Shown here: positions 1 to 64,000 of the stretch, piece after piece
Position numbering within the stretch: position 1 is the first letter of the stretch
How the letters are laid out: the number at the start of each line of letters is the position of its first letter
Assembly (NCBI RefSeq): GCF_002872075.1
Contig: NZ_PGGU01000002.1
Span: 62,001 to 126,000, forward strand
DNA length: 64,000 bases
Source: Microbacterium aurantiacum
GTDB taxonomy: Bacteria; Actinomycetota; Actinomycetes; Actinomycetales; Microbacteriaceae
Reading direction: 5' to 3'
Notes under the pieces: model-generated
Databases searched by the model: none
Told to the model about the DNA's origin: nothing
Seen by the model: the letters and a program-made list of their open reading frames with translations, nothing else
Position numbers and translations under genes: made by a program

Positions 1-542
1 CCGTGCTGCACATCCGGCACCACGGAGAGCACGTCCTCGACCAGGCGGTTCACCACGGCGACCGGCTTCTGCCGAGCCAGCGCGCGGATCTGGTCGTCCG
101 ACATACGTGGCGTCGCGAGCAGCAGGCCGTCGACCATCCGCAGCATCTGCAGGGCGCGTTCGTACTCGCGTTCCTCCGATTCCTCGGACTCGGTGAGGAC
201 CAGGGTGTATCCAGCCCGGGTCGCGGCCGCCTCAGCGCCGCGGATGACGTCGAAGAACACCGGGTTGGTGATGTCGGAGACGACCAGGCCGATGATCGAT
301 GTGCGCCCCGTCGGCAGCGCGCGGGCCATCGGGTTCACGTGGTAGTTCAGCGACTCGGCGGCCGCGCGGATCCGCCGCTCGGTGACCGCGTTCACCCGGC
401 CGGGCCGGTTCAGCGCACGGGAGACCGTGGAGGGGTTCACACCGGCGAGCTTGGCGACGTCGTAGATCGTCACGCTCTCCGCAGGGGCGTCCGACGCTCG
501 TTCCGCCCGCATCTCGGCGTCGATGGGTCCATCGTCGGCCAT
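1..542 (-). CDS. LacI-family transcriptional regulator (C-terminus cut by window edge)
   Basis: DNA-binding sugar-responsive repressor. About 180 N-terminal codons are present; the ligand-binding core runs off the left end. After a short leader the helix-turn-helix reads VTIYDVAKLAGVNPSTVSRAL, the standard LacI/GalR recognition fold, followed by the hinge (NPMARALPTGRTS) and the start of the periplasmic-binding-like domain (IIGLVVSDITNPVF). The ATG at 542 follows an AGGAG box lying inside the last codons of the upstream reductase, whose stop is only two bases away, so the two are translationally coupled. Being in the same operon as uxuB, it is the best candidate for the protein that binds the 17-base palindromes at 1930 and 9041. 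The effector is unknown; a uronate or aldonate is inferred. Confidence 0.93.
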   Translation of the reverse strand, partial: MADDGPIDAEMRAERASDAPAESVTIYDVAKLAGVNPSTVSRALNRPGRVNAVTERRIRAAAESLNYHVNPMARALPTGRTSIIGLVVSDITNPVFFDVIRGAEAAATRAGYTLVLTESEESEEREYERALQMLRMVDGLLLATPRMSDDQIRALARQKPVAVVNRLVEDVLSVVPDVQH

Positions 543-544
543 GC

Positions 545-1879
545 TCAGCTCCTCACTGCACCGGCGCGTCGGGCGGCGCCGGCGGGATCGTCCTCCAGCC
601 TACGGAGTTCGCGCCCGATCACCGCGAGCATCGTCTCCGCGGCGGATGCGTCGTCGACCCCGGAGAGGAGCGCCGCGGCGTCATCGGCGGAATGATCACC
701 GCGCAGGCACCAGGCGGCGATGACGGATGCCGGCACCTCGGGCGCCGCCCCCGATCGCACCGCGTGCTCGAGCACCGGCACGATGCGATGCGGCAGTTTG
801 TGCGCGCCGTCGAGCGCGATCTGCGCCAGCTGATGACGGATCCGCGGGTTGGCGAAGCGCCGGCGGGTCGCGTCGATCGCCTCGTCGAGGTCGCCGGCCG
901 GCAGGACGCAGCTCGCCGCAGCGACCGCCCAGTAGTCCTCGACGAGGAAGCGCAGGTGCGGGTCGGCGAAGGCGCCGGCCACATCATCGAATCCATGGCG
1001 CAGCCCGTGGTAGGCGAGGAGCGAATGCGCGCCGTTCAGGATGCGCAGCTTGCGCTCCTCGTAGGGGGCGAGGTCGACGGTCAGCCGCGCTCCCACGCGC
1101 TCCCACGCGGGTCGTGGCCCGGCGAAGCCGTCTTCGATCACCCACTCGGAGAAGGGCTCGGCGACGACGGTTCCTTCGTCGCGGATGCCGGTCGCGCGCT
1201 CGACCTCGGCGACGTCGTCGGCCGTGGTGCGCGGCGTGATGCGGTCGACCATCGAGGAGAGGAACGCGACGTTCTCATCGATCCAGGCCGGCAGGCCAGG
1301 GTCGAGAACCGCGGCAGCTGCGAGTACGACCGATCGCGTGATCTCGCCGTTGCCGCTGACGTTGTCGCAGCTGATGACCGTGAGCGGCGGCGCGGCGGCG
1401 GCGCGGCGTGCGGCGAGACCGAGAGCGAGGCGCACCGGGGCGGTCGCGATCGGGGCCTCCGGGGAGCGCAGGGCGTGGCGGAGGTCGGCGTCGACGGCGG
1501 GCGCGGCGGTGTCGAGCAGGCCGTCCGCTCCCAGCCGGTACCCGGCCTCGGTGACGGTCAGCGTGAGGATCCGCGTCTGCGGATCGGAGATCACGGACTC
1601 CCATCGCGCACGGTCGGCGCCGTCGTGAGCGGAGCGGATGCTGGCGACCTGGGTGAAGGCGTCGCCGTCGGCGCCGCGGGTGATCAGCGTGTACGCCCCC
1701 TGGCGCGCCTGCAGGATGTGCGCCTGCTCGGCCGATCGACCGGTGAAGGCGACGATGCGCCATGGATCGTCGCGACCGGAAGCCAGATGCGTGTACCAGG
1801 CCTGGTGCGCGCGGTGGAACGCACCGACGCCCAGGTGGGCGATGGTGTGTCCGTCGTTGCCTGGTTGGCTCTGCGCCAT
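545..1879 (-). CDS. uxuB: Mannitol dehydrogenase family protein, probable D-mannonate oxidoreductase (fructuronate reductase)
   Basis: Cytosolic NAD-dependent reductase of 444 residues expected to interconvert D-fructuronate and D-mannonate, the step after glucuronate isomerase. The N-terminal Rossmann region begins AHLGVGAFHRAHQ, a family signature. SMVDRITPRT marks the domain boundary, and ERKLRILNGAHS carries the catalytic lysine and Asn/His of polyol-specific long-chain dehydrogenases. The open frame extends upstream to 2020, but the ATG at 1879 is preferred because GAGGAG sits seven bases before it and LGVGAFHRAH then lies near the N-terminus as in relatives. The lacI gene follows two bases after the stop. 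It diverges from uxaC, which supports a hexuronate role over mannitol or altronate oxidation. Tagaturonate reductase is the main alternative. Confidence 0.85.
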   Translation of the reverse strand: MAQSQPGNDGHTIAHLGVGAFHRAHQAWYTHLASGRDDPWRIVAFTGRSAEQAHILQARQGAYTLITRGADGDAFTQVASIRSAHDGADRARWESVISDPQTRILTLTVTEAGYRLGADGLLDTAAPAVDADLRHALRSPEAPIATAPVRLALGLAARRAAAAPPLTVISCDNVSGNGEITRSVVLAAAAVLDPGLPAWIDENVAFLSSMVDRITPRTTADDVAEVERATGIRDEGTVVAEPFSEWVIEDGFAGPRPAWERVGARLTVDLAPYEERKLRILNGAHSLLAYHGLRHGFDDVAGAFADPHLRFLVEDYWAVAAASCVLPAGDLDEAIDATRRRFANPRIRHQLAQIALDGAHKLPHRIVPVLEHAVRSGAAPEVPASVIAAWCLRGDHSADDAAALLSGVDDASAAETMLAVIGRELRRLEDDPAGAARRAGAVRS

Positions 1880-1928
1880 GCCGTCTCCTCGTGTTCCGCC
1901 GACTGCGATGTCGTCTTTCCGACATTCT

Positions 1929-1946
1929 ATGGCAAACGGTTGCCAT
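1929..1946. promoter_or_regulatory. Palindromic LacI-type operator between uxuB and uxaC
   Basis: ATGGCAAACGGTTGCCAT is an inverted repeat with seven-base arms around ACGG. It lies in the 140-base divergent gap, about 50 bases upstream of the uxuB start and 75 upstream of uxaC, so one repressor could control both. Seventeen bases recur exactly at 9041-9057 before the lyase operon. The neighbouring lacI gene is the obvious candidate binder (inference). Confidence 0.85.
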
Positions 1947-1966
1947 CGCGCTGGATGACCGGTAGC

Positions 1967-2005
1967 GTCGTGCGTGGCGGCGGCCGCTCCGCTGCCACGC
2001 ACGAC
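1967..2005 (+). promoter_or_regulatory. Long stem-loop in the uxaC leader
   Basis: GTCGTGCGTGGC pairs perfectly with GCCACGCACGAC around a 15-base loop. The hairpin ends five bases before the GAAGGA ribosome-binding site of uxaC. No T-run follows, so it is more likely an mRNA-stability or translation-control element than a terminator. No known riboswitch was recognised. Confidence 0.6.
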
Positions 2006-2019
2006 CCCCGAAGGACACA

Positions 2020-3435
2020 ATGCCGACCACGATGATGCACCCGGACCGCCTCTTTCCCAGCGATCCGGTCACCCGTGACATCGCCCGGGATCTCTATCTC
2101 CGAGTCAGCGACGCCCCCATCTGCTCGCCCCACGGTCACGTCCCGGCCTCGATGCTGGCCGAGAACGCCCCGTTCGCCTCGCCGACCGATCTGCTGATCA
2201 CCGGCGATCACTACGTCACCCGGGTGCTGCATGGCGCCGGCGTGCCGCTCGGCCAGGTGCAGGCGCCGGCGGGAGCTCCGCCCGTCGACCCCCGCGGGGC
2301 ATGGCGCGTGCTCGCCGCGAACTGGCATCTGTTCCGCGCCACCCCCGTGCAGTACTGGCTGGAGTATCAGCTCGGCGAGGTGTTCGGGGTCACCACCCGG
2401 CTGACCCCCGGCACGGCGGACCGCGTGTACGACGAGATCGCCGAACGGCTGACGGACGACGGATACCGGCCGCGCGCGCTGTTCGAGCGCTTCGGCGTCG
2501 ACGTGCTCGCCACCACGGATGACCCCGCCGACGACCTTGCCGCGCACCGCGTTCTCGCTGAAGACCCGACATTCGCCGGCCGGGTCCTGCCGACGTTCCG
2601 GGCCGACCGCATCATGGACCCGGCCGCGTCGGGCTGGGCCGAGGCGCTCGACCGGCTCGCGGCGGCATCCGACATCGCGTGCGACACCCACGCGGGCCTG
2701 CTCGCCGCACTGCGCGCACGACGCGCGTACTTCCGCGCCGCGGGCGGCACGGCCACCGACACCGGAGTGGCGGATGCCTGGGCACTCCCCCTCGGCCACC
2801 GCGAGGCCGAGCGCATCCACGCCGCGGGCCTGCGCGGCACAGCGACTGTCGCCGAGGGCACGGCCTATCGGCGCGACATCCTCTACCGCCTCATCGAGAT
2901 GTCGGCCGAGGACGGCATGGTGATGCAGCTGCATCCCGGCGTGCACCGCAACCACCACGAACCCACGCTCGAACGCCACGGCGCCGACACCGGCCACGAC
3001 CTGCCGCTGCCGACCACCTACACCGAGCCGCTGCGGCGGGCGCTGAACGACTTCGGCACCGACACGCAGCTGCGTCTCGTGCTGTTCACCGTCGATGAGA
3101 CGGCATTCTCGCGGGAGCTCGCGCCCCTCGCCGGTTTCTACCCCAGCGTGTACGTCGGGGCTCCCTGGTGGTTCTTGGACACCCCCGATGCGATGGAGCG
3201 CTACCGCCGTTCGATCACCGACAGCGCCGGTTTCGCGAAGACCTCCGGGTTCATCGACGACACCAGGGCGTTCTGCTCGATCCCGGCGCGGCACGACATG
3301 GCACGCAGAGCGGATGCTTCGTACCTCGCCTCCCTCGTGGCCACCCACCGGCTCACCGAGGCCGATGCCGCCGACATCGCCGACGATCTGGTCCGCCGCA
3401 TCCCCTACGACACCTTCCGCATCCCGCAGCCCTGA
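2020..3435 (+). CDS. uxaC: Glucuronate isomerase
   Basis: Cytosolic isomerase of 471 residues that converts D-glucuronate to D-fructuronate (and D-galacturonate to D-tagaturonate), the entry step of hexuronate catabolism. It has the usual family length and the N-terminal signature LFPSDPVTRDIARDLY followed by ICSPHGHVP, with metal-associated histidines in the amidohydrolase-like barrel. Further typical blocks are NWHLFRATPVQYWLEY, the QLHPGVHRNHH histidines near residue 307, and VGAPWWFLDTPDAMERYR towards the C-terminus. The ATG at 2020 has a GAAGGA box. It is divergent from uxuB and shares its operator. The next enzymes, mannonate dehydratase and KDG kinase/aldolase, are not in the window. 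Confidence 0.95.
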   Translation: MPTTMMHPDRLFPSDPVTRDIARDLYLRVSDAPICSPHGHVPASMLAENAPFASPTDLLITGDHYVTRVLHGAGVPLGQVQAPAGAPPVDPRGAWRVLAANWHLFRATPVQYWLEYQLGEVFGVTTRLTPGTADRVYDEIAERLTDDGYRPRALFERFGVDVLATTDDPADDLAAHRVLAEDPTFAGRVLPTFRADRIMDPAASGWAEALDRLAAASDIACDTHAGLLAALRARRAYFRAAGGTATDTGVADAWALPLGHREAERIHAAGLRGTATVAEGTAYRRDILYRLIEMSAEDGMVMQLHPGVHRNHHEPTLERHGADTGHDLPLPTTYTEPLRRALNDFGTDTQLRLVLFTVDETAFSRELAPLAGFYPSVYVGAPWWFLDTPDAMERYRRSITDSAGFAKTSGFIDDTRAFCSIPARHDMARRADASYLASLVATHRLTEADAADIADDLVRRIPYDTFRIPQP

Positions 3436-3459
3436 CAGCGCGGCATCCGCGCCCACAGG

Positions 3460-3505
3460 GATGGAGAAGGCCGGTGAAGAGTGATCTTCACCGGCCTTTT
3501 CCATC
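3460..3505. terminator. Bidirectional terminator between uxaC and the PL6 gene
   Basis: GATGGAGAAGGCCGGTGAAGA pairs with TCTTCACCGGCCTTTTCCATC around GTGA, an about 20-base stem with one small irregularity. It sits between two convergent stop codons, and T-rich sequence follows in the uxaC direction. Confidence 0.85.
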
Positions 3506-3517
3506 TCTCTACCCCGA

Positions 3518-5494
3518 CTACGGGGCGGCAGGCCCCACGTTCGGCGTGGTCAGCGGGGCGCGAGTCGCAGCGTTGCTGGTGACCTCATGCGCACCGACGT
3601 CGTAGGTGCCGGAGCGCTGGCGCCCCTCGATGTCGTCGGTGACCCAGGTGCCGTGGTCGGTCATGAACGCCGCGTTCACCGCCGGGCTCGACGAGCCGAT
3701 CTTCCACACGCCGGCCGAGTCCTGGGCGAGCTGCGGGTTCACCCGCGTGTAGCCCACGGTCGGGATGTTCCCGTTGGCGGCCGAACCCCACAGGATGTTG
3801 CCGCGCCAGTAGAAGTCCTGCATGAGCGGCACGTCGGCGAGCACGCCCGCCGAACCCTGGATGATGTTGTCCACGATCGTCACGTTCAGCGGCACGACCG
3901 TGCGCTGCGTCTCGCCGACGATGCCGCTGGCGTTGTTCACCAGCGTGTTCAGGCCGATCCGGACGCGGTCGGGGGCGTCGTACTTCTTCCGCGATTCGCT
4001 GCTCTCGCCCACGAAGTGATCGCGCAGCGTGCCCGACCCGACGGTGATCCCGGCGCCGTTGGACCCGGTCACCTCGGTGAGGTCGGCAACGTAGTTGTTC
4101 ATGATGACGTGGTCGTTGCCGTAGATCCGGATGCCGTTGTTGCCACCCGTGATGTAGTTCGACAGCACCTTGTTGTTGTTGCCGTGGCGCAGCACGATGC
4201 CGCCCTTGCTGTCACGGATCGTGTTGTAGCGGATGGTGTGCCCGCTGGACTTGACCGAGATCGCCTCGGGGTCGCCATTGGCGTTCTCGAACAGGTTGTA
4301 CTCCACGATCGCGCCGCCGCTGGATAGCGCCTTCGGGCTGGTGCCGAGCCGGATCGACTCGCCGCCGTTGGTGCCGGTGAAGTTGTGGTCGGAGAAGTAG
4401 TTGTGGTGGATGTGGGAGTTCTTGGCGACGGTGTCGCTGCCGGGGCCCTCGATGCCGAGGTAGACGCCGAGCGAGTCCTTGCCGTGGAACCAGTTGTACG
4501 CGATCTCCGAGTCGTCCGAGCGGACGATCAGGTTGTGCTCCGCCGCGTCGGAGAAGGCGAACTCGTTGCGGACGAAGTCCACCGCCTTGCTGCTGGAACC
4601 CACGTCGATCGTCGTCGACTGCGTGAACGTGAAGCCCTGGATGATGATGTCGTGGACGCTCGAGAAGGTGAAGCTCGACGCGCCCGTGAGCGTCACACCG
4701 CCGACGGTCTCGGCCTTGATGGTCACCGGCGCGGACGAGCTTCCGGAGGCGCTGGATCCGAGGCTCACCGCGGTGGAGACGCTGTAGCTGCCGTTTTTCA
4801 GCACGATCGTGTCACCGGGATCGGAGCTGTTGATCGCGCTCTGCAGCTGTGAGATCGAGGTCACCACCGTCTCATCGGTCGGGGTTGTCGGCGTCGGAGT
4901 CGGGGTCGGGGTCGGCGTGCCGCCGCCGGTGCTGCCGAAGACCTGCAGCTCGTACAGGGAGTAACCGTAGGTCGTGCCACGTGCGGTGCCGTGGACGCGC
5001 AGGTAGCGGCCGGTGCCGCTGAGGCCCGTGATGTCGTCGGTGCCGCCGTTGCCGGCCGTCTCGTCCTTGAGCGTGGTCCAGGTCGTGCCGTCGACCGAGA
5101 TCTGCACCTTGTACTTGCTGGCGTAGGCGGCTTCCCAGTTCAGGAGCACGCGCGAGACCGTCGCGCCTGCGCCCAGATCGACCGTGATCCACTGCGGGTC
5201 GACGCCTTCGAGGCTCGCCCATCGCGTGGTGGCCGATCCGTCGACGGCGTTGCTCGCCGGGAAGGAGGCCGTCTCGACCGAGGAAGCCGTCGCGGGCCGC
5301 CCCTGCGAGATGAGGGTCTCGGCGAGCGGACCGACCTCGGTCGCGCTGAGCGGGCCGGCCTGGCCGAACGCCGTCGCCGGGACGGATGCCGGGGCGCTCG
5401 CGTGTGCGGCGGTGCCGCCCGCAGCGAGCAGGCATGCCGTCGCCAGCACGGCGAGGACTCGTTGAGTGGTTGTCATTCCTGTTCCGATCTTCAT
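3518..5494 (-). CDS. Secreted PL6-type polysaccharide lyase with N-terminal CBM32 (F5/8C) domain
   Basis: Secreted beta-elimination enzyme of 658 residues for a uronic-acid polymer. A signal peptide (about 1-32, ending AHA) is followed by a discoidin/CBM32 module (about 59-190), a TP-repeat linker (192-206) and a right-handed parallel beta-helix (about 208-620). The helix carries AISVKSS with Lys415 and IVLRHG with Arg436, the spacing of the catalytic Lys/Arg pair of PL6 (chondroitinase B and alginate lyases). The substrate cannot be read from sequence; alginate, dermatan or another polyuronide fits, and the neighbouring uxaC/uxuB favour a glucuronate-yielding polymer. It lies 57 bases after the 1129-residue beta-helix gene, probably in one operon. 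The ATG at 5476 is an alternative start. Confidence 0.85.
   Translation of the reverse strand: MKIGTGMTTTQRVLAVLATACLLAAGGTAAHASAPASVPATAFGQAGPLSATEVGPLAETLISQGRPATASSVETASFPASNAVDGSATTRWASLEGVDPQWITVDLGAGATVSRVLLNWEAAYASKYKVQISVDGTTWTTLKDETAGNGGTDDITGLSGTGRYLRVHGTARGTTYGYSLYELQVFGSTGGGTPTPTPTPTPTTPTDETVVTSISQLQSAINSSDPGDTIVLKNGSYSVSTAVSLGSSASGSSSAPVTIKAETVGGVTLTGASSFTFSSVHDIIIQGFTFTQSTTIDVGSSSKAVDFVRNEFAFSDAAEHNLIVRSDDSEIAYNWFHGKDSLGVYLGIEGPGSDTVAKNSHIHHNYFSDHNFTGTNGGESIRLGTSPKALSSGGAIVEYNLFENANGDPEAISVKSSGHTIRYNTIRDSKGGIVLRHGNNNKVLSNYITGGNNGIRIYGNDHVIMNNYVADLTEVTGSNGAGITVGSGTLRDHFVGESSESRKKYDAPDRVRIGLNTLVNNASGIVGETQRTVVPLNVTIVDNIIQGSAGVLADVPLMQDFYWRGNILWGSAANGNIPTVGYTRVNPQLAQDSAGVWKIGSSSPAVNAAFMTDHGTWVTDDIEGRQRSGTYDVGAHEVTSNAATRAPLTTPNVGPAAP
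4925..5320 (-). repeat. CBM32 coding module, near-duplicate of 6551-6946
   Basis: This 396-base segment encodes 132 residues, from ETLISQG to the QVFGSTG end of the carbohydrate-binding domain. The segment at 6551-6946 in the next gene encodes 132 residues with no gaps. A hand alignment gives about 100 identical residues. The flanking catalytic domains are not similar to this degree. Confidence 0.85.
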
Positions 5495-5551
5495 TGACGG
5501 TGGTCCTTCGAGGAGGTCAGGACCGAGGGGTGGCGCACGGGACTCGCATCG

Positions 5552-8500
5552 TCACGGTGTGACCGCGACGTTCGTGAGTCCCGTGACGGCGTTCGCGACG
5601 GTGTTTGACGCGTAGACCTTGTTCGGGTTGCTCGAGCACTTCGACGTGGACGAGATGAAGACGGCGTACTTGCCGACGCCGCCGAGGTTCGAGGTGTTGG
5701 AGCGCCAGATGTTCCCGCATCCGTACCCGGTGAGCGGGTTGTGCGTCTCGTAGCCGTTGGCGAAGACGCCCGGCGAGGAGAAGGTGCCGGTGTTGTTCTC
5801 GATCAGGTATCCGTTGCCCTTCACGTCGATCCAGGAGTCGGCCGAGTTCTCACCGGAGATGCCCTTGCCGTCGAAGGTGTTGCCGCGGACGACGCCTCCC
5901 TCGGTACCCTCCTTGATGTCGATGTGCTCGGCGGCGATGCCAGGACCGAAGGTGTTGTCGAGCACCTGCACCCGGTCGGAACGATCTCGTCCGCTGGAGT
6001 CGCCGTAGCAATCGAAGTTCGAGTTCGCGGAGCCGAGGTAGACGCCCTCGCCGTAGCCCGGCTTGACCAAACCGACGCGGGTGATCTCCGAATTCCGGAT
6101 GGTTCCGTCAGCCGAGGACCGACGGAAGTGCACGCCCTCCTCTGCGATGTCCCTCACGAGCACTCCGTCGATGGTGACGTGGGTGGCCGTGTCGAGCACG
6201 ATGCCCTTCTTCGACTCCGCGACGGTGAGGCCCGTCACGTTCCAGTGCGACGCCCCGAACAGCCAGAGCCCGTAGCCCGAGTTCCAGCCGGAGGTCGGCT
6301 GCGGACACCCGGACAGGGCCCCGGAGGAGCCGTCGTTGATGATGATCGCGCTGCGCGGCCCCGTGAGGGTGATCGGCTTCGCCGCCGTGCCGGAGTCCGT
6401 CGCGACGAAGCTCCCCCGATAAGTGCCGGCTGCGAGCCGGATCGTCTGCCCTGGTTCGGCCGCAGTGAGAGCGGCGCTGAACTCGGCCGCCGTGTCGACA
6501 TCGACGAAGTCACCTGCACCGGGGCCCGGATCGACGGGGCCTCCCGGCGTTCCCGCGGTGCCGTAGATCTGCAGCTCCCACAGCGAGTAGCCGTACGCGG
6601 TGCCGCGCGCCGTGCCGAACACGCGCAGGTACCGGCCGCTGCCGGCCAGGCCGGTGAACTCGTCGGTGCCGCCGTTGCCCGCGGTCTCCGTCTTCAACGG
6701 CGTCCACGTCGAGCCGTCGGCCGACATCTCCACGCGGTACTTCGATGCGTAGGCGGCCTCCCATTTCAGGACGACTTTCGAGACTGCGGCGCCGGTCCCG
6801 AGGTCGACGGTGATCCACTGCGGGTCGATCCCCTCGGTGCTCGCCCATCGCGTCGTCATGGATCCGTCGACAGCGTGGGCTGCGGGGAACCCGGAGGTCT
6901 CCGCGGAGGATGCCGTGGCCGGCTTCCCCTGCGAGATCAGCGTCTCCGTGGGGTTGGGAGTCGGCGTGGGAGTCGGAGTGCCACCACCGCCGCCCGTGAC
7001 GGACTTCAGGAAGAGGGACTCCGCGGCGTCTGTCAGGTCGTCGTGCACGCCGTGTCCCTCGCCGTAGTCGAGAGTCTCGCGAGACGCCCAGTCGGGGATG
7101 GCCGTTCCGCCGGCATCGAGGTGCTTCCAGCCGGTGCCGCTCCATCCGAATTGAAGGATGCGGTGCCGATCCGCCAGGTACGGCGTGAAGGCGGCCGAGT
7201 CGCTTCCGAGCTGCTTGCTCATGTCGTTGTTGAAGAAGACGTTGCGCGGACCGGAGGACCCCGACCACTTCACCGCCTTCTGTCCGGCGCCCCACCAGAC
7301 GGGGTACCAGTTCGAGTCGTCCGGGCCGCCGCCGCCCTCCTCGCCGCAGTGGGAACTGCAGTTGCCCGAGCGGTGCGCGTAGGGAACCGTCACCTTGTTC
7401 AGTTCGAACAGGTTGTTGCGCTCCCAACCGCCGTGCAGGTTCAGGTCGGAATCGAAGTCGTTGCCGATCACGACGTTGCCGGACGCCGACCACTGGAACG
7501 TGAAGTGACGCAGGTTGCGGGACGTGTTCCCCGCGTACACCGAGTCCCAGACGCGGGATCCTCTGAAGTAACCGTTGCCGCCTTTGCCCTTGTTCCAGGC
7601 GCCGTCGAGCTGGTTGTCGACGATCTGCAGGTTCTTGGCCTCTTCGGTGACGATCGGGTGGGAGCCGGTCATCTCGGCCCGGACCCCGCGCACCCAGGAG
7701 TCGACGGCCCACTTGAACACGATGCCGTGCATGGCCTGATCCGGGGCGAGGTTTCCGTAGTTGTGCGCGGCGACGGCCGGCGTGAGTCCCGCGATCTCCT
7801 GGGTGAAGGCGATCGACTCGATGCCGACTCCGACGACGGGGTCGAGGATCGGCGAAGCCTTCGACGCATAGACCTTTCCGTCGATGGCCGCAGATCCGTC
7901 CGATGTGGAGTTCACCGGCACGTCGTACTCCAGCGGCTTGTCGAGCGTGATCGTGCGGTCAGCGGAGTTGCTGGCGACGATGCGGAAGATCTGCTGACGC
8001 ATGTGCAGGTTCTGCAGCGGATGCGTCGTCGGCAGCGCCTTCTGCTCCGCATAGAACGCGACGGAGTTCGCGACCCTGATGTTCACGATCGCGCCGACGG
8101 CGAGGTTCGTCATCGCGCCGTTCGTCGCCAGGTGCACGACGGTGTCGCCGGCCCGAGCCGAGTACCCGGCATCGCCGGTCTTGGCGCGCAACGCGATCCC
8201 GACCTTCCAGTGCGCGTTGACGGTGCCCTCGAAGAGATCCTTGCGATTCGCCGGGGCCGCGGCGTAATCCGTGGCGTACGCCGCGTTCACACCGCGGGAC
8301 TGCACGCGGAACAGCCCGCGCCCGGGCCAGAGCCAACCGCCGCTTCCCTGCCCGTAGTCCATCCCGTCTTTGTCCCATTCGGATCCATCGGGGGTGACGG
8401 CGTCGTAACGCGTGTTGACGTCGGGCTTGTAGACCAGAGTCGTCCCACCGGCTGCCGCAGATCCGGCACCGCGGATGACGAGGTAGTCGGCGTCGACGTG

Positions 8501-8941
8501 CAGTTCGCCGGTGACGTCGAGCCGGCCGGCCGGAAGCGTGATGCGGCTGAGGTCGTCGAAGCCGGCCGTCGGCGAGCAGCCGGTGCGGATCGCGTCGATC
8601 GCGGCCTGGATTCCGGCCGTGTCGTCGACGCCGTCGCCCGCCGTCACGCCGTGCGCAGCGGTCATCTCCGCGGCCGTGATGTCGCACGCGGCGCGAGGTG
8701 CGAGTGCGGCGGTGTAGGGAAGCGACGCCCCGCCCCGATAGCCGGCCTTGCTCCAGTCGTAGAGTCCGGGGATGGGTGCGCGGCGGTTGCCGGCACCGAG
8801 ATCGAGGCCGTCCGTGATGCCGGGTTCGGCAGCGGATGCCGGAGCTGTGGCCGACTGCACCGCAAGGCCCAGCGGGATCGCCACAATGACAGCGGCGAGC
8901 GCGGCCAAGGTTCGACGGACGGGACGGTGAGCGTGCGACAT
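5552..8941 (-). CDS. Large secreted protein with two parallel beta-helix domains flanking a CBM32
   Basis: Exported 1129-residue protein, probably a polysaccharide lyase or glycan-binding enzyme. It has a signal peptide (1-38, ASA-AEP), then a first beta-helix domain (about 55-648) opening with AGDGVDDTAGIQAAIDA, the hallmark of pectate-lyase-3-like folds. This domain contains a His/Cys/Tyr-rich stretch at 503-535 (NLHGGWERNN to NCSSHCGEE). A TP linker (654-664), a CBM32 (about 666-797) and a second beta-helix (about 810-1129) follow; the last carries GVHFRRSSADGTIRNSEI and AEHIDIKEGTEGGVVRGNTF. The ATG at 8941 has an AGGAG box seven bases upstream. An operator shared with uxaC/uxuB lies 100 bases upstream. 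I cannot assign either helix to a characterised lyase family, so activity is inferred from fold and context. Confidence 0.8.
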   Translation of the reverse strand: MSHAHRPVRRTLAALAAVIVAIPLGLAVQSATAPASAAEPGITDGLDLGAGNRRAPIPGLYDWSKAGYRGGASLPYTAALAPRAACDITAAEMTAAHGVTAGDGVDDTAGIQAAIDAIRTGCSPTAGFDDLSRITLPAGRLDVTGELHVDADYLVIRGAGSAAAGGTTLVYKPDVNTRYDAVTPDGSEWDKDGMDYGQGSGGWLWPGRGLFRVQSRGVNAAYATDYAAAPANRKDLFEGTVNAHWKVGIALRAKTGDAGYSARAGDTVVHLATNGAMTNLAVGAIVNIRVANSVAFYAEQKALPTTHPLQNLHMRQQIFRIVASNSADRTITLDKPLEYDVPVNSTSDGSAAIDGKVYASKASPILDPVVGVGIESIAFTQEIAGLTPAVAAHNYGNLAPDQAMHGIVFKWAVDSWVRGVRAEMTGSHPIVTEEAKNLQIVDNQLDGAWNKGKGGNGYFRGSRVWDSVYAGNTSRNLRHFTFQWSASGNVVIGNDFDSDLNLHGGWERNNLFELNKVTVPYAHRSGNCSSHCGEEGGGGPDDSNWYPVWWGAGQKAVKWSGSSGPRNVFFNNDMSKQLGSDSAAFTPYLADRHRILQFGWSGTGWKHLDAGGTAIPDWASRETLDYGEGHGVHDDLTDAAESLFLKSVTGGGGGTPTPTPTPNPTETLISQGKPATASSAETSGFPAAHAVDGSMTTRWASTEGIDPQWITVDLGTGAAVSKVVLKWEAAYASKYRVEMSADGSTWTPLKTETAGNGGTDEFTGLAGSGRYLRVFGTARGTAYGYSLWELQIYGTAGTPGGPVDPGPGAGDFVDVDTAAEFSAALTAAEPGQTIRLAAGTYRGSFVATDSGTAAKPITLTGPRSAIIINDGSSGALSGCPQPTSGWNSGYGLWLFGASHWNVTGLTVAESKKGIVLDTATHVTIDGVLVRDIAEEGVHFRRSSADGTIRNSEITRVGLVKPGYGEGVYLGSANSNFDCYGDSSGRDRSDRVQVLDNTFGPGIAAEHIDIKEGTEGGVVRGNTFDGKGISGENSADSWIDVKGNGYLIENNTGTFSSPGVFANGYETHNPLTGYGCGNIWRSNTSNLGGVGKYAVFISSTSKCSSNPNKVYASNTVANAVTGLTNVAVTP

Positions 8942-8997
8942 CGGTGTCTCCTACTCGGCGGGAACTGCTCCACGACGGTGCGTACGCCACGTCGTTA

Positions 8998-9011
8998 GTA
9001 AGCGTTCTTAC
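8998..9011. promoter_or_regulatory. Second palindrome upstream of the lyase operon
   Basis: GTAAGCGTTCTTAC is an inverted repeat with five-base arms, 57 bases upstream of the lyase start and about 44 bases (centre to centre) from the operator at 9041. The size and CG-containing centre resemble LacI-family sites. It could be an auxiliary operator or a site for another regulator. Confidence 0.5.
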
Positions 9012-9040
9012 CATTCAGTAGCGTGCCGCACCAGAGTATC

Positions 9041-9056
9041 TGGCAAACGGTTGCCA
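9041..9056. promoter_or_regulatory. LacI-type operator upstream of the lyase operon
   Basis: TGGCAAACGGTTGCCA is identical over 16 bases (17 with the following T) to the site between uxuB and uxaC. It lies 100 bases upstream of the 1129-residue lyase start. It ties extracellular depolymerisation to uronate catabolism under one regulator. Confidence 0.85.
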
Positions 9057-9157
9057 TTCAATGGAGAAAATCAACTGCACCCCGAACACTCCGAACGATG
9101 ACAGCCGGGCACGCCGAGGGCGCGGCGGAGAAGGCGCGAAGAAGACGCGCAGGCCGC

Positions 9158-9913
9158 TCAGACCAGGTACCCGCGCAGGGTCGCCGCTTCGGCGGCGAGG
9201 AGATCGGGATCGGCGTCGGGGATGAACTCGAGCAAGGCGTCGCGGGGAGGGCGCTCGGCGGCGGATGCTGCCGCGAAGAAGCGGCTCCACAGTTCGTCCC
9301 GCGCACGCAACGGCAGCCGCTCCTTCGCCGGCCACCACGAGAAGACGTGCACGGCGCTCGTGTGCGCGGCGATCGCGCGGTACTCAGCGAGCGCGACGTC
9401 ATCGGGCGCGGCGACGGTCGGCTGCCAATAGGTGGTGAGCGCGGGGCTGCTGACGTCTGCCAGCAGCTGCAGGGTCGTCGGCGCTGTGTCGGCGAGGGTG
9501 CCGGAGTGGAACTCGAGCGCCAAGCCGATCCCCCGCGCGGAGGCCTCGGACACTGCCGACCGGAGCCTGTCGACCGTGCCGGCGAGATCCTCGACGGTCG
9601 CCTCCGCGGAGCCGACGGACCCGGCCCAGACCCGCACCCGGTCGGCGCCGAGAGCCTCCGCGCTGTCGAGGATCGGCGTGAGCTCCTCCCCGGCGCCCGC
9701 TCGGAAGTAGGAGCCGTACGAGCAGACCGCGAGCCCGGCATCCGCCGTCGCACGCGCGACCTGCGCCGCCCGCACGGTGTCTCCCGGCGGCACGTGCACG
9801 TCGCCGCCCCACTCGATGACCTCGAGTCCGGCATCAGCGGCCAGCATGACGATCCGCTCGGGGCTGAGCTCGCGGAACGTCACAGAGCACAGCCCCGGCC
9901 TGATCGTGGTCAT
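9158..9913 (-). CDS. Sugar phosphate isomerase/epimerase family TIM-barrel protein
   Basis: Cytosolic 251-residue protein of the xylose-isomerase-like TIM-barrel superfamily (AP-endonuclease-2 type). The opening RPGLCSVTFRELSPERIVMLAADAGLEVIEWGGDVHVPPGD and the later LALEFHSGTLADT and AVHVFSWWP blocks place conserved Glu/His residues at strand ends, as expected for a divalent metal site. It is the last gene of a four-gene operon with a Gfo/Idh/MocA oxidoreductase, a DUF993-like aldolase and a second isomerase, separated from the latter by 12 bases. The substrate is unknown; relatives act on inososes, keto-sugars or hydroxypyruvate. Confidence 0.8.
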   Translation of the reverse strand: MTTIRPGLCSVTFRELSPERIVMLAADAGLEVIEWGGDVHVPPGDTVRAAQVARATADAGLAVCSYGSYFRAGAGEELTPILDSAEALGADRVRVWAGSVGSAEATVEDLAGTVDRLRSAVSEASARGIGLALEFHSGTLADTAPTTLQLLADVSSPALTTYWQPTVAAPDDVALAEYRAIAAHTSAVHVFSWWPAKERLPLRARDELWSRFFAAASAAERPPRDALLEFIPDADPDLLAAEAATLRGYLV

Positions 9914-9925
9914 GGATCCATCCTG

Positions 9926-10792
9926 TCAGGGCAGGTGCGGGGAGACCGCGGCACCGAAGGCCTCGGCGGTGCGACGGACGACATCGGCCGGAGCATCCGC
10001 CCAGATGTCGGCGTTGAAGATCTCCACCTCGATGTCGCGGTCGTAGCCCGTCTCGATCACGGCGCGCGTGAGCGCACCGAAGTCGATGACGCCGTCGCCC
10101 ATGTAGTGCCGGGACAGCAGCACGTCCGCGGCCAGCGGCGTCTTCCAGTCGCACACCTGGTAGGTGGCGATGCGCCCCTCGCGGCCGGCTCGGGCGATCT
10201 GTTCGAGCACCTGCGGGTCCCACCAGACGTGGAAGGTGTCGACGGCGGCGCCGACCACATCGGCGTCGAAGTCGGCGGCGATGTCGAGCGCCTGACCGAG
10301 CGTCGAGACGACGGCGCGGTCGGACGCGTACATCGGATGCAGCGGCTCGATCGCGAGCGTCACCCCGGCCGCCTTCGCATCCGGTGCGAGCGCGCCGATC
10401 GCGTCGCGCACGCGCTCACGTGCGCCGACGAGATCCCGTGACCCGGCCGGTAGCCCGCCCGCGACGAGCACGAGCACTGCTGTGGAGCCTTCGGCCCCCG
10501 CTGCGGCGAGCGTCGCGGTCTCCTCGATCGCCTGGCGGTTGTCTTCGAGCGCAGCATCCCGTTCCGGTCCGTGCGGCAGCGTGAAGAACCCACCGCGGCA
10601 GTGCGTGGAGAATCGCAGACCGGAATCCGACAGCATCCGGGCGGCGATGTCGAGGCCGACCTCGTTCACCGGCTCGCGCCAGAGTCCGATCGACTGCACG
10701 CCGGCCCCGGCCGTGACCTGCAACGCCGTCGCCAAGTCGGCGTACTTGATGGTGGCCTGGTTGATGGACAGGCGGGGGTCGACAGCGGTCAT
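9926..10792 (-). CDS. Sugar phosphate isomerase/epimerase family TIM-barrel protein
   Basis: A second xylose-isomerase-like TIM barrel, 288 residues, in the same operon. Visible family marks are LSINQATIKYADLATAL at the N-terminus, LAIEPLHPMYASDRAVV (metal-binding Glu), VGAAVDTFHVWWDP (Asp/His at a barrel strand end) and IEVEIFNADIWA near the C-terminus. Its ATG overlaps the stop of the DUF993-like gene in an ATGA junction, so translation is coupled. Having two different isomerase-fold enzymes in one operon suggests consecutive steps on one sugar derivative. The chemistry is not predictable from the sequence alone. Confidence 0.82.
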   Translation of the reverse strand: MTAVDPRLSINQATIKYADLATALQVTAGAGVQSIGLWREPVNEVGLDIAARMLSDSGLRFSTHCRGGFFTLPHGPERDAALEDNRQAIEETATLAAAGAEGSTAVLVLVAGGLPAGSRDLVGARERVRDAIGALAPDAKAAGVTLAIEPLHPMYASDRAVVSTLGQALDIAADFDADVVGAAVDTFHVWWDPQVLEQIARAGREGRIATYQVCDWKTPLAADVLLSRHYMGDGVIDFGALTRAVIETGYDRDIEVEIFNADIWADAPADVVRRTAEAFGAAVSPHLP

Positions 10793-11961
10793 GCCTCGAC
10801 TCCGTTCAGGCGCAGCATCCCGTGCCAGCGCTCGAGCGCGAGCTCGGGATCCTCGAGGGCGAGCGAGGCGTTCGCCAGCTCGACGATGCGGCTCAGGTGC
10901 GGCAGGCTGCGCGCCGAGTGCAGGCCGCCGACCATCTGGAACGCCGGCTGGTGCCCGTTCAGCCAGGAGAGGAACGCGACACCGGTCTTGTAGTAGAACG
11001 TGGGCGCCGCGAACACCTGACGACTGAGCTCCTCCGTCGGCCCGAGGATCTCCAGGTAGCGCGCCGGATCACCCGCATCGAGCGCCTGGATCGCCGCCGA
11101 GGCCACCGGGGTGATCGCCGCGAACGCACCCAGGAGAGCGTCGGAGTGGTTGTCTCCCTGCCCGACCGTATCGCCGCCGATCAACGACACGTAGTTGAAG
11201 TCGTCGCCGGTGAACATGCGCACGCCGTCCGGCAGCTGCGCCCGCACCGAGATCTCGGACTCGGCGTTCAGGAGGCTCATCTTCACACCGGCGACCTTGT
11301 CCGGGTTCTCGCCGATGATGTCGAGCAGCACCGCGGATGCCGTCTGCCAGTCGTCTGCTCCGAAGTATCCGGCGAGCTCCGGGTCGAACGCCGTGCCCAG
11401 CCAGTGCAGCACCACGGGGACCGTTGCTGACGAGAGCACCTCGCGGTACACACGGCGGTAGTCCGCGGCATCCTGAGCGACCCGGGCGAGATGGCGGGAG
11501 GCCATCAGGACGGGACCCGCCCCCTGCTCCTCGGTGAAGTGCAGCTGCTCCTTGTAGGCGTCGATCACCTGATCGAGCGGGATGCGGGAGTCGAGGACGT
11601 GGTCGGTGTTCACGCCGACCACGACCGAGCCCCCCTCCTCGCGCGCCACCTCGGCGCTGCGGGAGATCAGCTCGCGAGTGGCCTCGGCATCCAGCCCCAT
11701 GTTGCGCTGCGCGGTGTCCATCGCGTCGGCGACCCCGAGACCCCAGGAGTACACGTTGCGGCGAAACGCGAGCGTGGCGTCCCAGTCGATGTCGGCGGGC
11801 TGCCCCGGCGTGTTGTCGGCGGAGACGCGTGGCACGACGTGCGCGGCGGCGTAGGCGACCCGGCTCTGCAGGGGCGCCGACGGACGCCCGTAGGCGCCCG
11901 CATCGTTGAGGGCGGCATCCGACAGAGAACCGTCCGCGGCGAGAAGCGTCAGCGCTGCCAT
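10789..11961 (-). CDS. DUF993-like, dihydrodipicolinate synthase-type aldolase
   Basis: Cytosolic 390-residue protein resembling the DUF993 family, distant relatives of the class I aldolase superfamily of dihydrodipicolinate synthase and N-acetylneuraminate lyase. Blocks such as VVVGVNTDHVLDSRIPLDQVIDAYKEQL, VPVVLHWLGTAFDPEL and DKVAGVKMSLLNAE are visible; Lys227 in the last is a plausible Schiff-base lysine by position. The frame is open far upstream across the oxidoreductase. The ATG at 11961 is chosen because it overlaps the oxidoreductase stop as TGATG and starts with a typical MAALTLLAADG. No reaction is established that I know of. Operon context suggests a retro-aldol cleavage of an oxidised, isomerised sugar. 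Confidence 0.78.
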   Translation of the reverse strand: MAALTLLAADGSLSDAALNDAGAYGRPSAPLQSRVAYAAAHVVPRVSADNTPGQPADIDWDATLAFRRNVYSWGLGVADAMDTAQRNMGLDAEATRELISRSAEVAREEGGSVVVGVNTDHVLDSRIPLDQVIDAYKEQLHFTEEQGAGPVLMASRHLARVAQDAADYRRVYREVLSSATVPVVLHWLGTAFDPELAGYFGADDWQTASAVLLDIIGENPDKVAGVKMSLLNAESEISVRAQLPDGVRMFTGDDFNYVSLIGGDTVGQGDNHSDALLGAFAAITPVASAAIQALDAGDPARYLEILGPTEELSRQVFAAPTFYYKTGVAFLSWLNGHQPAFQMVGGLHSARSLPHLSRIVELANASLALEDPELALERWHGMLRLNGVEA

Positions 11962-13166
11962 CAGAGCGAGAGCTTCTCGATGGCGACCTTGCGTCCTTCG
12001 GCACTGGAGATGAGACCGGCCTCGGCGAACTGCACGCCCTTGGCGCCCGCGAGCAGGTCGAAGGGGTAGTCGGTGCCGAGCACGTAGGACTCCAGGTACT
12101 CCTCCCACTGCTGACGGAACCCATTGAGGAAGACGTCGTTCGTCGGCACGTTCTGCCAGTCGGCGTCGTAGTCGCGGGTGTCTTCGAGGTCGGGGTTCCA
12201 GACCGGCTTCGGGGTGGCGTTGCGCGGCTGGATCTTCGCGCCGAACAGGCCGACGACCGCCGAGCCATGGGTGCCGTCGACCTGGAACTCGACCAGCTCG
12301 TCGCGGTTCACCCGGACGGTCCAGCTCGAGTTGATCTCGGCGACGATACCGCCCTCGAGCTCGAAGATCCCGTAAGCGGCGTCTTCGGCGGTGGCGGTGT
12401 ACTTGTCGCCGTTCTCGTCCCAGCGCTCGGGGATGTGGATCGCCGCCTGGGCATAGACGCTCTTCACCTCGCCGAACAGGTTCTCCAGCACGTAGTTCCA
12501 GTGCGGGAACATGTCCGAGATGATGCCGCCGCCGTCTTCTGCGCGGTAGTTCCAGCTCGGGCGCTGCGCCGGCTGCCAGTCGCCCTCGAACACCCAGTAG
12601 CCGAACTCGCCGCGCACCGAGAGGATGCGCCCGAAGAAGCCCGAGTCGATGAGGCGCTTGAGCTTCTGCAGCCCGGGCAGGTAGAGCTTGTCGTGCACGA
12701 CGCCGGTCTTGACGCCGGCCTCCTGAGCGAGGCGGGCCAGCTCGAGCGCCTCCTCGAGAGACTCGGCGGTCGGCTTCTCGGTGTAGATCGCCTTGCCTGC
12801 GGCGATCGCCTTGCGAATGGCGGATGCGCGTGCCTTCGTCACCAGGAAGTCGGCGTAGATCTCCCATTTCGGGTCGGCCAGCGCCGCGTCGAGGTCGGTC
12901 GTGTAATCCTCGATGCCGTGAAGCGCGGCGAGTTCGGCCAGCTTCTGCTCATTGCGGCCGACGAGGATGGGCTTCACCGTGACGCGGGTGCCGTCGGAGA
13001 GCTCGATGCCGCCCTGATCACGGATCGCGAGGATCGAGCGCACCAGGTGCTGCCGGTAGCCCATGCGTCCGGAGACGCCGTTCATGATGATCCCGATCTC
13101 GCGCACCTTCGCGTGGGAGAGCTCTGTGGCGGGTGCGTCCAGGGTGGTCGTGTCTGACACTGTCAT
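11961..13166 (-). CDS. Gfo/Idh/MocA family oxidoreductase
   Basis: NAD(P)-dependent dehydrogenase of 401 residues, first gene of the four-gene operon. The N-terminal Rossmann fold (VREIGIIMNGVSGRMGYRQHL) is followed by the family signature EKPTAES (Glu130-Lys131-Pro132). A C-terminal sugar-binding domain contains GGGIISDMFPHWNYVLENLFG, where the conserved Asp/His pair for hydride transfer is expected. The start at 13166 has AAGGA close upstream; an ATG at 13184 is possible. It shares closest wording with dehydrogenases found beside DUF993 proteins rather than with inositol dehydrogenase. A 3-keto-sugar or similar oxidation is a reasonable guess. Confidence 0.85.
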   Translation of the reverse strand: MTVSDTTTLDAPATELSHAKVREIGIIMNGVSGRMGYRQHLVRSILAIRDQGGIELSDGTRVTVKPILVGRNEQKLAELAALHGIEDYTTDLDAALADPKWEIYADFLVTKARASAIRKAIAAGKAIYTEKPTAESLEEALELARLAQEAGVKTGVVHDKLYLPGLQKLKRLIDSGFFGRILSVRGEFGYWVFEGDWQPAQRPSWNYRAEDGGGIISDMFPHWNYVLENLFGEVKSVYAQAAIHIPERWDENGDKYTATAEDAAYGIFELEGGIVAEINSSWTVRVNRDELVEFQVDGTHGSAVVGLFGAKIQPRNATPKPVWNPDLEDTRDYDADWQNVPTNDVFLNGFRQQWEEYLESYVLGTDYPFDLLAGAKGVQFAEAGLISSAEGRKVAIEKLSL

Positions 13167-13196
13167 TCCTTCTGCTCGGCTCATCCTCGAAAATCG

Positions 13197-13210
13197 GGTA
13201 AGCGCTTTCC
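13197..13210. promoter_or_regulatory. LacI/cre-like operator upstream of the oxidoreductase operon
   Basis: GGTAAGCGCTTTCC is a near-perfect palindrome with a central GCGC, typical of LacI-family operators. It is 31 bases upstream of the oxidoreductase start. A related palindrome, GAAGCGCTTC, lies at 13309-13318 towards the GH12 gene. Confidence 0.65.
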
Positions 13211-13308
13211 AGTTGCGTTCATCCTGACACCGGACGGCGCGTTCCGCAAGTACCGGATGGAGCGCCCCTGCGCTCGCACTTGAGAAGAACCGTTGTCCCG
13301 TATGCGCG

Positions 13309-13318
13309 GAAGCGCTTC
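13309..13318. promoter_or_regulatory. Second GCGC-centred palindrome, upstream of GH12
   Basis: GAAGCGCTTC is a perfect 10-base palindrome sharing AAGCGCTT with the site at 13197 except for one end base. It is about 125 bases upstream of the glucanase start. The rest of the 275-base gap shows no other clear structure. Confidence 0.5.
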
Positions 13319-13441
13319 GACGAATATCGGTCAAACCCTGGACTTTCCGGAAAGTCCGCCCCCATCATGGGCTTCACCGCTATCTCAGCGGATCTCGTCG
13401 GGCCAATGGCGGCTCGGCGAAACGTGATTGAAAGGACAGAG

Positions 13442-14248
13442 ATGCCTCAGAGTCGAAACGCATCGATCCGACACAGGATCACCGGCACCGTCGCCGCGCT
13501 GTGCCTCGCCGTGGTCCCGGTCGTGGGTTCTGCTGCGCCCGCTCAGGCCGCCAGCACCTGCGCGAGCGGCGGCAACATCGCGATGGGCAAGTACTACGTC
13601 GTCAACAACCTCTGGGGGAACGGGTCCGGCTCCGGATGGCAGTGCGTATGGGACAACTGGCAGTCCGGCGACACGGCCGGTTGGGGCACCAACTGGCAGT
13701 GGAGCGGGCAGTCCAACTCGGTGAAGAGCTACTCGAGCATCATCCTCGGCTGGCACTGGGGGTGGCAGCGTCCGGGCACCGAGCTCCCGGTCCGGCTGAG
13801 CGCGAACCGCAGCATCCCGACCACCTGGAGCTACGAGGTCACCGGCTCGGGCACGATGAACGTCGCCTACGACCTCTGGCTGCACAACGAGTCGAACCCC
13901 GGGGCATCGAGCGGTCCCAGCGACGAGATCATGATCTGGCCGTACAAGTCGGGTGGGGCGGGCCCCGCCGGCACACTCCAGGCGAACGTCAACATCGGCG
14001 GCGGGAACTGGGACCTGTACCGCGGCTGGATCGACGCGGGCAACGGCACCGGATGGAACGTCTTCTCATTCGTCCGCACGTCGAACACCACCTCGGTGAA
14101 CTTCAATCTGCGCGACTTCACCGGCAATCTCGTGAACCGAGGGTGGCTCAGCAGCAACAAGTACCTCACCAGCGTCCAGGCTGGCACTGAGGTCTTCACC
14201 GGCAACGGCCAGCTGAACACGCACAGCTACTGGGTCGACGTCCAGTAG
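13442..14248 (+). CDS. Secreted GH12 endoglucanase / xyloglucanase
   Basis: Secreted beta-glucan endohydrolase of 268 residues, the family's usual size. A signal peptide (about 1-37, ending AQA) precedes a single beta-jelly-roll domain. GH12 marks are KYYVVNNLWG, the SDEIMIWPY strand with the expected nucleophile Glu162, and VQAGTEVFTG with the expected acid/base Glu250; the WHWGWQ aromatic strip suits a long beta-glucan cleft. The start at 13442 has GAAAGGA upstream; an upstream in-frame extension lacks a signal. It is divergent from the DUF993 operon and shares GCGC palindromes with it, so products may feed that operon. Cellulose, mixed-linkage glucan and xyloglucan cannot be separated by sequence. 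Confidence 0.9.
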   Translation: MPQSRNASIRHRITGTVAALCLAVVPVVGSAAPAQAASTCASGGNIAMGKYYVVNNLWGNGSGSGWQCVWDNWQSGDTAGWGTNWQWSGQSNSVKSYSSIILGWHWGWQRPGTELPVRLSANRSIPTTWSYEVTGSGTMNVAYDLWLHNESNPGASSGPSDEIMIWPYKSGGAGPAGTLQANVNIGGGNWDLYRGWIDAGNGTGWNVFSFVRTSNTTSVNFNLRDFTGNLVNRGWLSSNKYLTSVQAGTEVFTGNGQLNTHSYWVDVQ

Positions 14249-14258
14249 TCGGCGAGGC

Positions 14259-14291
14259 GGTGAGCGGTCATCGTCGCGATGACCGCTCACC
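14259..14291. terminator. Bidirectional hairpin between GH12 and beta-galactosidase
   Basis: GGTGAGCGGTCATCG pairs perfectly with CGATGACCGCTCACC around a TCG loop, a 15-base stem. It lies between two convergent stop codons. There is no strong T-run, which is common for high-GC terminators. Confidence 0.8.
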
Positions 14292-14300
14292 GTGGTGCGA

Positions 14301-19592
<5,292 letters not shown>

Positions 19593-19599
<7 letters not shown>

Positions 19600-20495
19600 G
19601 CACCTACACGATCACCGTCCCGACGGACAAGAAGGGCCGTCACCTCGACCGCCGTCAAGCCGAACGGCGCCGACGAGCACGATTCAAGCGCACGCTGCTC
19701 CCGACCACGCTGCTCTGGGCGCTCGCGATCCTCATGCTGTTCCCCCTGCTGTGGTTCCTGCTGTCCTCCTTCAAGCCGGGCGGTGAGCTCTTCACCTATC
19801 CGCTCTCCTTCCTCCCCCGGGAATGGACGCTCGATGGCTACGCGGCCGCGCTGGAGCGCATCGACTTCGCGCAATACCTGCTGAACACCACGATCGTCGC
19901 AACGGTGACCACCGTCCTGACCGTGGCTCTGTGCGCCACGACCGGCTATGCGCTGGCGAAGTACAAGAACCCCTGGCTGAGCGTGCTCGGCCTCTGCATC
20001 CTGTCGATGACGATGCTCCCCGGCGAAGTCATCCTGAACCCGATGTTCATCGTGGTGCGGGACCTGGGGCTGTACAACTCGCTGTGGGGCGTGATCATCC
20101 CGTCGATCATCACCCCGACCGGCGTGTTCATGTTCCGGCAGTTCTTCGTCACGATCCCCGACGAGCTGATGCAGGCGGCCCGGATCGACGGCGCGAGCGA
20201 GTACGGGATCTTCTTCCGCATCATGCTCCCCCTCGCCCGGCCGATCATGCTGACGCTGGCGATCGTTTCGTTCCAGTGGCGCTGGAACGACTACATCTTC
20301 CCGCTCATCATCCTCGGCGACCCGGAGAAGTTCACGCTGCAGATCGCACTGCGCGCACTCGTCGGCGCGGAGAACATCGACTGGACCGTCCTGCTCGCGG
20401 CGTCCGTGCTGTCGATGCTCCCCCTGATCGCTCTGTACCTTGTGTTCCAGCGTTACATCACCTCGTCGAACATCAACACCGGACTCAAGGACTGA
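19593..20495 (+). CDS. ABC sugar permease (MalG-type)
   Basis: Partner permease of 300 residues. The ATG at 19593 lies inside the end of the first permease and has GAAGGAG upstream; longer upstream readings are antisense-free but not protein-like. After a basic N-terminus come about six membrane helices, starting TLLWALAILMLFPLLWFLLSSFKPG. The EAA loop is LMQAARIDGASEYGIFFRIMLPLARP. The C-terminus ITSSNINTGLKD is characteristic of MalG-like subunits. Its stop overlaps the alpha-mannosidase start as TGATG. Confidence 0.93.
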
Positions 20496-23400
20496 TGCTG
20501 TCCCACCCACGACTCGTCCTGGAACGCGCCGATCGGTTCGTCCAGGAGTATCTCGCCGCCGGCGTCGTCGCAGACCGCCGGCCGGTCCGAGTGAGCGCAT
20601 GGGAGGTTCCCGGCACCCCCGGTCGCCCGGGCGAACCCGCCTCGTTCGCCCGGGCCGCGGAGGCGACGTTCACCGCGATCGCCGCCGGTGACGCGTGGGG
20701 GCGAGCCTGGGGTACGACGTGGTTCACGGTCGAGGGTGAAGTGCCGTCCGCGTGGGCCGGCCGCACCGGGCGGATCGAGCTGTCGCTCGACCTGGGCTTC
20801 AACCAGGCCAAACCCGGATTCCAGTGCGAAGGCCTGGTGCGCACCGCGGACGGCGTTGCGGTGAAGGGCCTCGAGCCGCGCAATCACCACGTCCCCCTCA
20901 CGCAGACGCCCGGCGAGTCCTTCCGCCTGTACGTGGAAGGCGCCTCGAATCCCGACCTCTCCGGCGGCGACGATTTCAAGAGCGGGACGGCCTTCGCGCC
21001 GACCGCGCTGGGCGACCCGGCCACGGCGGGCGCGGCCCCGATGTATCGCCTCGGCGCGTTCGAGGTGCGCCTCATCGATCACGCCGTCGAGCAGCTCCAA
21101 CGCGAGATCACCGTGCTGTGCGGGCTGGCCCGGGAACTCGTCGACAGCGATCCACGCCGTGCCCGCATCCTCGACGGCGTCGAACGAGCCCTGTATCTCA
21201 TCGACCCGGACGCACCGGAACGCGATGCCGCCACCGCCAGCGAGTTCCTGCGCCCTCTGCTCGACTCCCCCGCCGCTGCCTCGGCGCACCGCATCGTCGC
21301 GACCGGACACGCGCACATCGACTCGGCGTGGCTGTGGCCGAGCCGCGAGACCGTGCGCAAGATCACCCGGACGTACGCCAACGTCGTCGACCTGCTCGAC
21401 CGCGATCCCGAGGCGGTGTTCGTCAGCTCATCGGCTCAGCATTTCGCCTGGGTGCGTGACAACGATCCGCGTCTGTTCGCGAGGGTGAAGGAGCACGTCG
21501 CCGGCGGCCGGTTCATCCCGGTGGGCAACATGTGGGTCGAATCCGACGTGAACATGCCCTCCGGCGAGTCGATCGCCCGGCAGCTCCTGTACGGCACCCG
21601 CCTGTTCGAGGAGGAGTTCGGTGCACGCAGCGACGTGGGCTGGCTGCCCGACTCGTTCGGGTTCCCCGCCTCCCTTCCGCAGCTTCTGCGCGGCGCTGGC
21701 CTGCGCTGGTTCTTCACTCAGAAGATGTGCTGGAACGACGCCGACACGATGCCGCACCACTCGTTCCAGTGGGAGGGACTGGATGGAAGTCGCATCTTCA
21801 CCCACTTCCCGCCGAACAACACCTACAGCGGCGATCTTCGCCCCACCGAACTCGCTCGCAGCGTGCGCAATTTCGCCGACCACGACGGTGCGAGCACTTC
21901 GCTGATGCCGTTCGGCTTCGGCGACGGCGGCGGCGGCCCCACCCGGGAGATGATGGCCGACCTGCGGCTGCAGGCCGACCTCGAGGGGTCTCCCCGCGTG
22001 CGCGTCGGCACGCCTCGGGAGTTCTTCGTCGACGCCGAACAGGAGTACCGGTCACCGCCGGTGTGGTCCGGTGAGATGTACCTGGAGTTCCACCGCGGCA
22101 TCTACACGTCGCAGTCACGGACGAAGCGCGGCAATCGCCGCAACGAATGGCTGCTCGTCGAGGCCGAGCTGTGGTGCTCCATGGCGACACTCATTCGCGG
22201 TGCCGACTACCCGCATGAAGAGCTGGATGCTCTCTGGCGCGAGGTTCTCCTCCTGCAGTTCCACGACATCCTGCCCGGGAGCGCGATCGCCTGGGTGCAT
22301 CGCGAAGCCGAGGAATCGCACGCGCGCACCACCGCGCGCCTCGAAGGCATCGTCGAAGAGGCGCTGCGCCGGCTCGTCGGCGTCGGGGACCGTCCGATCG
22401 CGATGAACGCGGCCCCCTTCGCCTCGTCGGGGATCGACGCGCTCGGTGGCGGTGAGGCGGATGCCGCCGCTCCGGTCGTCGGTACGGCGCTCGATGACGG
22501 GTCCATCAGATTCTCCTCCGATGCGCTGACGGTCGTCGTGGGCGCGGACGGCACGCTGCACAGCGTGGTGGACCGCACCGCGCGGCGGGAGCTCATCCCC
22601 CATGGCATGCGCGCGAACCTCCTGCAGATCCACGTCGATGCGCCGGCGAAATGGGATGCGTGGGAGCTCGACAGGTCGTACCGGCTGTCGGTCGAGGATC
22701 TCGACGCGGGCACCGTCTCGCTCACCGGAGAGGGCGAAGCCCACGTGGTGCGCGAGTTCGGCACCAGCCGCATCGAACAGTGGATCGGCATCGACCCCCA
22801 GGGCGGCGGCGTCCGCATCCGCACGCGTGTCGACTGGCACGAGAGACACCGGCTGCTCAAACTGGCGTTCCCGCTCGACGTGCACGCGCCGGATGCCTCG
22901 TACGAGACGCAGTTCGGTCATGTCCGCCGCCCCGTGCACACGAACACCTCCTGGGACGAAGCCCGCTACGAGGTCTGCGCGCACCGCTGGGTGCACGTCG
23001 GAGAGCCCGGATTCGGTGTCGCGATCGTCAACGACGGTCTCTACGGGCACGATGTGACCCGCGAGAGCGTCGACGGGCGCGTGGTGACCGTCGTTCGGCA
23101 GTCGCTGCTGCGGGCGCCGACGTTCCCCGACCCGGATGCCGACCAAGGCGTGCACGAGTTCGTATCGGTGCTCGCCCCCGCAGCGACCACCGGTGACGCT
23201 GCCCGCTGGGGGGCGATCGTGGGCACGCCGCTGCGCACCGTGACGGGGGCCGTCGCTCCCGCACCGCTCGTGCGCACGGACCCCGGCGCGTCTGTCGTCA
23301 TCTCCGCCGTCAAGCTCGCCGCTGACCGCAGCGGAGACCTGATCGTCCGCCTCTATGAGCAACGCGGCTCGCGCGCCACCACCGCGCTGCATCTGAACAT

Positions 23401-23560
23401 CGATGTCGCCGACGCGCGCGTCTGCGATCTCGTCGAGACGACGGGCACCCGGCTGGATGCGTTCCGCGCCCAGGATCCCCGAACGATCCCGGTCGAGCTG
23501 CGCCCCTTCGAGGTGCTGACTCTGCGGATGACGCCGCTCCTGGAAGGGACCCGTGTATGA
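20495..23560 (+). CDS. GH38 alpha-mannosidase
   Basis: Cytosolic zinc-dependent alpha-mannosidase of 1021 residues. An N-terminal beta domain leads to the catalytic domain with GHAHIDSAWLWPSRETVRK (zinc ligands His274 and Asp276), VGWLPDSFGFPASLPQLL (nucleophile and zinc ligand Asp386) and LLQFHDILPGSAIAWVH (later zinc histidine). The C-terminal half is the family's large beta-sandwich region. The start at 20495 overlaps the permease stop and has AAGGA. There is no signal peptide, so it acts on imported oligosaccharides. Co-transcription with the importer suggests it trims alpha-mannosyl residues from a glycan taken up by that system. Confidence 0.93.
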   Translation: MLSHPRLVLERADRFVQEYLAAGVVADRRPVRVSAWEVPGTPGRPGEPASFARAAEATFTAIAAGDAWGRAWGTTWFTVEGEVPSAWAGRTGRIELSLDLGFNQAKPGFQCEGLVRTADGVAVKGLEPRNHHVPLTQTPGESFRLYVEGASNPDLSGGDDFKSGTAFAPTALGDPATAGAAPMYRLGAFEVRLIDHAVEQLQREITVLCGLARELVDSDPRRARILDGVERALYLIDPDAPERDAATASEFLRPLLDSPAAASAHRIVATGHAHIDSAWLWPSRETVRKITRTYANVVDLLDRDPEAVFVSSSAQHFAWVRDNDPRLFARVKEHVAGGRFIPVGNMWVESDVNMPSGESIARQLLYGTRLFEEEFGARSDVGWLPDSFGFPASLPQLLRGAGLRWFFTQKMCWNDADTMPHHSFQWEGLDGSRIFTHFPPNNTYSGDLRPTELARSVRNFADHDGASTSLMPFGFGDGGGGPTREMMADLRLQADLEGSPRVRVGTPREFFVDAEQEYRSPPVWSGEMYLEFHRGIYTSQSRTKRGNRRNEWLLVEAELWCSMATLIRGADYPHEELDALWREVLLLQFHDILPGSAIAWVHREAEESHARTTARLEGIVEEALRRLVGVGDRPIAMNAAPFASSGIDALGGGEADAAAPVVGTALDDGSIRFSSDALTVVVGADGTLHSVVDRTARRELIPHGMRANLLQIHVDAPAKWDAWELDRSYRLSVEDLDAGTVSLTGEGEAHVVREFGTSRIEQWIGIDPQGGGVRIRTRVDWHERHRLLKLAFPLDVHAPDASYETQFGHVRRPVHTNTSWDEARYEVCAHRWVHVGEPGFGVAIVNDGLYGHDVTRESVDGRVVTVVRQSLLRAPTFPDPDADQGVHEFVSVLAPAATTGDAARWGAIVGTPLRTVTGAVAPAPLVRTDPGASVVISAVKLAADRSGDLIVRLYEQRGSRATTALHLNIDVADARVCDLVETTGTRLDAFRAQDPRTIPVELRPFEVLTLRMTPLLEGTRV

Positions 23561-25248
23561 ACGCCGTCGATGACGACTTCGTCCGCACGGTCGTCAGCGC
23601 CGCGGATGCCGCGGCCACCCGCCTCCTGAACGGCGACGTCCCCCCGCTCGAGGACGCACCGCTGGGACCCCATCGCGAGTCGATGCGCCGCGTGAAGCTG
23701 CTGGTCGCCGTGTACCTCGCACCGACGTCGACCCACGAGGGTTCCGCGGCCGCCCTCGCCTCCGCCGAGGCGTACTCCCGTGCGTTGCAGGCGCTGCAGA
23801 GCCCGTCCGGGTTGTTCCTCGGAGGGGACAACGCGCAGTCCCCTCCGGACTCCGGGTTCACGATCAACGATCTCGGCGATGTGCTCGAACTCCTGCGTCA
23901 GGCAGGCATTCGGCCGGAGCTCGCCGAGGTGACCGGTATCCTCGCCGGCATCGCCGAACGCGCGATCCCCGCGATGCTCGGCGGGGGCGTCCACACGCCC
24001 AACCACCGGTGGGAACTCGCCGCCGCCCTCACCCGGTTGTATCGGTTCCGGCCGGATCCGAAGATCATCGAACGCGTCGAGCACTGGCTGGACGAGGGCA
24101 TCGACATCGACGCGGACGGCCTCTACTCCGAGCGCAGTCCGAACTACGCCGCCTTCGTGACCAACCCCTCGCTGCTGGCGATCGCCGATGTCCTGGACAA
24201 GCCGGAACTGCGCGACATCGTCGAGCAGAACCTCGCCGCCACCCTCGGGCTCATCCATGCTGATGGCTCGGTCGAGACGGTGCAGTCGCGACGTCAGGAC
24301 CAGAAGGAACTGCGGTTCCCTCTCGCTCCCTACGCCCTGCACTATCGGCGTTTCGCGATCGAGCGGGGGCGCGCGGACTTCGCCGCCGCCGCGGGCCTCG
24401 CCCTGAGCCGGGAGGTCGCCGAGCCGCAGACCGCTCTGACCGACCTGCTGCTGCATCCGGCGCTGGCCACTCCGCTGCCCGATGCCGAGACGGCGGTGAC
24501 CGTCGGACGCACGCGCTGGGTCGGCTCCGGACTGGCGATCGACGCGTCGGATGCACGCACGCTCACCGTGTACGGCGGATCGGACTACGCGACCTTCGGC
24601 CGCATCCGCTCCGGGCTCGCCAACAATCCCACCTTCCTGCGGATGTCCGCCGGTCGCGTCGTCCTGGATTCCGTGAGGTTGTCGCGGGACTTCTTCGGCC
24701 TCGGACCGTTCCGCGCCGATGGCATCGAGGAGACGCCCGAGGGTTTCATCCTGCGTGAGGAGCTGACCCCGGGCTACTATCAGCCGCTCCCCCGCGCCGA
24801 TCGACAGCCCGAGGGGCGGTACGAGATCAGTGATGAAGGACGTTTCGCTGCGGCGATGTCCTTTCCGCGACGTCCGATCGACGTCGTGTCGCTTCGCACG
24901 CGCGTCGACATCATTCCGCAGCCCGACGGTGTCGACCTGATGATCGACACCGATGGCCCGGAATGCGCCTGGTCCCTCGAACTCGCCTTTCGCGATGGCG
25001 GCGCCTTCGAGGGCGTGGAGTACCGGCCTGACGGCATCCTGCAGTTCGGCGCCGGACCCGGTCGATACCGCATCGGTGATGCCGCGATCGAGTTCGCCGC
25101 CGCCCCGGTGCACGGCGGCCGCGGCGGTTACGCTCCGGGCGAGGACTACACCTACCTCGGGGGCACCGATGCGATGGCCGGCCCCCGGGTATACCTCTCG
25201 GGCCGAACCCCGGGGCGCACCGTCGTCACGATCCGCACCGTCTCCTGA
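23557..25248 (+). CDS. Uncharacterised protein, possible (alpha/alpha)-toroid plus beta-sandwich polysaccharide lyase-like
   Basis: I do not recognise a named family. The 563-residue cytosolic protein has a helix-rich N-terminal half with repeated amphipathic segments and conserved-looking GGGVHTPNHRWELAAALTRLYRF and YSERSPNYAAFVTNPSLLAIAD. The beta-rich C-terminal half has TLTVYGGSDYATFGRIRSGLANNPTFLRM and LTPGYYQPLPRADR. Asn/His/Arg and Tyr-rich blocks of this kind occur in toroid-fold lyases (heparinase II/III-like), but the diagnostic HxH segment is missing. Its ATG overlaps the alpha-mannosidase stop (ATGA), so it is the last gene of the importer/GH38 operon and probably acts on the same glycan. 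Confidence 0.6.
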   Translation: MNAVDDDFVRTVVSAADAAATRLLNGDVPPLEDAPLGPHRESMRRVKLLVAVYLAPTSTHEGSAAALASAEAYSRALQALQSPSGLFLGGDNAQSPPDSGFTINDLGDVLELLRQAGIRPELAEVTGILAGIAERAIPAMLGGGVHTPNHRWELAAALTRLYRFRPDPKIIERVEHWLDEGIDIDADGLYSERSPNYAAFVTNPSLLAIADVLDKPELRDIVEQNLAATLGLIHADGSVETVQSRRQDQKELRFPLAPYALHYRRFAIERGRADFAAAAGLALSREVAEPQTALTDLLLHPALATPLPDAETAVTVGRTRWVGSGLAIDASDARTLTVYGGSDYATFGRIRSGLANNPTFLRMSAGRVVLDSVRLSRDFFGLGPFRADGIEETPEGFILREELTPGYYQPLPRADRQPEGRYEISDEGRFAAAMSFPRRPIDVVSLRTRVDIIPQPDGVDLMIDTDGPECAWSLELAFRDGGAFEGVEYRPDGILQFGAGPGRYRIGDAAIEFAAAPVHGGRGGYAPGEDYTYLGGTDAMAGPRVYLSGRTPGRTVVTIRTVS

Positions 25249-25261
25249 CCTCCGCGACGAC

Positions 25262-25280
25262 CGCGCCCGACCGGGGCGCG
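25262..25280. terminator. Hairpin between convergent genes
   Basis: CGCGCCC pairs with GGGCGCG around GACCG. It lies in the 37-base gap between the convergent stops of the toroid-like gene and iolG. There is no T-run. Confidence 0.5.
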
Positions 25281-25285
25281 CGGGC

Positions 25286-26296
25286 TCAGCTCAGGTCGAC
25301 GGTGACAGCGGCGCGATCATCCAGCGACCTGCGCGCGGCATCGGCGAGGATGAGCGCTGCACGGCCGTCCTCGAATGTCGGACTCGTCGACGCCTCACCC
25401 CGCGCGGCCCTGATGAACTCGGCCAGCTCGAGCACGTATGAAGCCGCATAGCGCTCGAGGAAGAAGTCCTGGTACGGCGGGCGTGCCTCGACGGACTGCG
25501 CGGTGGACAGGCTCACGAGGCTGGTGCCGGCGTTGGCGACCTGCAGCGATCCCGCCGCGCCGAATGCCTCCAGACGCTGGTCATAGCCACTCGCGCTGTG
25601 GCGGGAGTTCGTGATCGAGACGACGGCGCCGGATGCTGCGCGCAGCACCGTGACCGCGGTGTCGACGTCGCCGTGCTCGCGCGCGCCCGGGTCGAAAGCC
25701 GCCGCCCCGGTGGCGAAGACCTCGACCAGATCCGGCACGAAGAACCGGGCCATGTCGAAGTCGTGGATCGTCATGTCGCGGAAGATCCCGCCGGAGACCG
25801 CGATGTAGTCCGCGGGCGGCGCAGCGGGGTCGCGGCTGATGATCGTCAGCTGCTCGAGGGCCCCGATCTCACCGGCGCCGACGCGGCGGTGCACCTCGGC
25901 GAACGCCGGGTCGAAGCGCCGGTTGAATCCGAGTGCGACCGGGACCCCGGCCTGGGCGACGAGCGGCCGCAGGGCATCGACGCGAGCGATGTCGAGGTCG
26001 ATCGGCTTCTCGCAGAGCACCGGAACGCCCGCCCGGACGGCGGTGGCGATGAGGTCGATGTGCGTCGGCGTGGGTGATGCGATGATCACCGCGTCGACCT
26101 CGCCTGACGCGAAGATCTCGTCGGCGGAGTCCGTCGCACGACCGCCGAATGCCTCGGCGACGCGTTGCGCGCCCGTGACGAAGGGGTCGGCGACCCAGCT
26201 GAGAGCGGCGTCCGGGGATGCGGCGACGTTCGCCGCATGCACCTGTCCGATGCGTCCGGTGCCGATCAGGCCGAAGCGAAGGGGCTGAGTGTTCAC
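25286..26296 (-). CDS. iolG: Inositol 2-dehydrogenase, Gfo/Idh/MocA family
   Basis: NAD-dependent enzyme of 336 residues oxidising myo-inositol to scyllo-inosose, the first step of inositol catabolism. The Rossmann fold opens LRFGLIGTGRIGQVHAANV. CEKPIDLD holds Lys97. GFNRRFDPAF and GGIFRDMTIHDFDMARFF carry the Asp/His pair that marks inositol dehydrogenases within the family. A GTG at 26296 with GAGGAC upstream is preferred, since an ATG further up would add an unrelated leader. It is the last gene of the iol operon, 23 bases after iolE. Activity on related sugars such as D-chiro-inositol is possible. Confidence 0.88.
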   Translation of the reverse strand: MNTQPLRFGLIGTGRIGQVHAANVAASPDAALSWVADPFVTGAQRVAEAFGGRATDSADEIFASGEVDAVIIASPTPTHIDLIATAVRAGVPVLCEKPIDLDIARVDALRPLVAQAGVPVALGFNRRFDPAFAEVHRRVGAGEIGALEQLTIISRDPAAPPADYIAVSGGIFRDMTIHDFDMARFFVPDLVEVFATGAAAFDPGAREHGDVDTAVTVLRAASGAVVSITNSRHSASGYDQRLEAFGAAGSLQVANAGTSLVSLSTAQSVEARPPYQDFFLERYAASYVLELAEFIRAARGEASTSPTFEDGRAALILADAARRSLDDRAAVTVDLS

Positions 26297-26319
26297 GGAA
26301 AGTCCTCGGGTCTCGGGGC

Positions 26320-27236
26320 TCACGCCCAGGGGCGCAGCGCCTCGCGGTTGATGCGCTGGTCTTGGGCACGCGCCATGCGGAAGTCGTCGATGGAGATGTC
26401 GGGTCGGTTCAGGACGTCCTGTTCGACGACGACCCAGCCGTCGAAGTCGCGCTCGGCCATCGCGGTCATCACGCCGGCGAGGTCGACATCGCCACGCCCG
26501 AACGCGACGAAGCATCCGGACGACCACACCTCCCTCATCCCGCCGCCGGCGGAGAGCACGCGGTGGAGCACCGCGAGGTCGACGTCCTTGAGGTGCAGAT
26601 GGTTGATGCGATCGCCCCAGCGCGCGACCGCGTCCAGCGGATCACCGCCGGCGATGAACAGATGACCGGTGTCCAGCGTCAGATCGACGTCGACCAGGGA
26701 GAGGAACCGGTCGATCTCCTCCGGCGATTCGACGAAGGTACCGGCATGGTGGTGGAACGTCGGCTCGAGGCCCGCCTCGCGCACGATCGCCGCAGCACGC
26801 TCCGTGTTGGCGATGAGCCTGTCCCAGGCCGCATCCGGCAGGGGATCGACCTCGGCACCGCGCCCGGGGGCCGATTGCCGCCTCGCAGAGCCGTCGTCGG
26901 CGAGCGTCGGCAGAGGCAGTCGGGCGGGTCCCGTCTCCGCCGCGGCACTGAAGGTGCGCAGTGCGCGCCGCAGCGCCGGCACGGCCGCCGCGAATGCCTC
27001 ATCGTCGGACAACGGCAACTGCACCCAGCCGCCGGCGAGGTGCAGCCCGGCGCGGTCCAGACGGCGCCGCACCTGCTCCTCTTCGCCGAGGAAGCCGATC
27101 GGGCCGAGGTCGATGCCGGCGTAGTCGGCATCGACGAGCACGTCGATCATCTCGTCCGCGGAGACGGTGGCCGCCCCTTCCGGCGTCAGTTCGAACACCC
27201 CGAAGCTCACGGGAGCGCCGGCGACGGTGATATCCA

Positions 27237-27237
<1 letters not shown>
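26320..27237 (-). CDS. iolE: Inosose dehydratase (IolE-like TIM barrel)
   Basis: Metal-dependent TIM-barrel enzyme of 305 residues expected to dehydrate scyllo-inosose to 3D-trihydroxycyclohexane-1,2-dione. Family-like blocks are LEPTFHHHAGTFVESPEEIDRFLSLV, LTLDTGHLFIAGGDP and INHLHLKDVD, which place Glu, Asp, His and Glu ligands at barrel strand ends. The start at 27237 overlaps the iolD stop as TGATG; a longer upstream frame lies inside iolD. Its place between iolD and iolG matches the Corynebacterium cluster. The N-terminus (VAGAPVSFGVFELTPEG) differs somewhat from Bacillus IolE. Confidence 0.82.
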
Positions 27238-29155
<1,918 letters not shown>

Positions 29156-29159
<4 letters not shown>

Positions 29160-30076
29160 CGTCGGGGTCCTTCCGTCGTGTCGCCGTAGGGGAGCCGGGG
29201 ATCGACCGGGGTCCGCTCCCAGGTGTCTCGCACCCACGCATGGGCGGGGTCGTCAGAGATCAGCCAGCTCCGGTCGGGATCCGGTCCTGCCATGACGTTG
29301 AGGTAATACAGGTCGTAGCCTGGTGCCGCGGCGGCCGGGCCGTGATAACCGTACGGCACGAGTGCGATGTCGCCACTGCGCACCTGGGCGTCGATCTCGA
29401 TGTCCCCCGCCGGGGAGGCGTACGCGCTGAACAGTCCGAACGCGGCATCCGGGGATGCCGGTGATCCGGCGACCGGCGCCGACTCGAAGTAGTAGATCTC
29501 CTCCAGGCGCGACTCCGCTCCCGGCACGTGCTCGTCATGCTTGTGCGGCGGGTACGACGACCAGTTCTGGGCAGGGGTGATCACCTCGCAGACGATCAGC
29601 CGCGCGGCATCCAGCGCCTGGGGCGTGCCGAAGTTGTGCACCTGTCGGCTGGAGGAACCGGCACCGCGCAACTCGATCGGGATCTCGGATGCGGGAATGT
29701 GCCGCGTCGGGCGCAGGTCGGTCGTCGGCGATTCGGCCACGGCGACGCGGCCCCGACCCGTGATGCGTGCGCCGGCCGCGGCGGAGAGGTAGAGCACATC
29801 GGTGGGTCCGTCGAACACCGATGCACGCCCGGCCAGGTGCGTCTCGGTCACCCGGCCCTCCTCGGTGTGCACGACCGCGAACGCTCCGCTGAGCGGAACG
29901 ACCACACGCTCGGTGCCGGGTTCTTCGCAGACGATCTCGTCGCCGTCGGAGAGTTCGGCCACACGCAGACCGGTGTGCGCCCACCCGGGAACGGTCGCAT
30001 CGACGACGCTCTCCCATCCCGGTCGGGCCAGGGAGCCCCGGGGATGGAACCAGCGGCGGGATTCGATGCCGGTCAT
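29156..30076 (-). CDS. iolB: 5-deoxy-glucuronate isomerase
   Basis: Bicupin enzyme of 306 residues that isomerises 5-deoxy-D-glucuronate to 5-dehydro-2-deoxy-D-gluconate. The metal site is visible as YPPHKHDEHVPGAESRLEEIYYF (His-x-His and Glu), and VPYGYHGPAAAAPGYDLYYLNVMAGP is the conserved second-cupin block of IolB. The start at 30076 overlaps the iolA stop as ATGA, so iolA-iolB-iolD-iolE are translated as a coupled series. Confidence 0.95.
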
Positions 30077-31614
30077 GAGTTCTGCGGGAAGCCGAGGTCG
30101 ATGCCGCCGTGGAGCGCAGGGTCGAGCCACCGCGATGTGATGGCCTTCTCGCGAGTGAAGAAGTCGAATCCGTGCGCGCCGTACGCCTTCGCGTCGCCGA
30201 ACAGGGACTGCTTCCAGCCTCCGAAGGAGTGGTAGGCGACGGGAACGGGGATCGGCACGTTGATGCCGATCATGCCGACCTGCACTTCGTTCTGGAACCG
30301 CCGTGCGGCGCCACCGTCGTTGGTGAAGATCGCGGTGCCGTTGCCGAAGGTGCCGGCATTGATGAGGTCGATGCCCTCCTGGAACGTCGCGACCCGGACG
30401 ATCGACAGGACGGGACCGAAGATCTCCTCCTGGTAGGCCCTGGACGACGTCGGGATGTCGTCGATGAGGGTCGGTCCGAACCAGAACCCGTCCTCGTGAC
30501 CGTCGACGAGTGCACCTCGTCCGTCGACGACGATCTTCGCCCCGTCTGCTTCGGCGATGTCGACGTAGGATGACACCTTGTCTCGATGGATGCCGGTGAT
30601 CAGCGGTCCCATGTCGGGCTCGCCGTCCGCGTCACCGGCGCCGTTGCCCACGCGCAACCTCGAGATGCGCTCGACGATCTTCTCGATCAGCGCGTCGGCG
30701 ACCGGCTCGACCGCCAGGACGACCGAGATCGCCATGCAGCGCTCTCCCGCCGCTCCGTAGCCGGCGTTGATCGCCTGGTCGGCGACGAGATCCAGATCGG
30801 CGTCCGGGAGCACGAGCATGTGATTCTTCGCGCCGCCCAGCGCCTGCACGCGTTTGCCGTTCCGCGATGCCGTCTCGTAGATGTACTGGGCGATCGGGGT
30901 CGAACCGACGAACGAGATCGACTGCACCTCGGGACTGGACAGCAGACCGTCGACGGCGAGCTTGTCGCCCTGCAGCACCGTGAAGACGCCGTCGGGGAGT
31001 CCGGCCTCCTTCCACAGCTTCGCGAGCCACAGCGACGCGGACGGGTCTCGTTCGCTGGGTTTGAGCACCACGGCGTTCCCTGCCGCGATCGCGATCGGGA
31101 AGAACCACATCGGCACCATGGCGGGGAAGTTGAACGGGCTGATGATTCCCACGACGCCCAGCGGCTGCTTCAGGGAATAGACATCGACCCCGGTGGACGC
31201 GTTCTCGGTGTACGCGCCCTTGAGCAGATGCGGGAATCCGGTCGCCAGCTCGACGACCTCCTGACCGCGCAGGATCTCGCCCATGGCGTCGGAGAGCACC
31301 TTGCCGTGCTCGGCGGTGATGATCTCGGCCAGTTCGCCCTTGCGGGCGTTGAGCAGTTCACGGAATGCGAAGAGCACGGTCTGGCGTTTCGCGACGGAGT
31401 ATCCGCTCCAGACGGCAAACCCCCGGGATGCGGAGGCGATCGCGGCGGCGATCTCGCTCTCGTCGGCCAGGGCCACCTCGGCCGTGACAGCGCCGGTGGC
31501 GGGATTGAACACCGGGGCGGTGCGCCCGCTCTGCGACGGATGCTCACCCCCATCGATCCAGTGCGGGATGGCGGGGACGGTTCCCGATGCAGCCGGTGCT
31601 GTACTCGTTGGCAT
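30073..31614 (-). CDS. iolA: (Methyl)malonate-semialdehyde dehydrogenase (acylating)
   Basis: CoA-dependent aldehyde dehydrogenase of 513 residues that converts malonate semialdehyde, the last inositol intermediate, to acetyl-CoA. The nucleotide-binding and CoA features include FNFPAMVPMWFFPIAIAAGNAVVLKPSERDPS, and the catalytic cysteine is in GAAGERCMAIS. The C-terminal GWKQSLFGDAKAYGAHGFDFFTREKA is specific to MMSDH/IolA. The ATG at 31614 with AAGGGAA is chosen over a TTG at 31641 that overlaps the upstream stop. It also suits valine catabolism, but position inside the iol operon points to inositol. Confidence 0.94.
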   Translation of the reverse strand: MPTSTAPAASGTVPAIPHWIDGGEHPSQSGRTAPVFNPATGAVTAEVALADESEIAAAIASASRGFAVWSGYSVAKRQTVLFAFRELLNARKGELAEIITAEHGKVLSDAMGEILRGQEVVELATGFPHLLKGAYTENASTGVDVYSLKQPLGVVGIISPFNFPAMVPMWFFPIAIAAGNAVVLKPSERDPSASLWLAKLWKEAGLPDGVFTVLQGDKLAVDGLLSSPEVQSISFVGSTPIAQYIYETASRNGKRVQALGGAKNHMLVLPDADLDLVADQAINAGYGAAGERCMAISVVLAVEPVADALIEKIVERISRLRVGNGAGDADGEPDMGPLITGIHRDKVSSYVDIAEADGAKIVVDGRGALVDGHEDGFWFGPTLIDDIPTSSRAYQEEIFGPVLSIVRVATFQEGIDLINAGTFGNGTAIFTNDGGAARRFQNEVQVGMIGINVPIPVPVAYHSFGGWKQSLFGDAKAYGAHGFDFFTREKAITSRWLDPALHGGIDLGFPQNS

Positions 31615-31637
31615 GTGTGCTTCCCTTCGAGGGCGGA

Positions 31638-32534
31638 TCAATGGGCCGCGTGGACCAGTCGGGCGGCGATGTCGACGGCGGCGGCGACATCGCCGTCTGG
31701 CGGGTAGAGGAGCGTGCGACCGACGGTGAGCCCGCGCACTCCGGGAAGAGCGAGGGCGTGCACCCAGCTGGCGTAGGTCTCGTCGAGGGTGGCTCCGTTG
31801 TCGCCTCCCAGAAGCAGAGTCGGCAACGTCGTCGCCTCCATGACGCGCTCCATCTCGTCGACGACCGGAAGCTTCATCCAGGTGTACGCGCTGCTCGCCC
31901 CGAGACCGGAAGCGATCGCGATGGAGTGGATGACCGCATCCGCGCTCAGGTCGTTGACGACCCGGCCGCCGTCACGGCGACTGAGGAACGGCTCCACCAT
32001 GATCGGCAGCCGCGCGTTGGCCGCGGCCGTGATCGCCGCCGCGGTCGCCTCCATGGTCGTCGCGGTGGCCGGGTCGCCCAGGTCGATCCGCATGAGCGTC
32101 TTGGCGAAGTCGATCCCGCTGGACATCATCGACGGCACGTCATACGCGGTGAAACGATCGTCCATCTCGAACGTCGCGCCACGCAGACCACCCCGGTTCA
32201 TCGAACCGACGACGATCTTGTCATCCAGCAGCCCCAGCAGGGCGAGGTCATCGAGGATGTCGGGGGTGCCGAGCACGCCGTCGACTCCGGGATGACGCAG
32301 CGCCACCGCGAGCCGGGCGAGAAGCTCGTTGCGGTTCGCCATCGCGAGGGCATCGCTTCCGATGCCCAGCGAGCCGCGCGCAGGATGGTCGGCGGCGATG
32401 ATGAACAGCCGGCCGTCTCCCCGCAGGAGCGGCCTGCGGCGCCGGGTCGCGAAGGCCTGAGCGATCGCCTCCGGGTGAGTCGCGCGTCCCTCGCGCAGGC
32501 GCGGCAGATCGATGGCGCCGTCGATCGTTTCCAT
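31638..32534 (-). CDS. Cgl0159-family (beta/alpha)8-barrel protein, candidate DKGP aldolase of the iol pathway
   Basis: Cytosolic 298-residue barrel related to DeoC/LacD-type aldolases and to the protein found between iolC and iolA in Corynebacterium glutamicum. Visible blocks are LFIIAADHPARGSLGIG, DDKIVVGSMNRGGLRGATFEMDDRFT, ARLPIMVEPFLS and LPTLLLGGDNG. No IolJ-like class II aldolase is in the cluster, so this protein probably cleaves 5-dehydro-2-deoxygluconate 6-phosphate (inference). Two adjacent ATGs (32537 and 32534) follow GGAGGG; the second has better spacing. It overlaps the iolC stop. Confidence 0.82.
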   Translation of the reverse strand: METIDGAIDLPRLREGRATHPEAIAQAFATRRRRPLLRGDGRLFIIAADHPARGSLGIGSDALAMANRNELLARLAVALRHPGVDGVLGTPDILDDLALLGLLDDKIVVGSMNRGGLRGATFEMDDRFTAYDVPSMMSSGIDFAKTLMRIDLGDPATATTMEATAAAITAAANARLPIMVEPFLSRRDGGRVVNDLSADAVIHSIAIASGLGASSAYTWMKLPVVDEMERVMEATTLPTLLLGGDNGATLDETYASWVHALALPGVRGLTVGRTLLYPPDGDVAAAVDIAARLVHAAH

Positions 32535-33526
32535 CATCCCTCCAGGACCTCTTCGACCTCAGCGCCGGTCGGCATGGCGGTCGAGCACTCCCGGCGCGAT
32601 GCCACGATGGCGCCGGCGGCATTCGCGTAGCGCAGCGTGGCCTCCAGATCCCATCCCCGCAGGAGGCCGTTGCACAGCGCGCCGCCGAAGGCGTCGCCCG
32701 AGCCGAGGCCGTTGACGACATCGACCAGATGCGCGGGCACCTCGACGAGTTCGTCGCGTGTGCGCGCCAGCACCCCGCGCGGACCCTGCTTGATGATCGC
32801 CAGCTGCACGCCGCGCTCCAGCAGCGCGTCGGCGGCGCGGAGCGGTTCGCTCTCCCCGACGGCCACTTCGCACTCCTCCTGGTTGCCCACGGCGACGGTG
32901 ACGTACTCCAGCGCCTTCTCGATCTGAGCGGTCGCATCCTCGCGACGCTCCCAGAACATCGGGCGGTAGTCCAGGTCCAGGACGGTGAACTCCGCACGGT
33001 CGCGAATCCGGAGAGCATCGAAGTGGGCGGCGCGACTCGGCTCCTTGCTGAATCCGGTGACGGTGAGCCAGAAGACTCCCGCGGAGCGGATGGCATCGCC
33101 GTCGAGGTCGGCCGGGCCGACGTTCAGGTCGGGGGCCAGCGGTTCGCGATAGAAGTACAGCGGGAAGTTGTCGGGCGGGAAGATCTCGCAGAAGGTCAGG
33201 GGGGTCTTCAGGCTCGAGTCGACCCCGACGAAACGAGCGTCCACGCCGAGCCGGCCCAGCTCCGCGATGAGGTAGCGACCGAACGGGTCGTCGCCGACGC
33301 GGGAGATCAGTGCAGCTGCATGGCCGTACTTGGCCGCAGCGACCGTGACGTTGGCGGCACTGCCGCCGAGGGATTTCCCGAACGTCTCCACATCCTCCAG
33401 GCCCACGCCGGACTGCAGCGGATAGAGGTCGACCCCGAGACGTCCGAAGGCCAACACGTCCATGCGCGTGTCGGATGCCTCGTGCTCGTCGCGCACGGGC
33501 ACCCGAGAGGGGATGCCGGAATTCAT
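32534..33526 (-). CDS. iolC: 5-dehydro-2-deoxygluconokinase
   Basis: PfkB/ribokinase-type kinase of 330 residues that phosphorylates 5-dehydro-2-deoxygluconate. DVLAFGRLGVDLYPLQSGVGLEDV is the specific IolC opening, then SLGGSAANVTVAAAKYG. The C-terminal NGLGSGDAFGGAL holds the catalytic Asp of the family's GAGD motif. It is the first gene of the iol operon. The ATG at 33526 has no ribosome-binding site but lies six bases after a TATTGT -10 element, so the transcript is probably leaderless. An IolR-like palindrome overlaps both. Confidence 0.95.
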   Translation of the reverse strand: MNSGIPSRVPVRDEHEASDTRMDVLAFGRLGVDLYPLQSGVGLEDVETFGKSLGGSAANVTVAAAKYGHAAALISRVGDDPFGRYLIAELGRLGVDARFVGVDSSLKTPLTFCEIFPPDNFPLYFYREPLAPDLNVGPADLDGDAIRSAGVFWLTVTGFSKEPSRAAHFDALRIRDRAEFTVLDLDYRPMFWERREDATAQIEKALEYVTVAVGNQEECEVAVGESEPLRAADALLERGVQLAIIKQGPRGVLARTRDELVEVPAHLVDVVNGLGSGDAFGGALCNGLLRGWDLEATLRYANAAGAIVASRRECSTAMPTGAEVEEVLEG

Positions 33527-33537
33527 GTTCTAACAAT
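33525..33537 (-). promoter_or_regulatory. IolR-like operator overlapping the iolC -10 element and start
   Basis: On the minus strand ATTGTTAGAACAT carries the palindrome TGTTAGAACA. It overlaps the putative -10 (TATTGT) and the ATG of iolC, an ideal place for repression. It matches the frame ATTGTynnrACAT found also at 33604 and 17277. Confidence 0.65.
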
Positions 33538-33603
33538 AGCTCATACGGTGCGGCCTGGACAGGACTTCCTCGGGACGCATGCGCAGAGGAGACGAAAAGC
33601 TAT

Positions 33604-33616
33604 ATTGTCGGGACAT
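33604..33616 (+). promoter_or_regulatory. IolR-like operator at the iolR promoter
   Basis: ATTGTCGGGACAT contains TGTCGGGACA, an inverted repeat around GG. It overlaps the 3' end of a TATATT -10-like element at 33601-33606, which suggests autoregulation of iolR. From memory, the C. glutamicum IolR motif is KGWCHTRACA; this site agrees at nine of ten positions on the reverse strand. Confidence 0.6.
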
Positions 33617-33656
33617 TCGACGGTTTCGCCGTCATGAACGCGAGCGGAGTGGACCA

Positions 33657-34418
33657 ATGAGCGCCGGAGAAACAGTGTGGCCGGAAGATCTCGCGGCCGA
33701 TATCGACCGCTCGGGACCCGTGCCTCTCTATTTCCAGGTGTCCAGTCGCCTCGAAGCGGCGATCCGCTCCGGAGAGATCCCTCCCGGTTCCCGCCTCGAG
33801 AACGAGATCGCGATCGCGGAGCGGCTCGGGCTCTCGCGGCCGACGATCCGGCGCGCAATCCAGGAGCTGGTGGACAAGGGACTGCTCGTCCGCCGCCGGG
33901 GGGTGGGTACTCAGGTGGTCCAGGGGCAGGTCACTCGCCAGGTCGAATTGACCAGCCTGTACGAAGACCTGCAGAACGCCAGGCAGGAGCCGGCGACTCG
34001 AGTCCTCGATCTCGAAGTGCGCCCAGCCACCGACGAGGTCGCCCAAGCCCTCGGCATCGCTGTCGGCGCCGACATCCTGTACCTGAGACGCCTGCGATTC
34101 ACCGGCACCACACCGGTCGCGATCCTGGAGAACACTCTTCCCGTGGACTTCGCCGACATCACGCCCGCCCAGCTCGAGGCGCGGGGCCTCTATCAGATCC
34201 TCCGAGGCCGCGGGGTGGCGATCAGCGTGGCGAAGCAGAAGATCGGCGCCCGCCGAACGCACGGCGACGAGAGCGAACTTCTGGACATCGATCGCGGCGG
34301 ACCCGTGCTCACGATGCAGCGCATCGCCTTCGACAACAGCGGACGCGCCGTCGAGGTCGGTCACCATTGCTACCGCCCCGACATGTACAGCTTCGAGACG
34401 ACCGTCGTCGCTCGGTAG
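33657..34418 (+). CDS. iolR: GntR-family regulator of inositol catabolism
   Basis: Repressor of 253 residues. The N-terminal winged helix reads VPLYFQVSSRLEAAIRSGEIPPGSRLENEIAIAERLGLSRPTIRRAIQELVDKGLLVRRRGVGTQVV, and a UTRA effector-binding domain occupies the rest (AILENTLPVDFADITPAQLEARGLY). The start at 33657 follows GGAGTGGA. An eight-codon reading frame at 33634-33660 ends in an ATGA overlap with it. It is divergent from iolC, the arrangement known for IolR in Corynebacterium. Half-sites of a shared palindrome lie at both promoters, so repression of the iol operon and itself is expected. Confidence 0.88.
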   Translation: MSAGETVWPEDLAADIDRSGPVPLYFQVSSRLEAAIRSGEIPPGSRLENEIAIAERLGLSRPTIRRAIQELVDKGLLVRRRGVGTQVVQGQVTRQVELTSLYEDLQNARQEPATRVLDLEVRPATDEVAQALGIAVGADILYLRRLRFTGTTPVAILENTLPVDFADITPAQLEARGLYQILRGRGVAISVAKQKIGARRTHGDESELLDIDRGGPVLTMQRIAFDNSGRAVEVGHHCYRPDMYSFETTVVAR

Positions 34419-34450
34419 CCGAATCTCGATCGTGCGCGACTCGATCTGAG

Positions 34451-36319
34451 TCAGATCCTTCCGCGCAGCTCCCAGGAATCGACGCCGCGGCGCGGAGCGA
34501 ACAGGATCCGCGACACTTCGTCCCCCCAGGAATCCTGGAGATAGGGGTCGCCGGTCGCGCGCGTCTCGATCACGACCTCCGCCGGGTCGTGGACCAGCAT
34601 CAGGGGGCGGGAGCCGTGCCGCCCGGGGACGAGGATGCGGTCGCCCACCCGCTCGGGCACGCCGGCGCACACGATGGCGATGCGGGTGCCCTCCGCGCCG
34701 ACGGCGGCTCCCTCGTCGCGAACGAGCACTTCGCCGTCACTGAGTCGGACCAGCCTCGTCCACTCGCGGTCCGCTCCGTCCGGCCAGGGGTACGCCCCGC
34801 TCAGGTCGATCGACCAGCCTTCATCGAGGGGCTGCAGCGGCGCCTCCCACTCCCGGCCCGGCAGCTGCTCGAGCCCGTGAGGATGCGGGAGGCTGTGCCA
34901 CTCGCTGCTCAGATGCCACAGCGAGTACCGCTGCTCGGAGAAGGTGGTCGCGGTGTACACCCCGCGGCCGAGGTCGGCGAGCAGCGGCACCCCGTCGACC
35001 GCCACGGACACCGATCCGAGGTCGTTGTGGTTGTGACTCTCGGCGTTGTGCCCCGCCTTCACGATGACGGTCAGCCCGGTGGAGTCGCCCTCGCGCTCCC
35101 GCCGGATGCCGACGGCGATCGAGGCGAACTCCGCTTGCCGCGGGTAAGGCGCTCCGCGGGGCGGAGTCGCGCGCCACCGGGCATCGAACGACTCGCCGAT
35201 CATGCGGCCGATCCCGCCGACCGTATCGGCCTGCAGCCCGAGGGTGCGGCCCGCCACCCTCCGGCCGGCCGCGAACGCCGCGGTTTCCTCGAGCCCGCAG
35301 AACTGCGCCGCACGGAACAGCGAGAACCAGGGCACGTCCGCCCCGATCCGCGCCTCCGCGTCGGAGTAGCTGGCGACCCAGTCATCGCCGAGCAGCATCC
35401 GCTCGGGGAACCGGGCGAGCTCGCGCAGCCCGGACAGCGCTCCGCCGACCGCCTCCGACCCGATCCGGCCGCCGGAGAGCGTATCGAGCAGCACGAGGCC
35501 GTCGAATGCCCGACCGGCACCCTGCCACCAGTACGCGAAGCCCTCGTCGATGCCACCGTCGGCGGGGAGATGCGACAGGTAGCGGTCGAGGCCGTCGACG
35601 CATCTCTCGAGCAGCCGCTCTTGACGCTCCCCTTCGCTGAACGCGACGGCCGCGGGGATGACGTTGCCGACGATCCATGCCAGCCAGTTGTTGATCTCGC
35701 GGTTCTCCCACCACCAGTCACGGCGCTGCATCAGCGGTGTCAGGATGCGGCGTTCGACCTCAGCGCGCAGTCGCGGCATCACTCCGGGCACTTCGACGTC
35801 GAGGGCGTCGCCCAGAATGAGAGCCGCCCACCCGGCGAGCGCCGCGCACTCCCCCGCCCCCAGATCGAGGAACGGGCGGTCGACGTCGGTGGTGAGCAGC
35901 CCCCGAGAGAATGCGTCATCGTGCGCGGGCCAGCACCAGGTCGACTGCTCGCAGAGGGTCCACAGCCCGTCGGCCGCCTCGATCACACGTGCAGGCGACG
36001 GGTCGATCGCGGCGGCGAGGACCGCCAGTCGAATACGCCGCTTGTGCGCGAAGTCGACCGACTCGTAGCCTCGGCGATCCCCGGTCCGCGCGAAGTCCGA
36101 CCACTGCGAGAGCCGGGGCACGATCCAGGTCTCACCGTGCGCGGCGTCGGCCGCCGCCAGGATGAGATCCCGCGCCTCCTGATCGATGGACTGCCAGGCG
36201 GCGCGGTCGGAAGAGCTGGGCACGAGATGCGGGATGGCATCGCCCTGCGACGACTGCCAGATGTGCAGCAGCGCTCCGCGTTCGATCAGCCCGGCATCAC
36301 CCTCATCCTGTCCGTCCAT
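34451..36319 (-). CDS. Heparinase II/III-family polysaccharide lyase, cytosolic
   Basis: Lyase of 622 residues with an N-terminal (alpha/alpha) toroid (about 40-380; NREINNWLAWIVGNV and GGIDEGFAYWWQGAGRAFD with a likely catalytic Tyr263) and a C-terminal beta-sandwich with the heparinase II/III signature KAGHNAESHNHNDLGSVSVAVDGVPLLADLGRGVYT (His429 and His431). No signal peptide is present, so it cuts oligosaccharides after import. It ends a seven-gene module with an importer and a hydroxyacid dehydrogenase. Related families act on heparan, hyaluronan, alginate or exopolysaccharide oligomers; the substrate here is unknown. Confidence 0.88.
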   Translation of the reverse strand: MDGQDEGDAGLIERGALLHIWQSSQGDAIPHLVPSSSDRAAWQSIDQEARDLILAAADAAHGETWIVPRLSQWSDFARTGDRRGYESVDFAHKRRIRLAVLAAAIDPSPARVIEAADGLWTLCEQSTWCWPAHDDAFSRGLLTTDVDRPFLDLGAGECAALAGWAALILGDALDVEVPGVMPRLRAEVERRILTPLMQRRDWWWENREINNWLAWIVGNVIPAAVAFSEGERQERLLERCVDGLDRYLSHLPADGGIDEGFAYWWQGAGRAFDGLVLLDTLSGGRIGSEAVGGALSGLRELARFPERMLLGDDWVASYSDAEARIGADVPWFSLFRAAQFCGLEETAAFAAGRRVAGRTLGLQADTVGGIGRMIGESFDARWRATPPRGAPYPRQAEFASIAVGIRREREGDSTGLTVIVKAGHNAESHNHNDLGSVSVAVDGVPLLADLGRGVYTATTFSEQRYSLWHLSSEWHSLPHPHGLEQLPGREWEAPLQPLDEGWSIDLSGAYPWPDGADREWTRLVRLSDGEVLVRDEGAAVGAEGTRIAIVCAGVPERVGDRILVPGRHGSRPLMLVHDPAEVVIETRATGDPYLQDSWGDEVSRILFAPRRGVDSWELRGRI

Positions 36320-36325
36320 GTCGAC

Positions 36326-37300
36326 CTACGCGCTGAGTTCCATGTCCCGCCGGGTGATCACCTGCGACAGGATCCCCCCGCGGAGCAGCGTCTCGATGTC
36401 ATCGAGGGCCGAGTCCGCGAGCCGGCGCGCCTCGGTGCCCATCGATCCGGCGATATGCGGGGTCAGCGCCACGTTCGGCAGTTCGCGCAGCGGCGAGTCG
36501 GCCGGCAGCGGGTCAGGCTCCGTCACGTCGAGGACGGCGTCCAGCCGCCCGGAGGCGCACTCCCGCAGCAGCGCGTCGTGATCGAGGATCCAGCCGCGCG
36601 CCGTGTTGATCACGGTGGCGCCGTCGCGCAGGGCGGCGAGCTCGGTACCGCCGATCATGTGGTGCGTCTCCGGCAGCGCCGGGGCATGCAACGACAGCAC
36701 ATCGACCTGTCCGAGCAATGACCCGAGAGAGACGAGCTCCGCCCCCGCCGCTGCGACGACCTCCGGCGCGACGAACGGGTCGGCGACGAGGATGCGAACA
36801 TCGTCGAGCTGGCCGAGCATCCGCACCACCCGGCGACCGATCCGCGAGAATCCGACGATACCCACCGTCCTGCCGACGCTGCCGTACTTCAGCGAGCCGA
36901 CCAGATCGCCCCAGCCGAGGATGGCCGAGGGGGTGCGCATGTGCAGGAAGGCGCGCTTGAACGCGAGGATGATCGTCGCGAAGGTGTACTCGGCGACCGG
37001 GACCGCGTTGGCGTCGGCCGCGGAGGTCACGATGATCTCGCGCCTCCACAGCGCGTCGGAGACGAGGCCCTGCACGCTGCCGGCGGCGTGCACGACAGCA
37101 CGCAGCCGGGGCATGCGGTCGAGCATCTCGGCGTCGAGCCGCGGCGCCCCCCAGGAGGTCAGCAGGATCTCGGTGTCCGCGAGGTCGCCGTGGTCGATCG
37201 CGAGAGGCGAAGACGAGGTCAGCGCCTGCAGCCGCTGCAGGCGAGCGGAGTCGAAGAGCAGGTCGAACACCTCGGGACTCATCGCGGTGCGCACCCTCAC
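36326..37300 (-). CDS. D-isomer-specific 2-hydroxyacid dehydrogenase
   Basis: NAD-dependent dehydrogenase of 324 residues. The cofactor domain shows VGRTVGIVGFSRIGRRVVRMLG, the substrate domain VVHAAGSVQGLVSDALW, and the catalytic set appears as INTARGWILD (Arg), VLDVTEPDPLPADSPL (Glu) and LTPHIAGSMGTEARR (His). The GTG at 37300 overlaps the DUF624 stop as GTGA and has AGAGG upstream. Longer upstream frames are shadows of the permease genes. In this locus it could reduce a 2-keto acid from the unsaturated uronate product (inference). Confidence 0.9.
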   Translation of the reverse strand: MRVRTAMSPEVFDLLFDSARLQRLQALTSSSPLAIDHGDLADTEILLTSWGAPRLDAEMLDRMPRLRAVVHAAGSVQGLVSDALWRREIIVTSAADANAVPVAEYTFATIILAFKRAFLHMRTPSAILGWGDLVGSLKYGSVGRTVGIVGFSRIGRRVVRMLGQLDDVRILVADPFVAPEVVAAAGAELVSLGSLLGQVDVLSLHAPALPETHHMIGGTELAALRDGATVINTARGWILDHDALLRECASGRLDAVLDVTEPDPLPADSPLRELPNVALTPHIAGSMGTEARRLADSALDDIETLLRGGILSQVITRRDMELSA

Positions 37301-37965
37301 GCCCGCACCTCTTCGAGGTCGAGAACCGGGCGCAGCGTGTAGCGGCTGTTCGCCCACGCGACGTACAGGGCCGGTGCGCAGGTCAGGCCGATCGCGATCG
37401 CCGGCATCGTGGTGAACAGGGCGAACTGCACGCCCAGCACCGCGAACGACAGCACGCTCAGATACCAGCGCCGCACGCTCAGGTAGAGCGCCGCCTTGAG
37501 GATGTCGCGCAGGCGTGCCTGCGGCGCCTCGGCGAGTGCGACGAGCGCGACGAGCGCGGTCGCGACGGCGATCGCGGTGAGCAGGACCAGCACCGGGACC
37601 ACGACGACGGACGCCGGCAGTGCAGCCACCGCACGCACGTCGACGAGCAGGACGACGACGGATGCCGCGGCGGCTGCCCCGATCAGCATCCCCTTGCGCC
37701 AGGTCGTCTTCCAGCCTCGGAAGAACGACCGCACCACCTGCGGCTCGCCGCGCCCGAACTCGCGGAACGCCGTGAACGCGCCCGTGAGAGCCGGAGCCGC
37801 CACGGGCGCCGCGAGAGCCAGCATCGGCCAGGACAGCATCGGGTCGGTGGTCATCAGCAGCACCACGAGGGGTGCGGCCGCGAGGAGGACGAGGAAGTTC
37901 GACATCAGGCCGAGATAGACGACGCCGAGGATGGTCGCCCAGGCGTCGTGCGAGATCCGCTTCAT
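37297..37965 (-). CDS. DUF624 (YesL-like) membrane protein
   Basis: Integral membrane protein of 222 residues with about five hydrophobic segments, beginning AWATILGVVYLGLMSNFLVLLAAAPLVVLL. The block GAFTAFREFGRGEPQVVRSFFRGWKTTWRKG is typical of DUF624. Homologues sit beside ABC importers for pectin or other plant oligosaccharides (YesL in the Bacillus rhamnogalacturonan cluster), but their job is not known. It lies three bases after the MalG-type permease stop and overlaps the dehydrogenase start. Confidence 0.85.
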   Translation of the reverse strand: MKRISHDAWATILGVVYLGLMSNFLVLLAAAPLVVLLMTTDPMLSWPMLALAAPVAAPALTGAFTAFREFGRGEPQVVRSFFRGWKTTWRKGMLIGAAAAASVVVLLVDVRAVAALPASVVVVPVLVLLTAIAVATALVALVALAEAPQARLRDILKAALYLSVRRWYLSVLSFAVLGVQFALFTTMPAIAIGLTCAPALYVAWANSRYTLRPVLDLEEVRA

Positions 37966-37968
37966 CGA

Positions 37969-38874
37969 TCAGCCCTTCATCCCGCTCGTGGCGATGCCCT
38001 CGACGAAGTACTTCTGGCCGAGCAGGAAGATGATCGCGATGGGCAGGACCGAGATCGTCAGGCCGGCGAACAGCAGCGCGTAGTTCGTGTCGAAGAGGTT
38101 CGAGACGAAGCTCTTGAGTCCGAGCTGGATCGTCCACAGGTCGGGATTGCGCAGATAGATCAGCGGCCCCAGATAGTCGTTCCACGTGTTCACGAAGGTG
38201 AGCAGCGTGAGGCTCGCGATCGCCGGGATCGACAGCGGCAGCATGATGCGGCGCCAGATGCCGTACTCGCTGAGCCCGTCCAGGCGCGCGGCCTCGCTCA
38301 GCTCCTCGGGGATCGTCTCGTAGTACTGCTTCATCAGGAACACCCCGAAGGCGCCGAACGCCTGCAGCAGGATGATCGCCCACAGCGTGTTCGACACCTT
38401 GAGGTTCGACAGCAGGATGAACTGCGGGATCATGTACGACTGCCACGGAACCGCGATCGTGCCGATGTAGGCGAGGAACAGGATGTCCCGCCCGGCGAAG
38501 CGCATGCGCGCGAAGCCGTAGGCGGCGAACGATCCCGTGAGCACCTGCAGGAACGTCACGCTGACGGCCAGGAACAGTGTGTTGCGGATCCAGACGAGCA
38601 TGTCCGACTTCGTCCAGATGTCGACGTAGTTCTGCCACACGAAGATCTCCGGCACCCAGACCACGGGCACCGAGAACACCTCGTTGGCGTTCTTCAGCGA
38701 GCTCATCACCATCCAGGCGAACGGGGCCAGCAGGCCGATCGCGGCGATGATCAGGGCGATGTAGCCGACGATGCGGCCGGCGGTGCGGCCGGCGCGCACG
38801 CGGGCTGCCGGGGCGGGGCCGCTGAGCTTGCGCAGCGTGCCTCCGGTGACGAGGACCTGGGTCTCGGTCATCAT
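37969..38874 (-). CDS. ABC sugar permease (MalG-type)
   Basis: Permease of 301 residues with about six helices, starting VGYIALIIAAIGLLAPFAWMVMSSLK. The ATPase-docking loop is ELSEAARLDGLSEYGIWRRIMLPLSIP, and the tail FVEGIATSGMKG is characteristic. The ATG at 38874 overlaps the stop of the first permease (ATGA) and has GGAG upstream. It works with the permease and lipoprotein that precede it in the same operon. Confidence 0.93.
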   Translation of the reverse strand: MMTETQVLVTGGTLRKLSGPAPAARVRAGRTAGRIVGYIALIIAAIGLLAPFAWMVMSSLKNANEVFSVPVVWVPEIFVWQNYVDIWTKSDMLVWIRNTLFLAVSVTFLQVLTGSFAAYGFARMRFAGRDILFLAYIGTIAVPWQSYMIPQFILLSNLKVSNTLWAIILLQAFGAFGVFLMKQYYETIPEELSEAARLDGLSEYGIWRRIMLPLSIPAIASLTLLTFVNTWNDYLGPLIYLRNPDLWTIQLGLKSFVSNLFDTNYALLFAGLTISVLPIAIIFLLGQKYFVEGIATSGMKG

Positions 38875-39827
38875 GCGCTCCGCTTCTTGTTCCAGAGGAA
38901 CTGGCCGACGGTGACGAGGATGCAGAGGAAGAACAGCGCCACGGCCGCGGCTGACGCGTAGCCGAACTGCGACTCCTCGAAGCCCTTCTTGTAGATGAAC
39001 TGCGACAGGACGAGCGTCGACTGGCCGGGCCCGCCGTCGGTCATCACGAGGATCAGGTCGAAGACCTTGAAGGAGTTGATCGTGAGCATCACGGTGACGA
39101 AGAACATCGTCGGCCGCAGGCACGGCAGCGTCACGTTGACGAAGCGCTGCCAGACGCTCGCGCCGTCGACGCGCGCGGCCTCGTGCAGTTCACGCGGCAC
39201 GGTCTGGAGACCGGCGAGGAACAGGATCATGTAATAGCCCATGTCGCGCCAGGTGCTGACGATGACGACGGCGGGCATCGCCCACTCCGAGGAGGTGAGC
39301 CAGCCGGGGGGCTCGGAGATCCCGATCGCGCGAAGGACCTCGTTGACGGGCCCGTAGTCGGGGCTGAAGAGCAGGTTCCAGACGACCGCGATCGCGACGA
39401 TCGAGGTGATGTAGGGGAAGAAGGCCGCGGTGCGGAAGAAGGCGACGCCGCGGAGCTTGTTGTTCAGCAGGAGAGCGAGTCCCAGCGCGACGACCATCGT
39501 CAGCGGGATGTGCATCACCGAGTAGTAGATGGTGTTCCAGAACGCGATGTGGAAGCTGCCGTCGCCCATCAGGCGCTGGAAGTTCGTCAACCCCACCCAG
39601 TCGGCCTTGCCGAAGACGTTCCAGTTCGTGAACGCCATGTAGAAGAGGATCAGCACCGGGAGCAGGGTGAGGAACCCGAATCCGATGAAGTTCGGCAGGA
39701 TGAAGCTCCAGCCGATCAGGGCGTTGCGGCGGCGCAGCGCCGAGCGGCGCTTCGGCAGCTTCGGCGGCTTCGGATTCTTCGCCGGCCGTGGGGCCGTGCC
39801 GCGGGGCGGGGCCTCGGTGGTGGTCAT
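38871..39827 (-). CDS. ABC sugar permease (MalF-type)
   Basis: Permease of 318 residues with a long Pro/Lys-rich cytosolic N-terminus and about six helices, the first near LIGWSFILPNFIGFGFLTLLPVLILFYMAFTNW. The EAA loop reads LHEAARVDGASVWQRFVNVTLPCLRP, and GGPGQSTLVLSQFIYKKGFEES is typical of oligosaccharide systems. The ATG at 39827 has GGAGACGAAAGAC upstream. It lies 86 bases after the binding protein. Confidence 0.93.
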   Translation of the reverse strand: MTTTEAPPRGTAPRPAKNPKPPKLPKRRSALRRRNALIGWSFILPNFIGFGFLTLLPVLILFYMAFTNWNVFGKADWVGLTNFQRLMGDGSFHIAFWNTIYYSVMHIPLTMVVALGLALLLNNKLRGVAFFRTAAFFPYITSIVAIAVVWNLLFSPDYGPVNEVLRAIGISEPPGWLTSSEWAMPAVVIVSTWRDMGYYMILFLAGLQTVPRELHEAARVDGASVWQRFVNVTLPCLRPTMFFVTVMLTINSFKVFDLILVMTDGGPGQSTLVLSQFIYKKGFEESQFGYASAAAVALFFLCILVTVGQFLWNKKRSA

Positions 39828-39913
39828 GTCTTTCGTCTCCTGGATGAGGCGGCGGTGGATGCGGCGCGGGGGCGCGATGTCGAGGGCCGACCGGCGGCCG
39901 GCCCCCGACAGGG

Positions 39914-41194
39914 TCAGCCGACCTCGTTCTTCACGCGGTCTTCGGCTGTCTTGATCGCGTCGTCGATCGACGCCGAGCCGGACATGACGGCAGTGTGCAG
40001 GTCGGCGAGGATGCCCTGGATCGTCGCCGTCTTGCTGGACGTCGGGTTTTCGGGGAGCACCTCGTGGGTCGACCAGGCGAACTTCGACAGGTCATCGGTC
40101 GGAGCGCCCTCGACCGAGAAGTAGCTCTCCACGACGGCGTCGTTCGTCAGAGCCGGGGTGATGCCGATCGCGGCGAGCGCCTGAGCGCCCTCCTCGGACG
40201 CGGCGAACTCGAGGAACTGCTTGGCCGCATCGGCCTTCGCAGAGTCGATGTTCGCGTTGATGCCGAAGCCGGTCGGGTCTCCGAAGGTCACCGGGGTGTT
40301 GTCGGTGCCGGCGGTCTTGTCGTCGAGCTGCGGCGCAGGGGCGATGCCCCACTCGAAGTCGTTGGCGTCGCCCGAGGCCTGCTGGGCGATCAGGGTGGCC
40401 GTGTACCAGGTGCCCATCAGCATCATCGCCGCTTTCTGGGTGCCGAACTCGCCCTGGTAGGTGAGCTGGTTGGCGGTGGAGGTGTTGAAGTCGACCTGGT
40501 CGCCGGCAGCCTGCAGCGCCAGCGTGTTGTCGTAGTAGTCCTTCAGGTTGCCGTAGTCGCCGTCGAGGACGCTGGTGCCGGTCTGCGCGTTCGCGAAGCC
40601 CTGCACGGTGGACTGCCAGCGGTGCAGGTACGCGCCCTTGACGGTGTCGGTGGTCAGCGCCTCGGCGGCGTCGGCGTAGTCGTCCCAGGTCCAGGAGCCG
40701 TCGGGGTGTTCGACCCCTGCGGCGTCGAAGAGGTCCTTGTCGTAGAAGAGCACCCAGGAGTCCTGGCGGTAGGGCACGGCGTACGCAGCACCGTCGACCT
40801 CGTAGGACTCGGCGCCGCTGATGCCATCGGGGAGCTTCACATCGGAGACGTCGAGCAGCTGGCCGCCCTCCTGGAAGGTGGTGACGTACTTGACCTCCTT
40901 CTGCGTGATGATGTCGGGGCCGGAACCGGCGGCGAGGTCGGCGGTGACGAGCGTGTTGTACTCGGCGGCGTCGTACTCCTTGAGCTCGATCGTGACGTTC
41001 GGGTGCTCCTTCGTGAACGCGTCGGCGAGCGTCTGGAACTCGGGCGTGGTGTCGATGCTCCACCCGGACAGCGTCAGGGTGATCGGGGCGTCGGGGTCGG
41101 CGCTCTCCGCGGCGTCGGGTGTGCCGGAACAACCGGCGAGGGCCAGGGTCGCGACTGCGGCGATGCTGCCGGCGGCGAGGATCTTGCGGTTCAT
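39914..41194 (-). CDS. ABC importer sugar-binding lipoprotein
   Basis: Extracellular binding protein of 426 residues with lipobox LALAGC (Cys22). The mature sequence shows ITLTLSGWSIDTTPEFQTLADAFTKEHPNVTIELKEYDAAEYNTLVTADLAAGSGPDIITQ, standard for family 1 carbohydrate binders, and a GSWTWDDYADAAEALT block. The start at 41194 has AAGGAG nine bases upstream. It feeds the two permeases that follow. The lyase and DUF2264 context points to a uronic-acid-containing oligosaccharide. Confidence 0.93.
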   Translation of the reverse strand: MNRKILAAGSIAAVATLALAGCSGTPDAAESADPDAPITLTLSGWSIDTTPEFQTLADAFTKEHPNVTIELKEYDAAEYNTLVTADLAAGSGPDIITQKEVKYVTTFQEGGQLLDVSDVKLPDGISGAESYEVDGAAYAVPYRQDSWVLFYDKDLFDAAGVEHPDGSWTWDDYADAAEALTTDTVKGAYLHRWQSTVQGFANAQTGTSVLDGDYGNLKDYYDNTLALQAAGDQVDFNTSTANQLTYQGEFGTQKAAMMLMGTWYTATLIAQQASGDANDFEWGIAPAPQLDDKTAGTDNTPVTFGDPTGFGINANIDSAKADAAKQFLEFAASEEGAQALAAIGITPALTNDAVVESYFSVEGAPTDDLSKFAWSTHEVLPENPTSSKTATIQGILADLHTAVMSGSASIDDAIKTAEDRVKNEVG

Positions 41195-41249
41195 GAGGTA
41201 CTGCTCCTTTGCAATTGCGGATGCCCAGGGACGGGACGGGGTCTCCGGC

Positions 41250-43202
41250 TCAGGCGAGCCGGTGTTCGGTGACGGTGGAGTCGGGCCAGGTGACGGCGAT
41301 GTCGCCGTCGATCCGGACGGAGGGGGCGGATGCCGGGGCGCGATCGGACAGGTGCACGGCTGTCACGATCCACTCGCCCATCGCGACCGGGTGGGTGATG
41401 ACCGGAACCGATGCCGCATCGCCGAGCGGGCTCGCATCCTGGCGGGTCTCGACCGCGGGCGTGCCGCCGGAGGTGAGCGCGACGATCGTGCTGCAGCGGC
41501 CGCGGGCGGCGGCCGTCGCACCGTCGTCCGATACGGCGTCGTCTGTGGCATCCGCCGCGATCGCCCAGCCGCCGATGCGCAGCGCGGCGGGCGCGGCATC
41601 CGCTTCCACGGTGTCGACGCGCACGAGGCGCACCTCCCACGCTCCCCGCACGATCGACCAGGTGGTGACGGTGCCGGCGATCTCCACGTCACCGACGATG
41701 CCGGAACCGTGCCGGGTCTGGGTTGCGGCCGGGGCTATCCAGTGCGCGGTCGCCGTGGATCCCGCGATCGCGACATCTCCGTCCAGACGGACGCCGAGCG
41801 TGCGCATGCCGGCGCGATGACTCGCCCGCCCGTCGGCGTGCAGGAGGGCGGCTGACTGCTCGAGCGGCTCGGCCCAGGCGTCGCCGTTCAGCAGCGGGCT
41901 CGTGACCGTGGAGTAGCCGAGGCGGGCGTACAGCGGTGAATCCCCGACGAGGTCTCCGGGGTGCGCGTGGTCGGCGCCGTGGTTGACGACGCGCACGATG
42001 CCGTCGTCGACGGTGGCGGAGATGATCCAGGCCGGAGCGACGGCGACGCGCAGCGTATCGGCGGTCTCGACGGGCAGGGGCACGGACGGCGCGGACCACA
42101 CGGGGTGATCTTCCGGCAGGGCGATGCCGAGCAGCCCCTTGGCCGCCCAGTAGGGTGACCCGGTGCCCGAGTAGTTCTGCGCGAGGCGACGCCATTCGCC
42201 GTGCCAGCCGAGGTCGAGCAACCCGTCGGCGTTCGGCGCGCCGTTGGCGGCGAAATGGCGGACGATGCCGGATGCCGCGCGGCGCAGCTGCCCGGCCGGA
42301 ACCGACGGCACCTCCGCGATCACGCCGGCCCAGTAGGGGGCGGCAGCAGCGAAGCGGTAGACGAGGCTACGCCCTTGGATGAGGGGGGAGCCGTCGGCGC
42401 CGACCATCGCGATCGCGTCCTGCAGGAAGGCGTCGAGACGCGCGATGTCGCCGGCTGTGCGGCCGTTCGCGAGCTCGGTTGCGCCCTGCATCCGCGCCCA
42501 CAGCACGGGATAGAGATGCAACGCCCAGCCGACGTAGTGATCGTAGGCGCGCTCGTCTCCGTCGGAGATCCAGCCGCCCTCGCGGAGGAAGGAGTCATGG
42601 CGGGCCAGGTCGTCGTCGATGTCGGCCTGCGACCACGGGCCTCCCACCGAGCGCAGGAAGGTCTCGACGACCACCCGGAACCACAGCCAGTTGTTGGCCG
42701 GATAGGTCTCATCGCCCACGATCGGCGAGAGGTAGTCGATCACGCGCTCGCGGGTGATCGCATCGAGGCGATCCCAGATCCACGGCCGGGTCATGTCGAG
42801 GATGAGCGCGATCGAGGCGGCTTCGACTTTGGCCTGGCCATGCTCGTCGGGGCGCACCCAGCGATCGGTGCTCTCGGGGTCGACACCCGCGACGATGCCG
42901 CGCGAATAGAAGTCGATGAGATCCTCGACTCCTTCACCGCGGGCACCGGCGATGCGGAAGCCGGCGAGCAGGAAGGTGCGCACGAAGCCCTCGAGCCCGT
43001 CGACGTCGACGCCGTAGCCGCCGGAGGCCCCGGGGAGCGTGATGCGGGCGCCGTTCTCGGAGGCCCAGGGGCGGACGGCGGCGAGCAGACCGTCGGCGTA
43101 CGCGAGCAGATCGGCGCGGGTCCATTCCGCATCGGCGCGATGCTCCTCCGTCACTTCGCTACGGTGCTCTTTCGCCGCTTCGCTGGTGCGCTCGAACGCC
43201 AC
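41250..43202 (-). CDS. DUF2264 domain-containing protein
   Basis: Cytosolic protein of 650 residues that covers the whole DUF2264 family, an (alpha/alpha)-toroid-like domain (about 25-390) with a beta-rich C-terminus. Typical blocks are ITLPGASGGYGVDVDGLEGFVRTFLLAGFR, YPANNWLWFRVVVETFLRSVGG and GRSLVYRFAAAAPYWAGVI. The toroid shape suggests a lyase or glycosidase on unsaturated uronyl or rhamnose-containing oligosaccharides, but no function is proven that I know of. The GTG at 43202 with AAAGGAG is the start. It is the first gene of the seven-gene operon and faces the hybrid regulator. Confidence 0.88.
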   Translation of the reverse strand: MAFERTSEAAKEHRSEVTEEHRADAEWTRADLLAYADGLLAAVRPWASENGARITLPGASGGYGVDVDGLEGFVRTFLLAGFRIAGARGEGVEDLIDFYSRGIVAGVDPESTDRWVRPDEHGQAKVEAASIALILDMTRPWIWDRLDAITRERVIDYLSPIVGDETYPANNWLWFRVVVETFLRSVGGPWSQADIDDDLARHDSFLREGGWISDGDERAYDHYVGWALHLYPVLWARMQGATELANGRTAGDIARLDAFLQDAIAMVGADGSPLIQGRSLVYRFAAAAPYWAGVIAEVPSVPAGQLRRAASGIVRHFAANGAPNADGLLDLGWHGEWRRLAQNYSGTGSPYWAAKGLLGIALPEDHPVWSAPSVPLPVETADTLRVAVAPAWIISATVDDGIVRVVNHGADHAHPGDLVGDSPLYARLGYSTVTSPLLNGDAWAEPLEQSAALLHADGRASHRAGMRTLGVRLDGDVAIAGSTATAHWIAPAATQTRHGSGIVGDVEIAGTVTTWSIVRGAWEVRLVRVDTVEADAAPAALRIGGWAIAADATDDAVSDDGATAAARGRCSTIVALTSGGTPAVETRQDASPLGDAASVPVITHPVAMGEWIVTAVHLSDRAPASAPSVRIDGDIAVTWPDSTVTEHRLA

Positions 43203-43266
43203 GGACTTCTCCTTTGAATGCTGCTCCGGGATGCCGCGACCAGAGCCTTCGGTCGCGATCGTTTGG

Positions 43267-43295
43267 AGATTATCATTCTGTTTCGATCAAGACAA
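43267..43295 (-). promoter_or_regulatory. Promoter of the DUF2264/importer/lyase operon
   Basis: On the minus strand TTGTCT (43295-43290) and TAATCT (43272-43267) are separated by exactly 17 bases. The expected start of transcription is about 58 bases before the GTG at 43202. One copy of the TTCGATCA repeat lies within the spacer, so a bound regulator would block RNA polymerase. Confidence 0.55.
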
Positions 43296-43330
43296 CCCGT
43301 GAATAATCCACATTCGATCATTTTCGATCA
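43282..43330. promoter_or_regulatory. Three phased direct repeats TTCGATCA, candidate operators of the hybrid regulator
   Basis: TTCGATCA occurs at 43282-43289, 43313-43320 and 43323-43330. The start-to-start distances are 31 and 10 bases, close to three and one helical turns, so all face the same side of DNA. The repeats fill the gap between DUF2264 and the DeoR-like regulator. Direct repeats of this kind suit DeoR-type proteins. Confidence 0.75.
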
Positions 43331-43344
43331 GCTATGCTGAGTCC

Positions 43345-44433
43345 ATGACCGATCAGCAGCACGCCCCCTTGGCGCCGGCGCGCCATGCGCACATCCTCGC
43401 CGCCCTGGTGCGCGACGGGATCGTGCGGGTCTCGCAGCTCACCGAGGAACTCGGCGTCGCCCCGGTCACCCTCCGCCGGGATCTCCAGCAACTCGAGGAG
43501 GAAGGCCACCTCGAGCGGGTCCACGGCGGTGCCGTTCCCGTGGCCGCTGCGGCGCCCGTCGATGCCGCGCAGCCCGCCACCGGCGGAGCGATCGCTGTTC
43601 TGGTCCCCTCGCTCGCGTACTACTGGCCAGGCGTGTTCCGCGGAATGGAGGCCGAGGCGCAGCGTCGCGGTCTGCGCCTGGTGCTCCGCGGCGCGTCGTA
43701 CGAGCTCCAGGACGAGCGACCCGTCCTGGAGCGCCTCGTGGCGTCGGATGACATCCGGGGCTTGATCGTGGCTCCGAACCCCGACGCCGCCCACGCGCAG
43801 GATGTGGTGCAGTGGCTCGCGTCGTCTGACATCCCGAGCGTGTTCGTCGAGCGCGATGCGGTCGTGCTCCCGGGGCGAGAGCCCGTCGAGAGCGTCACGA
43901 CCGACCATGCCTTCGGCGCCGTGCTCGCCGCCAGGCACCTCGCTGAACTCGGACACCGGCGGCTCGGTCTCATCGTGTCGCGCGACTCCCCCACCGGCCG
44001 CAAGGTCGTCAGGGGATGGGCCGCCGCGTGCGAGGAGCTCGAGCTGGGCCCAGACGCCCACTTCGAGAGCCTGATCCCTGATCGCAACGTCCCCGGCTTC
44101 ACCTCGGCCGTGAACACCGCCATCGACACCGCGCTCGAGAAGGGCGTGACCGGACTGCTCGTCCACCCGGACCCCGCGGCGATGGCGTTCATCGACATCG
44201 CCCTCAACCGGGGGCTCGCCGTGCCGGAGGACCTGTCCGTCATCGCCTACGACGACGAGGTCGCCCAGCTGTTCACCCCGGCGCTCACCGCGATCAGCCC
44301 TCCGCGCGGTGCGGTCGGCGCTGCAGCGGTCGATCTGCTCGCCCGGCGCCTCGCCGACCCCTCGCGTCCCGTGCACCGGGTGACCCTGAGTCCGACTCTG
44401 CACGCGCGCGAATCCACGGCGCCCGCGCGCTGA
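43345..44433 (+). CDS. Hybrid regulator: DeoR-type helix-turn-helix with LacI-type sugar-binding domain
   Basis: Transcription factor of 362 residues. The N-terminus (about 12-65) is a DeoR winged helix: RHAHILAALVRDGIVRVSQLTEELGVAPVTLRRDLQQLEEEGHLERVHGGAVPV. The rest is a periplasmic-binding-protein-like core as in LacI (IAVLVPSLAYYWPGVFRGMEAEAQ, HLAELGHRRLGLIVSRDSP, VPEDLSVIAYDDE), not the phospho-sugar sensor domain normal for DeoR. There is no ribosome-binding site. A TATGCT -10-like element ends six bases before the ATG, so the mRNA is likely leaderless. It is divergent from the DUF2264 operon and probably controls it through the TTCGATCA repeats. Confidence 0.88.
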   Translation: MTDQQHAPLAPARHAHILAALVRDGIVRVSQLTEELGVAPVTLRRDLQQLEEEGHLERVHGGAVPVAAAAPVDAAQPATGGAIAVLVPSLAYYWPGVFRGMEAEAQRRGLRLVLRGASYELQDERPVLERLVASDDIRGLIVAPNPDAAHAQDVVQWLASSDIPSVFVERDAVVLPGREPVESVTTDHAFGAVLAARHLAELGHRRLGLIVSRDSPTGRKVVRGWAAACEELELGPDAHFESLIPDRNVPGFTSAVNTAIDTALEKGVTGLLVHPDPAAMAFIDIALNRGLAVPEDLSVIAYDDEVAQLFTPALTAISPPRGAVGAAAVDLLARRLADPSRPVHRVTLSPTLHARESTAPAR

Positions 44434-44435
44434 AT

Positions 44436-44453
44436 CGTGATCCCCTGATCACG
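44436..44453. terminator. Hairpin between convergent regulators
   Basis: CGTGATC pairs with GATCACG around CCCT, just after the stop of the hybrid regulator and before the stop of the converging lacI gene. No T-run is present. Confidence 0.55.
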
Positions 44454-44482
44454 GCCGGAGGGCACCACCCGCAAGGGCGACG

Positions 44483-45517
44483 TCAGCCGGCGCTCGCGCG
44501 CTCGATCAACGCCGTCGGCACGACCAATGGGCCCGGTGCCGCGTCAGCCCCCTCGATATCCGCGACGAGCGCCTCGACCGCGCGCTGCGCGAGCGCTGTG
44601 AAGTCCTGACGGATCGTGGTCAGCGGCGGGCGGTAGTTCGCGGCATCCGGCACGTCGTCGAAGCCGATCACGCTGACATCCTCCGGCACGCGCCGACCGC
44701 TCTCGGCGAGCGCACGCAGCAGGCCCAGTGCCATCTGATCGTTGGCGCAGAAGACAGCGGATGCCGCGCCCAGCGCGGTGCCGGCCGCGTAGCCCGACTC
44801 GGCACTCCAGTCTCCGCGGACCACAGCGGGAGGACGGATGCCGGCGGCCCTGAGCGTCTCACGCCAGCCGCGCTCGCGTTCGGCGGCGGCGAAGGAGTCG
44901 GCGGGGCCTGCGAGATGGTGCACAGCGCTGTGCCCGAGCCCGAGCAGGTGCGCCGTGGCGGTGGCCGCGCCGCCCGCATGGTCGCTGTGCACGGAGCGGA
45001 AGCCGTCATCGGTCAGCGCGTCGACGACGACCAGCCGAAGTCCGGCCGGGCGCTGGGCGGCAGGCACGAGTGCGGAGGCCTCGTTGAGCACGATCGCGCC
45101 GTCAACCTCCTGCTCGGCGAGCCGCTCGAAGGCATCCGCCACGGTGACGCCGGCCGTGATGACGGTGAGGGCATAGCCACGTTCCCCGGCCGCTTCCGCT
45201 GTAGCCTGCAGCATCCGCGAGTTGCCGACCGTGGCGAGGGTGGTGACCACCAGCCCGATGGTCTGCGAGCGGCCGGTGCGCAGCGCCCGTGCGGCGCGAT
45301 GCGGCCGGTAGCCGAGCTCGGCCATGGCCCGCTCGACGCGCTCCCGCGTGCCGGGGTCGACGCGGGGGCTGCCGTTCACGACACGGGAGACCGTCTGCCC
45401 GGAGACTCGCGCCCGCGCAGCGACCGTCGCCATCGACACCCGGCCGGAGCTGCGGCCGGAACGCGGTGTCCGACCGGCACCCGGGCCCGGTCCGAAGCTG
45501 AGATCATCACCGGTCAT
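44483..45517 (-). CDS. LacI/GalR-family regulator, probable repressor of galTKE
   Basis: Regulator of 344 residues. The helix-turn-helix reads VSMATVAARARVSGQTVSRVVNGSPRVDPGTRERVERAMAELGYRPHRAARALRTGRSQTIGLV, followed by the sugar-binding core (ALVPAAQRPAGLRLVVVD, AVFCANDQMALGLL, VSVIGFDDVPDAA). The ATG at 45517 with GGGGGAA is preferred; a start at 45559 would lie in the divergent promoter. It is divergent from galT, with two operator-like palindromes in the gap. The effector is probably galactose or a derivative (inference). Confidence 0.9.
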   Translation of the reverse strand: MTGDDLSFGPGPGAGRTPRSGRSSGRVSMATVAARARVSGQTVSRVVNGSPRVDPGTRERVERAMAELGYRPHRAARALRTGRSQTIGLVVTTLATVGNSRMLQATAEAAGERGYALTVITAGVTVADAFERLAEQEVDGAIVLNEASALVPAAQRPAGLRLVVVDALTDDGFRSVHSDHAGGAATATAHLLGLGHSAVHHLAGPADSFAAAERERGWRETLRAAGIRPPAVVRGDWSAESGYAAGTALGAASAVFCANDQMALGLLRALAESGRRVPEDVSVIGFDDVPDAANYRPPLTTIRQDFTALAQRAVEALVADIEGADAAPGPLVVPTALIERASAG

Positions 45518-45543
45518 GCGCTTCCCCCGTCCACAACTCCTGA

Positions 45544-45592
45544 ATGTTGACGTTATCACCGTCGCCGACGTACCATGTTGACGTGAACATGG
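45544..45592. promoter_or_regulatory. galT promoter with two LacI-type operators
   Basis: CCATGTTGACGTGAACATGG (45573-45592) is an inverted repeat with seven-base arms. ATGTTGACGTTATCA (45544-45558) is a partial copy, and ATGTTGACGT recurs exactly 31 bases apart, three helical turns. TTGACG (45547-45552) and TACCAT (45571-45576) form a -35/-10 pair with an 18-base spacer. Both operators therefore overlap core promoter elements. Confidence 0.75.
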
Positions 45593-46763
45593 AAATCTCT
45601 CCGGAGTTGTGGACAGAGCAGCTCGGTGCCGGCGTCACCAAGCGTGCCACCCGGCTCGCCGACGGCCGCGATCTGATCTACTACGACGACCCCGGCACGA
45701 CGCTCGGCGCCGACCGCGCGGTCGACACGCGCTCGCTCGATCCGCGCGGCGACACCGCCACGATGCGTCTCGATGTGCTCACCGGCGACTGGATCACGGT
45801 GGCTGCGAACCGGCAGAACCGGGTGATGATGCCGAGCGCCGACGCCGACCCGCTGGCCCCGCAGACGCCGACCAATCCGTCCGAGGTGCCGTCGCGCTAC
45901 GACGTCGCCGTGTTCGAGAACCGCTCCCCCGCCTTCGGTCCCGCACTGGCGGAGGCGCTCGGCGAGGCCCCGGCCGCGAAGGATGCGCCGCGCGGCCTCG
46001 ACGACCTCGGTGCGCTCGGGCTGGGCCGCACCCGGACCTCGGTCGGACGCTGCGAAGTGGTCTGCTTCAGCCCCGAGCACACCGGGTCGTTCGGCACCCA
46101 GTCCGTCACCCGCGCCCGCACCGTGATCGAGGCGTGGGCCGATCGCACGGCCGCGCTGTCGCAGCTGCCCGGCGTAGAGCAGGTCTTCCCGTTCGAGAAC
46201 CGTGGCGAGGCGATCGGCGTCACCCTGCCGCATCCGCACGGCCAGATCTACGCCTACCCGTATGTGACCCCGCGCACGACCCGTCTGCTCGACAGCATCG
46301 ACCGCACCGCCCCGGGCCTCTTCCAGCACCTCCTCGAGTTCGAACAGGCCTCCGAGCGGGTCGTGTTCCGCGGTGAGCACTGGACCGCGTTCGTGCCCTT
46401 CGCCGCACGCTGGCCTCTCGAGGTGCATCTGATGCCGCACCGGCACGTGCCGGACTTCGCCGAGACGACGGACGCCGAGCGCGACGAACTCGCCCCCCTG
46501 TACCTGCGCCTGCTGCGCGGCGTGGACGCCCTCTACGGCTCGCCTACCCCGTACATCGCCGCGTGGCATCAGGCCCCTGTGCACGTCGGGCGCGAGACCG
46601 TGCGGCTGCACCTGCAGCTGACCAGCCCCCGCCGGGCCGCCGACAAGCTGAAGTTCCTCGCCGGATCGGAGGCGGCGATGTGGGCGTGGACCGCTGAGAT
46701 CCCGCCCGAGCAGTCCGCGGCGCGTCTTCGCGAGGCCATCGCGAGCATCGACGAGGTGACCGC

Positions 46764-46767
<4 letters not shown>
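45589..46767 (+). CDS. galT: Galactose-1-phosphate uridylyltransferase
   Basis: Leloir pathway enzyme of 392 residues exchanging UMP between UDP-glucose and galactose 1-phosphate. The HIT-fold catalytic motif GVTLPHPHGQIYAYPY is present, with the nucleophilic histidine as the second His (about 217). Other family blocks are DVLTGDWITVAANRQNR and EVHLMPHRHVPDFAE. There is no ribosome-binding site. The -10 element ends six bases before a GTG at 45583, in frame with this ATG, so a leaderless start at the GTG is a strong alternative. The stop overlaps galK as ATGA. Confidence 0.95.
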
Positions 46768-47981
<1,214 letters not shown>

Positions 47982-48053
47982 GCCTCAGGAAGAAGATCCC
48001 AGGAGCACAACTGGGAGAATGAGCATCGCGCGCCCGCGCAAGGAGAGGAACAC

Positions 48054-49034
48054 ATGTCCTGGATCGTCACCGGCGGCGCCGGCTACATCGGAGCGCACGT
48101 CGTGCGCGCACTCGCGGATGCCGGACTCACCCCCGTGGTCCTCGACGACCTGTCCAGTGGCGTCGCCTCGTTCATCCCGGAGGGCGTGCCTTTCGTGCAG
48201 GGCAGCATCCTCGACGGCGAGATCGTCGAGAAGACGCTCCGCGACCACGCGGCCGAGGGCGTCATCCACGTCGCGGGTTTCAAGTACGCCGGCGTCTCCG
48301 TGCAGCGCCCGCTGCACACGTACGCGCAGAACGTCGAGGGCACCCGGGTGATCCTCGAGGCGATGGAGGCGGCGGGCGTGGCGAACATCGTCTTCTCGTC
48401 GTCCGCGGCCGTCTTCGGGACCCCCGACGTCTCCCTCGTCGTCGAGGAGACGGAGAAGAAGCCAGCGAGCCCCTACGGGGAGTCCAAGCTCATCGGCGAG
48501 TGGCTGCTGCGCGATCAGGCGATCGCGACCGCCGGCTCCGACCGTCCGCTGCGCCACACCTCCCTGCGCTACTTCAACGTGGTCGGGTCCGCCGATCCGG
48601 CCGTCTACGACGTGAGCCCGCACAACCTCTTCCCGATCGTGTTCGAGGCGCTCTTGGCCGGGAAGACACCGCGGATCAACGGCGACGACTACGCCACCGA
48701 AGACGGCACGAACGTGCGCGACTACGTGCACGTCGGCGACATCGCTGCGGCGCATGTCGCGGCGGCCCAGCGGCTCGCCGCGGGCGAACCGATCGAGGCC
48801 GCGTACAACCTCGGGTCGGGTGACGGGCTGAGCGTGAAGCAGATCATGGATGCAGTGGCCCGCGTCACCGGCATCGACTTCACACCCGAGGTCGGCCCCC
48901 GCCGCGCCGGCGACCCCGACCGCATCGTGGCCACCGGCGAGCTCGCCGCGCGCGACCTGGACTGGACCATGCGCTACTCGGTCGACGAGATGGTGCGCAC
49001 CGGCTGGGAGGCCCGGCGCCACGCCGACCTGTGA
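48054..49034 (+). CDS. galE: UDP-glucose 4-epimerase
   Basis: Short-chain dehydrogenase-type epimerase of 326 residues, completing the Leloir pathway. NAD binding is shown by VTGGAGYIGAHVVRALADAGL. The catalytic Ser/Tyr-x3-Lys set is FSSSAAVFG and SPYGESKLIGEWLL. The C-terminal substrate region includes LRYFNVVGSADPAV and RDYVHVGDIAAAHVAA. GGAGAGGAACAC precedes the ATG. A 72-base gap follows galK without an obvious terminator, so it is probably part of the same transcript. Confidence 0.95.
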   Translation: MSWIVTGGAGYIGAHVVRALADAGLTPVVLDDLSSGVASFIPEGVPFVQGSILDGEIVEKTLRDHAAEGVIHVAGFKYAGVSVQRPLHTYAQNVEGTRVILEAMEAAGVANIVFSSSAAVFGTPDVSLVVEETEKKPASPYGESKLIGEWLLRDQAIATAGSDRPLRHTSLRYFNVVGSADPAVYDVSPHNLFPIVFEALLAGKTPRINGDDYATEDGTNVRDYVHVGDIAAAHVAAAQRLAAGEPIEAAYNLGSGDGLSVKQIMDAVARVTGIDFTPEVGPRRAGDPDRIVATGELAARDLDWTMRYSVDEMVRTGWEARRHADL

Positions 49035-49103
49035 TCGCGGAGTCCGGCGCCGGGCCGACCCCGGCGGCGCAGCATCGGGAAGCCGTCGCCGCCGGGCATG
49101 TGG

Positions 49104-50690
49104 TCAGATCGGGCTGCCGAACTCCCGGATCGTGATCCCGGAGAAGGTCGCCGGGCCGCCGTCCGAGTAGAACGAGATCCCCACGTCGCCCTCGGCGAAG
49201 TGCACCTGCTGTGAAAGCACGGTGTGACCGGCGTTGACGAACACTTCGACGCTCTGCGTGTCCACGAAGATGCGCAAGTGCACCGAACGTGCGTTCGCGT
49301 CGATCGGCGCCGCGGCCCGCGCGTACGGGCTGAGCACGAATCCTGCGAGGTCAGACGGCCCTCGATCCACGTAGAGTTCATCGCCGTATTTGCCGATATT
49401 GGTGTGCCGGCTTCCATCCGCGGACCGGCCGACCGACACTCCGACATTCGTCGCGTCATTCCAGGCGATATCCAGCTCCAGTTCGTATGCCCGCCCGCTC
49501 CACGGCAGCACCGCACCGCCGTCGACCGTGCGATCCGGCAGCGATGTCGTCGCCGTGGCATACCCCGACAGTGCCTCGACCGGGCTGCTGAGCAGGACGT
49601 GCCGGCCTCCTTCGTGGACGAGGCGCAACTCGCGCACGATGGAGTTCTGCCCGTTGTACCCATCCGAGGCGTCGGTGGGCACGTCGCGCGCGGCGTACTT
49701 CCAGTTGTTCATCCACGCGATCGCCAGGCGCCTGTCATCCGGCGCGCCGGCCTTCGGCCAGGTGACGGCGGCGTACCAGTCCCATCCCCAGTCGAGCCAC
49801 TGCGGGGTGAGATCGTCTGCGGTGAACTGCGTGCCGTTCCAGGAACCTGTCCAATAGGCGTAGGTCATCGGAAGGCCCACGCCGTACGCGTCCATGCTCG
49901 CCGCGAAGATCCAGCGCCGCGTGCCGTCGTCGGCGTTCATCTCGAAGAGATCCGGGCATTCGATTCCGCCGAGGGCGTGGTTCGGATAGTCGAAGTTCGA
50001 TGTCCACTGCCAATCGCGCAGGTTCCCCGAGGTGTAGAACGATGCGTATCGAGCCCGTCCGATGACGCAGACCCACTCCGCGCGGGCCGCATCCCAATGG
50101 ATCTTCGGGTCTCGGAACCACTCGGCGTTCTCTACCTCGGCCGGTGTGGATGCCGTGCGCCCATCGGCGTTCACGATGACTGGGTCGGCGAGCGCCGTGA
50201 AGGTGAAGCCGCCGTCCGTCGACCAGTAGAGGTACTGCTCCTGGTACTTGCGGATTCCGTCGGTCGGTTGCGTCGCGAGGGCGATGACGGCTCCGACGCC
50301 GAATCCCGCCGTGTCGTCCACGTCGACGACAGCCGAGCCGGACCACACCGGGAAGTCCGGTTGCAGCGGCATGACCGTCCCGTGATGCGTGAACGAGACT
50401 CCGTCGGCAGTGGTCGCGTGATCCCAGCCTCCTGGGCCGTTGTTCTGACCGGACTGCAGGTAGTACAGCTGATAGGCGCCGTTCGTCGTGACGGGACGCT
50501 GCGGATCGCAGAGCCACCCTGACGGAGGCGTCATGTGGTAGATCGCGCGCAGCGAACCGGCGTTCGGCGACGAGATCTGCGTAGCCGCCTGAGCGTGGCC
50601 GGCGGCAGGGGCTGCGTTGCCGAAGAACAACGTCAGCGCTCCGATACTGGCGCCCTGCAGCATGCTGCGGCGGGAGATGGGTTGCTTCAT
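49104..50690 (-). CDS. Secreted (Tat-type) GH32 fructan hydrolase with divergent first motif
   Basis: Exported GH32 enzyme of 528 residues (levanase/inulinase/invertase family). The N-terminus SRRSMLQGASIGALTLFFG is a twin-arginine-like signal. The five-blade propeller carries WLCDPQRP in place of the usual WMNDPN(G), keeping the nucleophile Asp62. EWFRDPK (Asp194, stabiliser) and IECPDLF (Glu244, acid/base) are also present, and a beta-sandwich completes the C-terminus. The start at 50690 has AGAGGA. It lies 95 bases after the lacI stop in the fructan operon. The changed -1 subsite motif suggests altered specificity. Confidence 0.87.
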   Translation of the reverse strand: MKQPISRRSMLQGASIGALTLFFGNAAPAAGHAQAATQISSPNAGSLRAIYHMTPPSGWLCDPQRPVTTNGAYQLYYLQSGQNNGPGGWDHATTADGVSFTHHGTVMPLQPDFPVWSGSAVVDVDDTAGFGVGAVIALATQPTDGIRKYQEQYLYWSTDGGFTFTALADPVIVNADGRTASTPAEVENAEWFRDPKIHWDAARAEWVCVIGRARYASFYTSGNLRDWQWTSNFDYPNHALGGIECPDLFEMNADDGTRRWIFAASMDAYGVGLPMTYAYWTGSWNGTQFTADDLTPQWLDWGWDWYAAVTWPKAGAPDDRRLAIAWMNNWKYAARDVPTDASDGYNGQNSIVRELRLVHEGGRHVLLSSPVEALSGYATATTSLPDRTVDGGAVLPWSGRAYELELDIAWNDATNVGVSVGRSADGSRHTNIGKYGDELYVDRGPSDLAGFVLSPYARAAAPIDANARSVHLRIFVDTQSVEVFVNAGHTVLSQQVHFAEGDVGISFYSDGGPATFSGITIREFGSPI

Positions 50691-50709
50691 TGCATTCCTC
50701 TCAAGTCGT

Positions 50710-50731
50710 CCGGGCGCGACGATGCGCCCGG
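50710..50731 (-). promoter_or_regulatory. Stem-loop between lacI and the secreted GH32 gene
   Basis: CCGGGCGC pairs perfectly with GCGCCCGG around GACGAT, ending about 20 bases before the GH32 start. It could partly terminate the upstream operon or stabilise a processed GH32 mRNA. No T-run follows on the minus strand. Confidence 0.45.
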
Positions 50732-50785
50732 CACGGTGAACATCATCGATGGGCGGGAGGGGGAAGAAGTGGGGGTGCGGTCCCG

Positions 50786-51805
50786 TCAGACCGACTGCCG
50801 GAGGATCGGCGGGCAGACGATGAGCCGTGGCTCCGATCCGGTGTCGGCGTCGATTCCGAGAAGGATGCGCACCCCGGCCGCACCGAGCTCGTAGTGCGGC
50901 AGCGCCACGGTCGACAGCGGCGGGCGCAGATGAGCAGCGATGACGTCCTGGTTGTCGAAGCCGATCACGGCGACATCCTCCGGGATACGCAGTCCCTGTT
51001 CGCGGAGGCCGTCATAGAGGCCCATCGCCACCCGGTCGTTGTGGCAGAACACGGCTGTCGCACCGGACGCCACGATTCGCGGCGTCGTGGCGTACCCGCC
51101 CCCCTGCTCCGGCGACGCCGGGAACACCAGCGCATCGTCGAACTCGACTCCCGCTCCCTCGAGCGCGGACCGGTATCCGGCCAGGCGGCCGGTCTGCGCG
51201 GGCGACGGTGTGGTCGTGTTGATGAAGGCGATACGGCGATGCCCGGCGGCGAGCAGTTCCTCTGTCGCGGTGCGGCCGCCCTGCTCCTCGTCGGGGACGA
51301 CGGCAGGCAGTCCGCCCTCGGCGGCGAAGCATCCGACGAGCACGGTGTCCGTCGCGTGCAGCGCTTCCGGCACGACGACCTCCCGGTGGTACCAGGTCGA
51401 ATAGAGGACGCCGTGCACCTGGTGCTCGAGCATCATCGCGATCGCCTCGGCCTCGGCCTCGTCGTTGCCGTCCGTGTTGGCGACCAGGAGCACGTAGCCG
51501 TGCTTCCACGCCTCGTCCTGGGCACCGTGGATGATCTGACCGGCGAACGGCGTCGTGGCGATCTGGTCGGCCACGAGTCCGATGAACCGGGATGTCCCCT
51601 GCGAGAGGGTCTTCGCGAGGGCATTCGGACGATAGCCGAGCGACGCGACCGCCTCCTGCACTCTGCGGCGGGCATCCTCGCCGATCCGCGCGCCGGGCTT
51701 GTCGTTGACGACATGCGAGACCGTCGCCACGGAGACACCGGCGACTTCGGCGACATCTCGCATCGTGACGCTGGGCGTGTGGGAACCGCGTGCTGAGGTG
51801 CTCAT
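50786..51805 (-). CDS. LacI-family regulator of the fructan operon
   Basis: Repressor of 339 residues with helix-turn-helix VTMRDVAEVAGVSVATVSHVVNDKPGARIGEDARRRVQEAVASLGYRPNALAKTLSQG and a periplasmic-binding-like core (FIGLVADQIATTPFAGQII, TAVFCHNDRVAMGLYDGL, VAVIGFDNQDVIAAHLRPPLSTV). The ATG at 51805 overlaps the permease stop as ATGA. It lies between the importer and the secreted GH32. It is the natural candidate for the TTAAnCGnTTAA-type sites upstream of the operon at 56564 and 56606. Confidence 0.9.
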   Translation of the reverse strand: MSTSARGSHTPSVTMRDVAEVAGVSVATVSHVVNDKPGARIGEDARRRVQEAVASLGYRPNALAKTLSQGTSRFIGLVADQIATTPFAGQIIHGAQDEAWKHGYVLLVANTDGNDEAEAEAIAMMLEHQVHGVLYSTWYHREVVVPEALHATDTVLVGCFAAEGGLPAVVPDEEQGGRTATEELLAAGHRRIAFINTTTPSPAQTGRLAGYRSALEGAGVEFDDALVFPASPEQGGGYATTPRIVASGATAVFCHNDRVAMGLYDGLREQGLRIPEDVAVIGFDNQDVIAAHLRPPLSTVALPHYELGAAGVRILLGIDADTGSEPRLIVCPPILRQSV

Positions 51806-52713
51806 CCCTTTGTCGCTCCGCTCTCGAGTCCGTAGATCATGGCCTTGTTCAGCAGGAGGAACACCAGCAGCAGCGGCGTCACCGTGACGCACACCGCGGC
51901 GAAAGTCGCCGTCCAGTCGGTGTTGCCCATCGCCCCAATGTAGTTCTGCAGACCGAGCGGGATGGTCTTGAGGCCATCGGAGAGCACGAACGTGTTCGCG
52001 AAGATGAAGTCGTTCCAGATGAAGATGCTGTTGACGAGGACCACCGTGATGATGGTGTTCACCGACAGCGGGAATGTGATCCGGCCGAAGATCCGGTACG
52101 GACCTGCGCCGTCGAGCGATGCCGCCTCGTAGGTCTCCCTCGGGATGTACTCATAGAACGAGGAGAACAGGTACACGGCCATGGGCAGCGCGAACGCCGC
52201 GAGCGGAATGATCATCGACAGATGCGTGTCCAGCAGTCCCACTTGGGAGTAGTCGATGAAGAGAGGCACCAGCGCGATCTGCACCGGCACGATGATGCCG
52301 AGGAGGAAGAGCGCCCGCACGGCGTTGCTGAACCGGAAGCCGAGCACCTGCAACGCGAAGGCGGCCATCATCCCCGCGACGACGATGAGAACGCTCGAAC
52401 CCAGGGTGACGATCAGGCTGTTCAGGATGCTGAGCCAGAGGTTGCCGGTTGCGAAAGCCCGCTCGTAGTTCTCGAGCGTGAACTCAGACGGCAGCGCGAA
52501 CGGGTTCCCGCCCGCGAAGTCCGCCGCTGTGCGGAAGCTCGTGATGAACAGCCAGGCCAGCGGATAGACCTGAACCACCACGATCAGCGCGATCGTCACG
52601 GTCAGCAGCGTCCGCTGCACCGGGAGCCGTGTGGAGCGACGGCGTCGACGCCGGGGGCGCGAGGCGGGCGGTGGCACCGATACAGCCGGCGCGGTGAGGA
52701 CGGAGGCGGTCAC
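51802..52713 (-). CDS. ABC sugar permease (MalG-type)
   Basis: Permease of 303 residues with an arginine-rich N-terminus and about six helices, first TLLTVTIALIVVVQVYPLAWLFITSF. The EAA loop reads TYEAASLDGAGPYRIFGRITFPLSV. The GTG at 52713 overlaps the preceding permease stop (GTGA) and has AAGGGA upstream. It is one of two permeases of the fructan or fructo-oligosaccharide importer. Confidence 0.92.
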   Translation of the reverse strand: MTASVLTAPAVSVPPPASRPRRRRRRSTRLPVQRTLLTVTIALIVVVQVYPLAWLFITSFRTAADFAGGNPFALPSEFTLENYERAFATGNLWLSILNSLIVTLGSSVLIVVAGMMAAFALQVLGFRFSNAVRALFLLGIIVPVQIALVPLFIDYSQVGLLDTHLSMIIPLAAFALPMAVYLFSSFYEYIPRETYEAASLDGAGPYRIFGRITFPLSVNTIITVVLVNSIFIWNDFIFANTFVLSDGLKTIPLGLQNYIGAMGNTDWTATFAAVCVTVTPLLLVFLLLNKAMIYGLESGATKG

Positions 52714-53663
52714 GAGTCGTCCCTTCGACGAAGCAGGAGCAGGATGAGGCCGACGGCGACGAGGCACTCGACGACGATGAACACCGAGATCGCGCTGGCG
52801 TAGCCGTAGTCCGTGTGCACGAAGGCCGTCTTGTACATGTACGTGGTCAGCAGTTCGGACGCCTGACCCGGACCGCCTCCGGTGAGCAGGTACGGGATGT
52901 CGAACCCGCGCAGGGCGAAGGTCGTCGCCATGATCGTGGTCGTGATCCAGACCGGCCGGATGTACCGGAAGCGGATGCGCCAGAACACCTGCCACCACGA
53001 CGCGCCGTCGAGGCGGGCGGCCTCTTCGAGTTCACGAGGCACGGCGATGAGCGCGGCATAGATGATCAGCATGTAGAGACCGGTGAATCGCCAGCCTTCG
53101 GGGATCGACACGGCGGCGAGCACGGTCTGCACGTCCGACAGCCACGCGGTCTGCAGCCCTTCGAGACCGATCCACGCGAGGCCCTGATTGATGAGGCCTG
53201 CGGGATCCAGCGAGTACACCCGCTGGAACAGGAAGGCGATGGCGACGGTGGAGATGACGGCGGGCAGCAGGTACAGCGTCTTGACGAGCTCGCGCGCCTT
53301 CGGCAGCGCCGTGAGCAGGCCGGCGACGATGAGTGCTCCGCCGAGCTGCAGGACCAGGCAGATGGCGAGGTAGCCGAGCGCGTTGCCGAAGGCGGTCCAG
53401 AACACGTCGTCACGGCTGAGCATCTTGATGTAGTTGTCGATGCCGACGAAGACCATGTCGGTGATCCCGTCCCAGCGGAAGAAGCTGAGCACGAGGGACT
53501 GCACGATGGGCAGCAGCACGGCGACGCCGTAGAGCAACAGCGGCGGAATGAGGAACACCGCGACGGACAGCGCCGAGCGTCGTGGCAGCATTGACGTCGA
53601 CATCGGCCGCCGGGGTGGGCGCGGACGCACCGCACCCACCTCGGCCTGTGCGATCTCAGCCAT
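52710..53663 (-). CDS. ABC sugar permease (MalF-type)
   Basis: Permease of 317 residues; the hydrophobic part starts LSVAVFLIPPLLLYGVAVLLPIVQSLVLSFF. The docking loop is LEEAARLDGASWWQVFWRIRFRYIRP and LLTGGGPGQASELLTTYMY is typical. The ATG at 53663 lies eight bases inside the end of the binding-protein gene and has GGAG seven bases upstream. Confidence 0.92.
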   Translation of the reverse strand: MAEIAQAEVGAVRPRPPRRPMSTSMLPRRSALSVAVFLIPPLLLYGVAVLLPIVQSLVLSFFRWDGITDMVFVGIDNYIKMLSRDDVFWTAFGNALGYLAICLVLQLGGALIVAGLLTALPKARELVKTLYLLPAVISTVAIAFLFQRVYSLDPAGLINQGLAWIGLEGLQTAWLSDVQTVLAAVSIPEGWRFTGLYMLIIYAALIAVPRELEEAARLDGASWWQVFWRIRFRYIRPVWITTTIMATTFALRGFDIPYLLTGGGPGQASELLTTYMYKTAFVHTDYGYASAISVFIVVECLVAVGLILLLLRRRDDS

Positions 53664-54993
53664 CGCTGTTCTCCGCGAGAGCCTTGTCCATGGTCTCGAT
53701 GAAGTCGTCCGGCGTGATCTCACCCTGCACGAGCAGCGTCAGCTCCTGCTGCAGCCGCGTGTTCGTCGCCGGGTCCAGCTGGGTGTCCCACGGCATCGCG
53801 ATCGCCGAGCCGACATCGTTCGTCTGGTCGACGGCACGCGAGTACAGCTCCGTGGCGTTGTCCGGGATGGTCGTCGCCGCGCCCGCCGTCGGAGACAGCG
53901 CTCCGGTGGATGCGTAGAGCTCGGGGTAACGCTCGAGCGCGAACGCCAGGAAGTCGCGGACGAGGGGGTCATAGGTCCTCGCGTTCACGGCCATGCCGAT
54001 ACCGGACGGCGTGACGTATTCGTTGTCCGCGGTGACGGCTCCGTCGACGGTCGGCAGCGTGAAGTAGTCCACCGAGTCGCGCACCGCCGGGTCGAGGGCA
54101 TCCGTCGCGAGGTTGCCGAGTTCCCAGGTGCCGATGTTGTAGACGGCCGCCTTGCCGGAGGTGAAGAGCGCCTGAGCATCCGCGTAGCCCGTGGACGAGA
54201 AGCCCTCCGCGAAGCATCCTGCCTGTCCGAGCGAATACAGCCATTCCGCGGCCGCCCGTCCGGCGGGGTCGGCGAACGAGGCGTCGCCGTTCTTCAGATC
54301 CTGCACGTAGTCGGGGCCGGCCAGCCGGAACGGGTAGTAGGCCATGTAGCGCTCCAGCGGCCACTGGTCCGCCCCGTCCAGGGCGATCGGGGTGATCCCG
54401 GCAGCGCGCAGATCCTTGCACATCTGCGGGAAGTCATCGAGCGTGGCGGGGACGGCGACGCCGGCCTGGTCGAACAGCGCGGTGTTGTACCAGAAGAACT
54501 CCAGCTGGAACTCGAAGGGCACCATGTACAGCGACCCGTCGTCGAAGCGCTGGTAGTTGAGCGCGGCCTCTCGGTATTCGTCCGCGAGCCCGAGATCGTC
54601 CAGCAGCAGTTCGACGTCGACCATCCGTCCCTGACCGGCGAGCTTCTGCGCGAAGGGCGTCGCGTCGGTGTCGAACAGTTCGGGCAGCTTGTTGGCGGCA
54701 GCGAGCGTCTCGTACTTCTGGATGTACGACGGGCGGTCCGGCGTCGTGATCAGGTTGAGCGAGAAGCCAGGGTGCTCCTGCGCGTACTCCTCGGCGATCT
54801 GCTCCATCGTGGTGATCACGCCGCCGTCTGCCGGCCGTGACAGCAGCCACGAGATCTCACGGGGGACCACCTCTCCCTCAGGATCGATGTCGGTGGGTTC
54901 GGTGCCGGCGGAGGCACCGGCGCAGCCCGAGAGGGCGAGGGCGGCGGCGACGGCGACGGCGAACAACGCCATCCTGCGTACAGGTCGGATCAT
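53656..54993 (-). CDS. ABC importer sugar-binding lipoprotein
   Basis: Extracellular binding protein of 445 residues with lipobox LALSGC (Cys24). The mature sequence includes EISWLLSRPADGGVITTMEQIAEEYAQEHPGFSLNLITTP and QLEFFWYNTALFDQAGVAVPATLDDFPQMCKDL, as in carbohydrate family 1 binders. The ATG at 54993 has a strong AAAGGAG; an ATG at 55017 is less likely. The 75-base gap upstream holds two copies of GTGGTCGGTGCGGG 16 bases apart (55025 and 55041). Confidence 0.92.
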   Translation of the reverse strand: MIRPVRRMALFAVAVAAALALSGCAGASAGTEPTDIDPEGEVVPREISWLLSRPADGGVITTMEQIAEEYAQEHPGFSLNLITTPDRPSYIQKYETLAAANKLPELFDTDATPFAQKLAGQGRMVDVELLLDDLGLADEYREAALNYQRFDDGSLYMVPFEFQLEFFWYNTALFDQAGVAVPATLDDFPQMCKDLRAAGITPIALDGADQWPLERYMAYYPFRLAGPDYVQDLKNGDASFADPAGRAAAEWLYSLGQAGCFAEGFSSTGYADAQALFTSGKAAVYNIGTWELGNLATDALDPAVRDSVDYFTLPTVDGAVTADNEYVTPSGIGMAVNARTYDPLVRDFLAFALERYPELYASTGALSPTAGAATTIPDNATELYSRAVDQTNDVGSAIAMPWDTQLDPATNTRLQQELTLLVQGEITPDDFIETMDKALAENSDG

Positions 54994-55068
54994 GGTCGAT
55001 CTCCTTTGATTCGTCATGCGGGTGGTGGTCGGTGCGGGTAGTGGTCGGTGCGGGGCGGGGGTTCGACG

Positions 55069-56541
55069 TCAGGCCGTCGCCGCGATGAGATCGCTCCTCA
55101 TCGGCTCCGGGTGGTCCCGAGCGTCACGGGTGAGCACGGTGAACTGGGTGAGAGTGACCTCGCCTTCGCCCACGAATGCCCCGACGCGGCCGACGCGGTG
55201 GTCGTACAGTCGCGTGCTGAGCACCGTGGAGTCGTCGACGGTCGCGACGCAGAGATCGCCGTCGACGATCACCTCGAGCTCGTGTTCGCCGGGGGCGAGG
55301 TCCACCGGCCGCTCCAGCTCGATGGCGAACGGAACATCGCCGGAGATCTGCCATTGCTCGCCTCCGGTGGACGGACGCGGCCACCTGTCGAGCACGAGGC
55401 GCCCCCGCTGAGGCTCCAGCCGCAGGGCGTATCCGGTGTCGCCGTCCGCACTCGCACGCAGCAGCACGCCGCATTCACGCGTGCCCTCCGCGATGTCGAA
55501 CCGCACGACGAGGCGGAAGGAATCCGCCGTGTTCGTCGCGGTGAGGACATCCGCGTATCCGTCCGGGGCACGCAGTGACGTCCCCGCGGGAAGCACGTCG
55601 CCCTGACCGGTGAACGTCTCGCGCAGCTCACGGGGCGGGTGGAAGGCCAGCGTGCCGTCGTCGCGCTGCTCGGCTTCGAGCACGGACAGGGTGCCGGCCC
55701 ACTGCCAGGCCCCGTCATCACGTGCGCCCTCCCGCGACGCGATCCAGCCGAAGAAGAGGCGGCGGTCGCCCCGGGCCGCCGACTTCGCCGCATAGAAGGC
55801 GCGGCCGTCGAGAGTGTCGTGCTCGGGGACGATCCACGGACCCCTGAGGCTCCGCGCCATTCGGTAGCGCGTCGTGAACGAGTCGCTGAACTCGGACGAG
55901 ACGAGGTACCACCAGTCGCCCCAGGAGAAGACTTCGGGGCATTCGTGGGCGATGTAGCGGCGCGGATCCCAGAACGGCTCCGCAGGCTCCCAGGACTCGA
56001 GGTCCCTCGAGACGCACTGCGCGATCACTCCGCGTCGACGTGCTGGCCCCTGCGTGTGCCGGGCGGTGATCAGCATCCGCCAGAGGTGGTCGCCCTCGTC
56101 CCAGAAGACGAAGGGATCTCGCCAGTCGGCTGTCTCATATCCGGCCGTGGCGCCGAAGGTGTCCGCCGGCCGGCGCTCCCAGGAGCGCATGCCGTCACGG
56201 CTCGTCGCATGGGCGACCAGCTGCAGGGGCAGCCCGTCCGCGCCTCGCTCTGCAGGATTCTGAGCGGTGTAGAACGCATGGTGGGTGCCGTCGTCATCGA
56301 GCACGATGCTGCCGGTGTAGATGTTGAAGTCGGATGCTCCGGGCCCGCCGGACTCGATCGCTTCGCCGATCTCGGCGAAGTCCACGAGGTTCTCCGTCGT
56401 CACCCGATGCCACGGCATGCCCTCTTTGGGGGTGCGCCGCGTCTCATGCAGGTAGAAGAGGTGGAACACACCGTCCTCCTGCCAGGGGATCACATCCCCC
56501 ACCCATCCGTCCGTCGGCCGGTAGAACCCTCGCTGGCTCAT
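55069..56541 (-). CDS. GH32-family glycosidase, cytosolic
   Basis: Intracellular GH32 enzyme of 490 residues, probably hydrolysing imported fructo-oligosaccharides. The first motif reads GWVGDVIPWQEDGVFHLFYLHE (nucleophile Asp within GD in place of NDP). TADWRDPFVFW gives the RDP motif and AHECPEVFSWG the acid/base Glu. A C-terminal beta-sandwich follows (from about 320). No signal is present. It is the first gene of the operon. Both GH32 proteins here deviate at the first motif, so sucrose, levan and difructose-type substrates all remain possible. Confidence 0.85.
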   Translation of the reverse strand: MSQRGFYRPTDGWVGDVIPWQEDGVFHLFYLHETRRTPKEGMPWHRVTTENLVDFAEIGEAIESGGPGASDFNIYTGSIVLDDDGTHHAFYTAQNPAERGADGLPLQLVAHATSRDGMRSWERRPADTFGATAGYETADWRDPFVFWDEGDHLWRMLITARHTQGPARRRGVIAQCVSRDLESWEPAEPFWDPRRYIAHECPEVFSWGDWWYLVSSEFSDSFTTRYRMARSLRGPWIVPEHDTLDGRAFYAAKSAARGDRRLFFGWIASREGARDDGAWQWAGTLSVLEAEQRDDGTLAFHPPRELRETFTGQGDVLPAGTSLRAPDGYADVLTATNTADSFRLVVRFDIAEGTRECGVLLRASADGDTGYALRLEPQRGRLVLDRWPRPSTGGEQWQISGDVPFAIELERPVDLAPGEHELEVIVDGDLCVATVDDSTVLSTRLYDHRVGRVGAFVGEGEVTLTQFTVLTRDARDHPEPMRSDLIAATA

Positions 56542-56563
56542 TCGCGTCCCATCACTTCATTGG

Positions 56564-56617
56564 TTAATCGGTTACGCAGATGCTAACGCGAAGTATTGCG
56601 CCTGGTCAAGCGGTTAA
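56564..56617. promoter_or_regulatory. Two LacI-type operators upstream of the fructan operon
   Basis: TTAATCGGTTAC (56564-56575) and TCAAGCGGTTAA (56606-56617) both fit TyAAnCGnTTAn, the CG-centred form of LacI-family sites. Their spacing is 42 bases, four helical turns, which allows looping. The first is about 25 bases upstream of the GH32 start, the second close to the divergent GNAT promoter. Confidence 0.65.
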
Positions 56618-56643
56618 TCAAAAGCTCGCCTTATCGTGGACGG

Positions 56644-57183
56644 ATGACGCAGCTGGTGGTCCGCGAGGCCCTCATAGACGACGCCGAGGAGGTCGCGGGC
56701 GTGCACGTGCGCTCTTGGCAGGCCGCGTATCGCGGACTCATCGATCAGAAGATCCTCGACGGGCTGTCGATCGCCGACCGCGCTGAGGCCTGGCGCGGAT
56801 TCGTCGTCGAGCCCCTGCCGACGACACTCGCCCTGCTGGTCGCCGTGCGCGACGGGACCGTCGTCGGCTGGACGTCATTCGGGTCGGGTCGAGACGAAGA
56901 CGGCAGCGCCGACGGCGAGATCTACGGAATCTACGCAGACCCCGCCGCCTGGTCGACGGGCGTCGGGCAGGCGCTCCTCGCCGCCGCAGAAGAGCGAATC
57001 GCGAATGCCGGTCACTCCCGCGCGTACTTATGGGTGCTCGACGGCAACGAACGGGCGGATTCGTTCTACGGCCGCCAGGGCTGGGTGGCCGACGGCGTGA
57101 CGAAGATCGAGGAACGCCCCGGCCTCACCCTCGCCGAGCACCGCCGCGTGAAGGTGCTCGTCACGGCACCGCGGGAGCGCTGA
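56644..57183 (+). CDS. GNAT-family N-acetyltransferase
   Basis: Cytosolic acetyl-CoA-dependent acyltransferase of 179 residues. LVVREALIDDAEEVAGVHVRSWQAAYRGLI is the usual N-terminal strand-helix. The acetyl-CoA loop is EIYGIYADPAAWSTGVGQALLAAAEERI (a variant of Q/RxxGxG/A), and YLWVLDGNERADSFYGRQGWVADG is the conserved C-terminal block. The substrate is unknown. The ATG at 56644 has no ribosome-binding site but lies six bases after a TATCGT -10-like element. Its 3' end overlaps the convergent gene by 23 bases. Confidence 0.88.
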   Translation: MTQLVVREALIDDAEEVAGVHVRSWQAAYRGLIDQKILDGLSIADRAEAWRGFVVEPLPTTLALLVAVRDGTVVGWTSFGSGRDEDGSADGEIYGIYADPAAWSTGVGQALLAAAEERIANAGHSRAYLWVLDGNERADSFYGRQGWVADGVTKIEERPGLTLAEHRRVKVLVTAPRER

Positions 57184-58339
57184 TCCTGTACACCTTGGCG
57201 TCATCTCCACCGAGATACATCGTCGCCCCGTCCACGGCGATCGACGTGTACTCGCCGTAGTTCGGGATCATCTCCCCGCCACCGTGGTCCCAGTAGGTCG
57301 TCGCCGGGATGACGGCCGGTGTCGCCACCTGCGTCCAGTTCACGCCGTCCCTCGTCGCGAACACGACGTTCTTCGTCATGTCGATCCCCGTGCCGGAGAA
57401 CCAGTTCCCGACCGAGTACGCGACCCCGTTGTGCACGGTGATGTCCCGCGAGGCGAAGGATGCGGGCAGGTTGGACATCTGCACTCCGCCCGTCTTCCCC
57501 TTGGCGTTCAGGTCGATGTATCCGGTGCTGTTGCTGTCGGACAGGATGATCTTCGTACCGAGGACCTCGTACTTGGTCGGCTCGTGGCGCTGTGCGAGAG
57601 AGAACAAGCGCCCCAGATCGATCGAGGTCCATCGGCCGCCGCTGTACACATCGAGCAGTCGGTTGGCATTCCCGGCCGCATCACGGACTTCTGCGATCGC
57701 CGCGACCTTCCCGCCGACCGCCGCCATCCAGTAATAGCGGTCGTAGGCACTGGACCCGCCGGCCGACGCCCTCGCCTTGGTGATCGTCCAGGTCTTCCCG
57801 CCATCGGAGCTCTTCTTGATCGCGGCGAGATCCGGCGTCGGCCCGTAGAGCGCGGGATCCGGGTTGACGACGCTGCCGGCGAGGAAGATCTCGCTGCCGC
57901 TCCTGGCGATGTCGAAGACGTGCTGGAAGGGGGTGGCGGCATTGTAGGTCCAGGATCCGCCGGCGTTCGTGGCGTATCCGACAGGAGCCGTCCAGGGCGC
58001 CTTCGGGTCGACGTCGGCGGCGTAGACCTTTCCGTCGATGACACGCAGCGCCTTCAGCTCCTCGCCGTTCACGGTCAGCTGCTTCGTCAGCGCTCCCGTG
58101 GTGACGCTGAGGGAGTTGAGATCGACCGGCCCGGTGTTGGCGTCGTAGTCGCCGTAACTGGAGTAGACCTGCCCGCCGGCGACGGCCAGATCGGTGAGGA
58201 CGTCACCGGCGGCGGCCGCCGACGTGTTCGTTCCCAGCAGCACCGGGATCTCGTCGGCGGCGATGGCGGGTGAGGAGAAGACGGGAATGAGAAAAGCCGT
58301 GGTTGCAACGACAACGGCGGCTTTGACGGGTGTGCGCAC
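57161..58339 (-). CDS. Secreted beta-propeller-like protein of unknown function
   Basis: Exported 392-residue protein with a signal peptide (VRTPVKAAVVVATTAFLIPVFSSPAIA, then ADE). The rest has repeated beta-strand units with Asp-box-like SSDGGKTWTITK and ATRDGVNWTQVA, as in sialidase/BNR or YVTN-type propellers. I do not recognise a catalytic set. A GTG at 58339 with AGAGGAC four bases upstream is preferred to an ATG at 58363 that lacks a ribosome-binding site. The stop lies within the last 23 bases of the convergent acetyltransferase gene. Confidence 0.75.
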   Translation of the reverse strand: MRTPVKAAVVVATTAFLIPVFSSPAIAADEIPVLLGTNTSAAAAGDVLTDLAVAGGQVYSSYGDYDANTGPVDLNSLSVTTGALTKQLTVNGEELKALRVIDGKVYAADVDPKAPWTAPVGYATNAGGSWTYNAATPFQHVFDIARSGSEIFLAGSVVNPDPALYGPTPDLAAIKKSSDGGKTWTITKARASAGGSSAYDRYYWMAAVGGKVAAIAEVRDAAGNANRLLDVYSGGRWTSIDLGRLFSLAQRHEPTKYEVLGTKIILSDSNSTGYIDLNAKGKTGGVQMSNLPASFASRDITVHNGVAYSVGNWFSGTGIDMTKNVVFATRDGVNWTQVATPAVIPATTYWDHGGGEMIPNYGEYTSIAVDGATMYLGGDDAKVYRISAPAVP

Positions 58340-58483
58340 GAGTCCTCTTTCGTAGGCGTTCATTGAAGGAGTGCCATTCCCGTAGATCGGCCACTTCCCC
58401 AGCGCACGCTTACGACAGCGTCACTCTATTGCCGCGACTCCACCGCCGATACTCGACCTTCGTCGTGTGCTGCCGGACTTTCG

Positions 58484-58516
58484 TCCGGCGACGCGTCCGG
58501 CGACTTCTCCGGCGAC
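58484..58516. repeat. Three 12-base tandem repeats
   Basis: TCCGGCGAC occurs at 58484, 58496 and 58508 with exact 12-base spacing; the other three bases vary. The array ends ten bases before the aldehyde dehydrogenase stop codon. The remaining 187-base gap shows no clear promoter. Confidence 0.7.
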
Positions 58517-58526
58517 ATCTTCGGCA

Positions 58527-59963
58527 TCAGCCGAGCGCGCTCATCACGTGCTTGACGCGCGTGTAGTCGTCGAAGCCGTACTGGGAGAGATCCTTGCCGT
58601 AGCCGGAGTGCTTGAAGCCGCCGTGCGGCATGTCCGACACGAACGGGATGTGCGTGTTGATCCAGACGCAGCCGAAGTCGAGGTCACGGGAGAACCGCAT
58701 CGCCCGCCCATGGTCGGCGGTCCACACCGACGACGCGAGCGCGAAGTCGACGCCGTTCGCGAGCTCCAGCGCTTCCTCATCGGTCTCGAAGGACTGCACG
58801 GTGAGCACCGGACCGAAGACCTCTCCCTGCACGACCTCGTCGTCCTGGCGAACGCCCGTCACGATGGTCGCCTCGAAGAAGTAACCGCGCTCACCCTGCC
58901 GCCGGCCACCGATCTCGATCTTCGCGTGCGCGGGAAGCCGTTCGATGAAGCCCGAGACCTGGTCGAGCTGGGCCGCGCTGCTGAGCGGACCGTAGAGCAC
59001 GCCCGCCTCGTGCGGACCGCCGGCGCGCGCACCCGTCCTCGCCCGCTCGACCAGGGCCGCGACGAGCTCGTCGTGCTTCGACGCATGCACGAGAACCCGC
59101 GTCGCCGCCGTGCAGTCCTGCCCGGCGTTGAAGAACGCCCCGGTGATGATCCCCTCCACCGCCTTCTCGATGGAGGCGTCCGCGAACACGATCGCCGGCG
59201 CCTTGCCGCCGAGCTCCAGGTGCACCCGTTTGACATCGTTCGCCGCCGATCGCGCGACGGCCATGCCGGCCCGCACGGAACCGGTGATCGCCACCATCTG
59301 CGGCGTCGGATGCTCCACGAGGGCCACACCGGTGTCGCGATCGCCGAGCACGACGTTCAGCGTTCCGGCCGGCGTGTGCTTCGCCACGATCTCGGCGAGC
59401 AGCAGGGTCGACTGCGGCGTCGTCTCCGCCGGCTTCAGCACGACGGCGTTGCCCGCGGCGAGCGCCGGTGCGATCTTCCAGACCGCCATGTTCAGGGGGT
59501 AGTTCCAGGGCGTGACCTGGCCGATCACGCCGATCGGCTCGCGGCGCACGAACGAGGTGTGCCCGGCGAGGTACTCCCCGGCCGAGCGCCCCTCGAGGCT
59601 GCGCGCGGCACCCGCGAAGAACCGCAGCTGGTCGACGGACTGCATGATCTCGTCCGCCACCAGCGTCGCGCGCGGCTTACCGGTGTCCTGCGATTCGAGG
59701 TCGGCGAACTCCTCCGCGCGGTCCTGCATCTCATCGGCGATCCGGAAAAGCGCGAGCTGACGGTCTGCCGGGGTTGTCTCGCGCCACAGCGGGAAGGCGG
59801 CGGATGCTGCCGCGTACGCCGCGTCGACATCGCGGCGGTCCGAGACCGGGAGCGAGCCGTAGACCTCCTCCGTTGCGGGATCGATGAGCGGTATCGTGCC
59901 GCCTCCGTGCACGGGGACGTACCGACCGCCGATGAAGTTCTGCAGGGAAGACTGTGTGCGCAT
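58527..59963 (-). CDS. Aldehyde dehydrogenase, probable gamma-aminobutyraldehyde dehydrogenase
   Basis: NAD-dependent aldehyde dehydrogenase of 478 residues. FVRREPIGVIGQVTPWNYPLNMAVWKIAPALAAGNAVVLKPAE is the cofactor region, HLELGGKAPAIVFADA holds the general-base Glu, and FFNAGQDCTAATRVLVH holds the catalytic Cys; GQDCTAATR is usual for PatD/aminobutyraldehyde enzymes. An ATG at 59972 is equally possible. It is divergent from an Lrp regulator and near a PuuB-like oxidase, which fits putrescine catabolism: oxidase makes the aldehyde, this enzyme makes the acid. Confidence 0.85.
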   Translation of the reverse strand: MRTQSSLQNFIGGRYVPVHGGGTIPLIDPATEEVYGSLPVSDRRDVDAAYAAASAAFPLWRETTPADRQLALFRIADEMQDRAEEFADLESQDTGKPRATLVADEIMQSVDQLRFFAGAARSLEGRSAGEYLAGHTSFVRREPIGVIGQVTPWNYPLNMAVWKIAPALAAGNAVVLKPAETTPQSTLLLAEIVAKHTPAGTLNVVLGDRDTGVALVEHPTPQMVAITGSVRAGMAVARSAANDVKRVHLELGGKAPAIVFADASIEKAVEGIITGAFFNAGQDCTAATRVLVHASKHDELVAALVERARTGARAGGPHEAGVLYGPLSSAAQLDQVSGFIERLPAHAKIEIGGRRQGERGYFFEATIVTGVRQDDEVVQGEVFGPVLTVQSFETDEEALELANGVDFALASSVWTADHGRAMRFSRDLDFGCVWINTHIPFVSDMPHGGFKHSGYGKDLSQYGFDDYTRVKHVMSALG

Positions 59964-59990
59964 GGCGGCCATCCTATCCAGAGGCCCACT

Positions 59991-60007
59991 ATTTCGATAG
60001 TCGAAAT
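59991..60007. promoter_or_regulatory. Perfect inverted repeat between aldehyde dehydrogenase and lrp
   Basis: ATTTCGATAGTCGAAAT has seven-base arms around TAG. It lies 28 bases upstream of the dehydrogenase start. A shorter palindrome, ACTGAATCAGT, is at 60019-60029. An Lrp/AsnC site is likely, given the adjacent gene. Confidence 0.7.
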
Positions 60008-60063
60008 GGATCTACACGACTGAATCAGTTGCATCGAGCACGTCTCCGTGTCAATATCGACGG

Positions 60064-60531
60064 ATGAGCGCCACACGGAAGCAGCCCGCACTCGACGATG
60101 TCTCGAAGAAGATCATCGAGCTCCTCCAGGAGGACGGCCGCCGCCCCTACGCCGAGATCGGCCGCGCGGTCGGCCTCAGCGAAGCCGCTGCCCGGCAGCG
60201 CGTGCAGCGCATGACGGAGGCGGGGACCATCCAGATCGTCGCCGTCACCGACCCGATGCAACTCGGATTCCACCGCATGTCGATGATCGGCATCCGCGTC
60301 TCCGGCGATCCGCGCACCATCGCCGAGGAGCTCACCCAGATCACAGAGCTCGCGTATGTCGTGGTCACCCTGGGCACCTTCGACATCCTGGTCGAGGCCG
60401 TCTGCGAGAGCGACGAGCATCTGATCGACCTCATCGCGACGCGCATCCGCACCATCCCCGGCGTCACGCACACCGAGAGCCTGCTCTACGCGGGTCTCTA
60501 CAAGGACCTCTACAACTGGGGGACGCGCTGA
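60064..60531 (+). CDS. Lrp/AsnC-family transcriptional regulator
   Basis: Regulator of 155 residues. The N-terminal helix-turn-helix is LDDVSKKIIELLQEDGRRPYAEIGRAVGLSEAAARQRVQRMTEAGTIQIVAV; the RAM effector domain follows (HRMSMIGIRVSGDPRTIAEELTQITELAYVVVTLGTFDILVEAVCESDEHL). The CAATAT -10-like element ends six bases before the ATG and there is no ribosome-binding site. Its stop overlaps the FAD oxidoreductase start as TGATG. It probably controls the flanking polyamine genes through the palindrome at 59991. Confidence 0.92.
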   Translation: MSATRKQPALDDVSKKIIELLQEDGRRPYAEIGRAVGLSEAAARQRVQRMTEAGTIQIVAVTDPMQLGFHRMSMIGIRVSGDPRTIAEELTQITELAYVVVTLGTFDILVEAVCESDEHLIDLIATRIRTIPGVTHTESLLYAGLYKDLYNWGTR

Positions 60532-61934
60532 TGGGAACCACTGTCTTCGAGCGCCGCCGGCCCGCGGCATCCGTCGTCGACCACGCGCTGCAGAGCACCT
60601 CGTTCGCCGTCTTCTGGCTCGACGACGTGCGACGCACGGAGTACCCACGCATCGCGGGCGACGTCCGCGCCGACCTCGCGATCGTCGGCGGGGGCTACGC
60701 CGGACTGTGGACCGCCATCCGGGCCAAGGAACGCGATCCCGGCCGTCGCGTCGTGCTGCTGGAGGCTTCGCGCGTCGCGTGGGCGGCATCCGGGCGCAAC
60801 GGCGGGTTCTGCGAGGCGAGCCTCACGCACGGTCACGAGAACGGCGTGAACCGCTGGCCGAAGGAGATCGACCGGCTCGAGGAGCTGGGCGCGGAGAACC
60901 TCGACGGCATCGGCGACACCGTGCGGCGCTACGGCATCGACGCCGACTTCGAGCGCACCGGGCAGCTCGCGGTGGCCGTCGAACCGCATCAGGTGGAGTG
61001 GCTCCGCGAAGAGGAGGGCTTCCTCGATCAGGACGCCGTGCGAGCGGAGGTGAACTCCGACACGTACCTCGCCGGAGCATGGGATCGCGACGGCTGCGCC
61101 CTGGTGCACCCGGCCAAGCTGGGCCTCGAGCTCGCCCGCGTGGCGACCGAGCTCGGCGTCGAGATCTACGAGCACTCGCGCGTGCGCGGTGTCGACGGAG
61201 ACGGTGCCGGCCCGATCGCGCTGCAGACCGACGGCGGACGGGTCACGGCCGAGGCGGTCGCGCTGGGCACGAACGTCTTCCCCTCGCTCCTGACCCGCAA
61301 CCGCCTGATGACCGTTCCGGTCTACGACTACGTGCTGATGACCGAGCCGCTCACCGCGTCGCAACTGGCCGACATCGGATGGTCGAACCGGCAGGGCCTC
61401 GCCGACAGCGCGAATCAGTTCCACTACTACCGGCTCTCTGCGGACAACCGCATCCTGTTCGGCGGATACGACGCGATCTACCACTTCGGCGGCAAGGTGC
61501 GCCCGGAGTACGAGAACCGGATGCCGAGCCATCGCCGCCTCGCCGAGCACTTCTTCACGACCTTCCCGCAGCTGGAGGGCCTGCGCTTCACGCACCGCTG
61601 GGCGGGGGCGATCGACTCCTCCAGCCGCTTCTGCGCGTTCTTCGGAACAGCGCGCCGGGGGCGGGTCGCTTACGCGACCGGATTCACCGGGCTCGGCGTC
61701 GGTGCCGCGCGCTTCGCCGCCGACGTCATGCTCGACAAGCTGTCGGGCGTCGCCACGGAGCGCACCGAGCTGCGGATGGTGCGGGAGAGGCCGATCCCGT
61801 TCCCGCCCGAGCCGGCCGCGTCCGTCGGAATCAACCTGGTGCGGGCCGCCATGAACCAGGCGGATCACAACGGAGGCCGGCGCAACCTGTTCCTCAAGGC
61901 GCTCGACGCCGTCGGCATGGGCTTCGACTCATGA
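60531..61934 (+). CDS. FAD-dependent oxidoreductase, gamma-glutamylputrescine oxidase-like
   Basis: DAO-type flavoenzyme of 467 residues. The FAD-binding motif is RADLAIVGGGYAGLWTAIRAKERDPGRRVVLLEASRVAWAASGRNGGF. The C-terminal FTHRWAGAIDSSSRFCAFFG and VAYATGFTGLGVGAARFAADVMLDKLSG are conserved in PuuB-like amine oxidases. It is expected to deaminate a putrescine derivative to an aldehyde, the substrate of the adjacent dehydrogenase. Its start overlaps the lrp stop and its stop overlaps the cupin start (ATGA). Oxidation of another amine cannot be excluded. Confidence 0.85.
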   Translation: MGTTVFERRRPAASVVDHALQSTSFAVFWLDDVRRTEYPRIAGDVRADLAIVGGGYAGLWTAIRAKERDPGRRVVLLEASRVAWAASGRNGGFCEASLTHGHENGVNRWPKEIDRLEELGAENLDGIGDTVRRYGIDADFERTGQLAVAVEPHQVEWLREEEGFLDQDAVRAEVNSDTYLAGAWDRDGCALVHPAKLGLELARVATELGVEIYEHSRVRGVDGDGAGPIALQTDGGRVTAEAVALGTNVFPSLLTRNRLMTVPVYDYVLMTEPLTASQLADIGWSNRQGLADSANQFHYYRLSADNRILFGGYDAIYHFGGKVRPEYENRMPSHRRLAEHFFTTFPQLEGLRFTHRWAGAIDSSSRFCAFFGTARRGRVAYATGFTGLGVGAARFAADVMLDKLSGVATERTELRMVRERPIPFPPEPAASVGINLVRAAMNQADHNGGRRNLFLKALDAVGMGFDS

Positions 61935-62278
61935 CCGGGATCGCGGCGGGGACCGGGGTGGACGCCACAGCTCTCGCGCTCGCGCATGAACCCCTGCCCG
62001 CCGATTCGGTGCTGTCCGGTGAACCGACGACGGCCCTCCACCCGCTCGCCCGCGTCGGCCGCACCGAGGTCGGCATCTGGGAGATGTCGCCGGGCACGGC
62101 ATCCGACACCGAGGTCGACGAGGTGTTCGTCGTGCTGTCAGGGCGCGCGCGGATCGCGTTCGAGGATCCTGCGCTCCCCGATCTCGAGGTCGGCCCCGGC
62201 TCCGTGGTGCGCCTCGCCGAGGGGATGCGCACCGTGTGGAGGGTCACCGAGACCCTGCGCAAGGTGTACGTCGCCTGA
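61931..62278 (+). CDS. Small cupin-domain protein
   Basis: Single-domain cupin of 115 residues. The barrel motifs are visible as GIWEMSPGTASDTEVDEVFVVLSGRARIAFED and LEVGPGSVVRLAEGMRTVWRV, but the usual His-rich metal site is poor (a single Asp/Glu cluster). Similar small cupins (DUF861-like) accompany PuuB-like oxidases. The function is unknown; a binding or detoxifying role for the reactive aldehyde is only a guess. It is co-translated with the oxidase. Confidence 0.8.
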   Translation: MTGIAAGTGVDATALALAHEPLPADSVLSGEPTTALHPLARVGRTEVGIWEMSPGTASDTEVDEVFVVLSGRARIAFEDPALPDLEVGPGSVVRLAEGMRTVWRVTETLRKVYVA

Positions 62279-62307
62279 GTCGCTCTTCCTGCATCCGCAT
62301 CTGTCCT

Positions 62308-62439
62308 TCAGGTGGCACCTCCGGTCGCTCTGGCGCCCATATTCCGACTGCAGGTGCCACCTGAGCGCGTGCACGCTTCCTTCGGGTGGCACCTCTGGTC
62401 GCTCTGGCACCCAGATTCCGACCACAGGCGCCACCCGAA
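62308..62439. repeat. Two tandem inverted repeats (hairpins) between convergent genes
   Basis: Unit 1: TCAGGTGGCACCT (62308-62320) pairs with AGGTGCCACCTGA (62352-62364). Unit 2: TTCGGGTGGCACCT (62381-62394) pairs with AGGCGCCACCCGAA (62426-62439), with one mismatch. The units start 73 bases apart and have similar loops (GGTCGCTCTGGC). Where unit 1 has A-T in the stem, unit 2 has G-C on both strands. They fill the gap between the cupin stop and the PucR stop and may also terminate both. Confidence 0.8.
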
Positions 62440-62475
62440 CGGGCGGGCGCGGGTGAGACATCCGTGCGCGCCCCT

Positions 62476-64000
62476 TCAGCGCGATGCGGCCGTGTACGCC
62501 GAGAGCGCGAGATGCAGGGCGGCGAGCATCTCACCGTCGTCGAGGTCGGCGTCCAGCAGATCGCCGATGAGCGTCAGCCGCTGATAGAACACCGAGCGGG
62601 AGAGGTGGGATGCTGCTGCTGCGGCCGTGCGGTTGCCGGGGTGCTGCACGAGCGCGCCGAGCACGAAGAGCAGATCCCCGCCGGAGTCCTGGTCGTGCCG
62701 GATCAGCGGTCCGAGCATCCGCTCGCTGTGCTCCTGCAGCCGGTGGTCACCCTGCAGGGCGCTCACCAGGCGCGTGAGCGGGCGGTCGTCCACGCGCCGG
62801 AAGCCGCCGTCCGCAAGCCCCGGCGCGAGGGCGCGGACGGCAGGAAGGGAGTCCAGCAGCTCTGCGACGGAATCGGATGCGGCGCCGATGGCAAGTCCCC
62901 GTCCGATGCCACCGGCGATGCGCCGAGCCGCAGCATCGCCCAGCGACTCACCGGCGGGGAATGACAGCAGCACGACGATGACGCCATCGATGGCGGCGCC
63001 GATCGAGCCGGCACCGGGCACGGCATCGCGGACGGCGGCGAGCGCGGCGTCGGACACGTCCGGTGACACCGCATCCGCCGCCAACGCCTGAAGTCGCCGC
63101 CTGCGCACCGGGAAGCCGCTCGCCTCCAGCCGTGCCTGCGCATCCGCCGTCGTCGTGTACTGCTGCTCGACCAGCGACGCGAGCAGCCGGCGCTGCGAGA
63201 GCAGCTCCCAGGCCCCCTCGCCGTCCGCGAGCCGTGCCAGTGCGAGCGCGGTCGCCGCCTGTTCCAGCACAGTCGTGCGCCCTGCCGGATGGGAAGGTCC
63301 GGGGGCTGCGAGCAGACTCCCCCACCGGATGCCCCGGCCCTCGACCGGGACCACGTTCCAGCCCTGCTCGTGCCCGTCGGCGATCCGCCGCGAACGCGCC
63401 CCCCAGCCGTCCAGAAGGCCCGCATCGTCACGGGAGCCGGCGGCGACGACCTCGTGGGCGAGGTTCTCCAGCACGACGCCGGTGCCGAGCGCGCGAGCGG
63501 TCTCGCGCACGATGACGTCGGCGGGCGCGCCGCGCAGGCTCAGTGCGGTGAACAGCTCATGCAGCTGCTGCCGACGCTGCAGCGCGTCGAGCTGCCCGGC
63601 GATGATGCGCCTGTGCACGGCCTCGGTGACCGCGACGAACTTCACCTCCCGTTCGAGGCTGATGAGGGCGACGCGCTCCCGGCGGCACGCCTCGACGAAA
63701 GCGGGAGGAGCCACGGCGAATCGGGTGCCGAGCTCGAGCACGACCCCGGCGACGCCGGCGTCCGCGAGTTCGGATGCCAGGACGGACAGACCCTCGGCAT
63801 CTCCCGGCCAGCCGGCACCGGTCGAGAGGAGCAGCTCCCCGCCGTCGAGCAACGCGGCGACACGGGGGCTGTCCGAGACGTGGACCCAGCGGAGAGTCGC
63901 CTCCAGGCTGGCCGGGTCGGTGAGGACGTCGGGAAATCCCGTCTGCACCGCGTGCATCGACAGCACCTCGGCGACGTCCGGCAATCCGGCGAGCTGCTCT
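62476..64000 (-). CDS. PucR-family transcriptional regulator (start beyond the window)
   Basis: Regulator with at least 507 residues; the frame runs off the right edge and the true start is probably a few residues upstream. The N-terminal PucR domain has QLAGLPDVAEVLSMHAVQTGFPDVLTDPASLEATLRWVHVSDSP. The middle part is a GGDEF-like linker, and the C-terminal helix-turn-helix is TAAAAASHLSRSVFYQRLTLIGDLLDADLDDGEMLAALHLALSAY. In actinobacteria PucR proteins activate GABA, purine or polyamine genes. The location suggests control of the adjacent oxidase/dehydrogenase set. Confidence 0.88.
   Translation of the reverse strand, partial: EQLAGLPDVAEVLSMHAVQTGFPDVLTDPASLEATLRWVHVSDSPRVAALLDGGELLLSTGAGWPGDAEGLSVLASELADAGVAGVVLELGTRFAVAPPAFVEACRRERVALISLEREVKFVAVTEAVHRRIIAGQLDALQRRQQLHELFTALSLRGAPADVIVRETARALGTGVVLENLAHEVVAAGSRDDAGLLDGWGARSRRIADGHEQGWNVVPVEGRGIRWGSLLAAPGPSHPAGRTTVLEQAATALALARLADGEGAWELLSQRRLLASLVEQQYTTTADAQARLEASGFPVRRRRLQALAADAVSPDVSDAALAAVRDAVPGAGSIGAAIDGVIVVLLSFPAGESLGDAAARRIAGGIGRGLAIGAASDSVAELLDSLPAVRALAPGLADGGFRRVDDRPLTRLVSALQGDHRLQEHSERMLGPLIRHDQDSGGDLLFVLGALVQHPGNRTAAAAASHLSRSVFYQRLTLIGDLLDADLDDGEMLAALHLALSAYTAASR

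Follow-up and report, generated by a model that had tools for sequence, protein, structure and literature searches.

A dehydrogenase-family protein as a candidate stand-in for the unsaturated uronyl hydrolase in a predicted uronide-utilisation operon of Microbacterium aurantiacum

The region analysed (the window) is a 64,000-nt stretch of contig NZ_PGGU01000002.1 from Microbacterium aurantiacum, whose genome is designated G000. It contains seven tightly packed genes on the minus strand (34451–43202) and a divergent hybrid regulator on the plus strand (43345–44433), with the following features:

34451..36319, minus strand: PL33 (subfamily 1-like) polysaccharide lyase, 622 aa, related to PDB 8r73
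36326..37300, minus strand: D-2-hydroxyacid-dehydrogenase-family protein (HADH), PF02826/PF00389
37297..37965, minus strand: importer-associated DUF624 membrane protein, PF04854
37969..38871, minus strand: ABC permease of the MsmG/UgpE type, PF00528
38871..39827, minus strand: ABC permease of the MsmF/UgpA type, PF00528
39914..41194, minus strand: sugar-binding lipoprotein of the ABC importer, PF01547
41250..43202, minus strand: DUF2264 protein, homologue of the 'GH154' uronate dehydratase (GDH), 650 aa, its C-terminus extending past the Pfam domain, PF10022
43203..43344, no strand: divergent intergenic region with a candidate operator, from repeats found by sequence scan
43345..44433, plus strand: regulator with a DeoR-type HTH and a LacI-type sugar-binding domain, PF08220 and PF13377

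From the DUF2264 gene to the lyase gene the gaps measure 55, 86, -1, 3, -4 and 6 bases, so the seven genes very likely form one operon. This agrees with the initial annotation, which had proposed one operon plus a divergent regulator and had placed the importer, lyase, dehydrogenase, DUF624, DUF2264 and regulator genes where each of them is found. It had also called the system self-contained, which is too strong, because the operon lacks genes for an ABC ATPase, a KDG kinase or an aldolase. The survey of other genomes that it had proposed found the gene set in further actinobacterial genera, e.g. Arthrobacter, Cellulomonas and Paraoerskovia, and the grouping is thus not due to chance. Neighbouring galT/galK/galE genes lie behind a LacI-type gene and run the opposite way. 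An arabinogalactan-type GlcA-Gal substrate, guessed from these oppositely oriented Leloir genes and from GH35 in Arthrobacter loci, was set aside as weak.

The regulator gene is separated from the DUF2264 gene by 142 bases, which contain three copies of TTCGATCA (at 43282, 43313 and 43323) along with an imperfect inverted repeat of 17 nt; together these could constitute an operator. The window has six copies of TTCGATCA versus 1.68 expected; six copies were reached in 0 of 100 shuffles. Scans returned one promoter-like site (0.6 expected) and three terminator-like sites (2.1 expected), an Rfam search gave no match and a tRNA scan no tRNA.

The binding protein starts with MNRKILAAGSIAAVATLALAGC, a lipoprotein-like signal as judged by eye, and its best solved relative is 4rk2 (E = 2.5e-57). 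Scores of the two permeases, UgpA-like for 38871–39827 and GlcU/UgpE-like for 37969–38871, were under the cut-offs of those NCBIfam models. The DUF624 protein reached 35.5 bits with PF04854 (cut-off 24.2) and stayed below the cut-off of the MusI-family model. The same type of DeoR/LacI hybrid regulator occurs in a xanthan-type cluster with HADH (L216).

The lyase had no match in Pfam or NCBIfam, and its family was assigned through PDB sequences 8r73, 8r75, 8r6z and 8r70 (E = 2e-63 to 3e-58, residues 34–607; best match 8r73, E = 2.3e-63), which belong to the characterised family PL33 (PMC11848413). Residues R82, H133, N211, W212, W215, Y263 and H429 correspond to R103, H154, N238, W239, W242, Y291 and H444 of BtPL33; the catalytic N211, Y263 and H429 and the +1 subsite residues R82 and H133 were each kept in 127 or all 128 of the aligned loci. 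BtPL33 W242 is invariant in PL33 subfamily 1 and replaced by Val in PL33_2; its equivalent W215 was present in 128/128 loci of an alignment in which no PL33_2 sequence was knowingly included. Judged by sequence, the heparinase II/III-like lyase of the window is a PL33 lyase with mapped catalytic residues. An actinobacterial PL33, from Curtobacterium, was inactive on a published panel of uronate polysaccharides.

The DUF2264 protein matched PF10022 with 350 bits (E = 1.6e-104), the glucuronate dehydratase structures 9o4u and 9nwf (E = 7.5e-23 and 5.3e-22), and also 8oi4. The family had been taken as part of an undescribed pathway; it is, however, CAZy 'GH154', re-described in 2025 as β-glucuronate dehydratase (PMC12269599). 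A literature search on 'DUF2264' gave no paper and one on 'GH154' gave the dehydratase work, and the idea of a domain of unknown function was abandoned; a β-glucuronidase activity was likewise discarded, since BcGDH of Bacteroides caccae showed no hydrolase activity (PMC12269599). Residues Y223, R278 and Y282, equivalent to BcGDH Y229, R285 and Y289, were identical in 142/142 aligned loci, and BcGDH N177, W178 and F181 correspond to N171 (141/142), W172 (139/142) and F175 (138/142). BcGDH N176 is also Asn in the window (N170), yet in only 66/142 loci, and BcGDH E74 and R78 fall outside the local alignment.

Inspection by eye for a hydrophobic signal revealed no signal peptide at the start of either the lyase or the DUF2264 protein, in keeping with the earlier view that the depolymerases act inside the cell. 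The proposal that a uronic-acid oligosaccharide is first imported and then cleaved in the cytosol likewise fits the predicted functions. An acidic oligosaccharide would enter through the ABC importer; in the cytosol, PL33 would cleave 1,4-linked uronates by β-elimination and the DUF2264 enzyme would dehydrate saturated terminal uronates, so that both products would end in a 4,5-unsaturated uronyl residue, as suggested by tested relatives and by the kept catalytic residues. In sister operons, this end would be removed by GH88, and KduI plus KduD would convert it to KDG.

HADH carries the Pfam domains PF02826/PF00389, scored far below the cut-off of every NCBIfam model, and its AF2 model (pLDDT 88) has the D-2-HADH fold; unlike KduD/DhuD, it is not of the SDR family. 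The catalytic set of D-2-HADHs is Arg, Glu/Asp and His. The window protein has the Arg, an acidic residue and the His, with R235 and H282 present in 97 of 98 alignment rows and the acidic residue, after DVT, in most rows but not all. In the nucleotide motif of these enzymes, GxGxxG, Ser takes the place of the second Gly in the window protein and in 95/98 rows (Gly in three). Of the subfamily motifs, the window protein keeps H-x-A-G-[ST], GxSxxG, the Arg and the His, and the distinctive motif has His changed to Tyr in the HADHs of L201, L202 and L205. To our knowledge, no D-2-HADH is known to cleave glycosides.

HADH sits where sister operons carry GH88; this and the lack of any GH88/GH105 hit in the genome are what sets the locus apart, and both had escaped the initial annotation. 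Its remark that this dehydrogenase is foreign to the classical KDG route is supported. Of the 92 loci that combine PL33 with DUF2264, many of them close relatives of one another, 64 had only HADH, 26 only GH88, none both and two neither (L068, whose genome has GH88 elsewhere, and L194, whose genome has no PF07470). HADH-type loci were found in more genera than GH88-type loci. The loci of the whole survey are not a random sample: 80 were the best matches to the window lyase, some were chosen after the GH88 list had been seen, and they cover part of all DUF2264 and PL33 matches. Copies of other loci (L018, L019, L023, L025, L026 and L029) and short loci (L001–L016) were left out, one pair with identical DUF2264 remains (L066/L185), and L033, with two HADHs, was represented by one in one comparison. 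Four HADH matches under 300 bits, including L143 and L159, were not counted, and the GH88 profile, built from this clade, may miss distant GH88/GH105. With our own profiles, 36 PL33 loci in which no DUF2264 was in view, most of them from outside Actinomycetota, had HADH in three cases and neither enzyme in 33 (PF07470 was looked up in the genomes of four). A further 24 DUF2264 loci had neither HADH nor GH88 and no PL33; eight of these were viewed by gene calls.

On the DUF2264 tree, the HADH/GH88 label changes at least six times (FastTree and ML trees), five changes being forced by starred branches; a sign test across independent pairs was underpowered (p = 0.06–0.25). The cleanest switch is in the sister loci L192 (HADH) and L196 (GH88), which are collinear with flanks 85–93 % identical in DNA, and in which 1.16 kb with HADH occupies the place of a 3.9-kb GH88-FAH-KduD-KduI cassette. 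KdgK and Eda lie behind HADH in L192, a single case. In a related operon, both KduD and KduI score above their NCBIfam cut-offs. HADH and GH88 thus exclude each other, with repeated switches and one clean cassette swap. The exclusion applies per locus and not per genome, because HADH relatives occur elsewhere in 14/24 GH88-type genomes (E up to 1e-30; 11 with at least 48 % identity).

No GH88 or GH105 gene was found in genome G000, which had no match to PF07470 or to a Microbacterium GH88 protein, and no KduI was found, the sole PF04962 match being IolB. PF07470 was absent from 23/25 HADH-type genus genomes and from 37/39 HADH-type genomes reached via lyase matches, two sets that may overlap; the other two of the 39 had weak matches. 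KduI was present in 2/16 HADH-type genomes versus 16/16 GH88-type genomes, and no PF01081 aldolase exceeded the cut-off in the HADH-type genomes G194 and G200.

These data make it rather likely, in our judgement, that the HADH-family enzyme substitutes for the unsaturated uronyl hydrolase in a uronide-utilisation operon. The reaction would be unsaturated uronide + NAD(P)H + H2O to free sugar or aglycone + KDG, or an equivalent product, with KDG as the probable end point of the pathway; the redox sum, GlcA - H2O + 2H = KDG, matches the combined action of one dehydratase and one reductase. HADH would presumably act directly on the unsaturated uronide, with the cofactor used in this direction, and may break the glycosidic bond alone. 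It could do so by hydrating the enol-ether carbon and reducing the keto-aldehyde thereby set free, or by oxidising the allylic C3-OH transiently, in the manner of the NAD-dependent GH4-type glycosidases. The redox sum also suits a reduction of DKI/DHU at C1 to KDG by HADH, replacing KduI and KduD, while an unrecognised protein encoded elsewhere hydrolyses the glycoside. Aldehyde reductases yielding KDG directly are known from alginate pathways, and KduI is missing from 14/16 HADH-type genomes. However, the same swap also removes GH88, nearly all of the HADH-type genomes searched lack PF07470, and no other new gene was seen where the L192 and L196 operons align; we regard this alternative as unlikely.

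Alternatively, HADH-type operons might use a different substrate, a free or reducing-end uronate that DUF2264 dehydrates and HADH reduces, with no need for a hydrolase. Pairs of HADH and DUF2264 with no lyase in view do exist (Streptomyces, Sinorhizobium, Martelella and Chelatococcus), and the L192/L196 lyases (75 % identity) and DUF2264 proteins (85 %) diverge more than the importer. Binding protein (96 %), permeases (99 %) and regulator are nevertheless 94–99 % identical, so both loci probably import the same substrate, and a change of substrate appears quite improbable.

HADH is also found beside PL8 in some loci, and its settings (DUF2264 alone, PL33 without DUF2264, PL8) would have the unsaturated end in common. 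A Microbacterium cluster GH9-HADH-SBP-ABC-ABC-GH3-GH38-PL8 bears the same HADH family. Such a cluster without GH88 was described in two xanthan degraders, with the missing GH88-type enzyme pointed out (PMC12772297). Our comparison used Microbacterium clusters with the same gene set (L214, L216 and L225), not the sequences of XT11 or Paenarthrobacter ilicis 6C. A review credits a GH3 enzyme of Microbacterium XT11 with release of the unsaturated uronate, and HADH might then be an accessory 2-ketoacid reductase beside glycosidases of relaxed specificity, a role that would suit its fold and near-canonical catalytic residues. Distant HADHs also adjoin other glycosidases: in 9/20 further paralogue loci (scores 320–371) they lie beside importers, and the five with a scanned and identified neighbour have GH36-like, GH43 or GH29 enzymes and no lyase seen, which limits the generality of our proposal. 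Yet the window operon has no GH3 or other glycosidase, the P. ilicis authors leave the removal of the unsaturated uronate unassigned (PMC12772297), and an accessory role does not explain the mutual exclusion of HADH and GH88; we give it very little credence. In its most specific form, our proposal is that HADH is an NAD-dependent, unsaturated-uronide-cleaving enzyme on a D-2-hydroxyacid dehydrogenase fold, which Actinomycetota and Alphaproteobacteria would use on substrates of the xanthan, GAG-like and glucuronide types; this remains tentative and could well be wrong.

Parts of the system have known counterparts. PUL25 of B. caccae (PL35, GH88, GH109 and BcGDH; PMC12269599) likewise combines a lyase with a DUF2264/GH154-type dehydratase, both making unsaturated uronyl ends, whereas the window has PL33, an ABC importer and HADH, and no GH88. 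The pRL12 locus of Rhizobium johnstonii (L117: heparinase II/III, permeases, GH88, UgpC, DUF624, binding protein and DUF2264) shares the importer, DUF624, the heparinase-type lyase and DUF2264, but has GH88 instead of HADH and its own ABC ATPase; the window's binding protein has matches encoded on related Rhizobium plasmids. The xanthan clusters of XT11 and P. ilicis 6C resemble the window locus in having a 'hydroxyacid dehydrogenase', no GH88 and an unsaturated GlcA end (PMC12772297, PMC10881899), and differ in their extracellular PL8 and GH9 and in their GH38 and GH3, with no DUF2264 or PL33 listed. The classical GH88-KduI-KduD-KdgK-KdgA route (PMC12838403) shares the proposed end point KDG, and differs in the GH88 and KduI not found in G000.

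Lyases and uronate dehydratases produce unsaturated uronyl ends wherever they act, and the accepted means of clearing these ends are GH88/GH105; a set of mostly soil-type actinobacteria seems to manage without these enzymes. For the activity that the authors of the 2025 xanthan study could not name (PMC12772297), the cassette swap, in which HADH stands for four genes, offers a candidate. If this is true, many polysaccharide loci would have their 'hydroxyacid dehydrogenase' annotation corrected, and, if HADH cleaves unsaturated uronides, the reaction of GH88/GH105 would have a second solution in an unrelated enzyme.

The genome that contains the seven-gene operon of the window has 35 contigs and 3.83 Mb. 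The gene arrangement of the operon was described correctly in the initial annotation: seven packed genes occupy the minus strand between 43202 and 34451, separated by 55, 86, -1, 3, -4 and 6 bases, and the start of a divergent regulator is situated 142 bases from this run. The relevant features are the following:

34451-36319, minus strand, PL33 lyase
36326-37300, minus strand, D-2-hydroxyacid-dehydrogenase-family protein (HADH)
41250-43202, minus strand, DUF2264 ('GH154') glucuronate dehydratase homologue
43282-43330, regulator/DUF2264 intergenic region, candidate operator with three copies of TTCGATCA and a 17-nt imperfect inverted repeat
27237-34418, beside the operon, inositol catabolism cluster (IolD, IolB, MMSDH-type, IolC; IolD, IolB and IolC within 27.2-33.5 kb) with a regulator that is GntR-like by eye
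45544-49034, on the other side of the operon, galT-, galK- and galE-like genes

The window contains six copies of TTCGATCA, versus 1.68 expected. The same three gal protein clusters occur near locus L021, and two of the three near L020, L031, L032 and L040; these neighbours may indicate that the substrate contains galactose, or only that the loci share a chromosomal site.

The lyase did not show any match in Pfam or NCBIfam. Its residues 34–607, though, match solved PL33 lyases (E 2e-63), the structures presented in PMC11848413, and the catalytic N238, Y291 and H444 and subsite R103 and H154 given there are all kept, and so is W242, the tryptophan of subfamily 1; each mapped residue is shared by 127 or 128 of the 128 aligned loci. 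The match of DUF2264 is to BcGDH (9o4u, 9nwf), a glucuronate dehydratase whose Y229, R285 and Y289 are identical in all 142 aligned loci. According to PMC12269599, BcGDH produces a 4,5-unsaturated GlcA end for GH88, and the GH154 family as a whole is proposed to consist of dehydratases. Judging from the kept PL33 and BcGDH residues, both enzymes should yield the same functional group, an unsaturated uronyl end. This end would then be taken off by HADH rather than by GH88.

The lyase clade of the window (34451-36319), genome G165 and locus L037 (loci L017 and L037 besides the window) differs from that of the close sisters L031–L033. The DUF2264, importer and HADH proteins of the latter are 81–94 % identical to those of the window, but the lyases only 39–41 %, so that, from these identities, an exchange appears to have affected the PL33 gene itself.

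No match to GH88/GH105 (PF07470) was found in the window's genome, while three of 14 control genomes matched, and the GH88 protein of a sister operon, used as query in a search without a positive control, retrieved nothing there at E up to 1. KduI was not found in this genome either, the sole KduI/IolB-family protein detected being IolB. Among genomes with HADH-type loci in the genus, PF07470 was present anywhere in two of 25 (G014, G157), versus all 23 of the 24 GH88-type genomes that fell within the searched sample. In 44 genomes reached through the best lyase-match loci, it was weak in 2/39 of HADH type and present in 3/5 of the others. KduI was found in 16/16 GH88-type genomes, each time within about 3 kb of GH88, and in 2/16 HADH-type genomes. 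Across the genus sample of 247 genomes, DUF2264 occurs in 86, PL33 in 78 and PF07470 in 46.

Loci around PL33 and DUF2264 were gathered, and HADH and GH88 in them were scored by profiles. The PL33 and DUF2264 pair was found at 92 loci, of which 64 carried only HADH, 26 only GH88, none both and two neither. DUF2264 loci without PL33 (n = 50) had HADH only in 25 cases, GH88 only in one and neither in 24; for PL33 loci without DUF2264 in view (n = 36), these figures were three, zero and 33. Since HADH relatives occur elsewhere in 14/24 GH88-type genomes, the mutual exclusion belongs to the locus and not to the genome. DUF624 adjoins GH88 in 21/26 loci. DUF624 was matched at 59 HADH loci and is adjacent to HADH in 20 of them, HADH being elsewhere in the cluster in 39. 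Thus, HADH and GH88 occupy the same cluster, never both, at all loci, and the same slot in window-like Microbacterium operons. HADH-type loci are from Microbacterium, Arthrobacter, Pseudarthrobacter, Paenarthrobacter, Cellulomonas, Paraoerskovia and Gryllotalpicola, and GH88-type loci from Microbacterium, a second genus of the same family and two Rhizobiaceae. A DUF2264 tree (90 rows) required at least six state changes between HADH and GH88, five of them forced by starred branches, versus a shuffled mean of about 22.8; an independent-pairs sign test, underpowered, never went in the wrong direction. Three Microbacterium loci (L141, L154, L157) contain DUF2264 without GH88 or HADH, next to Gfo/Idh oxidoreductase-, kinase- or TIM-barrel isomerase-like genes (by eye), and from these neighbours other pathways too may employ DUF2264.

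The strongest single piece of evidence for one gene doing the job of four is the sister pair L192 (HADH) and L196 (GH88). The GH88-type operon has the order GH88-FAH-KduD-KduI-KdgK-Eda, seen through Eda in L183, whereas the sequence fetched for other loci ends earlier; KduD and KduI pass the NCBIfam cut-offs with 347 and 401 bits, respectively, and the FAH gene was recognised by eye. In L192, HADH is the only gene between DUF624 and KdgK-Eda. The DNA of both loci is collinear at 85–93 %, with 1.16 kb in L192 in place of 3.9 kb in L196, and identity is 99 % for the permeases, 96 % for the binding protein, 94 % for the regulator, 90 % for DUF624, 85 % for DUF2264 and 75 % for the lyase. From this swap, the HADH gene would stand in for GH88, FAH, KduD and KduI. 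Neither PF07470 nor KduI was found in the L192 genome. This one operon and the redox sum are the basis for KDG as the probable product; in two HADH-type genomes, no Eda aldolase scored above the cut-off.

Pfam, the AF2 model (pLDDT 88.1) and a fold search all identify HADH as a D-2-hydroxyacid dehydrogenase, the 50 matches listed by the fold search being all of this kind (20–29 % identity). Its catalytic Arg and His are kept in 97/98 aligned rows, a set that contains copies and three ordinary members; in 95/98, Ser replaces the second Gly of GxGxxG, and an H-x-A-G-[ST] motif, with its His in 93/98, sets HADH apart from canonical members. This His is Tyr in three HADHs of lyase or GAG-like loci (L201, L202, L205). 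In Martelella, Sinorhizobium, Chelatococcus and Streptomyces, the HADH gene overlaps an adjoining DUF2264 gene. HADH also adjoins PL8 in Arthrobacter, is near other heparinase-type lyases elsewhere, and is accompanied by GH35, ROK, nagB and nagA on another Arthrobacter plasmid; the GH88 profile had no match in loci L200–L227. Twenty further paralogue loci comprise 11 of the closer HADH type, with GH38 and GH3 (six), DUF2264 (two), a secreted protein resembling the one at L202 (one) or no partner identified (two), and nine of a distant branch (L228, L229, L241–L247) adjoined by importers, with GH36-like, GH43 or GH29 enzymes where identified and no lyase in view. Two loci of this branch (L228, L229) are in the window's own genome. 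The HADH tree did not cleanly separate these context groups.

PMC12772297 reports that a Paenarthrobacter grows on xanthan, and describes a 'hydroxyacid dehydrogenase' and no GH88 in its cluster and in that of Microbacterium XT11; for the absent GH88 step, a new or secondary activity is anticipated there. Locus L216 of Microbacterium, which includes PL8, is alike in gene set and order (by Pfam) to these clusters, XT11 and P. ilicis 6C being compared by their description in that text, and L214 and L225 resemble its layout by eye; the HADHs of the three are 47–49 % identical to that of the window. Against a role of HADH, the review PMC10881899 assigns the XT11 step on the unsaturated end to a GH3 enzyme. 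In the open-licence papers searched, including the GH88, KduI, DEHU and lyase contexts, we found no proposal of HADH in place of GH88. Most likely, HADH and not GH88 removes the unsaturated uronyl ends made by the lyase and the dehydratase and, if HADH itself cleaves the glycoside, it would be a new kind of enzyme.
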